In this document: positions 1-64,000 of the stretch, piece after piece
Layout: every line of letters begins with the position of its first letter
Position numbering within the stretch: position 1 is the first letter of the stretch
NCBI RefSeq assembly: GCF_030464345.1
Contig: NZ_VCYH01000001.1
Span: forward strand, 1 to 64,000
Direction: 5' to 3'
Source: Methanoculleus frigidifontis
Lineage (GTDB): Archaea; Halobacteriota; Methanomicrobia; Methanomicrobiales; Methanoculleaceae
DNA: 64,000 bases
Translations under genes and position numbers: made by a program
Notes under the pieces: model-generated
The model's database searches: none
Told to the model about the DNA's origin: nothing
Seen by the model: the letters and a program-made list of their open reading frames with translations, nothing else

Positions 1-166
1 CAGCAAGAGAACCAGCAGTTGGTGCTGGGTGTAGGTTTTCTTCGAGTATTTGCAGGAATAGAGCGGAATGTGGGACGCCTTGACGGCAGACAGAGCTGCC
101 TCGGTTAATCTGATATACTGGGACGATAACACTAAGAGTAGCTCCTTGCTTTTGTCTTTGGTCGGA
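1..166 (-). pseudogene. Transposase N-terminal fragment, cut by window start
   Basis: The minus strand is open from position 166 to the window edge and reads QYIRLTEAALSAVKAS, then PLYSCKYSKKTYTQHQLL. The YSKKTYTQHQ signature is familiar from the N-terminus of IS4/IS5-like DDE transposases of archaea (family knowledge, not searched). No ATG lies in the open frame; the first usable codon is a GTG at 132. The frame runs upstream into the IS630-type element and meets a stop just inside it, so the IS630 insertion sits at or near this gene's 5' end and may have removed its promoter or start. The 3' part lies outside the window. Confidence 0.5.
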
Positions 167-171
167 TATAG

Positions 172-723
172 TTACTCGCTCAACAGCTTTGAAGCATACT
201 TCGGACTCAGGAATTTCTTCACCCATTTTTCCCAATAGGTTCGCTTCGCCGCCAGTTTCTCAAATGCTCGTGCAATCGTGGCAGTCATGTGCTCATAGCC
301 CGTAACGAACGTCGCCGAGACCTCCCGCTTGATCGCCCGCCAGACCTGTTCAATGGGATTGAGATCCGGGGAATACGGTGGAATGTGCACAAGACGGATG
401 TTGTTGCCGGCGGCGTACTGCCTGACGAGAACAGCATGATGGGAGCTGAAATTGTCGAGGACGATGATGAGCCGTTTGCCGGGATTCGCTCTTCTGTACG
501 CTCTCAACACCTCCCGGATGTCCTCCTGTTTGGAGCGCTCCCGGAAGGTGATGATGGAGGTGCCGTTGACGGCGAGGACGGCAAAGGTATTTGCCCGGAT
601 CTTTTCGGTATTCTTCACGAACGGCGGGTGGTCGAACGACCACATCCGCCGGGTATTGGCCGTGGTTTGCGGAGAACACTCATCCAGGAACCCGATGACC
701 GTATGCTTGCTCATGCGCGGCAT
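172..723 (-). CDS. IS630-type transposase, DDE catalytic part (orfB)
   Basis: This 183-residue frame holds the catalytic DDE domain. The three acidic positions are visible: the first Asp in VIGFLDECSP, the second in LIIVLDNFSSHHA, and the Glu in PPYSPDLNPIEQVW, the last being the typical IS630 motif. Its ATG overlaps the A9 run, so it can be reached by a -1 frameshift from the upstream frame or by internal initiation. No internal stop or deletion is seen, so the element may be functional. Confidence 0.8.
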   Translation of the reverse strand: MPRMSKHTVIGFLDECSPQTTANTRRMWSFDHPPFVKNTEKIRANTFAVLAVNGTSIITFRERSKQEDIREVLRAYRRANPGKRLIIVLDNFSSHHAVLVRQYAAGNNIRLVHIPPYSPDLNPIEQVWRAIKREVSATFVTGYEHMTATIARAFEKLAAKRTYWEKWVKKFLSPKYASKLLSE

Positions 724-1202
724 TTTTTTTTGAGAATCTTCTCTGCATCTCCGGGCCTGCGGTGATCGCGCGGGTAGGGTTTCCCGTAGTGCATGCCAAA
801 CGATTTCAGGATCCGCCTGACCTGATCCTGGCTGTAGTCTATGCCGAAGTGAGACTGGATCAGACGCTGCGCTTCGACAGTCGTCCAGTGATCCTGCTCC
901 TGCAACAACTCCAGCAACTCGGCTTTCTGCTCGTCCGTGAGTTTTGAAGGATGGCCACCGGCATAGCGCGGAACCAGTCCCTCAAAACTGTCGGCGTTCC
1001 AGCGCTCCTGCCAGTTGTAGCCCGTCTGGCCGGAGACACCGACAGCGTCAGCTGCTTTGACGACACTCATTCCCTTATACCGCAGCCGGATAAACAGAAG
1101 GCGCGGCAGCACTTCAGGCAATCCTTTGTGGTGTTTGATCCGTTTCTTCAAAACAGAAAAGGGAACGTGTTTCACGATCGCGATCTGCTCCTGCCCGGTC
1201 AT
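711..1202 (-). CDS. IS630-type transposase, helix-turn-helix part (orfA)
   Basis: This 163-residue frame is the DNA-binding half of an IS630-family transposase. It contains a helix-turn-helix (VVKAADAVGVSGQTGYNW, about residues 48-65) followed by a winged-helix segment (ALVxAQR/DQVRRILK-like). It ends in EKILKKKCRA just past a run of nine A residues on the coding strand (723-731). A -1 slip on that run joins it to the catalytic frame, so the active transposase is probably a fusion of both frames. Both halves look intact. Confidence 0.75.
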   Translation of the reverse strand: MTGQEQIAIVKHVPFSVLKKRIKHHKGLPEVLPRLLFIRLRYKGMSVVKAADAVGVSGQTGYNWQERWNADSFEGLVPRYAGGHPSKLTDEQKAELLELLQEQDHWTTVEAQRLIQSHFGIDYSQDQVRRILKSFGMHYGKPYPRDHRRPGDAEKILKKKCRA

Positions 1203-1250
1203 GAAGGCTCAGGTACTTCAAGGTTCAAAAGGGTAGCGCCAAGAACTATA

Positions 1251-1405
1251 AACAAGGAGCTCCCATTCTCATAACAACTTCGCTGAACTCACCGGGCAAG
1301 CCCAAGTACGATTTCTACAAAGCCAATTCTACAGAAATTTCGTTACGCTACCGAACTATAGGCTCTAACGCAGCAGATGAGGGTTGTTTGAAATTCTCTC
1401 GATTA
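1251..1405. other. IS flank without a gene
   Basis: Between the right end of the IS630-type element and the radical SAM gene no coding frame can be supported. A second partial match to the IS end (CGCTACCGAACTATA, 1347-1361) lies about 110 bases outside the chosen right end. It may be a relic of an older insertion or an alternative outer end. Confidence 0.3.
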
Positions 1406-3214
1406 TTATTTAATTGGGCACGCATTGCTGTCAAATCCAAGTTCTTTCATTTTTTTGGTAAAATGTTGATGTAACAGTTCTCTTGTGACATTAACCCCAC
1501 ATTTGCATGTCTTATTCAAGCTAACAGCGCTATTGCAAAATGGGCAAATTATTCTTGATCCTTGAATGAGTTGATTAAATGAATTATTTCTTTGAGAAAA
1601 GGGCTCGTCATTCGAAGAGATGAATTCATGGATGTTTTGAATGTAATAATGAAATATGTCAGAATTATTGAAAAAATATCGAATTCCAACCTGATGTTTT
1701 GTGAGCACATCAAGATCAATACTATTCTTGTTAAATTCTCTTATTAACATCTCAAACGCCTCTTGGAAAGCGCAATTGTCTATTCTTGATGTCAAATTAT
1801 GAAGGTCCCTCATCTTTTCATTGTAGTCCTTGAATTCGTCTATTAGTGCGATGGTAAACTCTGTAATTTCCAAGCCAAATTCTTCTGGATGTAAAGAGAT
1901 ATATGAAGGTGAAACCAATGTAAATGGAGATATTGAAGCTGCTGTGATGAAATTAGAGTTCTCATTAATGAACTTTACTGTTTCTGCAATGTCATCAGCT
2001 GTCTCTCCAGGGAAGCCAACCATAAAATATGCATGAATGTCTATGTGATTTGAAGATAATTGGCCAAGAACTTCTGTGATATTCGCAGGATGAATTTTTT
2101 TCATTTTCTCTAAAATTTTCCTGCTACCACTTTCAATACCTATACTTAATTTTTCAAAGCCCGCCAAGCCAAGTTTTTTTATTAAGTTTCTAGGTAGTTT
2201 GTCAATTTTTGCTCTTCCAGAGATGTGTACAATGACATCATCTTCAATAATTAAATCACACAGATCTTCTAAGATACTTGGATCCCCATTGATTAGAAGG
2301 CCTGATACCTCAAATCTGTTAATACCATATTTTGAAATATTCATAAGAATCTCATCAAAAATTTTTTCTGCGGACTTCGTCCTAAAACCTTTAAAATAGT
2401 ATCTATCCGAACAGAATGCACATTTTCCAATACAACCTCTTGAGAACTCTATTGGGAGGGTTTTTTTCAGTAAGTATGTGTTGGTGTGCTCGATATAATC
2501 ATCAAAATATGGCGAAGGTAATTCGTCAAGAGTCTTTATTTGCTCGACACGGGAAAAGTAAACGTCTTGGTTTCCATTTCGGTAATAGAAACCTGTTGAT
2601 TCGGGGGTATGTGTTTTTTTTGATGGAATTTGCTTATCATAAGATAATCGGTTGTTCATCCAATTAACAATACTTTTCTCGCCTTCACCGATAAAAACCG
2701 CATCAATGAAATTAAATTTGAAGTAGACGTCCCTCATTAACATTGTTTGAGGGCCTCCAAGGATGATGTCAATGTTAGGCTGCATCTCCTTTAATTTTTT
2801 TGCTGTAAAAAGTGATAGCGTTTCATTGAAGTACATGAGTGAAAAGCTAACTACATCAAATGAATCGATCAATATCGAAGCATAATGTGTTGCCAATCTA
2901 TCAAAAAGATATATTTCAGGGAAAATTTTATCTTTTAATAGCGCTTGTTGCGTAACAACGCTGGAAAATAGATTCCGATGTTTGATTGCAATTTTTAAAT
3001 CGTTGCACTGAGCTTCAGGACAAATTTCAGTGATATCTTTATTGATTAATACATCAAAATCATAGCATTTTACCTGGAAACCTTCTTTGAGGAGCGAGCC
3101 TGCGATCGAAGCAGAGCCAATGGGAGGATGAACCGACTGATTTTCATTGAAAAAAGCATTTCCCAGTGACAAAGGACAATTAATAAGTGCAATATTTTTA
3201 TCATCATTATTCAT
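1406..3214 (-). CDS. B12-binding domain radical SAM protein
   Basis: The 602-residue product has an N-terminal cobalamin-binding-like region (about 5-190, starting IALINCPLSLGNA and including IDIILGGPQTML), a radical SAM core with the cluster motif FSRGCIGKCAFCSD (CxxxCxxC, about residue 260), and a C-terminal treble of Cys pairs (ICPFCNSAV, KTCKCGVN) that probably binds zinc. The family includes methyltransferases and other radical enzymes; the substrate cannot be read from sequence. I chose the ATG at 3214 (MNNDDKNIAL) because homologous domains start there; an ATG at 3235 adds seven residues. Codon use and base composition are strikingly AT-rich compared with every other gene in the window, and insertion sequences lie downstream, which suggests horizontal acquisition. 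Confidence 0.8.
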   Translation of the reverse strand: MNNDDKNIALINCPLSLGNAFFNENQSVHPPIGSASIAGSLLKEGFQVKCYDFDVLINKDITEICPEAQCNDLKIAIKHRNLFSSVVTQQALLKDKIFPEIYLFDRLATHYASILIDSFDVVSFSLMYFNETLSLFTAKKLKEMQPNIDIILGGPQTMLMRDVYFKFNFIDAVFIGEGEKSIVNWMNNRLSYDKQIPSKKTHTPESTGFYYRNGNQDVYFSRVEQIKTLDELPSPYFDDYIEHTNTYLLKKTLPIEFSRGCIGKCAFCSDRYYFKGFRTKSAEKIFDEILMNISKYGINRFEVSGLLINGDPSILEDLCDLIIEDDVIVHISGRAKIDKLPRNLIKKLGLAGFEKLSIGIESGSRKILEKMKKIHPANITEVLGQLSSNHIDIHAYFMVGFPGETADDIAETVKFINENSNFITAASISPFTLVSPSYISLHPEEFGLEITEFTIALIDEFKDYNEKMRDLHNLTSRIDNCAFQEAFEMLIREFNKNSIDLDVLTKHQVGIRYFFNNSDIFHYYIQNIHEFISSNDEPFSQRNNSFNQLIQGSRIICPFCNSAVSLNKTCKCGVNVTRELLHQHFTKKMKELGFDSNACPIK

Positions 3215-3235
3215 TGTCAAAAGCTCTAAAACCAT

Positions 3236-3547
3236 TGTTTTAGTAACAGGACTACACGCTACTTCCCAGTATCAAACCTAGAAGAAGATTTACACTTTGA
3301 TGATTGGGTATTATTGGAGTTAATGTACTCCAATACAATTGGTGTTTTCAAGGTAATCCTCTTTGCTCATATCAGCACCAACTGTACACTTATTTTTCTC
3401 CCTTATATGGTTTACTAAATTTCACTGCTATTGAGATATCTTGAATTAATTAACGGCTTTTTCCAATTCCTCTACAGGAGGTTCCCGGCGGAAGAGCGAG
3501 TGTCTTTTGAAAACGCGGTTCTAGGAAGATTAACGAGCAGAAGGTGC
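3236..3547. other. AT-rich intergenic region
   Basis: This 310-base gap separates the radical SAM gene from the end of the sensor kinase. It is AT-rich up to about 3470 and then changes abruptly to the GC-rich background, marking the right edge of the AT-rich island. No gene or RNA could be recognised; the promoter of the radical SAM gene should lie at its left end. Confidence 0.3.
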
Positions 3548-6523
3548 TCAGGTGCACTCCGTAGAGGTGCAGTACCGGCCTTTCGGCACGACGATCTCGA
3601 ACCGCGCGCCGGCACCCTCGACGCCGGCCTCGCGGATGACGCAGTCGTTCAGGTGCAGAATCTCCTGCGCAAGGAAAAGCCCGTAGCCGGTATTCTTTCC
3701 AAACCCCCGTCTGAAGATCTTCTCCTTGATCGATGCGGGCACACCCTCCCCGTCGTCCTCAAATGTCAGGAGACCGGTGTCCCCGTCTTGCCGGAACGAA
3801 ACCCTGATCCTGGTCACACGACTGCCGTGACGGATTGCATTGTCGATGAGACTGAAGAAGACCTTTTCAAGCAGCGGATCCGCGAAGATCCTGAGATCGC
3901 CGGTCCCGATCTCCAATGCAATGCCGCTTAATTCCGCCTGTACTGCAGCCCGATGGATCAGGGTCTGAACCGGCTGCCATTCCGGTACTTCCACACCGAT
4001 ATTTCCATAGTCCCGGGTGAAGGATATCTGTGCCTGGATTGTCTTCGAAGCGTGCCGGATACTCTCCAGACTCTGGGAGATGCCGGGATCGCTGCCGTAG
4101 CTTTCCTCCAGCAACTCCAGGTATGCCGAGAGAATGGTGATCTGGTTTAAGATGTCGTGCCGGGTGATGCCGGCAAGCAGGTTTAGCTTCCGGTTTGCCT
4201 CTGCCAGCATCTCCTGGTACTGCCGCTGCTGCGTTACGTCGCGGACAATGCCGGTCATCCGAAGCGGCTCTCCGCCGGGACCTGTTGCAATCACCTTTCC
4301 GACCTGGCTGATCCAGCGTCGTTGCCCCTCTTTGCCGGAGATACGGTGATCCTGCTCGTAGACCGCACCCCTGCCCTCCAGGTGTCGCTGCAGCGCATCG
4401 TTGATCGGCGGGAGCGTCGCCGACGGGAGAGTATACCCGCCGTTAGCCGTTCCCCCATCCGTTCCCTCCTCAACGAGGTTTAAGATCTCCATGGCCCGCC
4501 GGTTCAGGGCCACGCTTCCCGAAGCGAGATTCCAGTCCCAGACTCCTACGTCCGCTCCCTCGAGAGCAAACTGCAGGCGTTCCTTTGCCTCCCGGAGCTC
4601 TGCCTCTGCCTCTTTGAGCGGTGTGATGTCGGAGGCGATGCCGAGTGTACCGATGATCGTGCCCGCCGTATCCCGCAGGGGTGCAATCTGCACGGAAAAC
4701 GAGGTGTCGGCGAACTCTGTTTCAAATCTGACCATGTCGCCGGAGAGTGCCTGGTGGTGGCAGGCAAGTGCGGTATGAGCGCCCGGGTAATCTCGGTAAA
4801 ACTCCTGAAGCGGCATTCCGACGACCTGATTGGGCGCAAGGCTGAGTGATGCCAGGGCCGCACCGAGGGATGAGGTGAAGATGAGGTCGGTATCGGTCGT
4901 CCAGAGGGTGACCGGCAACTGGTTGAGCAGAAACCGCAGTTTCTCCTCCCGCTCCCGGAGGGTGTCCTCAATCTTCTTCTTCTCCGAGATGTCGAGCGCA
5001 ATCCCCTGGGTGCCGGTGATCCGCCCTTCGCTGTCCCTGATGGCGGTCACGTTCGTGATCACCGGAAAGACTCTTCCCGTCCCCCGCCGGGCGACGAACC
5101 GGCATTCAAAGTTGGTGATGGGTGTTCCGGTCGTCAGCAGGTCATCAAACACCCTGAGCCCTGCCGGGAGGTCGTCCGGGTGAATGTTCGGCATGAACGG
5201 CTGATTGAGGATAGCCTCTTCGGTGACCTCGAATGCCGCAAGACCGCTCTGGTTCATGAAGATGATGTTGCCATCAGTGTCCGCCTTGTAGACGATATGC
5301 GGCAGGTGGTCGGCGAGCTGGCGGTACTCCCGTTCGTAGCGGCGGATCTCCTCATCTCTCCGCCGCTCTTCGGTGACGTCGCGGAAGACCAGGACGACGC
5401 CGATGATCTCTCCTCCACCGTCGCGGACGGGTGCTCCCGAGTCGGCGATCAGCCGTTCGGTGCCGTCCCGGGCGATCAGGGCGGTGTGGTTTGCAAGGCC
5501 GATGATCTTCCCGGATTCGAGGACTTTTTCAACCGGGTTTTCGCAGGGTGCACGGGTCTCCTCATTGATGATGACAAAGACCTCCGAAAGCGGCCTTCCT
5601 GATGCAGCCTCCTCGCTCCACCCCGTCAGTTCCTCGGCCACGCGGTTGATCAGAACGATGCGCCCGTCGGTGTCGGTGACGATCACGCCGTCGCCGATCG
5701 ATCTGAGGGTGACTTTGAGGCGCTCCTTCTCGGCGAGAACCTCTTTCTGTGCCTGTTTCCGCCGGGTGACGTTTTCGATGATGCAGACCGACCGGTAGTA
5801 TTCGCCGTCCTGGTTCCTGATGGCGGAGGAGTTGATGCGGACGTTCCGGGTGCCCCCGCCGTTTCGGATCATTCTGCACTGCAGGTTCCGGACAGAACCC
5901 CGGTCGAGTGTGGCCGACAGGGTTTCGCGGGTGCTTGGAAAGGAATCGGTATGGACAAATGCGTCGATAGGCTTGCCGATGATCTCTTTCCGGGTATAGC
6001 CGAGGACGTCAGTGATCCGGGAGTTGCACTCAACGATGGTGCCCGACCGGTCAACTGAGAGGATGAGGTCCGGAGCAGTCTCGAAGATTGTCCTGAAGTT
6101 CTCTTCGCTGCTCTTCAGTGACCGTTCCGCCCTCCGGCGTTCGACGGCTCTTCGTATTTTGTGAGCGAGTTCGGCGAACTGGGATCCTGGCCTGCCGCCT
6201 TTCTGCACGTAGAAATCCGCTCCGGCGTTGAGCGCCTCGATGACCACCTCTTCCCGGCCCCTGCCGGTGAAGATAAGGAATGGCGTATCTATACCGGCAG
6301 CGCGAATGCGCCGCAGAAACTCAATCCCGTCGATATCGGGCATCTGATAATCGGAGACGATGGCGTCGAAACGTCCTGTTCGGATATCTTTGAGCGCATC
6401 TGTTGCGGAGACCGACGACGTCACCCGTATCTGCTCCCGCTGCTCCAGGTAGATCCGGGTTATATCGAGCAGGCTCTCTTCGTCGTCGACGTGAAGAATA
6501 TGAATCGGTACCCCGTCTTCCAT
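3548..6523 (-). CDS. Response-regulator/PAS hybrid sensor histidine kinase
   Basis: The 991-residue protein starts with a receiver domain (about 1-120; phospho-acceptor Asp in FDAIVSDYQMPD). About five PAS/PAC modules follow (roughly 135-260, 265-400, 405-540, 545-665, 670-810), each ending in a typical PAC tail such as ITGTQGIALDISEKK. The kinase core has the H-box TRHDILNQITILSAYLELL, an N-box SLIDNAIRH and G-boxes DDGEGVP and GKNTGYGLFLA. No membrane segment is visible, so it is probably cytoplasmic. The start at 6523 (MEDGVPIHILHVDDEE) follows GGGGATGGGCA and fits the receiver fold; the longer frame to 6613 adds unsupported sequence. Signal and partner are unknown. Confidence 0.85.
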   Translation of the reverse strand: MEDGVPIHILHVDDEESLLDITRIYLEQREQIRVTSSVSATDALKDIRTGRFDAIVSDYQMPDIDGIEFLRRIRAAGIDTPFLIFTGRGREEVVIEALNAGADFYVQKGGRPGSQFAELAHKIRRAVERRRAERSLKSSEENFRTIFETAPDLILSVDRSGTIVECNSRITDVLGYTRKEIIGKPIDAFVHTDSFPSTRETLSATLDRGSVRNLQCRMIRNGGGTRNVRINSSAIRNQDGEYYRSVCIIENVTRRKQAQKEVLAEKERLKVTLRSIGDGVIVTDTDGRIVLINRVAEELTGWSEEAASGRPLSEVFVIINEETRAPCENPVEKVLESGKIIGLANHTALIARDGTERLIADSGAPVRDGGGEIIGVVLVFRDVTEERRRDEEIRRYEREYRQLADHLPHIVYKADTDGNIIFMNQSGLAAFEVTEEAILNQPFMPNIHPDDLPAGLRVFDDLLTTGTPITNFECRFVARRGTGRVFPVITNVTAIRDSEGRITGTQGIALDISEKKKIEDTLREREEKLRFLLNQLPVTLWTTDTDLIFTSSLGAALASLSLAPNQVVGMPLQEFYRDYPGAHTALACHHQALSGDMVRFETEFADTSFSVQIAPLRDTAGTIIGTLGIASDITPLKEAEAELREAKERLQFALEGADVGVWDWNLASGSVALNRRAMEILNLVEEGTDGGTANGGYTLPSATLPPINDALQRHLEGRGAVYEQDHRISGKEGQRRWISQVGKVIATGPGGEPLRMTGIVRDVTQQRQYQEMLAEANRKLNLLAGITRHDILNQITILSAYLELLEESYGSDPGISQSLESIRHASKTIQAQISFTRDYGNIGVEVPEWQPVQTLIHRAAVQAELSGIALEIGTGDLRIFADPLLEKVFFSLIDNAIRHGSRVTRIRVSFRQDGDTGLLTFEDDGEGVPASIKEKIFRRGFGKNTGYGLFLAQEILHLNDCVIREAGVEGAGARFEIVVPKGRYCTSTECT

Positions 6524-6841
6524 TGCCCATCCCCGATATGCGTTCCAGTAGGTATCGTTACTGTTCCACACGATAAACGTTCCGGGATATTCGGGGCGGA
6601 TTTTTGAAAACAATTCCCTTGAAAGTTTTCAATGCCGCTGAAACAACTTCTTTGCAGTTGCAGTGGTTGAGAAAGTTTGATATGTCCGATATATCTGAAA
6701 CCCCTCCAAACGCCGCTTCCCGGGTATCTTTCGGGAAGCTGTTCTCCGTGCTGGAATCCCGGTTTTGTGAGGGAGTGCCTAGTAGAGAACCATCCTAACC
6801 GAAAGGTATTCCTTTTTGATCAGGTACATATGTAAGAACGA

Positions 6842-8656
6842 ATGGTGCCGTCCTCTCCTCCGCCGGGAGCATCAGCAGGAGATGCAGCCGGAGTATCCGC
6901 CGCCATGCTGGCCGTTGTGATAGTCGTCGCCCTGCTCGGGATGACACTGTACGAGGCAATGAAGGAGTTTTTTCTTCCCGATATCTCAAAGTGGGAGTCT
7001 CACCTTATCACGATTTTCTTTGTGACGGCCATGGCTGCGGTTCTCGGGTATGCCCTGATCAGAAACCAGCGTGCCGTCCACACCCGGCAGCGGGAGATGG
7101 CGGATGCCCTGCAGCGCTCACGGGACTTTTACCTGACGATCTTCGACCAGTTACCAAATCCTATCTGGCGGACGGATGCCCTTGGTGCTGTCAACTACGT
7201 CAACGATGCCTGGCTTGGCTTCACCGGGCGGATGCGTGCGGAGGAGCTCGGTGACGGGTGGGCGGCAGGAGTACACCCGGAAGACGTCGAGCGCTGCCTG
7301 CAGACGTTCCGGGAGAAGTTTGCAGGGCGTTTTCCGTTCAGGATGGAGTATCGGCTGCGCTACCGTGACGGAACGTACCGATGGATTCTCGACCACGGAA
7401 AACCCGTCTATGAGATCGACGGCGCCTTCGGCGGATATATCGGCACCTGCTATGATATACACGACGAGAAGACGGCGAAGGAAGAGGTTGAGCGGCATAT
7501 CAAACAGTTCTTCATCTTAAACCAGATCACCGGCGTGAGCACCTCCGCTCTCACTCTTGAGTCGATGCTTGCGGTAATCCTCGATAAAACACTTGGACTG
7601 CTGGAGTTTTCAGGCGGTGCGATCTACCTGCTCTCCGAGGATGCATCTGCTGCAGAACTTCGGACCGCAAAGGGGATCCCGGAAGGGCTCATAAGCAAGA
7701 CGATTTCGGCACGGCACGAGCCGTCGTCGCGGATATACCTGGATGGGAAAGCGATGTATGCAGAGGACTGGCCGGCGCTCATTGATTACGGCCGATCGCT
7801 TGAGGCACTGGAGGTGATGGGCGTCCGGTCGGCTGCTGCGGTGCCCCTGGTGGCGCAGGGAAGGGTGATCGGGGGCCTGTACGTCTTCGATACCGAAGAG
7901 CGGGCCTTCACCCCGGAGATCCGGGTCACCCTGGAATCCATCGGCCGGGAGATCGGCGGGGCGATCTGGAAGGGTATCCTGCAGCAGAAACTGGAGGGTG
8001 AGATCGCGAAGGCAAACCTCTACCTCGACATCATCACCCACGACATCAACAACGTCAACTCCGTGGCGCTCGGGTATGCTCAGTTGATGATCGAGACCGC
8101 GGACGGAGACGACGTCCAGTTTGCACGCCGCGTGGAGCAGAGCATCCAGCAGAGCATCGAGATCATCAACAACGTATCCACGATCCGGAGAATCCATGAG
8201 GAGGAGCCGAAGCTCACGCCGGTCCCCCTCGACGGCGTTATCAGAAACGCCGCAGCCCGCTTCCCGGGAGCCTCAATCCTGTATGAATCGTCCGGGATGA
8301 TGGTGTATGCCGACGCCCTCCTCGGGACGGTCCTGAATAACCTGATCGGGAATGCCGTCAAGTTCGCCGGATCTGAGGTCGAGATCGTCATCAGAGTGGA
8401 TGACCGTGGCGATGAGGCGTGCGTCTCGGTCGAGGATACCGGCCCGGGCATCCCGGACGCCATGAAGCCCAATATCTTCAACCGTTTCCGGAGGGGCACG
8501 AGCAAAAAGAGCGGCAAGGGGCTTGGCCTTTATATATCGCGGATGCTTATTGAGCGCTACGGCGGCAGGATATGGGCAGAAGATCGAGTTGCCGGCCATC
8601 CCGAAGCGGGAGCGGCAGTCCGGTTCACTCTGCGGCGTGTAACGGCCGCCGCGTAA
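6842..8656 (+). CDS. Membrane PAS-GAF sensor histidine kinase
   Basis: The 604-residue protein has two predicted membrane helices (about 17-40 and 53-76) and no large extracellular loop. Then come a PAS domain (about 90-215, ending YIGTCYDIHDEKTA), a GAF domain (about 225-385) and a kinase core. The H-box reads ITHDINNVNSVALGYAQLM, the N-box LNNLIGNAVKF and the G-boxes DTGPGIPD and GKGLGLYISRML. It lies divergent from the hybrid kinase at 3.5-6.5 kb and convergent with the PAS protein that follows, so the three sensors form a local cluster but are not one operon. Confidence 0.85.
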   Translation: MVPSSPPPGASAGDAAGVSAAMLAVVIVVALLGMTLYEAMKEFFLPDISKWESHLITIFFVTAMAAVLGYALIRNQRAVHTRQREMADALQRSRDFYLTIFDQLPNPIWRTDALGAVNYVNDAWLGFTGRMRAEELGDGWAAGVHPEDVERCLQTFREKFAGRFPFRMEYRLRYRDGTYRWILDHGKPVYEIDGAFGGYIGTCYDIHDEKTAKEEVERHIKQFFILNQITGVSTSALTLESMLAVILDKTLGLLEFSGGAIYLLSEDASAAELRTAKGIPEGLISKTISARHEPSSRIYLDGKAMYAEDWPALIDYGRSLEALEVMGVRSAAAVPLVAQGRVIGGLYVFDTEERAFTPEIRVTLESIGREIGGAIWKGILQQKLEGEIAKANLYLDIITHDINNVNSVALGYAQLMIETADGDDVQFARRVEQSIQQSIEIINNVSTIRRIHEEEPKLTPVPLDGVIRNAAARFPGASILYESSGMMVYADALLGTVLNNLIGNAVKFAGSEVEIVIRVDDRGDEACVSVEDTGPGIPDAMKPNIFNRFRRGTSKKSGKGLGLYISRMLIERYGGRIWAEDRVAGHPEAGAAVRFTLRRVTAAA

Positions 8657-8717
8657 CCGCTTGCTGTACGCTCTGGGAGCACTCTTCACCCGGTCGGTCA
8701 CCCTGTGCAGGGCACTG

Positions 8718-10976
8718 TCACGCCAGTTCGTTTCTGCGGAGGAACTCCCGGATCTTCCTGCTCTCGACCCATCCGGCGTCAAGTTCCCTGATGAGTGCGT
8801 TGATCCGCCGGACCTGCTCGCGTAACTTCTCTGCCGTCTCCTGATCCTCCATCAGATCCGCCCGTGCCAGGATCACCTGCAGGGGGTGGCGGACGTGATC
8901 GCCGAGGATGGCAAACTGCTCCATGTTCTGCTCGATGCGGTGGATCGCCGAAACCCGCTCGGTGATGTCCTGAACCAGCACCACGTAGCTGTGTGGAATT
9001 CTCCCATCCCCGGAGATCATTCTGGTGATCAGGACATCGAAGTGGCGCGTGCCTGACCTTGACGTCCGGTAGAGGTTATGCTCCCTGATTCTGTCGAAGT
9101 CGAACTCTGCGATGTAGTGCACCGTCTCGCCCTGCTTCAGTCTGTGGCGTTCCGCCTCCGGGAGGTTCGGGTCGGAAAAAAGGTTGAACCGCTCAAGTTC
9201 CTGCTTATCGAGAACACCGAAGATGCGAAGCCCCGCCGGGTTGATGTCGACAAAGTGGCCTTCGGCGTTGTAGGATCCGATGGCTATCGGAGACTCTTCA
9301 AAGATGCTCCGGAACCGCTTTTCACTCTCCTGCAACGCCTCTTCTGCCTTTCTTCGGTCGGTGACATCATGGATGATCGAGTGCAGGAGTCTGCGGCCGT
9401 GGATGACCACAACCCCGGAGTAGACGTCTACATCCCTCAATTCGCCGTCTGCGAGCCGGTGCCGGAGCACAAAGTGGCGTTTCTGGCCGGTACGAGCCTT
9501 CTGCACCTCTGCGAAGGTCTCTTCAGGCGTGAGCGTGTTGATCTCGGTGATCTTCATAGCTGTCAGGACGCCGTGGGGGTATCCGTAGTACCCGCTCGCA
9601 GCCGGGTTTGCATCCACGATATCGCCGGTCTCCGGATCGATGATCAACATCGCCGCATGGCTCGTAGTGAAGATCGTCCGGTAGCGCTCCTCGCTCTCCG
9701 CCAGTCTCTGTTCGGCGTGAACCCGTTGGGTTATGTCGGTGATATATCCCTCTATGGCGGCGATCTCCCCGTCTGCACCGATGATCCCACGCCCCTGTTC
9801 CCAGACCCATTTTTCGTCGCCGGCCCGGGTGGTCAGGCGGTAGATCGTCTGGAAGGGTTTCTGTTCTGCGAGGGCTGCCTGCACCTCCTGCCAGACCTTG
9901 TCGCGGTCGTCCGGGTGGATCAGGTCGGCGTATGCGACTCGCCGGTTTTCAACAAGATCTTCGGGTGCGTAGCCGGTGATCGCGACAACGGCATCGCTCA
10001 AAAACTCCATCGTCCAGCTGCGATCGTTTCTGCAGCGGTAGGCCATCCCGAGGAGGTTTGAAAGCAGGGTGGAGAGCCGCTGCTCGCTTCTCCTCAGCGC
10101 TTCGACTGCCTGCTGCCGGTCGGTGACGTCATGCAGGTGCTCGATGATGAAAGCGATCTTGCCCTGTTCATCGGTTACCGGGCTGCTCCGGCATTCAAGG
10201 TGCATTCCGAGTTCGGGGACGTACTTCTCGACCGTCGCCGGTCTTTTGCTCCTGATGGCGATCTCCGTTGCACAGGCGGTGCAGGGTGTGGTTCGGCCGA
10301 TGAGTTCGTAGCACTTTTTTCCCCGCACTTCGTCCGGGTTTTTGCCGAGCATCTCGTACCCGATTCGGTTATAGCGTATGATAGTGCGGTCGGGGAGCTG
10401 GACGCCGACAATATCCCCGAGTGCGTTAAAGATGCCCTCAAGGAGGGTGTTTGCTTCTTCCAGGCGGCGCCGGTCTTCTTCCCTGTGGGTGACGTCCTGC
10501 CAGACAACGATGGCGCCGGATCGGCCCTGCCGCCCGGCGATCGGCACGGCAGACGCGATGACGAACAGCGTTCTCCCCTCCCGGTCTGTTGCCGCCAGCC
10601 GGATACCCTTGACGATCTCTCCTCCGAGTGCCCGTGATTCAGGCAGTTCATCTGCTTCAACCGGCCGGCCGTCTGCACGCCGCAGAGCAAACTTTTCTGC
10701 AACCTCCTGAGCGGTTAGCCCGGTCAGAGATTTCCTTGCGAGGCCGTCGATGACCGCAGGGCTTGTTTCGAGTACCCGGCCGTCGGCACCGTAGACGATC
10801 ACCCATTCTCCGGTAGCCGCGAAGGCAGCGTTGAACCTCGCCGCTTCGTCTGCAAGGTCGCGGTTCTGCCCTGCCAGTGCATCAATCCCGGCGGCGATCT
10901 CATCCAGTAACCGGGGGTCGTGCCGCCTCTTCGCCTCTTCCAGAAGCCCTTTCAGGTGATCGCCTGATGCATGCAT
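8718..10976 (-). CDS. Multi-PAS sensor protein lacking a kinase ATPase domain
   Basis: The 752-residue protein contains about five PAS/PAC modules in series; one has CRxxxPCTACAT-like cysteines (residues near ELIGRTTPCTACATEIA) seen in some sensory PAS domains. Its last 75 residues carry an H-box-like helix (ILGDHVRHPLQVILARADLM) and a second helix, and then the protein stops without N- or G-boxes. It thus has a dimerisation/phospho-acceptor-like segment but no HATPase domain. It may accept phosphate from another kinase or act as a non-kinase sensor. The ATG at 10976 is preferred; a GTG at 10988 is in frame. No clear ribosome binding site is seen. Confidence 0.75.
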   Translation of the reverse strand: MHASGDHLKGLLEEAKRRHDPRLLDEIAAGIDALAGQNRDLADEAARFNAAFAATGEWVIVYGADGRVLETSPAVIDGLARKSLTGLTAQEVAEKFALRRADGRPVEADELPESRALGGEIVKGIRLAATDREGRTLFVIASAVPIAGRQGRSGAIVVWQDVTHREEDRRRLEEANTLLEGIFNALGDIVGVQLPDRTIIRYNRIGYEMLGKNPDEVRGKKCYELIGRTTPCTACATEIAIRSKRPATVEKYVPELGMHLECRSSPVTDEQGKIAFIIEHLHDVTDRQQAVEALRRSEQRLSTLLSNLLGMAYRCRNDRSWTMEFLSDAVVAITGYAPEDLVENRRVAYADLIHPDDRDKVWQEVQAALAEQKPFQTIYRLTTRAGDEKWVWEQGRGIIGADGEIAAIEGYITDITQRVHAEQRLAESEERYRTIFTTSHAAMLIIDPETGDIVDANPAASGYYGYPHGVLTAMKITEINTLTPEETFAEVQKARTGQKRHFVLRHRLADGELRDVDVYSGVVVIHGRRLLHSIIHDVTDRRKAEEALQESEKRFRSIFEESPIAIGSYNAEGHFVDINPAGLRIFGVLDKQELERFNLFSDPNLPEAERHRLKQGETVHYIAEFDFDRIREHNLYRTSRSGTRHFDVLITRMISGDGRIPHSYVVLVQDITERVSAIHRIEQNMEQFAILGDHVRHPLQVILARADLMEDQETAEKLREQVRRINALIRELDAGWVESRKIREFLRRNELA

Positions 10977-11196
10977 GCAATGATACACGTATCTTCAATC
11001 CGCCTATTTACCCCTTTCCTTCATCTCCTATCGCGGCAATGGCGGACGGAAAAAAGAGGGATCCGAAAACCCCGGCTATGATCCGGCGCCTCCGTCGGGA
11101 TGGCAGGGTGCTTGAGCGCGATCGTGCCGTTCCATCCATCGCCTGGTGTTTCTTTGCCTCGCTTCTGCGAGGGACTCTTGAGCGCCGGGACGGGTG

Positions 11197-11814
11197 TCAC
11201 GGCAGGAGCGTCGAGAGGTAGTATCCCCCGAATGTCATCAGAAAGATCCCGCAGACCGCGAGCGTCAGGCGGTATCCGTGCTGCCCGAGGAAGAACCGGC
11301 CGCGGTGGATGCTTGCCGAGACGAGGGTGAGCCATCCGAGATCTGCCGTCCAGTGGCCGAACAGGAACGCAGCGGCAACCGGCCAACCGCCGCCGAGTGC
11401 CCCGATCAGGAGCGCGCTCCCGATCGAGAACCACCAGATCCAGAAGTAGGGATTCGAGACCGATGTCATTACGCCGGCGATGAAGGGGTGCGCTGCGGCG
11501 TCATGTCCTGACCCCTCCGGGATCGATGCCGAGCGGCTCTCCCGCACCGTCAGCAGCCCGAAGACCACAAGAGCCGTCCCGCCGACTCCGGCGATGAGAC
11601 TGGTATAGGTGCCGATCACCGCGGCAAGCCCTGCGCAGATGAGCACCACCATCCCGGCCTCGACGACGATGTGGCCCAGGGTCACCCGCGGCCCTGCACT
11701 CCACCCACCCCGGAGAGCCGCGTTGATCGTGGCGATGAGCGTCGGTCCCGGTGCAAGCGCCCCGGTCAGGCCGATGAGAAACCCGAGGACGAACGCCCCC
11801 GGAATGTCATACAT
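11197..11814 (-). CDS. LysE-family amino-acid/metabolite exporter
   Basis: The 205-residue protein has about six hydrophobic segments and the typical N-terminal LysE signature GALAPGPTLIATINAALRGG. LysE-family proteins export amino acids or related metabolites across the cytoplasmic membrane; the substrate here cannot be told. The start at 11814 (MYDIPGAFVLGFL) has GGAGG six bases upstream, whereas the longer open frame to 12006 overlaps the end of the upstream pyruvate phosphate dikinase gene and lacks family resemblance. It may be cotranscribed with that gene (gap about 170 bases). Confidence 0.8.
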   Translation of the reverse strand: MYDIPGAFVLGFLIGLTGALAPGPTLIATINAALRGGWSAGPRVTLGHIVVEAGMVVLICAGLAAVIGTYTSLIAGVGGTALVVFGLLTVRESRSASIPEGSGHDAAAHPFIAGVMTSVSNPYFWIWWFSIGSALLIGALGGGWPVAAAFLFGHWTADLGWLTLVSASIHRGRFFLGQHGYRLTLAVCGIFLMTFGGYYLSTLLP

Positions 11815-11987
11815 GCTGCCTCCGCCCGGAGCCTGCCCGGGATGCGTGTTCTCTGCCGATGCCGGATCATGCTCGTTCCCTGTAGTACTGATCCGCTGCA
11901 GGATAATGATTTGCCGGCCGGTGGATGGACCGGAGAAGCGGTCACGGGGAGAGGCGTGTCGGAGCCGGCAAAAAAAGATGTGGTGAT

Positions 11988-14792
<2,805 letters not shown>

Positions 14793-15442
14793 GTTTCCCT
14801 TGTGCAGTGGTTATTGCAGTGATTCGGTGACGTCTCTGTATGCTGTTCTTCTCGACCAGTGAAGTTCCACATAACCGTTTATAATCGCCCCCAAATATAC
14901 TTTTGCTAATATATATTTCGTTAAATATTTGATTTTCGGCGATATTTGTCCGTCTCAGTCCGGATAATTTCATTTTTCCCTCCGATGGAATAGGATACGA
15001 ACCGGATCTGGTATACCGTATTGAGAGCGTTCCCGGATCGCATCCGGACTTTTTCTGGGTGCCATCCTCCCGGGCGCCGGCCCTGGGTGCGCAGAGCCCG
15101 GGCCTTGAACGAGCCGGAAATCTGCTTTTTCCCGGGCAAAAACCGGATCGTGAGTGCCCGGACGCACCCGGGATCCCCTCGTGTCAGGCCGCGCATGGTC
15201 AGGCGGAGAGCCCGCCAGCGGATCCCTTCTGCTGCATGGCATCTTCCCAAGACGCAATGCGCATGGAAACGCAATCCGGGCATGAAAATTGTTTCTGGCG
15301 GCGGATGGCCGATGCAGTGATAATGCCCGGTGCAGCGGCGTCGGCAGGACCCTGCCTCCGGCGCCGTCGTGATGTTGTCTCGTTCGCAACAAACTCTTTA
15401 TGGGTGTCAGGAGTGAACTATACAGGCAAGCGGAGGGAGAGC
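14793..15442. promoter_or_regulatory. Divergent intergenic region between ppdK and the RND transporter
   Basis: This 650-base gap has an AT-rich block (14880-14945) with TATA-like sequences for ppdK on the minus strand, and CTCTTTATGGG at 15394-15404 for the plus-strand transporter, about 40 bases before its start. The GC-rich middle is open in several frames (an open frame runs in from 15059), but it has no recognisable protein and I do not call a gene. Confidence 0.4.
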
Positions 15443-17689
15443 GTGAAGACACCATTTCATCTGATAGCGGATATCATCAACCGGCGGCCCGCGGTGGTCG
15501 CCGCAGTGTTCATGCTTGTCTTTATCATCGCGCTGTACGGCATGGGCCTCACGACGATGCAGACGGGAAGCGACACGTACCTCGATAAGGACACCCCACG
15601 TGGGGCTCTGCTCGACACCTATATGGATACGTTCAAATCCGATGCGGTGATGTTGCTCATCGAGTCGGATACCGTTCTTGAGCCCGAGACACTCGCGTAC
15701 CTCGACCGCCTCCAGCAGGACATGCTGCGCGTCCGGCATGTCACCGGGACGTCCAGTATCGTTGATATGGTCAAACAGGCCAATGGAGGTGAACTTCCGC
15801 GATCCCAGGCCGAGATCATCAGCGCAAAAGAGCGGGTTCCGGCCGATCTTCTCGAGCGGTACGCACCGTCGAACCTGATGACGGTCGGCATCGTCACGCT
15901 TGAGCCGGGCCTGACCGAGGAGGTCAAGACGCAGGTGCTCGATGAGATGGAATCCCGGATCGTGCTCTCCGATATGCCCCCCGGTGTCCAGGTGACGGTC
16001 TCCGGCGACGCTGCATTCAACAAGCAGATGAGCGAAGAGATGGGCACCGGCATGGGCGTCCTCATCGGTGCGGCTATGCTGCTCATGGTCCTCGCCGTTG
16101 CTCTCCTCTTCGGCCACGTCCGCTACCGGTTCCTGCCGGTCTTCGTGGTTGCATCCGGGTTGATCCTGACGTTCGGGATCATGGGGCTCGCGGGTATTCC
16201 CATCAGTATGGTGGTCATCGGCGCCTTCCCGGTGCTCATCGGCATCGGCATCGATTACGCCATCCAGTTCCAGTCGCGCTTCGATGAGGAGATGCAGACA
16301 TCGACCCTTCCGGAGGCGGTTGTGGCCACCGTGGTCAATTCAGGTCCCGCCATCCTCTACGCCATGATCGCAACGTCGCTCGGCTTCATCGCCATGTGGA
16401 TCGCGCCGGTGCCGATGGTTGCCGACTTTGGTCTGATCTGCGTTATCGGTGTGGCCTGCTGTTACCTTGCGGCGCTCGTCATTGTGCCCACGTTCGGCAC
16501 GCTGGTCAAATACCGGCCGAAGGAAAGCACTTCAGCCGTTACGGGCGCGGGCATGGAGGCATACGACCGTCTCCTTGGGAATCTTGCCGGAAGAATCGCA
16601 AAAAACCCCATCCCGCTCATTGTCATCTTCGGGCTGGTTGCTGTTGCAGGCGTTCAGCTCGACAGCCGGATTCCCATCAACGCCGACGAAGAGACCTTTG
16701 TCCCGTCGGATATGCCCGCGGTGGTCGATCTGCATAAAGTCTCGCGGGTAATGGGCTCGACCGAGAGTATGCCGATATTCGTCCGCGGCTACGGGGTGAC
16801 GAAGCTCGATACCCTCGAGTGGATGAAAGACTTCCAGGACTACGAGATAACGCACAACGATAAGATCACCTCCGCCACCAGCATCGTCACCTACGTCCTG
16901 CAGTACAACAACGGCACGATGCCCGCGACCGACCAGGAGGCTGCGGCGGTGCTGGAGCGTATCCCTGAGGAGACCCGCGACCAGTACCTCAGCGGCAACA
17001 CCGAGGCCGTCATAGAGTTCGGGCTTGTATCGATGGAGAATGAGGTCGCCCTCTCGCTGGTGGAGCGGGTGAACAGCGATCTGTTATGGATGAGCCCGCC
17101 GCCCGGCATCACCGCAGTGCCGACCGGCATGCTGGAGATGTTCACCAACCTGATGAACGATATCGCGGAGAGCAAGATTACGATGACCGTCCTTGGGTTC
17201 GGGCTGATCCTGCTCTTCCTGATCGTCGTCTACCGAAAAATTACTGCCATCTCTCCGATCATCCCCATCATCTTCATCGTCGGCTGGAACGGTGCGATCA
17301 TGTATCTCCTCGGGATCGACTACTCGCCGATGACGGCCACGCTCGGTTCGATGACGATCGGTGTCGCGTCCGAGTACACCATCCTGATCATGGAGCGCTA
17401 CCAGGAGGAGCGTGGGCGGGGCAGGGAGAAGATCGATGCCATCAGGCAGGCGGTTCAGAAGATCGGAACGGCCATCACTGTCTCCGGTATGACGACGGTC
17501 TTCGGGTTCTCCGCACTCCTGCTCTCGTCATTCAATATCATCAAGAACTTCGGTGTCGTAACAGTGATCACGGTCGGTTTCTCACTGATGGGAGCAATCC
17601 TTGTCATGCCGGCCGTCCTCTCTCTGATGGGCAGGTTCTCGCAGGGCACATCTGCATCGGCGGCACACGAGGAGCCCGGACCCCTGTAA
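15443..17689 (+). CDS. RND superfamily (MMPL/HAE3-type) transporter
   Basis: The 748-residue protein has the duplicated RND layout: an N-terminal helix (VVAAVFMLVFIIALYGMGL), a large extracytoplasmic loop, five helices, and then a second copy of the same arrangement after residue ~370. Features include GIGIDYAIQFQSRFDEEM in the first half and SMTIGVASEYTILIMERY in the second, at the family's conserved helix 4 positions. HAE3-type archaeal members are thought to move lipids or hydrophobic compounds by proton motive force; the substrate here is unknown. The GTG at 15443 is chosen because a perfect GGAGG lies six bases upstream and the first helix follows; the open frame to 15059 is GC-rich and featureless. 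A T-rich stretch follows the stop. Confidence 0.85.
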   Translation: MKTPFHLIADIINRRPAVVAAVFMLVFIIALYGMGLTTMQTGSDTYLDKDTPRGALLDTYMDTFKSDAVMLLIESDTVLEPETLAYLDRLQQDMLRVRHVTGTSSIVDMVKQANGGELPRSQAEIISAKERVPADLLERYAPSNLMTVGIVTLEPGLTEEVKTQVLDEMESRIVLSDMPPGVQVTVSGDAAFNKQMSEEMGTGMGVLIGAAMLLMVLAVALLFGHVRYRFLPVFVVASGLILTFGIMGLAGIPISMVVIGAFPVLIGIGIDYAIQFQSRFDEEMQTSTLPEAVVATVVNSGPAILYAMIATSLGFIAMWIAPVPMVADFGLICVIGVACCYLAALVIVPTFGTLVKYRPKESTSAVTGAGMEAYDRLLGNLAGRIAKNPIPLIVIFGLVAVAGVQLDSRIPINADEETFVPSDMPAVVDLHKVSRVMGSTESMPIFVRGYGVTKLDTLEWMKDFQDYEITHNDKITSATSIVTYVLQYNNGTMPATDQEAAAVLERIPEETRDQYLSGNTEAVIEFGLVSMENEVALSLVERVNSDLLWMSPPPGITAVPTGMLEMFTNLMNDIAESKITMTVLGFGLILLFLIVVYRKITAISPIIPIIFIVGWNGAIMYLLGIDYSPMTATLGSMTIGVASEYTILIMERYQEERGRGREKIDAIRQAVQKIGTAITVSGMTTVFGFSALLLSSFNIIKNFGVVTVITVGFSLMGAILVMPAVLSLMGRFSQGTSASAAHEEPGPL

Positions 17690-17690
17690 C

Positions 17691-17706
17691 ACATTTTTTG
17701 TTTTCA
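17691..17706 (+). terminator. Poly-T terminator candidate after the RND transporter
   Basis: Directly after the TAA stop the sequence reads ACACATTTTTTGTTTTC. Such T-runs end transcription in archaea without needing a hairpin. Confidence 0.5.
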
Positions 17707-17776
17707 TCCCAAGTTTGCCATTTGGTTTCTCGAGGTGCTTCATGCCCCTAAAATGTCCAGGATGGTCAGAATAGGA

Positions 17777-17903
17777 GGTAGTCCCCCAGGAAACACCTGA
17801 TACCCTCGTGTCGGTGATTGCTCTTTTGCGGCTCTGCGACATTCGAACATTGCGGACCGTAGCGGCAATCGCGTCGGGGGAGGGGTATCAGGGGAGGAGG
17901 CCG
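17777..17903 (+). repeat. Interspersed intergenic repeat, copy A
   Basis: This segment starts GGTAGTCCCCCAGGAAACAC, continues CTGATACCCTCGTG and ends with GCAATCGCGTCGGGGGAGGG. A second copy at 43929-44050 shares the start block and the same GCAATCGCG-plus-GGGGAgGGG end at nearly the same distance (127 versus 122 bases), with a divergent middle. A third, weaker copy is at 25903-26045. All three lie between genes and on the plus strand. Confidence 0.55.
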
Positions 17904-18048
17904 GCCCCCTCGCCTGGCCCCACTCCCACGAAGACACCTGCATCGGTCCGCTTTATCCCGGAGGAGTGACCACAAAGGGAACGAGCAGGAGCCCACAGTC
18001 GGTCGGACTCTTTGAAATGCCTTTTCAAGAGTATTCCGGGGCACTCCC

Positions 18049-18197
18049 GAATAGAATTTGGCAGTTGAGTTACATTTGCGAGTGAAATGCACACTTTATT
18101 ATCAGAATGCGAAGTCTGCCTGAAATGCAAGGTCCAAAATGAGGAAGTTTCGGGAGATATTTTTCCAAATACCTGGAACTGTCAAATTCTATTCCGG
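18049..18197. repeat. Inverted repeat pair around about 110 bases
   Basis: CGAATAGAATTTGGCAGTT at 18049-18067 recurs in reverse complement at about 18178-18196 with one mismatch (AACTGTCAAATTCTATTCCG). The enclosed DNA has no gene. The arrangement could be a short non-autonomous element or the remains of one. The rest of the 17.7-18.25 kb gap has no gene I can support. Confidence 0.45.
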
Positions 18198-18253
18198 CAC
18201 AATCTGAGAAATTTGAGTAAACTGGCAAACGTAGGTTTCATTTCCCCGGTTCG

Positions 18254-18883
18254 CTATGGACGTCTCAGCCGGAAGATGATCGCCAGCAGGACTGCGCCGC
18301 AGAGACCGATGAGCGCCGTCCATGATTTCTGCGGCGACTTCGTGAGGGCGGAGGGTGAATCGCCGGCTGCATCGATCGTTGTGTTTTCGAAGAGTGCGTA
18401 CATGCCTGACTGGGTCACTGCCGCTTCAACGCTTCTGTTCGATGCATCAACGCGTACCGGGATCTTCACCCAGCCCGATGTGGTGTTGTACTTCCTGACG
18501 GAGAGGTTGTCACCCCCTTCTGCCTTCCAGTCGCCCGCACTGATGATGATCTTCAGGGTTGCCGGCGGATGGAATGTCAGATCTTTGGGCAGAATTCGGT
18601 ATCCGTACCCCGTGAACGTACCGGCGGTCGACCCGGCGGTCGCGAGAACCTCCGGCTGGCCGACCGGCTCAAGCCGGATCGCCTCACCCGATATGGTTTC
18701 ATCGTCCGTTGTCAGGACACCGGCAGCCGGTACGGAGACTGTTGCAGTGTCGTCATCGGCGCGGACGAGTATCATCTCCCCGGATGCATCGGCCGTGGCC
18801 GTAGCCTGGGCAACCATGATGATGCCAAGGAGAATGCATGCCGACAGGAATGTGCACTTCCGGATACTTCGTATAATTCTCAT
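18254..18883 (-). CDS. Secreted, membrane-anchored surface protein
   Basis: The 209-residue product has an N-terminal signal peptide (RKCTFLSACILLGIIMVAQATA), an extracytoplasmic beta-rich region with several N-glycosylation sequons, and a C-terminal membrane helix (WTALIGLCGAVLLAIIFRL) followed by RRP. The middle segment (ILPKDLTFHPPATLKIIIS, then VRKYNTTSGWVKIPV) resembles repeats found in archaeal surface proteins. I chose ATG 18883, seven bases after the stop of the large FAS1 gene, rather than an ATG inside that gene. It is thus the second gene of the same operon, and might anchor or partner the FAS1 protein. Function is otherwise unknown. Confidence 0.7.
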   Translation of the reverse strand: MRIIRSIRKCTFLSACILLGIIMVAQATATADASGEMILVRADDDTATVSVPAAGVLTTDDETISGEAIRLEPVGQPEVLATAGSTAGTFTGYGYRILPKDLTFHPPATLKIIISAGDWKAEGGDNLSVRKYNTTSGWVKIPVRVDASNRSVEAAVTQSGMYALFENTTIDAAGDSPSALTKSPQKSWTALIGLCGAVLLAIIFRLRRP

Positions 18884-18890
18884 AAAAAAG

Positions 18891-21518
18891 TTAGGCTGTG
18901 AGAGCACCCAGTGTGCCGGGCTCCTGCATAAAGAGCCAGTACCCCTTCATCGGCATCATCTGCTGCTCTCTACCCTGTGCATTGTTGACGATCACGGTCT
19001 CGTAGCTCTGGTTCCGGGCGTCATATCCGAGCAGATAGACCCAGTCCTCTTCCACTGACTGTAACGTCTCATTTACGGTATGCGGCTCGGTGTCCGAGAG
19101 GCCAATGCCACTCCAGCCCTGCGTGAGGTTTTTGGACGCCGGAACGTTTACCGGATACGAAGTGAAATTTACGGTGACGTTTGTTGTCTCATTCGAATAG
19201 ACCCAGTAGGCGTCGAGTACTTCCAGGGTCGTATCGTTGTCGAGCGTCTCCCATCCGCCGGCCTGGGTGAACCGGTAGACCTCTCTGCCTGCCGTGTCTA
19301 CGTTTTGGAAGACAGCCTCTATCGTGTCGTTCCCGTCGGCAAGTTCTTTCGGAATAGCGATGAAGTTCCATCCCTCGTAGAGCTGGAGTTGCTCCGTCAT
19401 GTTCATCGTCTGGTTCATCGTTTCATTCATTGTCTGGTTCTGCGTCATATTCCGCGTCTGGTTCTCTGTCACGTTCTCCGCGGTCTGGTTTGCGGTGACG
19501 TTGACGGCCGCGGTCACCGGCGGGTCGAGGGGCGTGTGGTCGTTGTTGACGAGCTGAACTGCAAAGGTGTGGTTGCCGGCCGTGACGTTCTCCCACGTAT
19601 AGGACGTGTTGGTGCTCACGGCATACGAGCCGTTCTCCGGCACCGCAGGGCTGCCCTGCTGTGTCGGGAGCGGCTCGACGTCCATGTAGTAGTGGACGTG
19701 GCCTTCACCGGTCACGGCCGATTGTCCCAGGCTGTCGACGAGGCTGAAGTTCGCGACCTCGATCGCGACCGTCACGTTCCCGGCACTCACGCCCGACCCG
19801 TTCTCGGGCATCGTAATCGTCACGTTCGGCATCCCGGTCACGTTGCCCATGGTCTCGTTCCCGGTCATGTTCTCCGAGATCCGGCCTCCAGTCACGTTAA
19901 ATGGCTGAACGACGACCTCTCCCATGACTGTCTCCGGTCTGTCACTGCCGGGGAACTCAAACGCCCCCTTCTTTCCCGCATCGACATGGAGCATCGCGTA
20001 GAGCGTCTCCGTCGCGTTTTCAGTCTCGATCTGCACGGTGACGTTCTCGTTTACTCCTCTCGATATCAGGGCCTTCCCGATGATGGGGCCGGGTGTGTCG
20101 TTCTGCTCGGCGTGGATCACTACCCAGTTGTCCCGCTTGGCGATGGCCTCAGAGATGACGACGGAACCGTTTTCGATTGGCTGGTCGGTGACGGTTATGT
20201 TGGGTGTGATAGTATCCATCGTCTGGTTCTCGGTCATATTCTGCGTCTGGTTCTCGGTCATATTCTGCGTCTGGTTCTCGGTCATATTCTGCGTCTGGTT
20301 CTCGGTCATATTCTGCGTCTGGTTCTCGGTCATATTCTGCGTCTGGTTCTCGGTCATATTCTGCGGGATCAGCACCTGGTCGATGACGTGAACGACGCCG
20401 TTGCTTGCGTTCAAATCTGCCTGGACGACGGAAGCGTTGTTCACCATCAGGTCGCCGGTGGACTGGTTCCGGCTGATCGTCAGGTTCTGCCCGAGCAGCG
20501 TCTGCAGCATGACCGTTGCATTCTGTGTCTGGTTCATCGTCTGGGTCATGTTCTGCTGCTGCGTCATATTCTGCGTCATGTTCGCTGTCTGGTTCCGGGT
20601 CATGTTGTTGGTCTGGTTCATCGTCTGGTTCTGTAGCATTTCCATCAGTTGCTGTGAGGTATAGTTCCCCTCCACGACGTGATACTGCAGGACTGCGGTG
20701 AGGTTCGCGGTGTCGTTGCCGAGTGCCTCAAAGGCCGCGTCGTTCGGTGCGAAGATGGTATACGGCCCGGCGGCCGAGAGCGTTCCGGTCAGGTTGGTGG
20801 TATTGATTGCGTCATAGAGCATCGTCAGGTTCTGTTCCTGCTCGATCAGGTCGACGATGGTCATGTTCCGGGTCACGTTGTCCATGGTCTGGTTCTGAGT
20901 CACGTTATCCATCGTCTGGTTCTGGGTCACGTTGTCCATGGTCTGGTTCTGAGTCACGTTGTCCATCGTCTGGTTCTGGGTCACGTTGTCCATGGTCACG
21001 TTGTCCATGGTCTGGTTCTGAGTCACGTTATCCATCGTCTGGTTCTGGGTCATGTCGCTGATGGTCGGGAAGACGGTCAGGGTATCCTTTGGCATCATCT
21101 GCCCATCGGTCGCAGAACCGTAGACGAAGGTGACGTTATCTCCGTCATTTACCCGTTTTTGGGCAGCACCGGCGGTGAACTGCTCTCCGTTGAGGAGGTA
21201 CGTCCAGTTCATCATCGTGCCGTTGACGACATCGTTCTCAATCCCGTCAATCGAGGCGATGTGGAGATATCCCCGCTCTGGTGGCAGTGCATGGATGACT
21301 GTATAGTTAAAACCGCCTGCTTCGGAGGCTGCCTGGAGTGCACCGAGCACCGATATATTGCTGACAATATACGGCTGTGATGAATTTACCGGTGTTATGG
21401 TAAAGTTTCCACTGCTGTTCAGGGTGACATTCTCTTCTCCTAGGGACGCTGCCAGCGTTGCAGCAGGCAATGCCACGAGGAGGAGAAGGCACAGATACAG
21501 TACAAAGTGTCGTCTCAT
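18891..21518 (-). CDS. Large multidomain FAS1 surface protein with sequon repeats
   Basis: The 875-residue secreted protein has a signal peptide (LYLCLLLLVALPAATLAA), then the mature start SLGEENVTL and a DUF4430-like domain (about 45-155, with WTYLLNGEQF and VNDGDNVTFVYGS). A tandem array of the nonapeptide NQTMDNVTQ follows (about 155-215). A FAS1 domain (about 215-400) is interrupted by a loop full of NQT/NMT. Next come a six-unit array of MTENQTQN, a DUF7282-like domain (about 450-545), a DUF4399-like segment (HVHYYMDVEPLP), another sequon cluster, and a C-terminal GWNFIAIP-type domain. FAS1 domains usually mediate adhesion. Nearly every third residue in the arrays is a glycosylatable Asn. 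No membrane anchor is seen; the next gene supplies one. Confidence 0.8.
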   Translation of the reverse strand: MRRHFVLYLCLLLLVALPAATLAASLGEENVTLNSSGNFTITPVNSSQPYIVSNISVLGALQAASEAGGFNYTVIHALPPERGYLHIASIDGIENDVVNGTMMNWTYLLNGEQFTAGAAQKRVNDGDNVTFVYGSATDGQMMPKDTLTVFPTISDMTQNQTMDNVTQNQTMDNVTMDNVTQNQTMDNVTQNQTMDNVTQNQTMDNVTQNQTMDNVTRNMTIVDLIEQEQNLTMLYDAINTTNLTGTLSAAGPYTIFAPNDAAFEALGNDTANLTAVLQYHVVEGNYTSQQLMEMLQNQTMNQTNNMTRNQTANMTQNMTQQQNMTQTMNQTQNATVMLQTLLGQNLTISRNQSTGDLMVNNASVVQADLNASNGVVHVIDQVLIPQNMTENQTQNMTENQTQNMTENQTQNMTENQTQNMTENQTQNMTENQTMDTITPNITVTDQPIENGSVVISEAIAKRDNWVVIHAEQNDTPGPIIGKALISRGVNENVTVQIETENATETLYAMLHVDAGKKGAFEFPGSDRPETVMGEVVVQPFNVTGGRISENMTGNETMGNVTGMPNVTITMPENGSGVSAGNVTVAIEVANFSLVDSLGQSAVTGEGHVHYYMDVEPLPTQQGSPAVPENGSYAVSTNTSYTWENVTAGNHTFAVQLVNNDHTPLDPPVTAAVNVTANQTAENVTENQTRNMTQNQTMNETMNQTMNMTEQLQLYEGWNFIAIPKELADGNDTIEAVFQNVDTAGREVYRFTQAGGWETLDNDTTLEVLDAYWVYSNETTNVTVNFTSYPVNVPASKNLTQGWSGIGLSDTEPHTVNETLQSVEEDWVYLLGYDARNQSYETVIVNNAQGREQQMMPMKGYWLFMQEPGTLGALTA
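20221..20364 (-). repeat. Six exact 24-bp tandem repeats (MTENQTQN coding)
   Basis: The unit GTCTGGTTCTCGGTCATATT plus CTGC repeats six times without a mismatch in the plus-strand text. It is in frame and codes for eight residues with two N-glycosylation sequons. Perfect identity points to recent expansion by slippage or unequal recombination. Confidence 0.95.
20887..21050 (-). repeat. 27-bp tandem repeats (QNQTMDNVT coding)
   Basis: Units of 27 bases start at 20887, 20914, 20941, 20968, 21010 and 21037 (the last incomplete). A 15-base partial unit sits at 20995-21009. Units alternate between two near-identical sequence types, so the array probably grew as a 54-base dimer. The partial unit is the scar of a deletion or misaligned exchange that kept the reading frame. 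Confidence 0.9.
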
Positions 21519-21561
21519 CTAGCTCCCCCCTGTGAGGGCTTGGGGGGAGTGTCGAAGAACT

Positions 21562-21579
21562 ATTTATAGATTTTTATAA
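21562..21579 (-). promoter_or_regulatory. TATA region of the large FAS1 operon
   Basis: On the coding strand the sequence reads TTATAAAAATCTATAAATAG, 44-61 bases before the ATG. A long G-rich ribosome binding site follows. The same layout occurs before the five other FAS1 genes. Confidence 0.6.
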
Positions 21580-21763
21580 TTGCATCACTATCTATTTTTT
21601 GTGAAGGTAATTGTCATGATTGGCGCGTAATTTGGCTTTATTTGGGCAAAACGCTTTAAGCAGGAATTGTGGAATCCGTGTGGTTTCTGCGGCTTTGCTG
21701 CCTGAAAATAAGTGGGATGACTCCGCTCCCCTGAAGAGGAGCGATCACCCGCTGCTGCAGAGA

Positions 21764-23128
21764 CTAGACCGTCTGGTTGGCCGTTGCAGTCTCGGTCTGG
21801 TTGGCAGTTGTCTGATTCTGCGTCATGTCCTGGGCGGCCTCTGCTGCTCCCGTTGGCTGCAGTGTGACATTTTCAGGGATCAGAACCGTGTCGATGGTGT
21901 GAATGACGCCGTTGCTGGCATCGATGTTGGCCATCTCGACAGTGGCGTTCTCGACCATGATATCTCCGTTGCTCACGGTTACGACGATGTCCTCACCAAG
22001 GAGCGTCTCCAGGGTGGTCGAACCGGATGCAGTCGTGTTGTTTGTCGCGTTGGCGCCTGCTGCCATACCAATGATCTCGTCTGCCGTATACTCCCCTTCT
22101 ACGACGTGGTACTGCAGGACGGTAGCAAGTTTCTCGTTGTTGTTGAGCAACTCAGAGAGGTCTTCCGGTGTCAACTGACCGAATGCATCGTTCGTCGGAG
22201 CGAAGACGGTGTACGGACCTCCGGTATCGAGTGTCTCGGTCAGGTTGGCGTTGCGGCTGGCCGTTCCCAGCGTGGACAGGTTGTCATCCTCGGCGATAAC
22301 ATTGACAATACTCATCCCGGTCTGATTCGCCTGCCCGGTCACATTTTCAGGCGGCATCAGCACCGCATCAATGACATGGACGACGCCGTTGCTGGCATTG
22401 ATATCCGCCATGACGATCGTGGCGTTCCCGACCATCAGGTCACCGGTGGACTGGTTCTGGCTGACCGTCAGGTTCTCACCGAGCAGCGTCTGCAGCATGA
22501 CCGCCGCCTGTTGCTGCGCCGTCACGTTCTCCATGGTCTGGTTGCCGGTGACATTCTCCATCGTCATGTTTGCTGTCTGGTTCGCTGTCTGGTTCTGGGT
22601 TACGTTCTGCTCCTGCGTCATGTTCGCGGTCTGGTTCTGCGTCATGTTCGCGGTCTGGTTCATCGTCTGGTTCTGCAGCATCTCCATCAGCTGCTGTGAG
22701 GTGTAATTGCCCTCGACGACGTGATACTGCAGGACTGCCGTGAGCCGGTCGGTCTCGTTCATCAGCTGGTCGACGGTCTCGTTGCCGAGTGCCTCGAAGG
22801 CCGCGTCGGTCGGCGCAAAGACAGTATACGGCCCGTCCTGGCTGAGCGGTTCGGTCAGGTTGGTGGCATTGACGGCCGCCGCCAGGGTCGTCAGGTTCTC
22901 CTGCTGCCCGAGCACGTCTGCAACCGTCATGGCCGCGGTTGCGTTGCCCGCAACGGTCTGATTCTCCGTTGCATTCGTAGGCATTGTGGTTACGTTGCTT
23001 GCATTGCTTGCATTGTCCGTCGTGGCGTTCTCTCCGACCATCGGGCCGTCGAATAGTGCAGCCGATACTGTGGCGGATGCCATAAGCAGGAGAAGAATAC
23101 TCATTCCTGCCAAGAGATATGATTTCAT
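21764..23128 (-). CDS. Double-FAS1 secreted protein with sequon-rich loop
   Basis: The 454-residue protein has a signal peptide (LLAGMSILLLLMASATVSA), a spacer of Asn-Ala-Thr sequons, and two FAS1 domains (about 75-275 and 285-430). The first has a block of NQTMNQTANMTQ-type sequence inserted between the VVEGNYTSQQLMEML helix and the AAVMLQTLLGENLTVS strand. The second has only a short AGANATNNTTASG loop there. FAS1 hallmarks are GPYTVFAPTDAAFEAL and NGVVHVIDAVL. The start at 23128 is chosen for the signal peptide and the GGGGGGA ten bases upstream; the longer frame adds 50 unsupported residues. No C-terminal anchor is seen; it ends in NQTETATANQTV. Confidence 0.85.
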   Translation of the reverse strand: MKSYLLAGMSILLLLMASATVSAALFDGPMVGENATTDNASNASNVTTMPTNATENQTVAGNATAAMTVADVLGQQENLTTLAAAVNATNLTEPLSQDGPYTVFAPTDAAFEALGNETVDQLMNETDRLTAVLQYHVVEGNYTSQQLMEMLQNQTMNQTANMTQNQTANMTQEQNVTQNQTANQTANMTMENVTGNQTMENVTAQQQAAVMLQTLLGENLTVSQNQSTGDLMVGNATIVMADINASNGVVHVIDAVLMPPENVTGQANQTGMSIVNVIAEDDNLSTLGTASRNANLTETLDTGGPYTVFAPTNDAFGQLTPEDLSELLNNNEKLATVLQYHVVEGEYTADEIIGMAAGANATNNTTASGSTTLETLLGEDIVVTVSNGDIMVENATVEMANIDASNGVIHTIDTVLIPENVTLQPTGAAEAAQDMTQNQTTANQTETATANQTV

Positions 23129-23169
23129 GCTTGTCCCCCCTGTAAAGGTCATCGGGGATTGCCCTGTTA

Positions 23170-23190
23170 ATATATAAATGCTACTATATT
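23170..23190 (-). promoter_or_regulatory. TATA region of the double-FAS1 gene
   Basis: The coding strand reads TAGTAGCATTTATATATTAA, with TTTATATA about 42-50 bases before the start codon, matching the neighbours' spacing. Confidence 0.6.
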
Positions 23191-23385
23191 TCTGGTGTGG
23201 CTGTAAATTCTTGTTTATGGACGCTATGTGTTCCAGAATTCGAGAGGTCGCCAGGTTGATTTTTGGAAGGTTCGGCAACTGCTATAATTCCGGCAGTGAC
23301 TCATCCGAAGTTTAAAAGAGTGATCCGGGGAAGGTATATCCCCTGCAGGAACCGTTGCTCCATGTTCCGGATGTTTTTCGAGCCT

Positions 23386-24561
23386 CTACACCGTACGGTT
23401 AATGTACGTCAGTGTGGACTGGTTGCCGACGATGACGACGCCAGCTGCCGCTGGCTGCCCATCCTGTGCGGACTGATTGTCGAGAGTCACATTATACGTC
23501 GTAAGGTTCTGGAAGATACCCCCTGCCGTCTGGTTGGAGTCCTGCGGCGAGGTATCGTTGACGATGACGAGTGTGGACTGGTTGCCGACGATCACGATGC
23601 TCTCATTATCCATTGTCTGGTTCTGGGCTGCAGCACCCCGGATCATGGTCATGCCGGGAGGAAGCAGCACCCGATCGATGGTGTGAATGACGCCGTTGCT
23701 GGCATTGGTATCCGGCTGGACGACGGAGGCATTGTTGACCATCAGCATGCCGGTGGACTGGTTGCGACTGATCGTCAGATTCAGCCCGAGCAGTGTCTGC
23801 AGTTCTGTTGCATTCTGCGCCTGAGTCATCGCCTGGGTCATATTCTGCTGCGGAGTCATATTCTGGGTCTGGTTCGCTGTCTGGTTCTGGGTTACGTTCT
23901 GCTGCTGCGTCATATTCTGTGTCTGATTCGCCGTCTGGTTCTGTGTCTGATTCATCGTCTGGTTCTGTGTCTGATTCATCGTCTGGTTCTGTGTCTGATT
24001 CATCGTCTGGTTCATCGTCTGGTTCTGGGTCATGTTCAACAGCTGCTCGGAGGTATAGTTACCCTGAACAGTGTGATACAGCAGAATCTGGCGAAGCACA
24101 GTCGTGTTATTGAGGAGCTGATTGATGGTGTCGTTGCCGAGTGCCCCGAAGGCCTCGTCGTTCGGTGCGAAACAGGTGTACGGGCCACCCGTCGAGAGCG
24201 TCTCGGTCAGGTTGGTGGCATTGATCGCGGTTGCAAGGATCGTCAGGTTCTGATTCTGGTTGATCACATCGACCAATGTATTATTCTCTGTCTGATTCTG
24301 CGTTACATTCTGCTGGGTCATGTTCTGTGTCTGGTTCACCGTCTGGTTTTCGGTTACGTTCGCCGTGGTTGCGTTGGCCGCGGTCTGATTCGCGGCGGCC
24401 GTTTCCGTCTGATTGGCGATGGTGAGCTCCTGGCCGACGATTGTTATCGCCTCATTGTCCATAGCGGCATCCTCTTCTCCCATCGGCGCTGCCATGACGA
24501 TGGCAGGTGCAGCCAGCAGGAACAGAATGCACGTACTCAACAGAAAGACTGATTTGTGCAT
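23386..24561 (-). CDS. FAS1 secreted protein with NQT repeat loop
   Basis: The 391-residue protein has a signal peptide (LLSTCILFLLAAPAIVMAA), the mature start PMGEEDAAM, a sequon-rich spacer, and one FAS1 domain (about 95-325). A long NQTMNQTQNQTMNQTQ array and two QQNVTQ/QQNMTQ blocks are inserted between SEQLLNMT and ELQTLLGLNLTISR. After the FAS1 domain come two copies of a motif like IVIVGNQSTLVIVND and a C-terminal tail LTYINRTV. The start codon is preceded by AAGGAGGGGTTTGT. The sequence from about 24040 to 24290 is almost identical in DNA to the next gene, pointing to duplication or gene conversion. Confidence 0.85.
   Translation of the reverse strand: MHKSVFLLSTCILFLLAAPAIVMAAPMGEEDAAMDNEAITIVGQELTIANQTETAAANQTAANATTANVTENQTVNQTQNMTQQNVTQNQTENNTLVDVINQNQNLTILATAINATNLTETLSTGGPYTCFAPNDEAFGALGNDTINQLLNNTTVLRQILLYHTVQGNYTSEQLLNMTQNQTMNQTMNQTQNQTMNQTQNQTMNQTQNQTANQTQNMTQQQNVTQNQTANQTQNMTPQQNMTQAMTQAQNATELQTLLGLNLTISRNQSTGMLMVNNASVVQPDTNASNGVIHTIDRVLLPPGMTMIRGAAAQNQTMDNESIVIVGNQSTLVIVNDTSPQDSNQTAGGIFQNLTTYNVTLDNQSAQDGQPAAAGVVIVGNQSTLTYINRTV
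23933..24004 (-). repeat. Three exact 24-bp tandem repeats (NQTMNQTQ coding)
   Basis: GTCTGGTTCTGTGTCTGATT plus CATC repeats three times, in frame inside the FAS1 loop. Partial copies continue on both sides. Confidence 0.9.
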
Positions 24562-24603
24562 ACAAACCCCTCCTTAGGGGAGTGTGGGGGATGCTTGTTA
24601 TAG

Positions 24604-24611
24604 TATAAAAG
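24604..24611 (-). promoter_or_regulatory. TATA box of the FAS1 gene at 23.4-24.6 kb
   Basis: CTTTTATA on the coding strand, 43-50 bases before the ATG. The remaining intergenic DNA to 24903 (about 290 bases) shows no gene. Confidence 0.6.
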
Positions 24612-24903
24612 TGTTATTATATTGCAAATTTTTGGATTTTTATCGACTCTTTTCTGTGTTTGACTGGAAAATTGCCGCCTAAATCTCGGTGTGGATCTGG
24701 AAATGCTCTTTGCCGCCGGATACGGCCTTCAGATATGTCTTTTCAGGCAGAATCCCGCGTATGTGGACTGAAGGTATACTCTCCGCAGGAAGTCGCCAAA
24801 TGGTAGAAGACGTTCAGTGCGGTGTATGCACAAAAAAGTGGAAGCGAACACCGTCCCTGAGTGGACGGTGGATGTCATGAGATCAATCTGGCAGCAGCCC
24901 GGA

Positions 24904-25722
24904 TCAGGATACCCGGTTAATCCAGGTCATCACACCCCCGTCCATTGAGAGTGTCGGCCCGTTGTATGATGACTGGTTCTCCGCAGTCATGTTATCCACG
25001 GTCTGATTTGCCGTGGTCATGGCACTGAGGGTCATGTTCTCCGGGATCAGCACCGTGTCGATGATGTGAATGATGCCGTTGCTGGCATTGATGTCCGGCT
25101 GGACGACGGAGGCGTTGTTGACCATCAGCATGCCGGTGGACTGATTGAGGCTGATCGTCAGATTCTGTCCGAGCAGCGTCTGCAGTTCTGTTGCATTCTG
25201 CGCCTGGGTCATCGTCTGGGTCACGTTCTGCTGCGGAGTCATGTTCTCTGTCTGGTTCTGGGTCATGTTGGTGGTCTGATCCGTTGTCTGATTCATCGTC
25301 TGGTTCTGGGTCATGTTCAACAGCTGCTCGGAGGTATAGTTACCCTGAACAGTGTGATACAGCAGAATCTGGCGAAGCACAGTTGTGTTATTGAGGAGCT
25401 GATCGATGGTGTCGTTGCCGAGTGCCCCGAAGGCCTCGTCGTTCGGTGCGAAACAGGTGTACGGGCCACCCGTCGAGAGCGTCTCGGTCAGGTTGGTGGC
25501 ATTGATCGCGGTTGCAAGGATCGTCAGGTTCTGATTCTGGTTAATGACGTCGACCAGTGTATTGTTCTCTGTCTGATTCCCGGTCATATTGTCGGGCATC
25601 ATAGTCACATTACTTTCGTTCCCCATAGTGGCATTCTCTTCCCCCATCGGCGCTGCCATGACGATGGCAGGTACGATCAGCAGGACCAGAATGCACATGC
25701 TCAGAAAGACCAATTTGTTCAT
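24904..25722 (-). CDS. Short FAS1 secreted protein
   Basis: The 272-residue protein has a signal peptide (FLSMCILVLLIVPAIVMAA), the mature start PMGEENATM and one FAS1 domain (about 55-245). Its inserted loop, MTQNQTMNQTTDQTTNMTQN and following residues, is shorter than in its neighbours. It ends MTWINRVS, like the tails of two paralogues. ATG 25722 is chosen because GGAGGGGTCTGT precedes it and the signal peptide follows; an ATG at 25752 adds ten residues. FAS1 hallmarks are GPYTCFAPNDEAFGAL and NGIIHIIDTVL; the Cys is shared only with the gene at 23.4 kb. Confidence 0.85.
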   Translation of the reverse strand: MNKLVFLSMCILVLLIVPAIVMAAPMGEENATMGNESNVTMMPDNMTGNQTENNTLVDVINQNQNLTILATAINATNLTETLSTGGPYTCFAPNDEAFGALGNDTIDQLLNNTTVLRQILLYHTVQGNYTSEQLLNMTQNQTMNQTTDQTTNMTQNQTENMTPQQNVTQTMTQAQNATELQTLLGQNLTISLNQSTGMLMVNNASVVQPDINASNGIIHIIDTVLIPENMTLSAMTTANQTVDNMTAENQSSYNGPTLSMDGGVMTWINRVS

Positions 25723-25764
25723 ACAGACCCCTCCATAGAGGCTCATGAGCAATCTACGCCATAC

Positions 25765-25773
25765 TATAAAAAT
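25765..25773 (-). promoter_or_regulatory. TATA box of the short FAS1 gene
   Basis: TTTTTATAG on the coding strand, 43-51 bases before the start codon. Confidence 0.6.
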
Positions 25774-25902
25774 ATTATTATATCAAAGGCTTGATGAATG
25801 AGATTTCACGATCCTGTCGGCGCTCGGGAAGACTTCACTCAGATGGCCCGGGATCTACCGCGGTCACTGAAGTATACAACCATTGGTTCCGGAAAAGCCG
25901 GG

Positions 25903-26135
25903 GGTAGTGCCCTACGAAACAACTGATATTACCTTTGTTGGGATCGCACCCGGGTGTTCCCGATTGATTGCACCCCGGGGCACGGCTTTCCATTGGGTAT
26001 CGCCATGACTGCCCCCGCCCCTGGGGGAGGGGGGAGGAGGCCGGAGGTCGGGCGAGGTGGGGGGTGAGGCGTGAGGATCTTTGCGTAAAACAGGGGAGGG
26101 GGGAGGCTCCACCCCCATGGCGATAGCCACCACGG
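25903..26135 (+). repeat. Interspersed intergenic repeat, copy C, with inverted arm
   Basis: The segment starts GGTAGTGCCCTACGAAACAA then CTGATATTACC, matching copies A and B, and has the G-rich CTGGGGGAGGGGGGAGGAGG tail. A second arm at 26105-26130 holds CCCCATGGCGATAGCC, the reverse complement of GGGTATCGCCATG at about 25996-26008. The whole 25.8-26.39 kb gap (about 620 bases) contains no gene I can support. Confidence 0.45.
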
Positions 26136-26394
26136 TCCACGGCATGGGGAGACGCCCGGGAAAAAGGTCGTCCCCGGGACAAGCCCGGTTCGGCACCAAT
26201 CCCGTCAGGGAAGAATGACAGCCGGAAGAGAGATTCACCAAAGCCCGATAACGGATATCTTCTCCCCAGGTTATTTTTTGTCATGAACGCCTGTTGGTGG
26301 ATAGCGGAATTCGGTCGGGTTCTTTGAGATCAAGTATCAGGTATATGCTGGAGCACTACCAAAATTGGGAGGGTAGGCTGCCTTACCCGTCAGG

Positions 26395-27582
26395 CTAACC
26401 GGTTCTGTTAATGATCGTCAGATCCCCGGAATCTTCGGATATGATCGCCGAAGATTGATCTGCTGGTGTTGCACCCGGTTCGGTCAGAACTGCTGCGGTT
26501 ACATTTTCAGGCGGCATCAGCACCGCATCAATGACATGGACGACGCCGTTGCTGGCATTGATATCCGCCATGACGATCGTGGCGTTCCCGGCCATCAGGT
26601 CACCGGTGGACTGGTTCTGGCTGACCGTCAGGTTCTGCCCGAGCAGCGTCTGCAGCATGACCGCCGCCTGCTGCTGCGCCGTCACGTTCTCCATGGTCTG
26701 GGTGCCGGTGACATTCTCCATGGTCATGTTTGCTGTCTGGTTCTGGGTCATGTTCGCTGTCTGGTTTGTGGTCTGGTTCCCTGTGGTCACGTTCTGCTCC
26801 TGCGTCATGTTCGCGGTCTGGTTCATCGTCTGGTTCTGGGTCATCTCCATCAGCTGCTGTGAGGTGTAATTGCCCTCGACGACGTGATACTGCAGGACTG
26901 CCGTGAGCCGGTCGGTCTCGTTCATCAGCTGGTCGACGGTCTCGTTGCCGAGTGCCTCGAAGGCCGCGTCGGTCGGTGCAAAGACGGTATACGGCCCGTC
27001 CTGGCTGAGCGGTTCGGTCAGACCGGTCGCATTGACGGCCGCCGCCAGGGTCGTCAGGTTCTCCTGCTGCCCGAGCACGTCTGCAACCGTCATGGCTGCC
27101 GCGGTCTCGTTACTCTCATCGACGACAGTAACTGAAATATTCAGGGTGTACGCTGCCTCTGCAAGCGTGTGGTTCGCGGGTCCGTACGAGTAGGTTACGG
27201 TGTCTCCGCTGTTTACCCGTTTCTGAGCAGGTCCTGCCTGCATCTCATCTCCGTTCAGCCAGTATGTCCATGAAACCGGAGTGTCGTTCTCCATCCGGTT
27301 TTCAATGCCCGCGACTGAGGTGACGAGGAGATACCCCATTTCGGCGGGCATTACATTGGTGACGGTATAATTCGGATCACCGTCCAGGGATGCAGCGTGA
27401 AGAGCGCCGAGCGCTGAATGCTGATGAACGATGTACGGCTGCATTGTGTTGGCCGGCACGATGGTATAGTTCTCCGTACTGACCAGCGTGGCGTTCTCAT
27501 CACCGATGGAAACGGCCATAGCAGAAACAGGAATGGCCAGAAAAAGGATACATCCAAGGTACAGAAGTCTCGTGTGGTTCAT
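26395..27582 (-). CDS. DUF4430-FAS1 secreted protein
   Basis: The 395-residue protein has a signal peptide (RLLYLGCILFLAIPVSAMA), the mature start VSIGDENATL, a DUF4430-like domain (about 45-150; SWTYWLNGDEMQAGPAQKRV) and a FAS1 domain (about 165-365). The FAS1 loop carries NQTMNQTANMTQ and related sequence. The C-terminus is LTIINRTG. The DUF4430 part resembles the large protein at 18.9 kb while the FAS1 part is nearly identical in DNA to the double-FAS1 gene, so this is a mosaic. The ATG follows GGAGGGATCCTA. Confidence 0.85.
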   Translation of the reverse strand: MNHTRLLYLGCILFLAIPVSAMAVSIGDENATLVSTENYTIVPANTMQPYIVHQHSALGALHAASLDGDPNYTVTNVMPAEMGYLLVTSVAGIENRMENDTPVSWTYWLNGDEMQAGPAQKRVNSGDTVTYSYGPANHTLAEAAYTLNISVTVVDESNETAAAMTVADVLGQQENLTTLAAAVNATGLTEPLSQDGPYTVFAPTDAAFEALGNETVDQLMNETDRLTAVLQYHVVEGNYTSQQLMEMTQNQTMNQTANMTQEQNVTTGNQTTNQTANMTQNQTANMTMENVTGTQTMENVTAQQQAAVMLQTLLGQNLTVSQNQSTGDLMAGNATIVMADINASNGVVHVIDAVLMPPENVTAAVLTEPGATPADQSSAIISEDSGDLTIINRTG

Positions 27583-27620
27583 TAGGATCCCTCCGACAGG
27601 GTTCGAGAGAATCTACAACA

Positions 27621-27630
27621 TTTTATAAAA
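27621..27630 (-). promoter_or_regulatory. TATA box of the DUF4430-FAS1 gene
   Basis: TTTTATAAAA (palindromic) on the coding strand, 39-48 bases before the start codon. Confidence 0.6.
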
Positions 27631-27822
27631 TTGTTCCTATAATTCATCATTTGAACGGGATACCATCTCCCGGGTTCACCCATGCTGCTGCCGCGGAACG
27701 GCGATGGATATCTCTGGAGACGAACGCGTCGACCAGACCGCTCATTGCCTTCAAAAACCGGATCTCACGGAAAAAGAGGTTTTTTGGGTTGGAGTCGGAC
27801 AGGAGTGTGGAATTCCTCTCGT

Positions 27823-28539
27823 TCAGGCTGTCATTCCGGTCTCATTGCCCGCCGTCTGGTTCTGCGTCATGTTTGTCTGGCCGGTCACGGTCGCGTTCTG
27901 TGGGATCAGCACCTGATCGATGATGTGGACGACGCCGTTGCTGGCGTTCAGATCCGCCTGGACGACGGAAGCGTTGTTCACCATCACCTGCCCGTTCTCC
28001 TGTGTGATCGTCAGGTTCTCACCGCCCAGGGTCTGCAGTTCCGTTGCGTTCTCGGTCTGGTTGTCGCCTCCGAAGAGCCCGCTGAGGAAGCTGAAGATAT
28101 CCCCGTCGTCGGTCTGGTTGCCGCCGGTCATGTTCATCAGCTGCTCGGCGGTGTAATTGCCCTCCACGACGTGGTACAGCAGAATCTGCTCGAGCTCTGT
28201 CTGGTTGCTGAAGAGCTGGTCGATGGTCTCGTTGCCGAGCGCCTGGAATGCCTCATCAGTCGGAGCAAAGACCGTATACGGCCCTCCGGTCTGAAGCGGT
28301 ATGGTCAGGTTTGCCGCGTCGAGTGCGGTCGCAAGCATTGTCAGGTTCTGTTCCTCTCCGATCACCTCAGCCACAGTCATGTTGCCGGTCTGATTCTCCG
28401 TCATATTCTCGGAGACGATGGTCACGTTGCTTGCATTGTCTGCCGTGGCATTCTCATCACCCATCGGAAGCGCCGTTGCAGCGGCAGTGAGCCCGAAGGC
28501 AAAGAGAATGCATACGCATACACAAAGGATTAATCTCAT
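27823..28539 (-). CDS. FAS1 secreted protein without the sequon array
   Basis: The 238-residue protein has a signal peptide (LCVCVCILFAFGLTAAATA), the mature start LPMGDENATA and one FAS1 domain (about 55-215; GPYTVFAPTDEAFQAL, NGVVHIIDQVL). Where the paralogues have Asn-Gln-Thr arrays this one has a short different insert, GGNQTDDGDIFSFLSGLFGG. It may show the ancestral loop length. It ends MTQNQTAGNETGMTA. The ATG follows a run of G (GGGGGGGAGTAGT). Confidence 0.85.
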   Translation of the reverse strand: MRLILCVCVCILFAFGLTAAATALPMGDENATADNASNVTIVSENMTENQTGNMTVAEVIGEEQNLTMLATALDAANLTIPLQTGGPYTVFAPTDEAFQALGNETIDQLFSNQTELEQILLYHVVEGNYTAEQLMNMTGGNQTDDGDIFSFLSGLFGGDNQTENATELQTLGGENLTITQENGQVMVNNASVVQADLNASNGVVHIIDQVLIPQNATVTGQTNMTQNQTAGNETGMTA

Positions 28540-28577
28540 ACTACTCCCCCCCTGCAGGCGGGGGATGGATGCTGTGG

Positions 28578-28586
28578 TATATAATA
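28578..28586 (-). promoter_or_regulatory. TATA box of the last FAS1 gene
   Basis: TATTATATA on the coding strand, 39-47 bases before the start codon. Confidence 0.6.
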
Positions 28587-28713
28587 CTAATCGATCTTTA
28601 CCTGTGGTTCCGGTGCAGCATGACGGCTGGACAAAAACACCCCTTTCGCAGCCGACAGCCGTTATCTCTCTCCGCAGCCGCCGTGCACACGCTTCCCGGA
28701 ATATGCGAGGCGT

Positions 28714-30144
28714 TCACGGCCTGATCAGCACCGTCTTCTTCTCCAGGTAGTCTTCGAGAGCCTCATAGCCGTTCTCCCGCCCAAGACCGCTCTCCTTCAT
28801 GCCGCCGAACGGTACCTCCGGCGGAATACGCAGGTGCTGGTTTACCCAGATGATGCCGGCCTTCAGCCCGGAGCAGGCCTGGTCGACGCAGTCAAGGTTC
28901 TTCGTCCATACAGACGCACCGAGCCCGAAACGGCTTTTGTTTGCCAGCGAAAGAGCCTCATCCAGGTCGGTCACGGAGACGGCGGGGAGAACCGGGCCGA
29001 AGACCTCCTCGGCAAGGAGCACCGAGTCCTGCGGCACATCAGTTATCAGCGTCGGTTCGTAGAAGTATCCTGCATGAAAATCCTCTCCGTGCGGGACACT
29101 GCCTCCTGTACGGATGGTGCCTTCGTTCCCCTCCCGTGCCGCCTCCACAAGATCGACTATCCGCTGCTGCACCGCCCGGTTGTTCATCGGCCCCATGGCC
29201 ACGCCCTCCGTCATCCCGCTGCCAATCCGCATCGATCGAATGCGCTCCGTCAGGCGGTCGGTGAACTCCTGCGCGATCTTCTCATCGACATAGAGCCGTT
29301 TTATCGCCGTGCAGGTCTGCCCGCAGTTATAGAACCGTCCCCGGGCGGCGCCCTCTACCGCCGCAGGAATATCGGCGTCGCTGCAGACGATCATCGGGTC
29401 GCTCCCCCCGAGTTCCAGCGTCACCCGCTTCATCGCCGGTGCCGCGTCCTCCATGACCCGGCGCCCGGTAGCAATCTCGCCGGTGAACGAGATCTTTCTG
29501 ATCGCCGGATGCCGGGCAATCGCCCGCCCGACCGTCTCTCCCGGGCCGGTGACGATGTTCAGGACGCCCGCCGGCAGCCCTGCCTCGCCAAGGATGCCTG
29601 CGAGAGCCAGACAGGTGAGCGGAGCGGTGCTGGCGGGCTTCAGAATCATGGTATTCCCGGCAGCCAGCGCCGGCCCTACCTTCCATCCCATAATGAGCGC
29701 CGGCATATTCCAGGGGATGATCGCGGCGCAGACGCCGAGTGGAACTCTCGATACCAGGGCATGCCCGTAGCCCGGCAGATTTGCGTACTCGCCGTGGTTC
29801 GATGCCGCGATTCCGTGGTAGTACTCCAGAGTGTATGCAAATCCGTTGATCTCGTCGATCGCTTCGCGGAGGGGTTTCCCCTGCTCGGCGGTCAGCAGCG
29901 CTCCGAGGCTCCTGTTCTGTCTGCGCACTTCCTGTGCAGCGACAAACAGAATTCTACCGCGTTCCCGTGCCGGGATGGTTGACCAGGCCTCAAACGCCGC
30001 GGTGCCTGCCTCGACCGCTCTGTCAATATCCTCCACGCCGCCGAGGGGGACGGTATCGATCACTGTACCGGTTGCGGGATTCCTGACCGCGAAGGTTTGG
30101 CCACTGCACGAATCACATCGGTTCCCGTCGATCAGCATCTGCAT
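28714..30144 (-). CDS. NAD(P)-dependent aldehyde dehydrogenase
   Basis: The 476-residue protein is a full-length member of the aldehyde dehydrogenase superfamily, oxidising an aldehyde to the acid with NAD(P). The catalytic Cys lies in FYNCGQTCTAIKRL, the general-base Glu in TLELGGSDPMIV, and the cofactor site includes PWNMPALIMGWKVGPALAAG and FTGEIATGR. In methanogens such enzymes include lactaldehyde and succinate-semialdehyde dehydrogenases; the substrate cannot be fixed here. No ribosome binding site precedes the ATG, but a TATA-like GGCATATAG lies about 26 bases upstream, so the message may be leaderless. An ATG two codons in is an alternative start. Confidence 0.9.
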   Translation of the reverse strand: MQMLIDGNRCDSCSGQTFAVRNPATGTVIDTVPLGGVEDIDRAVEAGTAAFEAWSTIPARERGRILFVAAQEVRRQNRSLGALLTAEQGKPLREAIDEINGFAYTLEYYHGIAASNHGEYANLPGYGHALVSRVPLGVCAAIIPWNMPALIMGWKVGPALAAGNTMILKPASTAPLTCLALAGILGEAGLPAGVLNIVTGPGETVGRAIARHPAIRKISFTGEIATGRRVMEDAAPAMKRVTLELGGSDPMIVCSDADIPAAVEGAARGRFYNCGQTCTAIKRLYVDEKIAQEFTDRLTERIRSMRIGSGMTEGVAMGPMNNRAVQQRIVDLVEAAREGNEGTIRTGGSVPHGEDFHAGYFYEPTLITDVPQDSVLLAEEVFGPVLPAVSVTDLDEALSLANKSRFGLGASVWTKNLDCVDQACSGLKAGIIWVNQHLRIPPEVPFGGMKESGLGRENGYEALEDYLEKKTVLIRP

Positions 30145-30201
30145 ACAGAAATACTATGTGCGGAGGTACTATATGCCAAAGCCGCCCCGGTGCTGCAGGG
30201 G

Positions 30202-31269
30202 TCACCCGCGGTACCGGCACCGGCACCGGCCGATGGTCAGTGCCGTGCTCGCGACGATGATCGCCAGGACGATGAACGACGCGAGAAAGCTCGTCGTCTC
30301 AGCGACCAGCCCGCCGAGAAACGGGAGGAGCGTGAATCCGGCATACGTCGAGGTGTTGAAGAGCCCCACCGCAACACCCTGCCTGACCTGTGTCCGGGCG
30401 AGGAACGAGAGTGAAGCGACGATCACGAACCCGGCGGCGGCGCCGATGATGGGAAATGCCCAGGGCGTCACGTAGCAGCCCGCCACGGCAACGGCCATGG
30501 CGACGGCGGATATCCGGATCGTCGGGACCGGTTCGACGTGCATCCGCGAGGCGACCAGGATGGTGACGATCGTGGCGATGTTCATCAGTCCGATCTGGAT
30601 GCTGAGCAGCGCCGCGTTCTCACCGGTGTACTCGGGGTAGAGTGCGGACACCGCCCCGGTGACCCCGATGAGAACGACCGCGGCGAGATAGAGCCAGATG
30701 TAGTTTCTCATAACGCCTGAAAGATTGGCGTTCAGTGCAGTGTTGCTGCTCTGTTCGCGAAGAAGAGCGCTCATCAGGATTGGAGCGACGGCGATGCCGG
30801 TAAAGAGAAATACCCCGGCGAGCGGGGACGCGGCGAAGCTGTCCAGCCATCCCGTGCCGAGCAGCCCGACAACGAGCCCGAGGTTCAGTGCGGCCATGAA
30901 GTAGCCGCTCATCGCCTCATGGTCCTCTGCCGAGTTCGTCCACGCGAGTGCCGCCGAGACAAACAGCCCTGCAGCGATCCCCTCGACCCCGCGGGCGACG
31001 ACCATCGGCAGCCCTGACGGGAAGAGAATGATGGCGATGCCGCTTGCGACTGTCAGCAGGAGGCCTGCCCTGATCAGCGGCACCCGGCCGATCCGGTCGC
31101 TGGCAAGGCCGGCGGGGAGTACCGTAAGAAAAGCCCCGAAAAAGTATGCCGAAAAGATTGCCCCCTGAAGTGCCGCTCCTTCGGCAAAGGCAGGGAGTAC
31201 GGGGACGATGGCGTTTGAGAGCGCCATCACCGCGAAGACTCCGAGAAGGAGCGACAACCGCTGCAGCAT
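30202..31269 (-). CDS. Major facilitator superfamily transporter
   Basis: The 355-residue membrane protein has about eleven to twelve hydrophobic helices and the MFS loop motif SDRIGRVPLIRAG (G-x-x-x-D-R-x-G-R type) between helices 2 and 3. It is somewhat short for the family (about 400). Its start lies one base after the stop of the upstream aCPSF1 gene, so the two are probably cotranscribed. The C-terminal tail is basic (GRCRCRYRG). Substrate unknown. Confidence 0.85.
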   Translation of the reverse strand: MLQRLSLLLGVFAVMALSNAIVPVLPAFAEGAALQGAIFSAYFFGAFLTVLPAGLASDRIGRVPLIRAGLLLTVASGIAIILFPSGLPMVVARGVEGIAAGLFVSAALAWTNSAEDHEAMSGYFMAALNLGLVVGLLGTGWLDSFAASPLAGVFLFTGIAVAPILMSALLREQSSNTALNANLSGVMRNYIWLYLAAVVLIGVTGAVSALYPEYTGENAALLSIQIGLMNIATIVTILVASRMHVEPVPTIRISAVAMAVAVAGCYVTPWAFPIIGAAAGFVIVASLSFLARTQVRQGVAVGLFNTSTYAGFTLLPFLGGLVAETTSFLASFIVLAIIVASTALTIGRCRCRYRG

Positions 31270-31270
31270 A

Positions 31271-33166
31271 TCAGATCATACGGTAGGTCTCAAGGTTCAG
31301 GGGCGAATGCGTTTCGATATGGTGTCGCTTGTAGATCGAACTTGCAAGGTCGATCGTCTTGTTCTCGTCGCCGTGGATCGTGAAGATCTTCTCGGGGCGT
31401 GGCTGAAGGTGGGAGATATAGTTCATCAGCTGACGGCGGTCGGAGTGTCCCGAGAACCCGTCGATGGTTGCGATCTCGAGGTTGATGACGATCGTCTCGC
31501 GCCATCCGAGCGGGATCTCGCGCCATCCCTTCTGGATGCGCCGGCCGAGCGTTCCGTCTGCCTGGTATCCGACAAAGACGAGAGCGTTCCTCTCGTCGGG
31601 CCCGAGCGCCTTGAGGTATTCCATCACCGGGCCGCCGTTCAGCATACCGCTCGTGGTGATGATGACGCAGGGGTCGCCGCTGATAACCTTCTCCCGAAGG
31701 TCGGGCGAGTCCACCTGGACGAAGCAGTCCGCAAGGAACGGATTGAGGCCTTCCCGGAAGATCTGGTTGCGCAGATCGTTGTTCAGGTACTCGGGGTAGG
31801 TTGTGTGAATCGCCGTTGCCTCGCGGATCATCCCGTCGAGATAGACCTTCACTGCCGGGATCCTCTGCTTCCGGATCCCCTCCTCGAGGGCAAGCATCGT
31901 CTCCTGCGAACGCCCGACTGCGAATGCGGGGATGATTACTTTGCCGCCCCGGTTCACCGTGTTGATCACGGTCTCGTAGAGCTTCTCCTCGGCATCCTTG
32001 CGCTGCGGCTGTATATCATTCGAGCCGCCGTAGGTGCTCTCCATGAAGAGCGCCTCGAGGCGGGGGAAGGATGAGACCGCCGGGTTGAAGAGACGCGTCT
32101 TCTGATAATTGAAGTCGCCGGTGAATGCGATGTTGTAGAGCCCCTCGCCGACATGGAAGTGAGCAACGGCGGATCCGAGGATATGGCCGGCGTTGTGGAA
32201 GGTGAGTTTAATGTCGGGGGCGATATCGGTGACGCTTCCGTAGTTTAAGGTGATGGAATGCTCGATATACTTCTTAACGTCGCTTGATGTGTACGGGATC
32301 TTATCGCTCTCTTTTCGCACCACATCGATGTAATCGAGCTGCAGCATCGCCGAGAGATCTCTCGTCGGCGGCGTCGCGTACACCGGACCTTCGTATCCGT
32401 ATTTGAAGAGCAGCGGTACCAGAGCGCAGTGATCGAGGTGGGCGTGCGTGAGCACCACCGCATCGACGCTGGTCAGCGGATAAATCTCGGGGACATAGAT
32501 ATATGGTGTCCCGTTATTGATGCTCCCCGGTTTATCCCCGCAGTCGATAAGCACCTTGCTCTCCGGTGTGGAGATGAGAAATGCCGCTCTTCCAACCTCG
32601 CGACAGCACCCGAGCGTGGTCACCCGGAGCCACTGGTCTTTGCTGGTGACTTCACGGTGGATTCGCCTTCCGATTGTCCGCAGGAAGGTTTTTCGGTCGT
32701 CTTTCACGGAACGCAAAAATATCCGTATCTGTTTTACCGTCGAGCTCTCGATCGGCGGTGTGCGAACCACCTTCGGTGTCCAGCCTATCTGCTTGGTGAT
32801 CTCGCGAAGTGTGGCGCCGTTTTTCCCGATGACGACGCCGGGTTTCTCCGCCTCGATCAGCACTTCTCCTGTTTCGGGGTCGAAGAAGAGATCGGTGATG
32901 CCTGCATTATCCGGGACAACCGCCCGGATTTCGCCTGCAGCACGCTCTGGATCCTCGAGAATATTCGGGCGCACGACGATGCGCTTGCGTAGGTCACGTG
33001 CAAGGATCTTTATCAGATCCGCCTGGTCGGCGAACTGCTTGGGTTCATCGGTATAGATGACGAGCTCAGGGCCTTCGAATTCAACTTCGGAGACCGTGAT
33101 CCCGCTGGGTATGATCTTGTTGATCTGATCCTTGAGTTCTTTAAGTCTGTCCTCTATTAACATCAC
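31271..33166 (-). CDS. KH-domain beta-CASP ribonuclease aCPSF1 (FttA)
   Basis: The 631-residue protein is the archaeal homologue of the cleavage and polyadenylation factor CPSF73. The family's role is RNA 3'-end cleavage that ends transcription. Two KH-like domains (about 1-145, with [17 protein letters not shown]) are followed by a metallo-beta-lactamase domain with [11 protein letters not shown] and [11 protein letters not shown]. The beta-CASP insert follows, with the end motifs [12 protein letters not shown] and [11 protein letters not shown]. All metal ligands appear present. It starts 17 bases after the proteasome beta gene and is probably cotranscribed with it and the MFS gene. Confidence 0.95.
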
Positions 33167-33183
33167 TATCGTCCAAAAAAGAT

Positions 33184-33828
33184 TCAGGTGGTCTGACGCG
33201 CTACAGACGGTGTCTGCAGCCCGCGTTCGGTTGATTCTTCATATTTGTCTTTCGTTATTACAACTACCATGATGTCTTCTCCGGAGCCGGCATCACGACG
33301 CATGGCGGTCTTCACGGCACGCACTGCAAGATCTTTTGCCTCTGCCTCGCTCATGCCGTGTCTGTACTGGTCCTCGAGAATGCCGTATGCAAACGGAGAA
33401 CCCGACCCTGTGGCTACGATCTCCTCCTCTTTCGTGGCGCCTCCCATGGCGTCGACCGAGTAGACTGCAGGGCCTTTGTCATCAAAGCCGCCGACGAGGA
33501 GCTGAACATAGTAGGGATAGTATCTGTTCTGGTTCAGGTAATTCGAAAGCAGTGTTGATACCGCACCGACGGACATGGACTTGCCGCGGCGGATCTCGTA
33601 CAGGCTGGACTCAACCTGCATGAGGCGGACGAGCTGTTGGGCATCGCCCACCCCGCCTGCAGTTGTCATTCCGATTCCTCTGGCGATCTGGTAAATTTTC
33701 TTGGCACGTTTGCTGGCGATGAGATTTCCCATCGTCGCGCGCATCTCTGTTGCCAGAACGACGCCGTCCTCAAAGATGAGACCTACCGTAGTCGTTCCCT
33801 TATAAACCATCTCGGAAATATCAGGCAT
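33184..33828 (-). CDS. psmB: Proteasome beta subunit
   Basis: The 214-residue precursor forms the proteolytic rings of the 20S proteasome. A short propeptide ([11 protein letters not shown]) would be removed to expose Thr12 (TTTVGL) as the N-terminal nucleophile. The conserved Lys ([10 protein letters not shown]) and [21 protein letters not shown] motifs are present. AGGGGGTATTTC precedes the ATG, and a TATA-like TTTTATAATG lies at about 33894-33904. It is first of a likely psmB-aCPSF1-MFS operon. Confidence 0.95.
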
Positions 33829-33976
33829 GAAATACCCCCTAAAAACTCTAAAACGCTCTAAATTGGGTAAAAGCGCTTCAGCGTATACAAGGACATTATA
33901 AAACTTAAATCTTGTTGTCGACCTGTGTCACAACACACGATGAAAGATTACATTCATTGTATAAGAGTATTGTCCC

Positions 33977-34837
33977 TTAAAAGTTTTGTTGGCGATCCTG
34001 CCCGGGGAGCAGGATCCGTATCAGATCGCGATCAAAGAGCATTGCAACGAGACGCTTGTTGCCGTTGACAACCGGCAGCTGGTCGACCCGTGCCCGCTTC
34101 ATCTTCAGTGCGCACTCGCTGACCTCGGCATTGAGCGGTACGGCGAGGACGTTTTTGACCATGGCGTTCTTGACCGGTATCGGCAGGAGCTGGATCCGCG
34201 ATATGCCGTAGCTGATGGTATGCATATCGCGGATGCTCTCCCACGTCCATTCATCGTCATCCGTTCCGTTGGAGAAGTCGCTGACTTCGACGGCGTCTTC
34301 AATGCGGGAATGGCGGATAAGGTCGCGTTCCGAGATGATCCCGGTGAGCGTTCCATCTTCTGTGAGGATGGGGATTGCGTCGTACCCTGACACCTCGAGG
34401 ATCCTCCCGACGAGTGTCAACGGTGTGTCTTCCCAGAGCGCATACGTCTTGCTCACGTAGGCTTCCTTGATCGAATCCCCGATCCGCAGCTGCGCGATCG
34501 CGCCGATCAGATCGGCCACGCTGATGATCCCGATCATCTCACCGTTGTCGATTACGGGGAGCCTGCGGATGTTATGCCGCACCATCAGCTGGGCAGCCTC
34601 GGAGAGCGGAGCGTCCGGCCTGATGACGACGGGGTTGGGCGTCATCAACAGTCCGAGCTGCGATTCGTCGGCCTTGCGCAGGAGATCCTTTCTGGTGATG
34701 ATGCCGACGAGCTGCCGGTCTTTTAAAACCGGTACGCCGCTTATCCCTGTCCTTTTCAGGATCCGAAGAACATCGTCTCTGTTGCCCGGGATCTCAACGC
34801 AGACGACGTCGGTGATCATATGATCCCGGACAAGCAT
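33977..34837 (-). CDS. Four-CBS-domain protein
   Basis: The 286-residue protein consists of four CBS motifs forming two Bateman modules (about 5-60, 65-120, 130-190, 225-280). Typical repeats are GVPVLKDRQLVGIITRKDLL and RLPVIDNGEMIGIISVADL. CBS pairs bind adenosyl ligands such as AMP, ATP or SAM and regulate partners. The partner is unknown. The gene starts 11 bases after the universal stress protein gene, suggesting a two-gene operon for energy or stress sensing. Confidence 0.9.
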   Translation of the reverse strand: MLVRDHMITDVVCVEIPGNRDDVLRILKRTGISGVPVLKDRQLVGIITRKDLLRKADESQLGLLMTPNPVVIRPDAPLSEAAQLMVRHNIRRLPVIDNGEMIGIISVADLIGAIAQLRIGDSIKEAYVSKTYALWEDTPLTLVGRILEVSGYDAIPILTEDGTLTGIISERDLIRHSRIEDAVEVSDFSNGTDDDEWTWESIRDMHTISYGISRIQLLPIPVKNAMVKNVLAVPLNAEVSECALKMKRARVDQLPVVNGNKRLVAMLFDRDLIRILLPGQDRQQNF

Positions 34838-34848
34838 CTGATCGGATT

Positions 34849-35277
34849 TTATGCTCTCACCACCATCGTCGTGATACTGCTGTGCCTCACGACATAGTCA
34901 GTAACACTGCCGAGAAGCAGGCGATCGACCTCACTCTTCCCGTGCGAGCCGAGGAGAATGAGATCGACGGCGAGTTCCTCTGCAAGGGCGATGATCTCCG
35001 AACCGGCATGCCCCTGCCGTATGTGCGTGTTTAAAGAGACCCCTGCCGCTGTAGATTTCTCCTGGCTTTCGTTCAGGAGGTCTTCCCCTTCTTTCTGCAG
35101 AAGGCTGTACATAATCTCGAGCGTGTTGTCCATCGGCAGTGACGAAAAGAGACCCGACTCGACGACGTAGAGCGCATGGAGCTCGGCACCCCACACTTTC
35201 GCCTCCTCGATGGCTTTTGCAAGAGCCCGTCCCGCCGGTTCCGAACCGTCGACTGCAATCAGTATTTTACGAACCAT
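34849..35277 (-). CDS. Universal stress protein (UspA family)
   Basis: The 142-residue protein has the Usp fold with the N-terminal ILIAVDGSEPAGRAL and the ATP-binding signature LLGSHGKSEVDRLLLGSVTD (G-x-x-G-x9-G-S type), so it probably binds ATP. The ATG follows GTGGGGATTTC. It leads the pair with the CBS protein. Confidence 0.95.
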   Translation of the reverse strand: MVRKILIAVDGSEPAGRALAKAIEEAKVWGAELHALYVVESGLFSSLPMDNTLEIMYSLLQKEGEDLLNESQEKSTAAGVSLNTHIRQGHAGSEIIALAEELAVDLILLGSHGKSEVDRLLLGSVTDYVVRHSSITTMVVRA

Positions 35278-35313
35278 GAAATCCCCACAAAACGGCCGTT
35301 CCGTATTAAATCT

Positions 35314-36357
35314 CTATCTCATGGTTAAAACATTTTGTTCGACAGCGGCAGGTGATAGTCGCCGAACAACCGTTGCGATGGGATCTCTGGTGAACCGGAT
35401 ATTGGCATCCCTCGCATTGATCACAGTAAAATTGGCAGATTTTCCCTCCTGGAGAAAATACGTCTGGCCGCTCAGCCGGGATCCCGCAACGGCGGCACGC
35501 AGGATCTCCTCCGGTGGGACGCGGTAAACACTTGAGATGAATGCCATCTCTCCGAAGATATCCGGGTGAACGAACATGACATTGTCCGTTCCGAGGTATA
35601 CCCGGCACCCGAGGGCGAGCATTCGCTGCACCGGGGGGTGGGCAGGCCTTTCGGCGACGCCCAGGATCCAGTTTGAGCGGGCGCAGATGGCGATGGGAAT
35701 GTCGCGGTCAGCGCATTCCCTGAGTTGTTTCTCTGTCGCGTGGGTGCAGTGCACCAGCAGGTCGGGGTCGAAGGCAAGGGCGGCATTGACATCGTGGGGG
35801 TCGCGCTCGCCGGCGTGAAAGGCAACGAGTTTGCCTTCCGCGCGTGCCCGGGCGACCTGCCGCTCGGCATCCTTCACGTCGCGGACACTGCTGATCCCGA
35901 GGCCGTCGCCTATCTTCTCGCCCCCGTCCCGTCCGAAGATGAGCGGCCGGCACGCGAGCCCTGCTGCAGCCTCCCGGAGAGCTGCGACACCGTCGGAGCC
36001 CCCTTCGCGAAAATCGGCAAATCCTGCCGTCCCTGATCGCTGCATCGTCTCGATGCTCGCACGCATCGCCGCCACCAGGCGGTCTCGTGGAGTCTCTGCA
36101 AGGATCCGGTGTTTGAGGCCGTTCGGCGGCGTGACGAGCTCGGTGAGGCTGCCGGTGCAGGGGCAGTCCATGGCGACCGTATCGCCGCAGTGTGTATGGG
36201 CGTTGAAGAAGGCGGGGATGATCCAGACGTCCGATGCTCCGGCGGCGGGCTCTATCGATCTGATGATGCCCTTCTCCACCGTGATACTGACAGTCTCAGG
36301 ACGGAGTTCGTCGCCGAGGAGCGCAAGGCCGGTGACGGTGCATGAATGCGACTGCAT
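35314..36357 (-). CDS. Amidohydrolase-family protein (chlorohydrolase-like)
   Basis: The 347-residue protein belongs to the metal-dependent amidohydrolase superfamily. It has the N-terminal metal motif FFNAHTHCGD, FHAGERDPHD, a later His in LLVHCTHATEKQL and the terminal Asp in LGTDNVMFVHPD. Close relatives deaminate or hydrolyse cyclic amidines; the substrate is unknown. Start ATG 36357 gives the normal N-terminus; a longer frame to 36396 runs over the promoter. The coding strand has GATATAAAAAG at about 36373-36383, so the message may be nearly leaderless. It is divergent from Sec61 beta across a very short shared promoter. Confidence 0.8.
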   Translation of the reverse strand: MQSHSCTVTGLALLGDELRPETVSITVEKGIIRSIEPAAGASDVWIIPAFFNAHTHCGDTVAMDCPCTGSLTELVTPPNGLKHRILAETPRDRLVAAMRASIETMQRSGTAGFADFREGGSDGVAALREAAAGLACRPLIFGRDGGEKIGDGLGISSVRDVKDAERQVARARAEGKLVAFHAGERDPHDVNAALAFDPDLLVHCTHATEKQLRECADRDIPIAICARSNWILGVAERPAHPPVQRMLALGCRVYLGTDNVMFVHPDIFGEMAFISSVYRVPPEEILRAAVAGSRLSGQTYFLQEGKSANFTVINARDANIRFTRDPIATVVRRLSPAAVEQNVLTMR

Positions 36358-36402
36358 GGGTCTTACCATTCTTTTTATATCCAGAGGGATAAACACATCT
36401 AT

Positions 36403-36561
36403 ATGGCAAAAAAGTCAGGCGGGAGATTGGTGTCCTCGGCCGGTCTGGTCAATTATTATGACAGCGAAGACCGGCGCGCGGTTCATATCAGTCCGGTTGC
36501 GGTGGTCGTTGCCACGGCAGCCGTCGGCGTCGCAGTCTTTATTCTGAACGCCTTCTTCTAA
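36403..36561 (+). CDS. Preprotein translocase Sec61 beta subunit
   Basis: The 52-residue protein is the small SecY/Sec61 partner of the archaeal translocon. It starts MAKKSGGRLVSSAGLVNYYD, the typical archaeal Sec61 beta N-terminus, and ends with one membrane helix (VAVVVATAAVGVAVFILNAF). TTTTTATAT lies about 25 bases upstream. Its stop overlaps the stop of the convergent cofE gene in the sequence CTAA. Confidence 0.95.
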   Translation: MAKKSGGRLVSSAGLVNYYDSEDRRAVHISPVAVVVATAAVGVAVFILNAFF

Positions 36562-37310
36562 TCTCTTTTTGCAGTCTCCTTCAGCGCGCAGCGGATAATG
36601 TCTTCGGCTGCTGCGAAGTAGATGTCGTCATGTCCCTTCCAGCGCCCGCAGTTCCTGAAGATAACGGCCGGGACGCCCTGATGGCTCTCTCCCATAACGA
36701 AGTTTGCGAAGGCGGCGATCTCGTCGACCACTGCCTCTTCGGTGATCTCAAGCACGTGCCCGAAGAGATCGGTATCCCCCCGGTAATCGTTGATCGCCGT
36801 CATTCCGCTCCACCCGATCGCTATCCCGGTCTGCCCGCGCCGGAACGCCCTGCCGCAGGTGTCGGTGATGATCACGCCAATATCCCTTCCGTTGATCCTG
36901 TGGACGCCGTCCCGGATATCGGCCGCCGCCGCCATGGGGTCGGGCGGCAGGTAGATGATCCTGTCGTCCTCGATGTTGCTGTGATCGACGCCTGCGCGGA
37001 CACCGATGTGGCCGCACGGCACCGCAGAGAGGATGAAGGGGTATTCGAGCAAGATCTCGGTGGAACTGTCCAGAACCGCCTGTACAAACCTCGGATCTTC
37101 GCGTGTCCCGGCTGCAATTCGCTCTGCCCGCTCGCCCGGGACGATCTCGTCGAGGCGGCGGGTGTAGCCCTTTGCCTTGGAATACACCGATGAGGCGATG
37201 CAGAGAATGTCTCCGTCCTCAAAGGTTGCCCGTTCGCAGATCAGGCGCGGCAGATCGTCTCCCTTCTGTATCAGGGGCAGCCCCCGGACGCCGAGTACCT
37301 GGATATCCAT
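36558..37310 (-). CDS. cofE: Coenzyme F420-0:L-glutamate ligase
   Basis: The 250-residue enzyme adds glutamate residues with GTP to the tail of F420, the hydride carrier of methanogenesis. It shows the family N-terminus IQVLGVRGLPLIQKGDDL, CIASSVYSKAKG, the motif VIITDTCGRAFRRGQTGIAIG and WKGHDDIYFAAAED near the end. ATG 37310 matches other CofE starts; a TTG ten codons upstream opens a longer frame. A T-rich TTTTTTAAG lies about 35 bases upstream and no ribosome binding site is clear. Confidence 0.95.
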   Translation of the reverse strand: MDIQVLGVRGLPLIQKGDDLPRLICERATFEDGDILCIASSVYSKAKGYTRRLDEIVPGERAERIAAGTREDPRFVQAVLDSSTEILLEYPFILSAVPCGHIGVRAGVDHSNIEDDRIIYLPPDPMAAAADIRDGVHRINGRDIGVIITDTCGRAFRRGQTGIAIGWSGMTAINDYRGDTDLFGHVLEITEEAVVDEIAAFANFVMGESHQGVPAVIFRNCGRWKGHDDIYFAAAEDIIRCALKETAKRD

Positions 37311-37530
37311 GTCTGTCACGATGACAATGTCGAACTGCAATCTTAAAAAAGCCCACGTCTTCCGGAGAGGTATTCCGGCCGCTATTGGGTCGGCTTCTCG
37401 TGTTCCCCGGCCTTGCGGTGCGCCCGCGGTCGAATCGCGGCGGCGATCCCGGATGCGGCAATCCCGCGCCGAAACACAGGGAGGATGAGCACTCCCGCGA
37501 CATGCTTGAAAAAAGAGCCGGAGCCGTTCA

Positions 37531-38004
37531 TCACTGCACGATGAAGTCCCCCGTCATCGTTGTCGGGTGGACGTCGCAGCGGAAGAAATAGGTGCCGGGC
37601 CGCTCCGGCGCGGTGAAGGTATAGGTCGTCAGGGCGGGGCCGGTGATGGTATCACCGACGAAGATACTGCTTTGTGCTGCGTCGGTCTCGTACACCGCAA
37701 GATTATGCTGAATGCCGGCATCCCGGTTATCGAAGTTTACCGTCACCTCCGCTCCCGCCGGAACGGTGATGGTGTTTTTATCAAAGGCACTATTCTCTGC
37801 AATAAGATCCATGCTCACGCCCAGATCCTCGGTCCCGTTCATCGTGGGTGTCTGCACCGGTGTTGTCGCTTCCATCGTCGGTTCCGTGGTCTCCGCAATC
37901 GTCGGTGTGCCGTTCCCTTCGGGGGTCGTACACCCCGCCCCGATGAGTGCCGCAGCGAGAAGGGCGGCGAGGAGAAGGGTGTCATACGCATGCAACCGGG
38001 TCAT
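37531..38004 (-). CDS. Cupredoxin (plastocyanin-like) lipoprotein
   Basis: The 157-residue protein has a signal peptide ending in the lipobox LIGAGC, a Thr-rich linker (TIAETTEPTMEATTPVQTPT) and a C-terminal cupredoxin domain. Likely copper ligands are His in GIQHNLAVY and Cys, His and Met in FFRCDVHPTTMTGDF. It would be anchored outside the membrane and could carry electrons or bind copper. ATG 38004 (MTRLHAYD) is chosen because the signal peptide follows; the frame opens further upstream. Confidence 0.85.
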   Translation of the reverse strand: MTRLHAYDTLLLAALLAAALIGAGCTTPEGNGTPTIAETTEPTMEATTPVQTPTMNGTEDLGVSMDLIAENSAFDKNTITVPAGAEVTVNFDNRDAGIQHNLAVYETDAAQSSIFVGDTITGPALTTYTFTAPERPGTYFFRCDVHPTTMTGDFIVQ

Positions 38005-38121
38005 GGTCGCACTCACGGCAGGTAGGAGCAATAAGTCTTTTCCCGGATTGTCGCCGCTGATCCTCATCCGTGAAAAAGACCGGGCAGGGTGACCGTCCTG
38101 CAGTCACCGGCAGGGCAGTTT

Positions 38122-39375
38122 TTAGCCCGGGTTCCCGTCGGTCAGAAAGGAGCCGACACCCGAGGCGATCCGAAAGTCTGCCTCGAACGATCCGATCAGG
38201 TCGATGTACTCCTCCAGCGACCGCGTCAGGAGGAACTTCTGCCGGACGGTCTCTCTGGCTGCCTGTCCCATCTTTTCACGCAGTTCGGGGTTTTCGAGTA
38301 TCTCAACGATCCGTTCTGCCGCCTCCTCGGCGGACGAAACTAAAAATCCGTTCACGCCGTCCTGGATCTGGTACCGGATCCCGCCGGTGTTGCCCCCGAT
38401 AACCGGTGTGCCCTTCCACATTGCCTCCGATACTGTCAGGCCGAACCCCTCGCGGATTGATTTCTGCAGGACGACCGCCGCCCTCCGCTGCAGGGCGTTC
38501 ACCAGCGCCCCATCCTGACGGCTTAATATAATGATCCGCTCTTCCCGATGGCTGATAAGGGATCGATAAACCTCTGCGCCCTCCGGATCGTCGGTCGCCA
38601 TGCCCCCGAGAAGGACGAGTGTGCAGTCCACCCTCTTTCTGGCAATCTTATATGCCTTGATGACGCCTTCCGGATCCTTCCAGCGATCGAATCGCGATAT
38701 CTGCACGACGAGCGGGAGATCGGTGGGAATGCCGTAGTGTTCGAGGCGTTCGTCGACCTCCTTCTCGCTCATCTCCCGGTTTACAATGGAGAGGGGGTCT
38801 ATCGCCGGCATGAAGAAGACCTGCGGTGTTCTGAGGTTCTGGTGGTAGTCCCTGCAGCTGAAGATCGCGGCATCGTACTTCTCGATGAACGGAACCAGAT
38901 AGTTCCAGACGTTCCGGTTCGGCGACGAAAGGTCGATGTGGCAGCGCCAGATCCAGGGGCTCTTCTTCCGGTAATGCTGAATCAGCGGCAGGGGCTGCGG
39001 GTCGTGAATGATGACGATGTCGTGGTCGAGATGGTTTCTGGCGGCGTTCTCGCAGATTACCTGCTCATAGATCTGCTTTTTGCGCGTCGTCAGGTTTATC
39101 TCGTCCCCCTGCAGGGCGTTATGAAACTTCTTTGTCACGCTGAAGAAGTCCGGCGGCCCGTGCACGACCCGCCACCCGGTCTGGATCCCGAGACTGTTCA
39201 TCAGAAGCGTCAGCGACGAGAGGATCTGCGACACCCCTCCGCCCGAGTACGTCGAGTTCATGTGGATGACGTGAAGGTCATGGATCGCCCGGGCCTTCTC
39301 CTCTATCCGCCGGATCGCCTCTGTTCCGGCGAACGGTTCGTAATCTTTGATGGTGATAAGCCTGTTCCAGTCCAT
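38122..39375 (-). CDS. Trehalose synthase-like GT4 glycosyltransferase (TreT-like)
   Basis: The 417-residue protein is a GT-B fold family 4 glycosyltransferase. It shows TYSGGGVSQILSSLTLLMNSLG near the N-terminus, VVQISRFDRWKDPEGVIKAYK, and the donor-site motif QKSIREGFGLTVSEAMWKGTPVIGG. This set is typical of TreT, which forms trehalose from NDP-glucose and glucose. A role in osmolyte synthesis is likely but not proven. ATG 39375 (MDWNRLITIKDYEPF) has GGAGGCAGGAATCA upstream; the longer frame is unsupported. Confidence 0.85.
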   Translation of the reverse strand: MDWNRLITIKDYEPFAGTEAIRRIEEKARAIHDLHVIHMNSTYSGGGVSQILSSLTLLMNSLGIQTGWRVVHGPPDFFSVTKKFHNALQGDEINLTTRKKQIYEQVICENAARNHLDHDIVIIHDPQPLPLIQHYRKKSPWIWRCHIDLSSPNRNVWNYLVPFIEKYDAAIFSCRDYHQNLRTPQVFFMPAIDPLSIVNREMSEKEVDERLEHYGIPTDLPLVVQISRFDRWKDPEGVIKAYKIARKRVDCTLVLLGGMATDDPEGAEVYRSLISHREERIIILSRQDGALVNALQRRAAVVLQKSIREGFGLTVSEAMWKGTPVIGGNTGGIRYQIQDGVNGFLVSSAEEAAERIVEILENPELREKMGQAARETVRQKFLLTRSLEEYIDLIGSFEADFRIASGVGSFLTDGNPG

Positions 39376-39509
39376 TGATTCCTGCCTCCGGGTCTGCTTC
39401 CCGCGTTGTATACACTCAGCAGTACTTTTCCCGCGTGGATACACGAAAGGTGTCGGCGATCCTTTTTATGCATACCGGCCGGCGGCACTGCCGCAGCCGA
39501 TACGGTGTT

Positions 39510-40517
39510 CTATCCATCTCTCCCCGGTCGAGCGAAACGATCGGCAAATACCTCTTCGCCGAGATGCCCGGCGACGGTTGTGACGTCGGCGCGATCGTAG
39601 ATGCCTTCCATCCGCTCGCGAAAACGGGTGTCCCGGGTGACGTGATGGTCGAGCAGGACGGTCGCTTCCGGGCACTCGCGGACGATCTGCCGGACGTTTG
39701 CGATGCACCGGTCAAGGTTCCTCCTGTTCAGGAGATGCCCGAGGAGGTAGGTCGCCGGACCGTCGAGAAGGATGCAGTCAGGTGATTCAGCGATGATCCA
39801 TGCGGTATAGTCCTCGAGAATCGGCCCCATAAGGTCGGACGTATAGAGGACCTTCCGGGCTGCATGCTCGACCATTAGTGCCACCACAAACCCTGTCGAC
39901 GCATACTCGCTACCGTGAAAGAGAGGCGCAGAAAACCGCAGAACGGTATCACCGATGCTGAATCTACGGCAGTCGCAGAAGACCACCTTCTCGTCCGGCG
40001 GCAGCACCCACGGCTGCGCTGCCCAGCGCCGGGAATTGCGGCGGTACTGCTCACGCCGCCGTGCGGTGTTCCCGTCGATATGAGTGGGTGTGAACGGCAG
40101 CATCTCCAGGGGATCCGGGAACGTATGCTCTGCCGGATGCTCTTCCCTGAAGGCGCCGCCGAACGATGCGGCATGCCATCGCAGAAACTCCCGTGCGCGG
40201 TGCCACTGCGAACGGTTGACGTAGGTGTTCGGGGATTTGACGAAGAGGTTTTTCCCGGCATAGATCTCTGCTTCCTGCAGGTAGTGATCGTGGTGGTAGT
40301 GCGTTACGGCGACGTGTGTCGCCCTGCCTGCGGCGGCCCGGATAGCCTTCCAGGCGTCCTCGAGCCGCTCCTGCTTCACGGCATCGGGCGCCGGGAACCC
40401 CTGCTGCAGGATCGATGCACCCGGATCGATCAGCAGTGCAAGATCCGGTGTCTCCACAAGGGTGCAGAACGATTTTGCCCCGAGGCTGTCCGCCCAGATA
40501 GGGGTGACCTGGATCAT
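39510..40517 (-). CDS. MBL-fold metallohydrolase, UPF0282-type
   Basis: The 335-residue protein has a metallo-beta-lactamase fold with the metal motif HYHHDHY and the family N-terminus IQVTPIWADSLGAKSFCTLVET. The UPF0282 family is archaeal and uncharacterised. I chose ATG 40517, with GTGAGGAGAGACGAGTCG upstream; an in-frame GTG at 40535 lies within that purine-rich site. Confidence 0.8.
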   Translation of the reverse strand: MIQVTPIWADSLGAKSFCTLVETPDLALLIDPGASILQQGFPAPDAVKQERLEDAWKAIRAAAGRATHVAVTHYHHDHYLQEAEIYAGKNLFVKSPNTYVNRSQWHRAREFLRWHAASFGGAFREEHPAEHTFPDPLEMLPFTPTHIDGNTARRREQYRRNSRRWAAQPWVLPPDEKVVFCDCRRFSIGDTVLRFSAPLFHGSEYASTGFVVALMVEHAARKVLYTSDLMGPILEDYTAWIIAESPDCILLDGPATYLLGHLLNRRNLDRCIANVRQIVRECPEATVLLDHHVTRDTRFRERMEGIYDRADVTTVAGHLGEEVFADRFARPGRDG

Positions 40518-40535
40518 CGACTCGTCTCTCCTCAC

Positions 40536-40811
40536 CCCGGCGTAAAGTAGGTTTCGGAGCCGTTACGTCAAGTACGCGTGAACCGTTTTTCATGGTACAT
40601 CCCCGGTACCATGCATGCACGTTACTCCATGCCGGGGCGGCCGGCATGCGCAACCGTTAAGTACCCGACCTGTCCCCAGGGGGAGTACGCCAGGACGGTC
40701 ACAGCGTAACCCTGCGGTACCAGCTACTGCCGGGCTCGGCCTCGGACGAATCGACTATCAGTGCTTCTCCCCCTGCAGGTGGCCGGCATATGGCATGGAG
40801 GAAGCGTGAGA
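40536..40811. promoter_or_regulatory. Divergent intergenic region
   Basis: Between the UPF0282 gene and the FAD-Rieske operon lie about 275 bases with palindromic segments (GGTACATCCCCGGTACC; GCCGGGGCGGCCGGC) and no gene. ATCGACTATCAGTG at 40748-40761 recurs as ATCGATTATCAGTG upstream of the NifX-like gene at 62.3 kb; the meaning is unknown. Confidence 0.3.
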
Positions 40812-42356
40812 ATGACAGATCCTGGAAGAGAAACACCTGAAATTCCCGGCCGGGCCGAATCGCTCTGGATTGCCACCACCCCGGAGACCGACTATCCGCC
40901 GCTGCCCGGCGGTCTGGAGGTCGACGTTGCGATCATCGGGGGCGGTATTGCCGGGCTCACGACGGCTCTCCTCCTCAAGGAGGCCGGCCGGTCGGTCGCC
41001 GTGATCGAGGCGGGCCGGATCGCCGCCGGCGTGACCGGGCACACGACCGCAAAAGTCACCTCGCTGCACCGTCTCATCTACCGGCATCTCATCGACCGCG
41101 TCGGCGAGGAGAAAGCCCGGCTGTACGGAGAGGCAAACCAGGCCGCAATCGAGACGATCGACGCATTTGTCCGGAAGTACGGGATAACATGCGATTTTGC
41201 CCGCAGACCTGCGTATACGTTTGCCCGGATGAAACAGTCGCTCGACAGCATACACGGCGAGGTCGATGCGGCGAAACGGCTCGGGCTGCCCGCAACGTTT
41301 GTCGACGATCTGCCGCTGCCGATCAACTCCCCGGGTGCCGTCCTGTTTGATAACCAGGCGGAGTTTCACCCGCGCAAGTACCTCCTCGGCCTTGCCGGGC
41401 AGATCGACGGTGACGGGAGTTCCATCTTCGAGCAGACCCGGGTGGTTGATGTGAAAGAGGGCAACCCCTGCACGGTCGTCACGGACCGGGGAGAGGTGAC
41501 GGCGGGCGATGTCGTTCTTGCCACGCATTTTCCGATAATCGACAAGCCAGGTTCGTATTTTGCCAGGATGCGGCAGGAAAGATCCTACATTCTCGGTCTT
41601 CGCATTGACGAGCCGTTCCCGGACGGCATGTTCATCAGCGCGGAGGGGGCTGTAGTCTCGCTGCGTTCGCAGCCGACGCAGAGTGGCGATCTCGTTCTCA
41701 TCGGCGGCGGCAACCATGCCACCGGCGTGGTCGGGCATACCGAGGCACGCTACCGGATGCTCGAAGGCTACGCCCGGACGATCTACACCGTCCGGTCGGT
41801 CGAGTATCGCTGGTCGACGCAGGACACCATGCCGGCCGACCGCATTCCCTATATCGGCCTTCTCGCGGAGGGGCACGAGCACCTGTACGTGGCGACGGGG
41901 TTTGGCAAGTGGGGGATGACGAACGGTACGGCGGCCGGGATGATCCTCACGGACCTGCTCCTCGGGAGCCCGAGCCCCTGGGGTGAGGTCTTCGATCCCG
42001 CGCGGTTTGAAAAGCGGCCACAGCCGAAAGAGGAGATCCGTGAGTGGCTCGGGGCCGCCGGTGGGACGGTCGAGATACCCGGGGATATTCTGGATGCAGC
42101 ACTTTCACAGCTCGGGAACGGCTCGGGAATTGTACTGCAGCATAACGAGCAGAAAGTAGCGGTCTACCGGGATACGGAGGGCAGAATTCATTCGCTCGAT
42201 CCTACCTGCATGCATATGGCCTGCCAGGTCTCCTGGAACGACGCCGAGCGTTCCTGGGACTGCCCCTGCCACGGTTCCCGCTACGATGCTCTCGGCAGGG
42301 TGATCGAGAGCCCGACGGTGAACGATCTGAAACAGAAGGAAATCAGGAGGATATGA
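40812..42356 (+). CDS. FAD-dependent oxidoreductase with C-terminal Rieske domain (copy 1)
   Basis: The 514-residue protein has a DAO-type FAD domain with the dinucleotide motif VAIIGGGIAGLTTALLLKEAG (written here only in part) near residue 40 and the FAD C-terminal motif FGKWGMTNGTAAGMIL. A Rieske [2Fe-2S] domain follows, with ligands in CMHMAC and CPCHGSRYD. It presumably transfers electrons between a small organic substrate and the Rieske cluster; the substrate is unknown. GGAGGAAGCG precedes ATG 40812. The gene is followed without gap by a paralogue. Confidence 0.85.
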   Translation: MTDPGRETPEIPGRAESLWIATTPETDYPPLPGGLEVDVAIIGGGIAGLTTALLLKEAGRSVAVIEAGRIAAGVTGHTTAKVTSLHRLIYRHLIDRVGEEKARLYGEANQAAIETIDAFVRKYGITCDFARRPAYTFARMKQSLDSIHGEVDAAKRLGLPATFVDDLPLPINSPGAVLFDNQAEFHPRKYLLGLAGQIDGDGSSIFEQTRVVDVKEGNPCTVVTDRGEVTAGDVVLATHFPIIDKPGSYFARMRQERSYILGLRIDEPFPDGMFISAEGAVVSLRSQPTQSGDLVLIGGGNHATGVVGHTEARYRMLEGYARTIYTVRSVEYRWSTQDTMPADRIPYIGLLAEGHEHLYVATGFGKWGMTNGTAAGMILTDLLLGSPSPWGEVFDPARFEKRPQPKEEIREWLGAAGGTVEIPGDILDAALSQLGNGSGIVLQHNEQKVAVYRDTEGRIHSLDPTCMHMACQVSWNDAERSWDCPCHGSRYDALGRVIESPTVNDLKQKEIRRI

Positions 42357-43900
42357 CGATGCCTGACCATATGAGCGGGGAGACCATCCCCGGAAAACAT
42401 GAATCGCTCTGGATGGCGACGACGCCCGAGACAGGGTATCCGCCGCTGCCCGGAGACCTGCAGGTCGATGTTGCGATCATCGGCGGCGGTATTGCCGGGC
42501 TCACGACGGCTCTCCTCCTCAAGGAGGCCGGCCGGTCGGTCGCCGTGATCGAGGCCGGCCGGGTCGCCGCCGGGGTGACCGGGCACACGACCGCAAAAGT
42601 TACCTCGCTGCACCGGCTCATCTACCGCTACCTCATCGATCACTTCGGGAACGACGGGGCACGGATGTATGCCGATGCCAACCAGGCCGCGATCGAGAAG
42701 ATTGAGGCTCTTGCACGGCGGCACGGCGTATCCTGCGATTTTTTCCGCAGACCCGCATACACGTTTGCCGAATCGGACGGATCTCGGGAGAAGGTCATGG
42801 ACGAGGCCGACGCAGCGCGGAGCCTCGGCCTGCCTGCAGCCTTTGTCGACGACGTTCCTCTGCCGACTGAGACCTTCGGCGCCGTCCGGTTCGACGGCCA
42901 GGCCGAGTTCCACCCGCGCAAGTACCTGCTCGGTCTCGCTGAACGGATCCATGGAGGCGGGAGTTATATCTTCGAGAGAACCCGTGCGCTCGACGTGAAG
43001 GAGGGGGAGCCCTGCAGGGTGGCGACCGAGAACGGGTCGGTGACGGCGGATGATGTCGTCCTCGCAACCCACTACCCGTTCCACGACGGACCGGGGTTCT
43101 ACTATCTACGGACATACCCCTCGCGTTCGTACGTCCTCGGGGTGCAGATCGACGAAGCGTTCCCGGATGGTATGTTCATCAATGCGGAGAGCCCCACGCA
43201 TTCTCTCCGCACGCACTCCGGTGAAGGGGGTGAGTTCCTCCTGGTGACCGGCGCCGAGCACCGGACCGGGCAGGGAGGGGATACCCGGGAGCATTATCGG
43301 GCGCTCGACGCCTATATCCGGTCGGTCTATACCGTCCGGTCGGTCGCGTACCACTGGTCGACCCAGGACTACATCTCGGTTGACCGGGTACCCTACATCG
43401 GCCCGGTCGCCCCAGGACACGATCATCTCTTTGTGGCGACGGGATTTGGGAAATGGGGGATGACGAACGGCACGGCGGCGGGGATGATCCTCGCCGATCT
43501 GATCCAGAAGCGATCCAGCCCCTGGGCGGATGTCTTTGCCCCCTCCCGCTTCAAACCCCTGACCTCGGCGAAGGAGTTTGTTGCACACGGTATCGATGTG
43601 GCGGAAGGACTGATCGGTGAACGCCTCGCCCGGCCGCTGTCGGACGTCTCCGCCCTCTCTCCCGGCCGGGGAGGGATCGTTGCAATCGACGGGCACAAGA
43701 CGGCGGTATATCGGGACGCCGCCGGCAGGCTCTACGCGGTCGAGCCGGTCTGCTCACATATGGGGTGCATCGTCTCCTGGAACGAGGCGGAGAAGTCCTG
43801 GGACTGCCCCTGCCACGGCTCCCGGTATGACGTCGACGGCAACATCCTCCACGGCCCTGCGACAGAAAGGCTGAAGCAGCGGGATATCAGTGACCGCTGA
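42353..43900 (+). CDS. FAD-dependent oxidoreductase with C-terminal Rieske domain (copy 2)
   Basis: This 515-residue paralogue shares domain order and long identical stretches with the gene before it. FAD motif: IIGGGIAGLTTALLLK. Rieske ligands: CSHMGC and CPCHGSRYD. Its ATG overlaps the TGA of copy 1 (ATGA), with AGGAGG just upstream, so translation is coupled; an ATG two codons on is an alternative. The pair is a tandem duplication that has diverged mainly in the middle and at the end, and both sets of cluster ligands are kept, which suggests two working enzymes or a heterodimer. Confidence 0.85.
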   Translation: MTMPDHMSGETIPGKHESLWMATTPETGYPPLPGDLQVDVAIIGGGIAGLTTALLLKEAGRSVAVIEAGRVAAGVTGHTTAKVTSLHRLIYRYLIDHFGNDGARMYADANQAAIEKIEALARRHGVSCDFFRRPAYTFAESDGSREKVMDEADAARSLGLPAAFVDDVPLPTETFGAVRFDGQAEFHPRKYLLGLAERIHGGGSYIFERTRALDVKEGEPCRVATENGSVTADDVVLATHYPFHDGPGFYYLRTYPSRSYVLGVQIDEAFPDGMFINAESPTHSLRTHSGEGGEFLLVTGAEHRTGQGGDTREHYRALDAYIRSVYTVRSVAYHWSTQDYISVDRVPYIGPVAPGHDHLFVATGFGKWGMTNGTAAGMILADLIQKRSSPWADVFAPSRFKPLTSAKEFVAHGIDVAEGLIGERLARPLSDVSALSPGRGGIVAIDGHKTAVYRDAAGRLYAVEPVCSHMGCIVSWNEAEKSWDCPCHGSRYDVDGNILHGPATERLKQRDISDR

Positions 43901-43928
43901 ACAGATACTGGAGATCCTCCCAGTGCCC

Positions 43929-44050
43929 GGTAGTGCCTTGAGAAACACCTGAAACTCCTCGTGCAGGCGAGAGGTCGGGGCGTCTACGGTCGCTCCCGAC
44001 CAAGATGGCGCAAGGGCAATCGCGTTTGGGGAAGGGGATGCGGGAGGGGG
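43929..44050 (+). repeat. Interspersed intergenic repeat, copy B
   Basis: Starts GGTAGTGCCTTGAGAAACAC then CTGAAACTCCTCGTG, and ends GCAATCGCGTTTGGGGAAGG then GGATGCGGGAGGGGG. It matches copy A at both ends with similar length. It begins 28 bases after the stop of the second FAD-Rieske gene. Confidence 0.55.
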
Positions 44051-44133
44051 CTTTTTCTCCTCCGTGCTGACGGCGTAAAGCCCAAAAGCGGCAGAAAACA
44101 ACAAGATTTTTATTCCTCCAGCCGTACATTGGC

Positions 44134-44406
44134 ATGATCATGTACATCGTGACCCGATGTCCGGGCTGCCAGGCGTTCACATATCTGGACAGCTTTCAGC
44201 GCTTCAAACTCTGCCATATCTGCGGTGAGGTGATCGACGGCACCCGGGCTCCCGAATACCTGGAGGTCAGCGATCATCAGGATGCCGAACAGATCATCGG
44301 CCAGCTCGAGGCTTTCCTGAAAAAGACCGGCAGGCCTGACCTCTCAAAACAGGAACTCGAACATTTACGGATGCAGTATGCGGAGTGGCTGAGAAACCGG
44401 CTGTAA
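44134..44406 (+). CDS. Small zinc-ribbon protein, DUF1922-like
   Basis: The 90-residue protein has an N-terminal zinc ribbon from two CxxC pairs (TRCPGCQAFTY and KLCHICGEVI) and a helical C-terminal half. This resembles the archaeal DUF1922 family. The function is unknown; a nucleic-acid or protein contact is plausible. ATG 44134 or the ATG two codons later may be used. It ends exactly where the convergent zinc-ribbon gene of the fwd operon ends. Confidence 0.75.
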   Translation: MIMYIVTRCPGCQAFTYLDSFQRFKLCHICGEVIDGTRAPEYLEVSDHQDAEQIIGQLEAFLKKTGRPDLSKQELEHLRMQYAEWLRNRL

Positions 44407-44556
44407 TCACCAGAGGCGTCCGCATCCCGGGCAGATGATACTGACCCGTCGTCCGCAGTGGGGACAGGAGAGGCCGGTGCGCTCGTTTGAGATCAGCGGC
44501 CTTCCGCATTTCTTGCAGTGGATCGGAGCTTCGAAACCGCACTCGTGCCTGACCAT
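44407..44556 (-). CDS. 49-residue zinc-ribbon protein at the end of the fwd operon
   Basis: This short gene reads MVRHECGFEAPIHCKKCGRP, then further CPHCGRR and CPGCGRLW. Three CxxC pairs plus HEC would bind one or two zinc ions. Its ATG overlaps the TAA of fwdC (TAATG), so it is translationally coupled to the formylmethanofuran dehydrogenase operon. It could aid assembly of, or metal delivery to, the complex, or be an RNA-binding ribbon; I know no established role. Confidence 0.7.
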   Translation of the reverse strand: MVRHECGFEAPIHCKKCGRPLISNERTGLSCPHCGRRVSIICPGCGRLW

Positions 44557-45326
44557 TAATCCTGATATGTGCAGTCCTTCACGATAAGGTTTCCTTTTCC
44601 TCGATTGGCAATATCGCCCGTGAATGACAGAAACTCTCGCCCGTCGCGGATCTCTGTCCCCATCTTTCTGAACGTGGGAAGCATGTCGTACGCAATGCCG
44701 TAGATCACGCATACCCCGCCGCTCATATTGCCGCACGGCCGCCGGCAGTCTCCCTTGATGATGAGGGTGCCGTCGTGGAGCTCCACACCCGCCATATCGC
44801 CTGCATTGCCGTGGATGATGACCGTCCCCCCTGCAAGGTTTTCCGCTGCGAAGTCGCCGGCATTCCCGAAGATCTCGACCGTTCCTCCGGTCATTCCCTT
44901 TCTGCCGCCGCGATACCCGGCGGCGCAGTAGTCCGCGGCGTTGCCGCGGCAGATGATGGTGCCGCCCTGCATCTCCCGACCGAGCCATCCGTCCGCATTT
45001 CCGCCGATCTCGATAACCCCGCCGCTCATGAAGTTCCCGCAATGCATCCCGATATCACCGTCGATAACGATCCGGCCGGCATCCATATACTCGCCGACTC
45101 GTTTCATGCGGGATGTGTCCCCGGACAGAACGATCTCGACATCCTCGGGACGGTCCGCGGCTCCCTCAATGGTGACTGCGAAGACCTCGTCGAGCGGCAG
45201 TTCCCTGTTGCCCCGCCAGACCTGGATCTCGGCGCCTTCGAGGAACGACGCGGGGGTGATCGTCTCAGCCTCAATCGGGATCGTCGGTTTCTTCCGCGGC
45301 CTGACCGCCAGGGAGACGCGCATCAT
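44556..45326 (-). CDS. fwdC: Formylmethanofuran dehydrogenase subunit C
   Basis: The 256-residue subunit has the glycine-rich beta-helix shared with the glutamate synthase alpha C-terminal domain, with repeats such as GDIGMHCGNFMSGGVIEIGG and GGTVIIHGNAGDMAGVEL. In the Fwd complex it supports subunits A and B. It overlaps fwdA by ATGA. Length is normal (about 260-270). Whether the complex is the W or Mo form cannot be told. Confidence 0.95.
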   Translation of the reverse strand: MMRVSLAVRPRKKPTIPIEAETITPASFLEGAEIQVWRGNRELPLDEVFAVTIEGAADRPEDVEIVLSGDTSRMKRVGEYMDAGRIVIDGDIGMHCGNFMSGGVIEIGGNADGWLGREMQGGTIICRGNAADYCAAGYRGGRKGMTGGTVEIFGNAGDFAAENLAGGTVIIHGNAGDMAGVELHDGTLIIKGDCRRPCGNMSGGVCVIYGIAYDMLPTFRKMGTEIRDGREFLSFTGDIANRGKGNLIVKDCTYQD

Positions 45327-47023
45327 AGCTCGGCCTCCGTCTCGATGCAGAGGTTCCGCTTCAGGTACTCGTCCTGGACCGGGTAGTTGCTCATCCGGAC
45401 GGTGTAATAGCGGTCGAACTTCGCGATGAAGTCCGGATCGTTTGCCATATTGTACTCCTCAGAGATCTTCGGTTTCACCCAGATGGTCGTGTTGTTGCCG
45501 TCGACCAGGCATTCACCGCGCCGGGAGACGACCCGGCCGCGCTTGATCGTGTACTCGGTTTTGCCGAACGCTTCGATGACCTTGCGGTAGTCGACGGCAG
45601 GATCGACCTCATCGGCGCGTACCGGGTAGATCGCAACATCGGCTTCGGCTCCCACGCCCAGATGTCCTTTCCCGATATCGACGATCCCGAGGGCTTTCGC
45701 CTGCGCAGCCCGGGTCATCACCGCTATTTCGTACCAGTCCATCTCCCGCTCGATCGCGGGGAGCGGCACCCGGCTCTCCGTATCGGGATGCACCGTCGCA
45801 AACTCCTCGTCCCGGTACTTCTTGCTCATCAGAAGCGCGATCACTTCCGGGTAACGGACGAACGGGGCGCCGTTCGGGTTATCCGTGGCCATGATACACT
45901 GCCACGGGTCTTTCACGAGGAGGCCGAGCTCGAGGCCTATCGCCCACATCACCGCGTTGACCAGGTTCTTGCGGCGGTAGAGGACCGGGATGATCCCTGA
46001 CCCCGTCTCGAGCTCAACGTCGTGGTTGCTCCATTTGTCGTGGTGGAGCCGGTAGAGGTTGAACTCCATCGGCCCGTCGGCGGTCATCGTGGTGGTCTTG
46101 CCGAACATCACCTGCCCCATATCGATGACGATCTGGGGGCGCATGTTGACGACGTTCGCAACCGGTTCGCTCTTCGAACAGAAGTCGCTCCATCCCGAAC
46201 CGCCGTAGGAGTGGAACTGGACGTGTGTCGCGTAGAGCGTCTGCCGCTTCTTGTTTAAGTCCGGGATGAGCCCGAGGGTGCCCATCGTGCAGGTGTAATT
46301 GCCGGGCTTGCCGAGGTTGTTGCAGTGGAGGTGGACCGAATGGGGCAGGCGGAGCATCTCGTTCGCCTTGACGACCGCCGTGATGATCTCGGACGGGGAG
46401 ACCTCAAAGTTTGGGACGGGGTTGTGGATGCAGGTCACGTCTTTGCCCCAGCCCCATGCCTCGGTGCCGCCGGGGTTCGTGAGTTTGACGGCGAACCCCT
46501 TCACCGCCGTGAGGAACCATCCGATGATGGCGGCGACACGCTTTGTGTCGCCGTCCCTGATCGCTTCCAGGATCGACCAGTTCCCGTCGAAGAGGGCGTT
46601 GGCCATCGTGTCCTGCAGGGGGGTGTAGAGGAACTCCTCATGGGTATGCCGCGCCTCAAGCGGCGCCATCGCCCCCTCGAGCAGGGTGGTGTAGCCCATC
46701 CTGCTGTAGCGGTAGCTGTTCCCGTAGGTGGTCGGCACGCTGTAGCCGGATGTGGCGTGCATGTACCCGTGCCGCGCCGTTCTCCCGGCCCGCATATCCT
46801 CCGGGCTCATGTACCGGCCGAAGTTCACCTTGGTGCCGCAGATATGCGTGTGCGAGTCGATGCCGCCGGGGAGCGTGAGCGCTCCGCGGGCGTCGATGAC
46901 CTCCGCCCCACCACCGACATCCTCGACGATCCTCCCGTCGCGGATGGCGATGTCCATCGTCTCGCCGTTGACGCCGCTTATCGGATCGATGACGTATGCG
47001 TTTTTAATCAGGATCTCGCTCAT
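45323..47023 (-). CDS. fwdA: Formylmethanofuran dehydrogenase subunit A
   Basis: The 566-residue subunit is the amidohydrolase-like component that condenses formate with methanofuran. The metal ligand motif GGIDSHTHICG is near residue 60, followed by SVHLHCNNLG and further conserved stretches such as IMATDNPNGAPF. ATG 47023 overlaps the fwdB stop (ATGA); the much longer open frame upstream is only the fwdB gene read in another frame. Length fits the family. Confidence 0.95.
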   Translation of the reverse strand: MSEILIKNAYVIDPISGVNGETMDIAIRDGRIVEDVGGGAEVIDARGALTLPGGIDSHTHICGTKVNFGRYMSPEDMRAGRTARHGYMHATSGYSVPTTYGNSYRYSRMGYTTLLEGAMAPLEARHTHEEFLYTPLQDTMANALFDGNWSILEAIRDGDTKRVAAIIGWFLTAVKGFAVKLTNPGGTEAWGWGKDVTCIHNPVPNFEVSPSEIITAVVKANEMLRLPHSVHLHCNNLGKPGNYTCTMGTLGLIPDLNKKRQTLYATHVQFHSYGGSGWSDFCSKSEPVANVVNMRPQIVIDMGQVMFGKTTTMTADGPMEFNLYRLHHDKWSNHDVELETGSGIIPVLYRRKNLVNAVMWAIGLELGLLVKDPWQCIMATDNPNGAPFVRYPEVIALLMSKKYRDEEFATVHPDTESRVPLPAIEREMDWYEIAVMTRAAQAKALGIVDIGKGHLGVGAEADVAIYPVRADEVDPAVDYRKVIEAFGKTEYTIKRGRVVSRRGECLVDGNNTTIWVKPKISEEYNMANDPDFIAKFDRYYTVRMSNYPVQDEYLKRNLCIETEAEL

Positions 47024-48309
47024 GGCTGGCGCACCTCCTGGATCCGGGCGTAGACGCTGCCCAGAATCTCTTCGTCGCTCGGATAGGCCGTCTCCAGCAC
47101 CTTCTTTGTCCGGATCGGGACGCCGTCCATCCGGTATGCCGTTCCGGCTGCGTCGATGCCGGTGATGCCCACCGGGATCTGGACGTCGCAGAAGGCCGTG
47201 GTGGCGTTCGCATACGGGTCGATCTGCACGACCGGGATCTCGGCGAGATGTTCGATGCAGGGGCGGGGGAAGTGGGCGGCAGGGTCGCTGGCGACGATCA
47301 GGCAGGCATCGCACTCTTTCCGCGCCAGGATGTCGACCGCCGTCGTCTCGCCCGGGTTGTAGAAGGCGATGCCGCGGGAGAAGTCGATGCCGAAGGGGTA
47401 CCCGGTCATCCAGGTGTTCACCTCGTTCGAGCCGTAGACGTTGTAGTGCCCGCGCATCGCCGAGATGGTGAACTTCGTATGCCGATTGAGTTCGTCCACG
47501 AGCTCGATGGCGTTGCGGATGTTCTTGTACTTCCCCGCGGTCATGGTGAGCCCGAGGCCGAAGTAGACCGCACCGAACTTCGCCTTCTTGCAGAGGTCGA
47601 CGATCCGGAAGAGCTGTTCGCGCTGGACGCCGCCGACGGTGCGGGGAAGATCGTCTCCCTTGCCCCGGACGATGGCGCGCAGGGCAGAGAGCACTGCATA
47701 GTCGCACCCGGGTTTGATCTGGACGAACTCGTCGGCGAGGTTCGTTGTCTGGGACTTCCTGACGTCGACGACGATCACCTTCCGGTCGCGGAAGGAGTTC
47801 TCCAGGAAGAACCCGTTTGCATACCGGGTATACCGGGAGAGGTGCCGCGGGTGAGCGTCGATGGGGTTGCACCCCCAGTAGATGATGATATCGGCGCGGT
47901 TCTTCACCTGGCCGAGCGTGCATCCCGGGTGCCCGACCTCCTGGATGGCCAGGATTGACGGGCCGTGGCAGACCGACGACGTGTTATCGATGACGCCCTT
48001 GAGGAGCTCCGCCATATGCACCCCGACGCACTGCGCCTCGCCGTGCGTCCCGCTCCACCCGTAGAGGAGCGGGCGGTCCGCGTCGAGGAGCATATCGACG
48101 GTGTAATCGATCGCCTCGTCGTAGCTGATCTCCTTCCACTCCTTCCCGACCCGCCGGATCGGGCTCTTCATCCGGTGATCGCCGAGGAACTTGCTGGTTC
48201 CGAGCGTACAGGCATTGTCGGTGGCGACGATCTTGCCGTCTTCCACCGTCACCTCGATATCGTCGCAGAGGCAGCCGCAGAAGGGGCAGACGGTGTCCTT
48301 AATGATCAT
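47020..48309 (-). CDS. fwdB: Formylmethanofuran dehydrogenase subunit B
   Basis: The 429-residue catalytic subunit binds a [4Fe-4S] cluster (VCPFCGCLCDDIEV at the N-terminus) and a bis-molybdopterin W or Mo centre. It reduces CO2 to formate with reduced ferredoxin. The metal-ligating residue in SSVCHGPS is cysteine (TGC), not selenocysteine. Length and order match other FwdB/FmdB. Confidence 0.95.
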   Translation of the reverse strand: MIIKDTVCPFCGCLCDDIEVTVEDGKIVATDNACTLGTSKFLGDHRMKSPIRRVGKEWKEISYDEAIDYTVDMLLDADRPLLYGWSGTHGEAQCVGVHMAELLKGVIDNTSSVCHGPSILAIQEVGHPGCTLGQVKNRADIIIYWGCNPIDAHPRHLSRYTRYANGFFLENSFRDRKVIVVDVRKSQTTNLADEFVQIKPGCDYAVLSALRAIVRGKGDDLPRTVGGVQREQLFRIVDLCKKAKFGAVYFGLGLTMTAGKYKNIRNAIELVDELNRHTKFTISAMRGHYNVYGSNEVNTWMTGYPFGIDFSRGIAFYNPGETTAVDILARKECDACLIVASDPAAHFPRPCIEHLAEIPVVQIDPYANATTAFCDVQIPVGITGIDAAGTAYRMDGVPIRTKKVLETAYPSDEEILGSVYARIQEVRQP

Positions 48310-48688
48310 ACGGCAGCCCTCCCAGTTCCTCCATCAACTCGTATATTGTCCTGCGGGGCTCATCGGTCGCATCGACCGTCACCTCCGTCGATTTGAAGTC
48401 GGGCATGCCCGTCGAGTGTGTCTCGCCGCCGATGATGTGATTTGCATACGGCCCGTAGGGCACGAAGATCGTGCCGGGTTTGATAAGGTCGTCGGCGGCG
48501 GCCGTGAGCACGACCCTGCCATACGGGCTTGCGACAAGGACATTCTCCCCTTCGTCGATACCGAGTTCCATCATGTCGAAGAAGTGCATGAAACAGGTGC
48601 TGGTCTCGTCCCGGTAGGCGACGGACCGTTTGTTCTCCACGTTCGCGCCCTGGTCGACCGTCCGCCCCGTGTTCATCATGACCTTCAT
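48299..48688 (-). CDS. fwdD: Formylmethanofuran dehydrogenase subunit D
   Basis: The 129-residue subunit is the molydopterin-dinucleotide-binding domain that completes subunit B in other enzymes of the family (GENVLVASPYGRVVL, GTIFVPYGPYANHIIGG). It overlaps the ferredoxin gene upstream by ATGA and fwdB downstream by eleven bases, so all are one transcript. ATG 48688 is chosen from the domain start. Confidence 0.9.
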   Translation of the reverse strand: MKVMMNTGRTVDQGANVENKRSVAYRDETSTCFMHFFDMMELGIDEGENVLVASPYGRVVLTAAADDLIKPGTIFVPYGPYANHIIGGETHSTGMPDFKSTEVTVDATDEPRRTIYELMEELGGLPYDH

Positions 48689-49290
48689 GCGCCTCTCTCC
48701 TGGATGCCTTCGACCATCCGGGCGACGCGGATGGCCTTGTTCGGGCAGTTGTTTTCGCAGGTCTTGCACCCGGTGCATTTCTCTTCGTGGATCACGCGCA
48801 CCCGTCCGCCCTCGATCTTCATGATCACCTCGTCGCTCGAGGCGGTGCCGGTCGAGGCGAGACTCGGGTCGGCCTGCTTGTTGACGGGGCAGGAGACCGC
48901 GCAGTTGCCGCAGCGCATGCAGAGCGTATCGTCGACGGTGAGGCGGTACCACGACCGCAGGTCAGTAGCGTCGTTCCGCTTGGCGTCGAGCACCCGGCCG
49001 CTCCAGAGGACGTCCTCCGGGCAGGCCTCAACGCAGAGGCCGCACCGGATGCAGTGTCCCCGGTGGATCATCGGTTTCCAGTGATCCGTGTGGCGCAGGA
49101 CCTCGATCGCCCCAGGTGCCGGGCAGATCATCATGCAATTGTAACACGCCGTACACTCGTTGCCGGTCGGTAGCGGGTAGTCCTTGAAGTAAGGGGGGGT
49201 TACCAGCGGAGCGGTCTTTGCAAACAGGAATGTGCGGAGCCACTCCATCCGCAGGAATTCGCGCAGGTACCAGATGATTGACGTGCTCAT
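48685..49290 (-). CDS. Four-cluster [4Fe-4S] ferredoxin linking Eha and Fwd
   Basis: The 201-residue protein has four CxxCxxCxxxC(P) motifs: CTACYNCMMICP, CIRCGLCVEACP, CMRCGNCAVSCP and CTGCKTCENNCP. It sits between the hydrogenase large subunit (gap seven bases) and fwdD (overlap). It is an electron-transfer subunit corresponding in position to the EhaP/Q polyferredoxins, and could also deliver electrons to the Fwd complex directly. No F or G polyferredoxin of Fwd is in this operon. Confidence 0.9.
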   Translation of the reverse strand: MSTSIIWYLREFLRMEWLRTFLFAKTAPLVTPPYFKDYPLPTGNECTACYNCMMICPAPGAIEVLRHTDHWKPMIHRGHCIRCGLCVEACPEDVLWSGRVLDAKRNDATDLRSWYRLTVDDTLCMRCGNCAVSCPVNKQADPSLASTGTASSDEVIMKIEGGRVRVIHEEKCTGCKTCENNCPNKAIRVARMVEGIQERGA

Positions 49291-49297
49291 TCCTCTC

Positions 49298-50389
49298 TTA
49301 CCTCTCGTTGCAGGCGATGCAGGGATCGCTGCTGATGAACGTCGACGTCACGTCGGCGACGGACGTCGCATCGGTGATCATATAGTGGGCGCAGGCCTCG
49401 ATGTTCATGATGGACGGTGTTCTGATGGCGATATCGAGTATCCTGCCGTACTCGTCGGACTTGATGTAGTAGGTCAGTTCACCGCGGGGCGCTTCACCCC
49501 GGTAGGTGATCTCGCCTGCACCGCAGAAGCCGCCGCCGCGGATACTGTCGCCTTCCCCGAGCCGGTCAACACACTTCCGGATGAGATCGATGCTCTGAAA
49601 GACCTCCTGAAAGCGGATCATAATCCTGGCGAAGTTGTCGCCTTCCGTCCTGCTGATCGGGGTAAACCCGAGTTTCTGGTAGGTCGGGTGGCAGAGCCGG
49701 AGGTCGGACTCCGGCAGGCCGCTCGCTCGCGCCGTCGGGCCGACGGCATGCGCCTCTATCGCCCGCTCGCGGCTCATGATACCGATCCCCTTGCTCCGCA
49801 AAGCGATCAGCGGCCCGGTCTCGAACATCCTCACGTAGCGATGCATATCTGCTTCCACCTTTACGAGGTCCGCGAGGAGCGCGGCCTTGTCAGCCTCCGT
49901 GAGATCGAAGCGCACACCGCCCGGGATCATGTAGGCGGTGTTGATCCTCGAGCCCGTGATCCGCTCGAGGTTGTCGAGGACGGTCTCGCGGACGTTTAAG
50001 AGGTACATGCCGAGGGTCTCGTGTTCGATCGTGTAGCAGTATGAGAAGTTTGCGAGGATGTGGCTCGCCACCCGGTCGAGTTCGTTAACGATTACCCGCA
50101 GGTATGCGGCTCGCGGCGGCACCGCGATCCCGCTGATCCCCTCCATCGCCTCGATGAAGACCATGTTGTGGACGACCGAACAGATGCCGCAGACCCTTTC
50201 AGCCAGGAACATCACCTCCTGCCAGGGGCGTCCCCGCATGATCCGCTCGATCCCTTTCTTCATGTACCCGAGTTCCACCTCGGTCCGGAGCACGCGCTCG
50301 CCGCTCGTCTCACACTTGAGGCGGACCGGCTCCTTCCAGCAGGGGTGCACGGGACCGAGGGGGATGGATACGTCGACGTTCTTCTTCAT
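49298..50389 (-). CDS. ehaO: Eha-type hydrogenase large subunit (NuoD-like)
   Basis: The 363-residue subunit carries the [NiFe] site. The ligand motifs are RVCGICS (about 75) and DPCIACNER at the extreme C-terminus, so it is a true hydrogenase rather than a complex I subunit. Start ATG 50389 follows GGAGAAGAAGCAGAA and overlaps the ehaN stop. There is no extension past the last CxxC motif beyond NER, so a cleaved maturation peptide is absent or very short. Eha versus Ehb or Mbh is assigned from subunit sizes and order. Confidence 0.9.
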
Positions 50390-50844
50390 TTCTGCTTCTT
50401 CTCCTCGTAGTCGTTGAACAACGTCGGCGCAAGCGCGAGTATGGCGTTTAAGATCTCCGTCGGCCGGGGCGGGCATCCCGGTACCTGGGCCGCAATGGGG
50501 ATGTACTTGGCGACCGGCGGTTCGATGTAGGAGTGCCACCGGTTAAAGACGCAGCCCGAGATGGGGCAGTTGCCGATGGCAATGGCTACCTTGGGTTCGG
50601 GGATCTTCTCCCAGATGTCCTGAAGTTTGTCCACCCACTGGGGCGTCATGGACCCGATGACCAGCAGGACGTCTGCTTCACGCGGGTTGTTGTGCACGTA
50701 GATCCCGTACTGCTCGATGTCGTAGCGGGGTGCGAGGCATGCAAGCACCTCGATGTCGCACCCGTTGCAGGAACCGACATCGACGTACGCGACGTGGATC
50801 GATCGTGAGCGTACGGTGTTTTTGATCTTCTGGAGGATGCTCAT
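50386..50844 (-). CDS. ehaN: Eha-type hydrogenase small subunit (NuoB-like)
   Basis: The 152-residue subunit holds the proximal [4Fe-4S] cluster: [22 protein letters not shown] and VPGCPPRP supply the Cys ligands. It joins the large subunit to the membrane part. Its ATG overlaps the ehaM stop (TAATG). Confidence 0.9.
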
Positions 50845-51227
50845 TATCGGATCACCTCCCGTATTCTGGCTAATCCTTCGTCGATTGCTGAATTTTCCTG
50901 TGTGCCGGATGCGATATGCGTCCGGACGTCCTCATAGATACTCTGCATCGCCTCGGGCGCGACCAGGGGAATGAAATCGGTGAAGAGCTCGCATCCGAGT
51001 TTCCGGGCGACGGGATCGTCCGTATCGGCATGCAGGAGCCCCATCTCGTAGCGGGCCTCGAGGTTCTCGAGGAGCGACATATCGAACGTCCGGATCAGGA
51101 TCATCCGCATCTTCTGCTCGCCGATACCGAGCCTGCGGGCGATCTGCCTGACCACCATATCGTGCCGGGTGCTGGTCAGGATGTTGTACTTCATCTGCCG
51201 GAGGTCCTTTTCGTACAGGTACTTCAT
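50844..51227 (-). CDS. ehaM: Eha-type subunit M (DUF1959-like)
   Basis: The 127-residue soluble protein, [20 protein letters not shown] onward, matches the helical DUF1959 type found in Eha operons between the small membrane subunit and ehaN. Its role is unknown. ATG 51227 overlaps the upstream stop; the longer open frame upstream only shadows ehaL. Confidence 0.75.
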
Positions 51228-51466
51228 GCGAGGCCGCCTCCCAGTGCGTAGACCACAAAACCGAGAACACTTGCCCAGAGCAGAGCCATCTCGGCGTTCT
51301 TGAGAGCAAGGGTCTCGCGCTGCCAGGTGATGACTGCAGCGGCAGCGAGCACGGCGATGCCGATACCCGCCTGCACCAGGACACTTGCGTTGCCGGCCGC
51401 CTGAGCCAGCATGACTGCTATATAAAATACGGCCCCGAGCGTGATAAGCGTGCGTATCAGATTCAT
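51224..51466 (-). CDS. Small membrane subunit of the Eha-type hydrogenase (EhaL-like)
   Basis: This 80-residue protein has about three membrane helices (LIRTLITLGAVFYIAVMLAQ; VLVQAGIGIAVLAAAAVI; ALLWASVLGFVVYALG). Position after ehaJ and size point to EhaL. No separate EhaK was found. Confidence 0.65.
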   Translation of the reverse strand: MNLIRTLITLGAVFYIAVMLAQAAGNASVLVQAGIGIAVLAAAAVITWQRETLALKNAEMALLWASVLGFVVYALGGGLA

Positions 51467-52308
51467 GCAAGAATCACCCCGAGAACGATGATATAGACCG
51501 CAATGGCTCCCGTCACCAGGCTCTGCACCGTGACGGTGTCATACGGGGAGAGCATGGGCGAGACCGCGCAGATGAACGAGAGCGAGACCAGGATGAGCAG
51601 CATCAGGAGCAGCGCCGCCAGCAGCGGCAGCTGCCCGATGAAAATCAGCACAAAGGCGTAGAGGAGGACATAGGTCTTGATGGCGTAGCCGACCTCGAGC
51701 CCTGCACGCCAGATGCCGAAGTGCTCGGTCATGTTCCCGCTGACGATCTCCTTGGCCTCGATGATCGCAAAGGGGCTGTAGTGGAGTTTTGAGAGGATCA
51801 CCAGGTACATCGCAATTGCCGCCGGGAAGGCGGCGATGAGCAGGGGGCCGTGCACCTGCTGGTACGCGATGATGTCGGAGAGCATCAGCGAGTGCGTGAA
51901 GAAGTAGATCAGGCCGACCGTTGCGAAGAGCGGCAGCTCGGATGCTGCGGAGATGACCGACCGGATCGCGCCGAACTTGCCGTAGGGAGAGCCCGACGAG
52001 AGGCCGAGCCCGTGCTCCACGATCTTGTGGAGGAGGTAGATGCCGAAGAGCAGCAGGATGCTCCCGCCCGAGAGCAGGATGAAGAGGGCTGCACTCCAGA
52101 TGCCGATGGCGACCAGAACCACCGCAACAAAGAGCGTCTGGCTCGCGGTCTTCGGTATCCAGGTCTCTTTGAACGAGAACTTCAGGGTGTGCAAAATCTC
52201 CTGCCAGATCGGCGGCCCCGGGCGTCCCTGGACGCGGGCGATGACCTTCCGGTGTATGCCGTGGAAGAGCAGGCCGATGAACAGTGCAAAGATCAGGTAT
52301 TCAATCAT
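51463..52308 (-). CDS. ehaJ: Eha-type membrane subunit J (NuoH-like)
   Basis: The 281-residue integral membrane protein resembles NuoH, the quinone-site/ion-channel subunit of complex I. Motifs include KVIARVQGRPGPPIWQEILH near the N-terminus and SPFAIIEAKEIVSGNMTEHF, both typical of the family. It connects the hydrogenase module with ion transport. Confidence 0.9.
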   Translation of the reverse strand: MIEYLIFALFIGLLFHGIHRKVIARVQGRPGPPIWQEILHTLKFSFKETWIPKTASQTLFVAVVLVAIGIWSAALFILLSGGSILLLFGIYLLHKIVEHGLGLSSGSPYGKFGAIRSVISAASELPLFATVGLIYFFTHSLMLSDIIAYQQVHGPLLIAAFPAAIAMYLVILSKLHYSPFAIIEAKEIVSGNMTEHFGIWRAGLEVGYAIKTYVLLYAFVLIFIGQLPLLAALLLMLLILVSLSFICAVSPMLSPYDTVTVQSLVTGAIAVYIIVLGVILA

Positions 52309-52309
52309 A

Positions 52310-52516
52310 TCAGTATCCTATGAACGGGATGTCCGCAACTCCTTCCGACGCGCTCCACCACAGTGCCAGAGCGATGACGAATACCGGGAAGGCGAGGACG
52401 ATCAGGATCTCGGCGAGCCAGACCGCAAGGTAGCCTATCGCCGCGAAAATCGCCGCGGCGACGCAGACGATGCCTGAGACCGTCGCAATTGTCAGCGCAC
52501 TCTGTTTTCGTTTCAT
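52310..52516 (-). CDS. Small membrane subunit of the Eha-type hydrogenase (EhaI-like)
   Basis: A 68-residue protein with two membrane helices, ALTIATVSGIVCVAAAIFAA and the following VWLAEILIVLAFPVFVIALA. It lies one base before ehaJ and four after ehaH. Named from position and size only. Confidence 0.65.
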   Translation of the reverse strand: MKRKQSALTIATVSGIVCVAAAIFAAIGYLAVWLAEILIVLAFPVFVIALALWWSASEGVADIPFIGY

Positions 52517-52520
52517 TGCA

Positions 52521-53189
52521 TCACATCGATATGACGATCTCCACCACCCGCAGGAAGACGAGCAGTGAGCTGACGTGCACCATCAGGATGAAGGGCGCTC
52601 CCTGGGCACGGGTGATCTCCGCCTTTGCTATGTAGAACGGTGCCATCCCTTCGCCCATCACCCCGAGCACCAGGAAGATCTTCGCGATCAGCGGCACCGC
52701 GACGGCGGCGGTGTAGAGCTCCCAGAGGCTCAGGGTGCCGGTCGTCGCCAGCACGATCGCCGCTCCCCCGAAGAGCGGCACCGTGGCGAGCATGGCGACG
52801 ATCCCATACTGGAAGGCAGCGTTCAGGACGTGCTTGTTCTTGTATGCCGCCACGATGCCGATGTTGGTGATCCCCACCATCGAGACGAAGAGGGTGAAGT
52901 TGAAGACGTCACCGCTCACGACGGCGCCGAGGGTGGCGAGCCCGCAGGCTATCGCCATGAACCGCTGGAACCGGAGGAGGCCGGGGTCGATCTCTTTTGT
53001 GTAGTAGGCGTCGCCGCCGAAGGCGATATCGACCATCTTCTCCGGCCTGCTGACGATGGCGAGTGCGGTGAAGATGAGGGCGAAGGCGAAGAGCGCGGCG
53101 GTGTAGACGCTGAAGTAGTTGACGATATCGCCGAACTCCAGGACGAAGAGTTCGCTGCCCCCGATGTTCGTCACCGGCAGGTTAAACAT
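52521..53189 (-). CDS. ehaH: Eha-type membrane subunit H (NuoN/MrpD-like fragment)
   Basis: The 222-residue membrane protein covers a part of the antiporter-like NuoL/M/N fold. It shows SGDVFNFTLFVSMVGITNIG and a conserved Lys in IAKIFLVLGVMGEGMAPFY, which could take part in ion pumping. It is shorter than NuoN (about 480), as expected for EhaH. Overlaps the gene upstream by eight bases. Confidence 0.85.
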   Translation of the reverse strand: MFNLPVTNIGGSELFVLEFGDIVNYFSVYTAALFAFALIFTALAIVSRPEKMVDIAFGGDAYYTKEIDPGLLRFQRFMAIACGLATLGAVVSGDVFNFTLFVSMVGITNIGIVAAYKNKHVLNAAFQYGIVAMLATVPLFGGAAIVLATTGTLSLWELYTAAVAVPLIAKIFLVLGVMGEGMAPFYIAKAEITRAQGAPFILMVHVSSLLVFLRVVEIVISM

Positions 53190-53787
53190 GCTCTCCCCCC
53201 CGCATCGTTCCGATAAGCGACATCTTTGCCATCACCTTGACGAGGATCGCCCCGCCGGCGATCATCACCGCAAAGAACCAGTACGCCGGCAGGAGCATGA
53301 AGATAAAGAACGCTCCGATCCAGAAGACCCAGGCATACCCGCTCACCGTCTCGATGATCGCGAACTGCTCGTTCTGTCCCCGGCACAGGAAATAGAAGAT
53401 CGCCCCGACTGCGGCTACTGCCCCGCCGGTGAACCCGGAGAGGATGATGCCGTAGGCGACCAGGATCAGCGCCATGATGCCGGGGGCGCTCTCCATCACC
53501 TCAATCCGGAAGGGCGGCGCGGTCGGTGGTGTCCGGAGGTCCTCTTTGGCGAGGTAGACCTCCGAGACCGCCAGCAGTTCCGAGATCCCGACCACGAGCC
53601 CGGGGAGGATCAGCGCCTCGGCAAGGTCGGTAGCGACGAGAGCGATCAGGGCGAGTGCCAGGATCTCGGCAAGGTCGGTGAGCAGGATCCGGTGCAGGTC
53701 GTCCCGCTCCCGCATAAGGGCGTAGAAGCCGATCAGCACCCCGGCAAAGACGACGAGCAGTCCGAGGACGTAGACCTGATCCATCAC
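53182..53787 (-). CDS. ehaG: Eha-type membrane subunit G
   Basis: The 201-residue protein has about five to six membrane helices and an N-terminal YVLGLLVVFAGVLIGFYALM. A Glu/Asp-rich helix (DLAEILALALIALVATDLAE) may take part in ion movement. Assigned from order and size. It overlaps its neighbours on both sides. Confidence 0.75.
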   Translation of the reverse strand: MMDQVYVLGLLVVFAGVLIGFYALMRERDDLHRILLTDLAEILALALIALVATDLAEALILPGLVVGISELLAVSEVYLAKEDLRTPPTAPPFRIEVMESAPGIMALILVAYGIILSGFTGGAVAAVGAIFYFLCRGQNEQFAIIETVSGYAWVFWIGAFFIFMLLPAYWFFAVMIAGGAILVKVMAKMSLIGTMRGGEHV

Positions 53788-54248
53788 TCCTCCCTCCGAA
53801 AGAGATATGCGGCGATGGCGAAGGCGACAAAGAGAATACTCGTCTCAACGACCGTGTCAAGTCCCCTCGTGTTGTAGAGGATCTCGTCGGTGATCCCGCC
53901 CGGGTGCGAGACGATCGTCGTGCCGAGGTGCATCGTCGAGTCTGCGAGGAACGCGGAGAACGGCGTTAAGTATGCCGTGACGTAGCCGAGGTACGGTGAG
54001 TTCTCCGGGTACTGCGCCGCGACGTCGGTCGTGCCGAACGGCTCGCCGCCGCGGTCGTACGGGTGGAGGCTGCTGCTCGGATCGAGGGTCTTCGGGTAGA
54101 GCTGGTCATCGTCGTAGCCGATGAACGGCAGCGTGACGATGCCGATGATGACGCCCCCCACGACCAGCAGTGCATAGAGGGCCGAGAGGTTCTCGTAATC
54201 GGAGAGCACCCGGGAGATCCGGCTGATGACAAGACCCGGCCGTGTCAT
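53784..54248 (-). CDS. ehaF: Eha-type membrane subunit F
   Basis: The 154-residue protein has an N-terminal helix (LYALLVVGGVIIGIVTLPFI), an external segment, and a C-terminal helix after RGLDTVVETSILFVAFAIAAYLF; the last part resembles MrpB/MbhF-like subunits. Assigned from order and size. Confidence 0.75.
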   Translation of the reverse strand: MTRPGLVISRISRVLSDYENLSALYALLVVGGVIIGIVTLPFIGYDDDQLYPKTLDPSSSLHPYDRGGEPFGTTDVAAQYPENSPYLGYVTAYLTPFSAFLADSTMHLGTTIVSHPGGITDEILYNTRGLDTVVETSILFVAFAIAAYLFRREE

Positions 54249-54493
54249 ACCGATCCCCTCCGCTCAATGACCCGCACGAGGACGAAGGTCGCGATCGCCG
54301 TCACGGCGATGAAGGTGAGCAGCGCCAGCGTCTCGTCGAATGAGAGCATGATCAGGAGCAGTCCGAACGCCGGGATCTCGAGGCTGATCAGCCGGCTGAC
54401 GTACGACCGCGGCCTCGGAAACGCGGTGCCGGTGATCCCGATGAGGAGCACGGCGCAACCGAGGAGGAACTCCGGGCTCATGGCCATGCTCAT
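54245..54493 (-). CDS. ehaE: Eha-type membrane subunit E
   Basis: The 82-residue protein has two to three membrane helices (FLLGCAVLLIGITGTAFP; LEIPAFGLLLIMLSF; ALLTFIAVTAIATFVLVRVI). It overlaps both neighbours by ATGA. An internal ATG two codons later is an equal start. Confidence 0.7.
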   Translation of the reverse strand: MSMAMSPEFLLGCAVLLIGITGTAFPRPRSYVSRLISLEIPAFGLLLIMLSFDETLALLTFIAVTAIATFVLVRVIERRGSV

Positions 54494-54720
54494 ACCGCAT
54501 CCCTCATGCAGACGAGCAGAATGATGATCGTCGTGACCGGGATGATCAGCCCGACGGCGATCGCGACGTCGAGGTAGCCCCTGTCCACCAGGAAGGGTAT
54601 CACGCCTCCCGCGATGATCGCGATGGAGATCAGTTTATTCAGGGAATCCGTCTGCACGACGGCACTCACGGCTCCGATGAGGGCGACCGCCCCGTAGAGG
54701 ATAGCAAGGAGGTCGTTCAT
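54490..54720 (-). CDS. ehaD: Eha-type membrane subunit D
   Basis: The 76-residue protein has two to three membrane helices (LLAILYGAVALIGAVSAVVQ; VAIAVGLIIPVTTIIILLVC) and the short loop PFLVDRGYLD. It overlaps ehaC and ehaE by ATGA. The start lies inside a longer open frame that shadows ehaC. Confidence 0.7.
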   Translation of the reverse strand: MNDLLAILYGAVALIGAVSAVVQTDSLNKLISIAIIAGGVIPFLVDRGYLDVAIAVGLIIPVTTIIILLVCMRDAV

Positions 54721-54962
54721 CTGCCGCCGCCTCCGCCTTTTGCATAAGTGCTTGCGATGGCATTCGACTCCAGCGTCGATCCGACGAAGTACGCGGCCGC
54801 GGCAACAAGGGAGAGGGGGTGATCGAGCAGCAGCACCAGCGACCCTGCGATGGCGAAGTTCATGACGTTGAGGTAGGGGAGTTTCCTGCCGGTTTTCCGC
54901 TCGGCGACTACTCTGACGGCGGCGAAGACGGCGATGATCCCGATGAGCGGGAGGGCGATCAT
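54717..54962 (-). CDS. ehaC: Eha-type membrane subunit C
   Basis: The 81-residue membrane protein starts MIALPLIGIIAVFAAVRVVA and ends in a glycine run (YAKGGGGGR). Its ATG overlaps the stop of the gene upstream. The longer open frame to 55223 only shadows that gene. Confidence 0.7.
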   Translation of the reverse strand: MIALPLIGIIAVFAAVRVVAERKTGRKLPYLNVMNFAIAGSLVLLLDHPLSLVAAAAYFVGSTLESNAIASTYAKGGGGGR

Positions 54963-55444
54963 GTCCGCCACCCCCAGAGCCGGGCGAGGAGCGCGCTCGC
55001 GTGGACATGCGAGAGTCCCTGGATGGTCAGAATGGCGAGAACCGTCCCTGCAATGAAGTCGGACGCGGCAAAGCCCGCCTGCATGAAGCCGTAGATCACG
55101 AAGGTGGCGAGGACTGCCCCGGTCGTCCCGGCGTATCCCGGGTCGTGGCAGATGCGGTTGCCGATGAAGACCAGCACCGCAGCTGCAAGGCCGCCGGGGA
55201 TGCCGGCGACGAGGAGGCCGCATGCTGCGAGCAGGGTTCCGGCCGAGGCGTCCGGCGAACAGACGATGTTCCCCATCATATAGCCGCCGTGGATGGATCC
55301 TCCACCGTCCCGGATATCCCTGGCAATTGCGGATGCTCCACTGACTCCTCCTGTCCGGGGTAGCTGAAAAAGAATGTCGACCGTTACGAACAGGACCCAG
55401 CTGATTATCGTCGCTGCCAGGATGTGAATGAGTTCATCCAGCAT
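54959..55444 (-). CDS. ehaB: Eha-type membrane subunit B, first gene of the operon
   Basis: The 161-residue protein has four to five membrane helices and the segment GGGSIHGGYMMGNIVCSPDA. It is the first gene after a promoter, with TAGGAGTACTG before the ATG. I see no EhaA upstream, so the operon seems to begin at EhaB, or EhaA is too divergent to recognise. Confidence 0.7.
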   Translation of the reverse strand: MLDELIHILAATIISWVLFVTVDILFQLPRTGGVSGASAIARDIRDGGGSIHGGYMMGNIVCSPDASAGTLLAACGLLVAGIPGGLAAAVLVFIGNRICHDPGYAGTTGAVLATFVIYGFMQAGFAASDFIAGTVLAILTIQGLSHVHASALLARLWGWRT

Positions 55445-55481
55445 CAGTACTCCTACTATGGGAAAATACGTGCGGTCTATT

Positions 55482-55489
55482 CCATAAAG
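55482..55489 (-). promoter_or_regulatory. Promoter of the eha-fwd operon
   Basis: CTTTATGG on the coding strand lies about 40 bases before ehaB, giving a short leader with a ribosome binding site. No other promoter is obvious in the tightly overlapping operon, so about 11 kb may be one transcript. The remaining gap to 55758 holds a plus-strand TATA-like GTATATAATTC (55594-55604) and no gene. Confidence 0.5.
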
Positions 55490-55758
55490 GTTTTCATGGT
55501 ACCAAGTTCTCCGTTTCGTTCCGGCCGATAGGGTTTTGCACGTTCACCGAATGGAGCCGGCGGATCTCTGGCGTATAGTACTAGGTATATAATTCACAAA
55601 CCATATTTGTATCCCTCTTTATTTTGTCCGATAGCGGGTTGGAACGTCTTCTGATGTCCCTGAATACACCAACCCCGCATCCGGCGGAAAAGCGTTTTTC
55701 CCGGCAGAGATCCGCGTGCGTTATGTAGGTTTCCGACAAAACTCTTCCGGAGAGTGCT

Positions 55759-56814
55759 ATGTCACCCGGTCTGTCGCGCATCGATCCCCTTGTTCTTCTC
55801 TTCGTCATCGTCATCGTCGCTGCGGCGGCCGTTGCCTTCTGGCCGCTCCTTGATGTCGTTATTGTGGGCCTCTCCCTGGCCGTGGTGCTCCTGCCCGTGC
55901 ACCGCGCTCTCTCCCGTCGTCTGCCCGGGGCAGTGGCGGCAGGGCTGGTGGTGGCGGCCGTCGTCCTGATACTCCTCCTGGGATCCGGTTTCATGGCTGC
56001 TGTGCTCGCCCAGAACGCCCAGTATCTCGATCACATCCTGCAGACGATCTTCGACTGGGTGTGGGCACCTGCGGCGGAGCAGGCCATCCCACTTCCGATT
56101 CCGCCTGAGCAGATCGCCGGATGGGTCGGCGAACATGCCGACACGCTGCAGGCCGGCATCGCCGGATTTGCGGAGGCTGCCCCACTTTTCATCGTCAAGA
56201 TCTGCGTCTTCTTCCTCACCCTCTACATCGGCCTTCTGAAGGGCGACACGGTCAGGGACAGGCTGGTCGGCCATCTCCCGACGGCACTTAAGCGCGATAT
56301 CGGCCGGCTCTCGACGGTCACGGTCGACACACTCTATGCCATCTATGTGGTTCACGTGGCGACTGCGGTCATCACGTTCTTTCTCGCGCTGCCGTTTTTC
56401 TACTTCCTCGGCTACGGCCATATCCTCTTTTACTCAGTGATGGCGGCAGTTTTTCAACTGGTGCCGATCATCGGCCCGTCTCTTGTCATGCTCTTCCTCG
56501 GCGCCTTTGCTCTCTCCCAGGGGGATGCGCGGGGGGCACTGCTGGTAGCGCTGGTCGGGTATCCTATCGTCTGCGCACTGCCCGATATCTACTTCCGCCC
56601 GCTGATGATGGGGCGGCGTGCCAGCATTCACCCGGTGATCATGTGGATAGGGTTCTTCGGCGGCCTCGCCGCCATGGGTATTGTCGGATTCATCCTCGGC
56701 CCGCTCTTCATGGCGCTCCTGGTCGCCGGGTACGGGATTGCCGTCCGCGAGCTGACGAGGGCCCGGACTCTTCCCGGTGAGCGGGATCCGGTGTCCAATC
56801 TGACAAAATTATAA
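55759..56814 (+). CDS. AI-2E-family (UPF0118) membrane permease
   Basis: The 351-residue protein has about seven to eight membrane helices with a soluble insert after helix 3 (about 95-140), and the family motif FQLVPIIGPSLVMLFLGAFA followed by GRRASIHPVIMWIGFFGGL. The family includes AI-2 exporters and Na+/H+ antiporters; no substrate is implied. ATG 55759 follows GGAGAGTGCT. Confidence 0.85.
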   Translation: MSPGLSRIDPLVLLFVIVIVAAAAVAFWPLLDVVIVGLSLAVVLLPVHRALSRRLPGAVAAGLVVAAVVLILLLGSGFMAAVLAQNAQYLDHILQTIFDWVWAPAAEQAIPLPIPPEQIAGWVGEHADTLQAGIAGFAEAAPLFIVKICVFFLTLYIGLLKGDTVRDRLVGHLPTALKRDIGRLSTVTVDTLYAIYVVHVATAVITFFLALPFFYFLGYGHILFYSVMAAVFQLVPIIGPSLVMLFLGAFALSQGDARGALLVALVGYPIVCALPDIYFRPLMMGRRASIHPVIMWIGFFGGLAAMGIVGFILGPLFMALLVAGYGIAVRELTRARTLPGERDPVSNLTKL

Positions 56815-56842
56815 ATTTCCCGCCCATCCACTCTATAGGTGC

Positions 56843-56927
56843 GCGAGGGTTGCCGAGCCAGGTCAAAGGCGCAGGGCTTAGGACCCTGTCACGAAGGTGT
56901 TCGAGCGTTCGAATCGCTCCCCTCGCA
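56843..56927 (+). tRNA. tRNA-Leu (anticodon UAG)
   Basis: An 85-base class II tRNA. The acceptor stem GCGAGGG pairs with CCCTCGC, with A as discriminator. The anticodon stem CAGGG/CCCTG encloses CTTAGGA (anticodon TAG), a long variable arm follows, and the T arm is GAGCG-TTCGAAT-CGCTC. The 3' CCA is not encoded. A TATA-like TTATAAATTT ends about 25 bases upstream. Confidence 0.95.
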
Positions 56928-57017
56928 TGCAGCTACAACGATACTCCGTTTTACGATTACATCCAGAGGTCAATGGGCGGCGATTCCGCATTCTTTGGCC
57001 TGCTCTTTATGTTCGTA

Positions 57018-57167
57018 CTAGTATAGGTGCTTGTGACGTTCGCTGTAGTAATCTCGGTGTAGTATTGCGCCGACTAACTCCGTCATGATATCCCGGACCC
57101 TTGGCGGGGTGCGATCTGGTTCGTGGTTCCAACGGCGGTATGACTCGAGTGCGCATTCAGGTTCCAC
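57018..57167 (-). pseudogene. Possible gene remnant or 49-residue protein next to the tRNA
   Basis: From a GTG at 57167 the minus strand reads VEPECALESYRRWNHEPDRT and ends HRDYYSERHKHLY. The charged, helix-forming composition looks like a real protein C-terminus, but no start signal or family is recognised and the frame stays open upstream to about 57225. It may be a relic left beside the tRNA. The rest of the 56928-57250 gap shows nothing else. Confidence 0.25.
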
Positions 57168-57206
57168 TCCCGCATCTGCAGACCGACGGGAGCCGCCGTC
57201 GGAGGT

Positions 57207-57223
57207 ATGAAAAGGAAAAAAGA
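57207..57223 (-). terminator. T-rich terminator after the sulfur operon
   Basis: The coding strand downstream of the second YeeE gene reads TTCTTTTTTCCTTTTC, a typical archaeal poly-T end. Confidence 0.45.
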
Positions 57224-57250
57224 ACCGGGTTTTAAACTACTGTCCGGAGA

Positions 57251-57829
57251 TCAGAGACCCAGGTACTCGATCCCGGAGAGGATGGCGACGATCAGAATGA
57301 CCATCGGAACAATCACCGCCCGGGGATGGACGCCGAAAAGTTCGGGTATCGTCGTGTCGGGAATTTTTCCCCGTTGCAGAACCGATGCATCCAGACGGGG
57401 GTAGAGTTCGGCAAAGATCGCGGCACCTATGAGAATTCCGACCACCCCTCCGAAGAGAGCGTCGAGCGCTCCCGATCCGACTGCACCGGCGACCGTTCCG
57501 GGGCAATATCCGAGGACAGCAAACCCGCACCCGAAGATGATTCCTCCGAGCACCGTGGTGCCTATCGATCCCGGCTTGATGCTGAGGCTGGCAAGACCAA
57601 GGTGTATCAGCAGATAGACGCCCACCATGCCGACAGCCACCGCAGAGAGCATCACCTTTACCACGGTGAAATCATAGAGGAGGAGTTGCCCGATGATGAC
57701 GTCGTACCTGGTGACGCCCCCGAGCTGGAGGAAGACCCCGAACGCAACACCCATCACCAGCCCCAGAAGCCGTTGCAAGGACTGATTCCGGCGAAGGCGC
57801 TGCAGAGCGCCGCCGTCACGCTCTCTCAT
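57251..57829 (-). CDS. YeeE/YedE-type sulfur transporter, half 2
   Basis: The 192-residue membrane protein has about five helices and the family Cys motif FGCGFAVLGYCPGT. YeeE/YedE (TsuA-like) proteins carry thiosulfate or related sulfur species with Cys residues along the path. It forms a split pair with the gene before it, overlapping by ATGA. ATG 57829 is chosen from that overlap. Confidence 0.8.
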   Translation of the reverse strand: MRERDGGALQRLRRNQSLQRLLGLVMGVAFGVFLQLGGVTRYDVIIGQLLLYDFTVVKVMLSAVAVGMVGVYLLIHLGLASLSIKPGSIGTTVLGGIIFGCGFAVLGYCPGTVAGAVGSGALDALFGGVVGILIGAAIFAELYPRLDASVLQRGKIPDTTIPELFGVHPRAVIVPMVILIVAILSGIEYLGL

Positions 57830-58329
57830 GGGGCGATCACCCCGTAGAGCAGAAAGGCGACGATGATTCCGCTTACAAAGAAGACGACGACAGCGATCCA
57901 ACTTGCTATCGCCAGTTGCAGTGTCCCGGAGATCCCGTGCCCGCTTGTACAGCCTCCCGCCCATCGGGCACCAAGGCCCATCAGAACGCCCCCGACAAGC
58001 GCGACTGCGAGCCGGAGAAGGCTGCTCGATCCGAATGCTGCCTCAAATGTCGAGGGGACCCAGATGAGAGCGAACTCACCCTGCATGATCGCTGTGATGA
58101 AGGCTCCGATGACAATGCCCAGAACAAGCATCCATTCCCAATCGATCTGCGGGACGAATTTCCTGTAGTAGGACTTTTCAAGCACCGCATCGCCGCGGAT
58201 AGCCCGTTCTATCATCCCGCTCGTTCGGGCATAGGCCGTCGAACAGCCGAGAGGTCTGCCCGAGAGGAGGAAGGTAAACCAGCTGAGAATGCCTATCCCC
58301 AGGCCGGCGAGGTAGGGAGTCCAGTCCAT
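57826..58329 (-). CDS. YeeE/YedE-type sulfur transporter, half 1
   Basis: The 167-residue membrane protein has about four to five helices and two conserved Cys sites, GRPLGCSTAYA and AGGCTSGHGISG. Together the two genes equal one full-length YeeE. ATG 58329 follows AGGGGGTGGTCGC; an ATG seven codons upstream overlaps the MBL-rhodanese gene. Confidence 0.8.
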   Translation of the reverse strand: MDWTPYLAGLGIGILSWFTFLLSGRPLGCSTAYARTSGMIERAIRGDAVLEKSYYRKFVPQIDWEWMLVLGIVIGAFITAIMQGEFALIWVPSTFEAAFGSSSLLRLAVALVGGVLMGLGARWAGGCTSGHGISGTLQLAIASWIAVVVFFVSGIIVAFLLYGVIAP

Positions 58330-58342
58330 GCGACCACCCCCT

Positions 58343-59707
58343 TCAGACATATCCTGCCGCATAATGCCCGGTAATCCCGCCAGCCGCATTATATACCCTG
58401 GTAAATCCCTTCTGTTTGAGGATGCTGCATGCCAGGCTCGACCGGTGCCCTGTTCTGCACATCACGATGACGGGTTGGTCGGGGTCGAGGTCGGTGAACC
58501 GCGTTCTCAGGTCGGGAGCAGGGATATTGATAGCCCCCTCGACATGTCCCTCCATATACTCCGCCGGGGACCGTACATCAACGACCTGTACCGCTTCCTG
58601 TTCGAGCATCGCGCGGGTCTGTACGGGCGAGATCAGGGGGATGTAATCGGTGGCGCATCCGGCCATGACCCAGGCATGGGTCCCTCCCTCGAGGTAGCCG
58701 ACGGTCCGGTCAAGTCCGACCCGGCGGAGCATGGTGACTGCGTCGCGGCACTGTGCGGGATTGTCGGCAACGAGCAGAATGTCTCTGTCGGGTGGGAGCG
58801 TCCATCCTGCAAACGTGGAGAAGTTGCTGGCGATATCGATGTGGTAGCTCCCGGGAATGTGCTGCCCTCCGAACGCCGTGTAATCGCCGACGGTGAGCAC
58901 GATGGTGTCGTCCTGTTCCGCCCGGACCCTGAACTCTTCCGGGGCCATGGGACGGATCTCCGGGAGCGTCCTGGTGAGTGGCGGACCCTGGCGGTTGATC
59001 TCGCTGCACCGGCTGAAATGATCGGGTGCCGGGGGCATATCCTCGGTGAGGGATCGGATGAACTCTTCTCTGTCGGCGATAGTCAGAGCCTGGTTGTACT
59101 TCCGCTCGTAGCCGAGGGTGGAGAACCGCATCGCGCCCATCGCCCTGCCGCAGAGGGAACCCGCACCGTGGGAGGGGAACACCATGCAGGAGTCGGGCAG
59201 GCTGAGGATCTTCTCGTGCAGGTTCTCATGCAGGATGCCTGCAAGGTCGCGTGCCCTTCCGGGGAAGAGATCCGGCCGTCCCACATCACCGACAAACAGC
59301 GTGTCTCCGGGGAATATAGCAACCGGATCATCCCCCCGGGAGCGATCCGTGACCACGTAGGTCACGCCGTCCGGTGTATGCCCGGGGGTATCCCGGACCT
59401 CAAAGAGGATATCCTCGATCTCGAATCGGGTGCCATCCGCAACCGGGATGTGCTCGAACTCGCAGTTGCCTGATGCCGGTGCGTATATCCCTGCCCCGGT
59501 GATATCGGCGAGATCCATATGTCCTGAGACGAAGTCGGCGTGGAGATGCGTCTCCAGGACATGCGTGATCTCGAGACCGAGATCCTTGGCGGCATCGAGG
59601 TACCTGCCGACATCGCGTGCCGGATCGACGATTGCGCACGTTTTGCTAGCTCCGATGAGATAGGAGCTGTGCGCGATCCCAGGAATGAATAACTGTTGGA
59701 TGAACAT
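58343..59707 (-). CDS. MBL-fold/double-rhodanese protein (persulfide dioxygenase-like)
   Basis: The 454-residue protein starts with a glyoxalase II-type MBL domain (THLHADFVSGH, DTPGHTPDGV, GDTLFVGDVGRPDL) as in persulfide dioxygenases. A first rhodanese domain (about 265-355) has lost its active-site Cys. A second (about 365-454) keeps it in VIVMCRTGHRSS. It starts the operon with the two YeeE halves and should process imported sulfane sulfur. In a strict anaerobe a dioxygenase role is doubtful; thiol or persulfide transfer is an alternative. Confidence 0.85.
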   Translation of the reverse strand: MFIQQLFIPGIAHSSYLIGASKTCAIVDPARDVGRYLDAAKDLGLEITHVLETHLHADFVSGHMDLADITGAGIYAPASGNCEFEHIPVADGTRFEIEDILFEVRDTPGHTPDGVTYVVTDRSRGDDPVAIFPGDTLFVGDVGRPDLFPGRARDLAGILHENLHEKILSLPDSCMVFPSHGAGSLCGRAMGAMRFSTLGYERKYNQALTIADREEFIRSLTEDMPPAPDHFSRCSEINRQGPPLTRTLPEIRPMAPEEFRVRAEQDDTIVLTVGDYTAFGGQHIPGSYHIDIASNFSTFAGWTLPPDRDILLVADNPAQCRDAVTMLRRVGLDRTVGYLEGGTHAWVMAGCATDYIPLISPVQTRAMLEQEAVQVVDVRSPAEYMEGHVEGAINIPAPDLRTRFTDLDPDQPVIVMCRTGHRSSLACSILKQKGFTRVYNAAGGITGHYAAGYV

Positions 59708-60157
59708 GCTGAACCACCAAATCTTCTACGAGCAGAGGATTACCCGAGGACCAGATAAATGCATCCTGAAACACCGATGAAGAAAAGTACCGTCAGAAGA
59801 ATCGCTGCCCTCAGGGAATCCGTGATCCGGCAGCCTCCGGCGCCATCAGGAAGGCGTTCACCCGGTGGTTCGGGAAAAGAAACGAATTGGAGGCACAGAA
59901 GGCCACAAGGAGGTCAGGGCCTTCGAAGAAGAGAAATCGCAGATCTCTCTTCCTGGTGTGCTTCAAGCCTCTTTTTCGATAGTTCGTCGTTTATGAATCA
60001 TGCATCTCTCTTTGGAATCCGCTGCGACGGCTTTGAGCATGACGGGATGTTCTCCTGCTCCCGTTTGCCGGTTCCCTGCAGAAAGTCTATACCTCTCCAC
60101 GCAAATACGATTCTTATGGACGACCTTCCCGGCTGCGATGCCGGCAGCGGGTGCCGC
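59708..60157. other. Intergenic region upstream of the EFR1 gene
   Basis: The frame of the EFR1 gene stays open from 59759, but nothing before residue 134 of that frame resembles the family. No separate gene is seen. An in-frame ATG at 60116-60118 (MDDLPGCDAG) is an alternative start for EFR1. Confidence 0.4.
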
Positions 60158-60967
60158 ATGAAGACCGCCATCTACTACTTCACCGGAACCGGCAACTCAC
60201 TTGCAGCAGCACAACGGATCGCGGCAGATCTCGGGGACGCGGTTCTCATCCCTATCGCATCGCTGCAGAGCACCTCGGGTGAGATCACTCCGCAGGCAGA
60301 CCGGGTCGGAATCGTCTGCCCGGTCTACGACTGCGGGGTGCCGGTCATGGTTGCAGAATTTGCAGCGAGGCTCGACCTGTCACGGGCAGCGTACACGTTC
60401 GCGATCGTCACGATGGGCGGCATGGGTGTTTCGGCCCTCCACCAGCTGAACGGGATCTTCCGGGAACGCCAGGGCAGAGGACTCGATGCCGGGTTTGCGG
60501 TCAGGATGCCCGGAAATTTCCCGCCGCTCTACCGGCCGCCTGCCGGCAAAAAGTGCGATAGAACCCTTGCGGCAGCAGATGAACGGCTCGGAGCGATCGC
60601 AGAGGCGATCGGCTGCGGCCGTGCCGTCCCGCCGCGGTTTGCCCCGTTCTCTACGCTGGCGAAGGCCATATCCTACGGATCGTTTGCAAAGAGCGTTCAC
60701 GAGGCGGACAAGGACTTTTCGGTATCGGATGCCTGCACCGGATGCGGCACCTGCGCCAGGGTCTGTCCGGCGGGCAACATCACACTCGAACGCGGTCGCC
60801 CGGCATGGAACCACCGCTGCGAGCTCTGCTGCGCCTGTCTCCATTTTTGCCCGGTCGAGGCGATCCAGCTCCACGTGATGCGGGGCACAGAAGGACGCGG
60901 GCGGTACCGGCATCCGGACCTGACGGTCGCGGATATGCGGGTGCAGCGGGAGGGCGGCACCTTCTGA
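60158..60967 (+). CDS. EFR1-type flavodoxin-ferredoxin protein
   Basis: The 269-residue protein joins an N-terminal flavodoxin domain (IYYFTGTGNSLAAAQRIA, FMN phosphate loop) with a C-terminal pair of [4Fe-4S] sites (CTGCGTCARVCPAGN and CELCCACLHFCPVEA). Such proteins move electrons between ferredoxin-type and flavin carriers; the partner is unknown. The start MKTAIYYFTGTGNS is chosen from the flavodoxin fold. Confidence 0.85.
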   Translation: MKTAIYYFTGTGNSLAAAQRIAADLGDAVLIPIASLQSTSGEITPQADRVGIVCPVYDCGVPVMVAEFAARLDLSRAAYTFAIVTMGGMGVSALHQLNGIFRERQGRGLDAGFAVRMPGNFPPLYRPPAGKKCDRTLAAADERLGAIAEAIGCGRAVPPRFAPFSTLAKAISYGSFAKSVHEADKDFSVSDACTGCGTCARVCPAGNITLERGRPAWNHRCELCCACLHFCPVEAIQLHVMRGTEGRGRYRHPDLTVADMRVQREGGTF

Positions 60968-61510
60968 GGGCGGTTGCATGCGGGGTTTTGATCGCGGCAA
61001 ACGAACCGGAATGCCGGGCGGCACCCGCGCCAGAGGATCCGGGAAGCAGTGATGACGATCTCATTCGTCCCCGTACTCCGGCACCTGCGCCGACTGCTCC
61101 TGCCGAATCGTCACCGGAGGCGCGTCGCAGGGGATCGTAACCCGCGGTCTGATTCCCTTTGTCCGGCTCTTTTTTTGACGTCCACGGTCTGGCAGGGCAG
61201 CATGAAACATTTCGGGTGCATCCTCTGCGGGCCATTTGCGTGGACACCTGCCCGAGGGGTGCCGTCGGGTACGCGTCGGCGGGGAAATGACGTGAGGGTA
61301 ACTATCAGGCGCTTGACAACCCGCACCGGTGACAGCCACGTTGCGGCCTCGGAGGAGCCCGGGCTCCATGCAGAGGGCGTGCGCCAGATTCTGTGAAGTT
61401 CCCTGTGTACGAGCATCTTACCGGGTCGATGAACAATTCCGCGGTGTGCAAGCGCCCGGTTGCGCACGTGAAAGGCTCTATCCAGCCGCTGAACCACCCA
61501 AACCTTTATG
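60968..61510. other. Intergenic region with one possible tiny ORF
   Basis: Directly after the EFR1 stop an ATG at 60977 opens 24 codons (MRGFDRGKRTGMPGGTRARG then SGKQ), reminiscent in composition of DUF5320 tails but too short to support. The rest of the 540-base gap has no gene. A T-run (CTCTTTTTTTG, 61171-61181) could end the EFR1 transcript. Confidence 0.25.
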
Positions 61511-61531
61511 CTATTATGCGCATACGTGTAC
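61511..61531 (+). promoter_or_regulatory. 21-bp promoter element, copy 1
   Basis: CTATTATGCGCATACGTGTA plus C, 31 bases before the DUF5320 gene. It is identical in 18 of 21 positions to an element before the second NifX-like gene at 62403-62423. Confidence 0.6.
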
Positions 61532-61561
61532 TATATCTCATACAGATGAGGTGAATGAAGT

Positions 61562-61789
61562 ATGCCAGGTTTTGATGGTACCGGACCCGCTGGACAGGGT
61601 CCGATGACAGGACGGCGCATGGGACGGTGCGTCCCGGCGCAGGTACAGACCGGAAGCGAACAGGGTTCTGGCGCACAGGCCGCTCCCCAGGCCGCCCAGG
61701 GCCCGGTGTACGGCCTCGGCAGAGGCGGACAGCCACGGGGCTGCGGCAGAGGTTTCGGCGGCGGGCGACGGCGAAGGTGCTTCTGGTAA
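61562..61789 (+). CDS. DUF5320 small Gly/Arg-rich protein
   Basis: The 75-residue protein has the DUF5320 N-terminus MPGFDGTGPAGQGPMTGRRM, a Gln/Ala linker, and a Gly-Arg-Cys tail (RGCGRGFGGGRRRRCFW). The family accompanies NifX/NifB-like and MinD/Mrp-like ATPase genes in anaerobes; its biochemical role is unknown. AGGTGAATGAAGT precedes the ATG. It is the first gene of the cluster. Confidence 0.85.
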   Translation: MPGFDGTGPAGQGPMTGRRMGRCVPAQVQTGSEQGSGAQAAPQAAQGPVYGLGRGGQPRGCGRGFGGGRRRRCFW

Positions 61790-61810
61790 ATTGCAGACGG
61801 TGATCAGTCA

Positions 61811-62167
61811 ATGAAGATTGCAATTGCCAAAGAGGGTACCCGGGTCTCCGAGCACTTCGGACACTGCGAAGGGTACGCGATATACCGGATCGAGAACTCG
61901 ACCCTTGTCAGGGAGGACGACCTTGCAAGCCCCGGCCACGAGCCCGGACGGCTCCCGGCGTTTCTGCACGAGCACGGGGTCGACCTCGTGATTGCGGGCG
62001 GAATGGGGCCTCGCGCCGTCGAGATCTTTACCCGGAACGGCATTGAGGTCATCCTTGGTGTCAGCGGCGCCGTTGACAGCGCTGCAGAGGAATACGCCGC
62101 AGGAAGTCTCGCAGCGGGTGAAAGCTCGTGCCATCACGGGCATGAGAGCTGCGACGGAACGCATTAA
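61811..62167 (+). CDS. NifX/NifB-like (dinitrogenase cofactor-binding fold) protein, copy 1
   Basis: The 118-residue protein has the FeMo-cofactor-binding fold (MKIAIAKEGTRVSEHFGHCE; GVDLVIAGGMGPRAVEIFTR) and a His/Cys-rich tail (SSCHHGHESCDGTH) that could bind metal. No nif structural genes are nearby, so it is more likely an iron-sulfur or metal-cluster carrier than a nitrogenase factor. It follows the DUF5320 gene after 21 bases and is cotranscribed. Confidence 0.85.
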   Translation: MKIAIAKEGTRVSEHFGHCEGYAIYRIENSTLVREDDLASPGHEPGRLPAFLHEHGVDLVIAGGMGPRAVEIFTRNGIEVILGVSGAVDSAAEEYAAGSLAAGESSCHHGHESCDGTH

Positions 62168-62402
62168 ACGAAGGTATGCGGCCATGCCGGGAACCTTGCG
62201 CTGCCTCGATCCGATGCTCGCCCGGTTTCTGTGTGGATGGCGCAGACTGCACGTATCCCCAAGACTCGGGTCCGGCCCCGGCCCCGGAATGCTCGCGGTC
62301 GAACCGATGGATCGATTATCAGTGTCTTTGGACACATCCGACGGGTGTTCCCGGAGGCATCTGATCAATACTATTATTACCACGCACCGTCGAATCAGAC
62401 GG
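62168..62402. other. Intergenic region between the two NifX-like genes
   Basis: The 235 bases hold no gene. ATCGATTATCAGTG at about 62310-62323 matches a segment before the FAD-Rieske operon. AT-rich CAATACTATTATTACC (62367-62382) precedes the 21-bp promoter element. Confidence 0.3.
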
Positions 62403-62423
62403 TTATTACGCTCATACGTGTAC
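62403..62423 (+). promoter_or_regulatory. 21-bp promoter element, copy 2
   Basis: TTATTACGCTCATACGTGTA plus C, 29 bases before the second NifX-like gene, matching copy 1 in 18 of 21 positions and in distance. It implies that this gene and the ATPases form a second unit under the same control. Confidence 0.6.
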
Positions 62424-62451
62424 AAAAAACGAACGAGGAGTTGAATTCAGT

Positions 62452-62787
62452 ATGAAGATCTGTGTTACAGCACGTGCCTCCGGAATCGAGGCACCGGTAG
62501 AAGAGCGATTTGGAAGAGCACCCTACTTTGTCTTCGTCGATACGGAGACCGGTGAGGCGCAGAGTATAGCGAACGGTTTTGCCGATGCAGCAGGCGGGGT
62601 CGGGCCTCGCGCCATGCAGGTTGTCGTCGATGGCGGAGCAGAGGTTCTGATCACCGGGCAGATGGGCGGGAATGCCGCGAGAGCGCTGCAGGCATCCGGC
62701 ATCAAGGCCTATACCTACCGTGGCGCCGGCCGTGTGGCGGACGCAGTAGAAGAGTATTCCGCCGGGAACCTCCAGCCGCTGCTGTGA
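62452..62787 (+). CDS. NifX/NifB-like (dinitrogenase cofactor-binding fold) protein, copy 2
   Basis: The 111-residue protein has the same fold as copy 1 (EERFGRAPYFVFVDTETGEA; VLITGQMGGNAARALQASGI) without the His/Cys tail. Its stop overlaps the GTG start of the ATPase gene, so they are coupled. GAGGAGTTGAATTCAGT precedes the ATG. Confidence 0.9.
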   Translation: MKICVTARASGIEAPVEERFGRAPYFVFVDTETGEAQSIANGFADAAGGVGPRAMQVVVDGGAEVLITGQMGGNAARALQASGIKAYTYRGAGRVADAVEEYSAGNLQPLL

Positions 62788-63650
62788 GTGATGCAGCGAT
62801 GAAGATCGTCGTTGCCAGTGGGAAAGGGGGCACCGGGAAAAGCACGGTGACCGCGAACCTTGCGTACTCGCTTTCGCTGACACGGGATGTGGCGGTCGTC
62901 GACTGCGACGTGGAGGAACCAAACCTCCATCTCTTCTTTCCGTCGGCGTCGACGGATCTGCCGGTTACCGCCACCATCCCCGAGGTTGACCGGAGTCGCT
63001 GCACGTTCTGCGGTGAATGCGGAAAGTTCTGCCGTTACGGCGCGATCAGCGTGCTCAGCGATGCAGTTCTGATCTTCCCCGAACTCTGTCACTCCTGTGG
63101 CGGATGTGCGGCTGTCTGCCCGCAGGGCGCCATACGGGAAGTCCGGCGCCCTATTGGTATGATCCGGTGTTCCCGTCCGCTGCCTGCACTGACGCTCATC
63201 AGCGGGTTTTTGCAGGAAGGTGAGGTGCAGGCGCCTCAGGTGATCCATATGGCCAAGATGCTGGCAGATGGCCACCCGCTCATCCTGTACGACTCGTCGC
63301 CGGGGATCGCCTGCCCGGTCATCGAAACAATGGATGGGTCCGACGTCTGTATTCTCGTCACCGAGTCAACCCCGTTCGGCCTGCACGATCTTCGCCTGGC
63401 CACGGAGGTGGCGGAGAGGCTCAATCTCCCGTCGGGTGTTGTGATCAACCGGAGTGACGGGAGGGACGAGGCCATCACGGAATTCTGCCACGAGCACGGA
63501 CTGCCGGTTCTCATGACGATCCCCTTCGACCGGGAGATCGCCGCCGTCCAGAACACCGGCGGCCTGATCAGCCGCGATCTGCCGGGCTGGAACGAGCGTT
63601 TCATCGACCTCTTTGCGAAGGTCTCGGAACTTGCCGGGGTGAGGGCATGA
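62784..63650 (+). CDS. MinD/Mrp-type ATPase with ferredoxin insert, copy 1
   Basis: The 288-residue protein is a deviant-Walker P-loop ATPase (VASGKGGTGKSTVTANLAYS; DCDVEEPN) with two [4Fe-4S] motifs inserted after about residue 70 (CTFCGECGKFCRYGA and CHSCGGCAAVCPQGA). Such proteins are thought to load or carry iron-sulfur clusters. GTG 62784 overlaps the upstream stop; ATG 62799 (MKIVVASGKGG) is an equally good start. Overlaps the next gene by ATGA. Confidence 0.9.
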   Translation: MSDAAMKIVVASGKGGTGKSTVTANLAYSLSLTRDVAVVDCDVEEPNLHLFFPSASTDLPVTATIPEVDRSRCTFCGECGKFCRYGAISVLSDAVLIFPELCHSCGGCAAVCPQGAIREVRRPIGMIRCSRPLPALTLISGFLQEGEVQAPQVIHMAKMLADGHPLILYDSSPGIACPVIETMDGSDVCILVTESTPFGLHDLRLATEVAERLNLPSGVVINRSDGRDEAITEFCHEHGLPVLMTIPFDREIAAVQNTGGLISRDLPGWNERFIDLFAKVSELAGVRA

Positions 63651-64000
63651 TCCGGCTTGCCGTGATCAGCGGCAAAGGCGGCACCGGGAAGACGATGGTG
63701 ACGGCCGCTCTGGCAGACGTCAGCCCGGCAGCGCAGGTGCTTGCCGACTGCGATGTGGATGCATCCAATCTCGAACTGCTCTTTGAACCCAGGCGGATAA
63801 GCACGGAGCCCTTTATGGGGCTGGAGGTGGCCGGGATTGATCCTGACAGATGCCGTGACTGCGGCATCTGCGCAGACCGGTGCAGGTTCGGCGCGATTGT
63901 CCGTCGGGATGATGCCTGGCAGGTCGATGCCATACACTGCGAGGGGTGCGGCGTCTGTGCGTATGTCTGCCCGATGGGGGCAATCACCATGGGACCCCGT
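63647..64000 (+). CDS. MinD/Mrp-type ATPase with ferredoxin insert, copy 2 (partial)
   Basis: The first 118 residues are seen, cut by the window end. They show the P-loop AVISGKGGTGKTMVTAAL, DCDVDASN, and two [4Fe-4S] motifs (CRDCGICADRCRFGA, CEGCGVCAYVCPMGA). It is a paralogue of the gene before it and starts inside its stop (ATGA), so the two ATPases are made together and may form a heterodimer. Confidence 0.9.
   Translation, partial: MIRLAVISGKGGTGKTMVTAALADVSPAAQVLADCDVDASNLELLFEPRRISTEPFMGLEVAGIDPDRCRDCGICADRCRFGAIVRRDDAWQVDAIHCEGCGVCAYVCPMGAITMGPR

Follow-up and report, generated by a model that had tools for sequence, protein, structure and literature searches.

The genes of the Eha hydrogenase were found beside Fmd genes in Methanocorpusculum labreanum, Methanoculleus marisnigri, and Methanospirillum hungatei, and Eha was suggested in that report to reduce the ferredoxin on which Fwd draws (Anderson et al., 2009; PMC2686161). 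Methanocorpusculum parvum was described to contain two Fwd sets with separate ferredoxins, one with Eha and one with Hdr, and an anaplerotic role was proposed for the Eha-linked set (Gilmore et al., 2017; PMC5563889). The adjacency of Eha and Fwd and the proposal that Eha feeds Fwd are hence already published, the latter report extending the former. The class I Eha of Methanothermobacter contains the EhaB-O core, the NiFe large and small subunits and polyferredoxins in the same transcription unit; these polyferredoxins, EhaP and EhaQ, carry 6 and 10 clusters, and fwd forms a separate transcription unit (PMC3087415). In the FwdABCDFG enzyme of M. wolfeii (5t5i) and the Fdh-Hdr-Fmd complex of M. 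hungatei (7bkb), electrons enter through FwdF/FwdG.

In our study, we analysed the first 64,000 nucleotides (positions 1–64,000, hereafter the window) of contig NZ_VCYH01000001.1 of Methanoculleus frigidifontis (GCF_030464345.1). The locus contained eha genes followed by fwd genes and lacked ehaA, which places it among the Eha-Fwd loci of the Methanomicrobiales. The loci of Anderson et al. come from the same taxonomic order and share the Eha gene order without ehaA and the adjoining Fwd/Fmd genes (PMC2686161, accessible text). As in M. parvum, an Eha-linked and an Hdr-linked Fwd set were present, whereas the genes listed next to eha in that species include just two of Fwd (PMC5563889). Unlike the class I operons, the M. 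frigidifontis operon contained a single four-cluster subunit, joined to FwdDBAC. FwdB and its companion subunits are homologous to those of 7bkb and 5t5i, but the donor is an Hdr-based complex in 7bkb and a membrane energy-converting hydrogenase in the M. frigidifontis operon. EhaO, EhaN, EhaJ, and the N-terminal half of the ferredoxin resemble MbhL, NuoB, NuoH, and MbhN/NuoI, respectively, of Mbh (6cfw) and complex I; MbhN/NuoI contain two clusters, whereas the ferredoxin has an extra two-cluster domain attached.

Organization of the Eha-Fwd Operon

The operon was found on the minus strand of the window and contained 19 genes, from the start of ehaB at 55444 to the end of fwdC at 44556, and on through a zinc-ribbon gene to 44407. 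All the genes named in a preliminary description of this DNA were present, although that description had counted only about 15. The packing was tighter than had been described: the junctions ranged from −11 to +7 nucleotides, with an 11-nt overlap between fwdD and fwdB and a 7-nt gap between ehaO and the ferredoxin gene. Four-nucleotide overlaps of the ATGA/GTGA type were found at ehaB/C, C/D, D/E, E/F, F/G, J/K, K/L, and N/O in the eha part and at ferredoxin/fwdD, fwdB/A, and A/C in the fwd part. A gap of ~310 bp separated ehaB from a divergent gene of an AI-2E-type transporter, and a single promoter is therefore plausible.

The membrane subunit ehaB (54959..55444, 161 aa) gave no match in the Pfam search and was assigned from its position at the head of the eha operon and its homology in relatives. 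It was followed by ehaC (54717..54962, 81 aa; PF09882, DUF2109, 7.7e-31), ehaD (54490..54720, 76 aa; PF09881, DUF2108, 1.3e-22), ehaE (54245..54493, 82 aa; PF09880, DUF2107, 1.2e-27), ehaF (53784..54248, 154 aa; PF09879, DUF2106, 1.8e-57), ehaG (53182..53787, 200–201 aa; PF09878, DUF2105, 1.1e-74), and ehaH (52521..53189, 222 aa; PF10125, 6.8e-96, and Proton_antipo_M), an antiporter-like ion-translocating subunit. These Eha-specific membrane subunits, C to H, were consecutive and in conserved order, with all six families above the cut-off. Two small membrane proteins were assigned by position, one at the ehaI position (52310..52516, 68 aa), ~33–68% conserved in relatives, and one at the ehaK position (51224..51466, 80 aa), poorly conserved; between them lay the NuoH-like membrane subunit ehaJ (51463..52308, 281 aa; PF00146, 9.8e-30). 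The soluble part contained an ehaL/M-type subunit (50844..51227, 127 aa; PF09218, DUF1959, 5.9e-10), the small subunit ehaN with the proximal 4Fe-4S cluster (50386..50844, 152 aa; PF01058, 1.2e-27), and the NiFe catalytic large subunit ehaO (49298..50389, 363 aa; PF00346, PF00374; MbhL, 6cfw_L, 1.3e-59). EhaN contained CNGC, GNCP, and GCPP motifs, which hold the four cluster cysteines of a NuoB-type small subunit. Both of the CxxC nickel motifs reported earlier were confirmed in EhaO, as RVCGIC and, at the C-terminus, DPCIAC; only two of 116 EhaO orthologue matches were exceptions, one being truncated and the other missing just the N-terminal pattern. By its gene content the module is an Eha energy-converting hydrogenase, for which H2-dependent reduction of ferredoxin with ion transport is predicted.

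The fwd part contained fwdD (48299..48688, 129 aa; NF042908, 6e-31), the molybdo/tungstopterin catalytic subunit fwdB (47020..48309, 429 aa; TIGR03129, 8e-184, 611 bits against a cut-off of 328), the amidohydrolase subunit fwdA (45323..47023, 566 aa; TIGR03121, 4.2e-235, 781 bits against 393), and the GXGXG subunit fwdC (44556..45326, 256 aa; PF01493, 3.8e-09, with homology and position in relatives). FwdB contained the Fe-S motif CPFCGCLCDD and the metal-ligand cysteine in VCHGP. The CHGx pattern was conserved in 73 of the 75 sequences checked, the exceptions being IYEGP in genome G077 and CHNP in one other. The operon contained neither fwdF nor a separate fwdG, and its sole FwdG-like part was the C-terminal half of the ferredoxin. 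Since FwdA-D are intact and these two genes are absent from the operon, the predicted enzyme is classified as a Fwd core and not as a FwdABCDFG enzyme.

The second set in the same genome is linked to Hdr, in the arrangement FwdGF-HdrCBA-MvhD-FwdDBAC (C6), and has its own FwdG-like and FwdF proteins, whereas the Eha-Fwd operon has none; HdrABC and MvhD were absent from the Eha-Fwd operon and present with this other Fwd. That a dedicated ferredoxin stands between Eha and Fwd, as first described, is upheld; it is distinct from FwdF and FwdG of the Hdr-linked enzyme.

The Four-Cluster Ferredoxin

The ferredoxin (48685..49290, minus strand, 201 aa) contained four CxxCxxCxxxC motifs, with residues 1–97 NuoI/MbhN-like and residues 115–191 FwdG-like. 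In a half-by-half search, the N-terminal half matched NuoI and MbhN (6cfw_N, 1.2e-5, residues 20–94), its best-scoring matches being polyferredoxins, and the C-terminal half matched full-length FwdG (9sfi_U, 1.5e-14; 5t5i_G, 1.3e-12); the repeats of FwdF likewise scored high against the ferredoxin. The top PDB fold match of an AF2 model was FwdG (TM 0.86 over the target, 1.6 Å), the model itself being of moderate confidence (pLDDT 79, pTM 0.62) and weaker in the N-terminal half. By sequence and predicted fold, the C-terminal half is nearer to FwdG than to pool ferredoxins or PorD. The protein looks like a chimera of a hydrogenase subunit and a FwdG-like subunit. A fusion origin is supported by two distant genomes (G122 and G171; loci L170 and L171), in which a homologue of the N-terminal half, 103 aa long and ~50% identical, stands alone directly after ehaO. 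A fusion arising together with the linkage to Fwd is unsupported, as genome G224 carries the four-cluster form, with its FwdG-like C-terminal half, ~28 kb from fwd.

Strict conservation of the four clusters was ruled out, since 36 of 92 ferredoxins lacked cysteine 2 of cluster 1; this absence would be unexpected in a simple low-potential wire. Domains with 2[4Fe-4S] clusters are alike across many families, and the similarity of the two halves is therefore not proof of docking. The joined make-up of this protein, from NuoI/MbhN and FwdG, appears to be new. The accessible text of Anderson et al. reports adjacency and function and mentions neither this make-up nor the separate FwdB clade nor the unlinked lineages (PMC2686161). 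A literature search for FwdG with Eha, in which few subscription journals were covered, found no description of the fusion, as judged from titles and abstracts, and one may exist elsewhere.

Conservation in Methanomicrobiales

In other genomes, the ferredoxin gene was found directly after ehaO in 75 of 76 testable loci, and fwdD and fwdB came after it at a distance of at most 2 kb in 65 of 70; on this gene order, a chance arrangement of Eha, ferredoxin, and Fwd is excluded. The ferredoxin gene was at most 270 bp from ehaO in all 86 Eha-bearing genomes of the order. In ~25 of the 86, fwdB was away from eha, the ferredoxin still being beside ehaO. In Methanocorpusculum loci, fwdA and fwdC were beside eha and a fused fwdD-fwdB was elsewhere. 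Given these arrangements, linkage in one operon was rejected as a demonstration of a complex, and the earlier argument from fixed stoichiometric synthesis is weak and unsupported.

The Eha-linked FwdB formed a distinct clade (support 100/100). Among 88 near-complete genomes of the order, Eha, the ferredoxin, and this FwdB clade (II) were all present in 79, all absent in 9, and mixed in none, and few loss events could account for much of this co-occurrence. The near-complete Eha-less genomes examined contained FwdB of the other clade only.

Proposed Electron Path and Alternatives

We consider the locus to encode an ion-gradient-driven, H2-dependent formylmethanofuran synthase with an accessory role, in which the ferredoxin is a fixed bridge (probability about 0.6). 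Electrons would pass from the NiFe site of EhaO to EhaN, to the NuoI/MbhN-like half of the ferredoxin, to its FwdG-like half, and on to FwdB of the dedicated Fwd; the ferredoxin would serve as a bridge between the enzymes and not as a soluble carrier, and its C-terminal half seems to replace FwdF/FwdG. The gene content, the probable two-part ferredoxin, the joint occurrence of Eha, ferredoxin, and this FwdB clade, and the separate Hdr-FwdFG set are observations, whereas the physical complex, the order and direction of electron flow, and the physiological role are inferred. The direct path claimed earlier gains from the resemblance of the two halves to Eha-side and Fwd-side subunits, which is better evidence for it than the operon layout. 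It is possible, at somewhat less than even odds, that the ferredoxin is a true chimera of a hydrogenase outlet and a Fwd inlet and ties Eha and its own Fwd isoenzyme into a single supercomplex in the membrane; H2 would then be oxidised, ions taken in, and CO2 captured with no free ferredoxin involved. If true, Eha-Fwd would be a membrane-bound, gradient-driven H2:CO2 reductase and not two enzymes sharing a carrier. Whether Eha delivers electrons to a shared ferredoxin pool or to one enzyme is the question that the chimera-like ferredoxin makes directly testable in culturable Methanoculleus or Methanocorpusculum.

The operon might instead be one of convenience, in which the four-cluster subunit of Eha feeds the general soluble ferredoxin pool and Fwd is co-encoded only as the largest consumer. 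The genomes with unlinked fwdB are in favour of this, as is G224, where the four-cluster subunit is ~28 kb from fwd, and the description of electrons spread over many ferredoxins in class I methanogens (PMC3087415). We regard it as rather unlikely in view of the closeness of the C-terminal half to FwdG, an operon without separate FwdG/FwdF, and the all-or-none occurrence with a single FwdB clade.

Eha-Fwd as the main catabolic route of CO2 reduction would be near the proposal of Anderson et al. that, at least in some members, ion gradients are coupled to Fmd and Hdr (PMC2686161). This is improbable: the same genome has the Hdr-linked set, as in 7bkb, the near-complete Eha-less genomes examined retain only the other FwdB clade, and a gradient-consuming first step would be expected to cut the energy yield. 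The module might also run mainly in reverse or in another regime: Eha could vent electrons as H2 when low-potential carriers are over-reduced, e.g., during growth on formate, or Fwd could oxidise formylmethanofuran. In favour of this, hydrogenases of group 4 can in principle work in both directions, and besides Frh and a Vhu-like (Mvh-type) hydrogenase the genome has two more group 4 hydrogenase operons. The sequence sets no direction, and we hold such a regime to be very improbable, as the order makes methane from H2/CO2 or formate, where the Fwd step is CO2 reduction (PMC2686161, accessible text).

The earlier opposition between an anaplerotic enzyme and a direct complex is unsupported, since one enzyme can be both. 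An accessory role is favoured because the Hdr-type Fwd was kept and Eha-Fwd lost in some relatives, and Eha-Fwd is probably an ion-gradient-driven, anaplerotic input beside the Hdr-linked Fwd.

Zinc-Ribbon Gene

The zinc-ribbon gene (44407..44556, minus strand, 49 aa) matched DZR at 9.9e-6, just below the cut-off. The case for it as part of the Eha-Fwd system is weak, and it is considered an optional member: of 56 loci, only 23 have such a gene behind fwdC.

Gene content and organization of the Eha-Fwd operon

The minus strand contained an unbroken succession of 19 ORFs from ehaB (55444) to the zinc-ribbon gene (44407), with adjacent ORFs overlapping by up to 11 nt or lying at most 7 nt apart and 4-nt overlaps in the majority. 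About 310 bp separated ehaB from the divergently oriented upstream gene. Pfam and NCBIfam models recognised the Eha-specific membrane subunits (DUF2105-2109 and PF10125), the NuoH-like EhaJ, the NiFe small and large subunits, the ferredoxin, FwdD, FwdB, FwdA and FwdC. The EhaO contained RVCGIC and DPCIAC motifs, the FwdB CPFCGCLCDD and VCHGP, and the 201-aa ferredoxin four CxxCxxCxxxC motifs; the parts and cofactor motifs of an Eha-Fwd route were present. The preliminary description had the genes, close packing, continuous operon and both EhaO CxxC motifs right, and only its count of about 15 genes was too low.

The locus is of a known kind. For each of the three Methanomicrobiales genomes available to them, Anderson et al. 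(2009, PMC2686161) report eha genes adjoining formylmethanofuran dehydrogenase genes, and they propose that Eha reduces the ferredoxin for that enzyme. Methanocorpusculum parvum was found to contain two Fwd clusters, the first accompanied by Eha and the second by Hdr, with separate ferredoxins, and an anaplerotic role was proposed (Gilmore et al., 2017, PMC5563889); a 2022 survey described lineage-specific changes of the ferredoxin in Eha clusters (PMC9635834). The Eha-Fwd connection was therefore already known, and the useful additions here are the likely chimeric ferredoxin and the co-occurrence of Eha, ferredoxin and an FwdB clade.

Two halves of the ferredoxin

The ferredoxin halves were searched one at a time against solved structures, which points to two likely separate origins. 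Residues 1-97 resembled NuoI/TYKY and MbhN, the MbhN match beginning at residue 20, outside the cysteine motifs. Because polyferredoxins gave the best scores for this N-half, its likeness to NuoI/MbhN is judged from the extended alignment, from its place after ehaO and from the stand-alone form. The latter is a 103-aa protein that corresponds to the N-half alone, is about 50% identical to it and lies directly 3' of ehaO in G122 and G171, two genomes from a different family of the phylum. Residues 115-201 aligned with full-length FwdG (9sfi_U, 1.5e-14; 5t5i_G, 1.3e-12); FwdF repeats also scored high and other ferredoxins far lower. An AlphaFold2 model built from 61 aligned relatives (pLDDT 78.9, pTM 0.62) matched the fold of FwdG best, at 38% identity and an rmsd of 1.6 (TM 0.86 over the target). 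In a third genome, G224, the C-half was again nearest to FwdG, the sole full-length fwdB lay about 28 kb from the four-cluster ferredoxin, and no fwdF or fwdG was seen in the fwd cluster. In the simplest reading of these sequences, the N-half would be a long-established outlet subunit of Eha that gained an FwdG-like domain.

Fifteen of the 16 motif cysteines were invariant in the alignment. The second cysteine of cluster 1 was missing in 36 of 92 distinct sequences, chiefly from Methanoregulaceae, with A, H, Q, E or S in its place (L028, L032, L083, L097 and other orthologues). Replacement of this cysteine is the pattern of 7Fe ferredoxins with a [3Fe-4S] cluster.

At the loci with the stand-alone N-half, convergently oriented genes beside eha encoded another NiFe hydrogenase, with its small and its large subunit, and a membrane protein resembling cytochrome b (L170, 6021-9682; L171, 1020-4728).

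Linkage and co-occurrence

Of the loci taken from named genomes (80 in all), 76 were testable for the ferredoxin, which was immediately 3' of ehaO in 75; fwdD and fwdB came next in 65 of 70. Of 100 sampled genomes of the order, 86 contained EhaO, all with the ferredoxin within 270 bp. A related fwdB was found within 2.5 kb in only 60 of these and at 2.9 kb in one more; in the other 25 it was more distant, on another contig or, in one incomplete genome, absent. Some of the 25 are fragmented assemblies, and in several the genes were hundreds of kilobases apart on a single contig (G001, G007, G025, G031, G043 and G054). Of the 88 genomes with a completeness of 90% or more, 79 had Eha, the ferredoxin and FwdB of the Eha-associated clade, nine had none of the three, and no genome was mixed. 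Neighbourhood alone fails to explain this pattern, because genomes with unlinked genes keep all three too. The nine lacking genomes span three families (f3, f4 and f5), so joint loss probably occurred more than once, genomes being counted individually with kinship ignored.

In the Methanocorpusculum loci L121, L122 and L175, only fwdA and fwdC followed the ferredoxin, and a fused fwdD-fwdB lay about 6-10 kb off or elsewhere in the genome.

Two kinds of Fwd and the role of Eha

The FwdB tree contained two clades (split support 100/100). The first comprised Hdr-type copies and others, which shared about 41-48% identity with the window FwdB, and the second comprised every Eha-linked copy together with their unlinked relatives. 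Four full-length FwdB genes were found in this genome. One (C6) lay in the order FwdG-FwdF-HdrC-HdrB-HdrA-MvhD-FwdDBAC, as would be predicted from the Methanospirillum Hdr-Fmd complex of known structure (7bkb). Its 108-aa FwdG was named by position and two cluster motifs and matched no NCBIfam model. The fused FwdD-FwdB (about 570-620 aa; L174, L175, L177 and L127, 8974-10746) fell in the Eha-associated clade. The L127 copy is from this genome (C2, about 391 kb), near a contig end, with neither fwdA nor fwdC seen beside it.

H2 oxidation at EhaO would most likely be driven by ions flowing in through the EhaH/EhaJ part of the membrane module, with electrons passing through EhaN, ferredoxin clusters 1-2 and then 3-4 to FwdB, which would reduce CO2 before FwdA makes formylmethanofuran. 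We infer this electron order and direction, the physical contact and the role. The preliminary description had taken the layout to suggest a direct complex of Eha, dedicated ferredoxin and FwdDBAC, an interpretation supported in part, on grounds other than those it gave. An accessory, replenishing role is favoured, because Eha-less genomes retain the first FwdB clade only, having lost Eha-Fwd and kept the other type; this agrees with the proposal of Gilmore et al. An anaplerotic role and direct wiring are compatible.

In G077 (L176, 11875-13164), the Eha-linked FwdB was on a very long branch with the metal-ligand CHGP replaced by IYEGP, and fwdA was not found at the locus; this Fwd, beside an intact-looking Eha, may be inactive or repurposed. 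Elsewhere in the window, two tandem overlapping paralogues (40761-43900, plus strand) each encoded an FAD-dependent oxidoreductase (DAO) that ends in a Rieske [2Fe-2S] domain. Two sulphur-transport (PF04143) half-proteins beside a metallo-beta-lactamase/double rhodanese protein (57251-59707, minus strand) likely form a cluster for sulphur import and handling.
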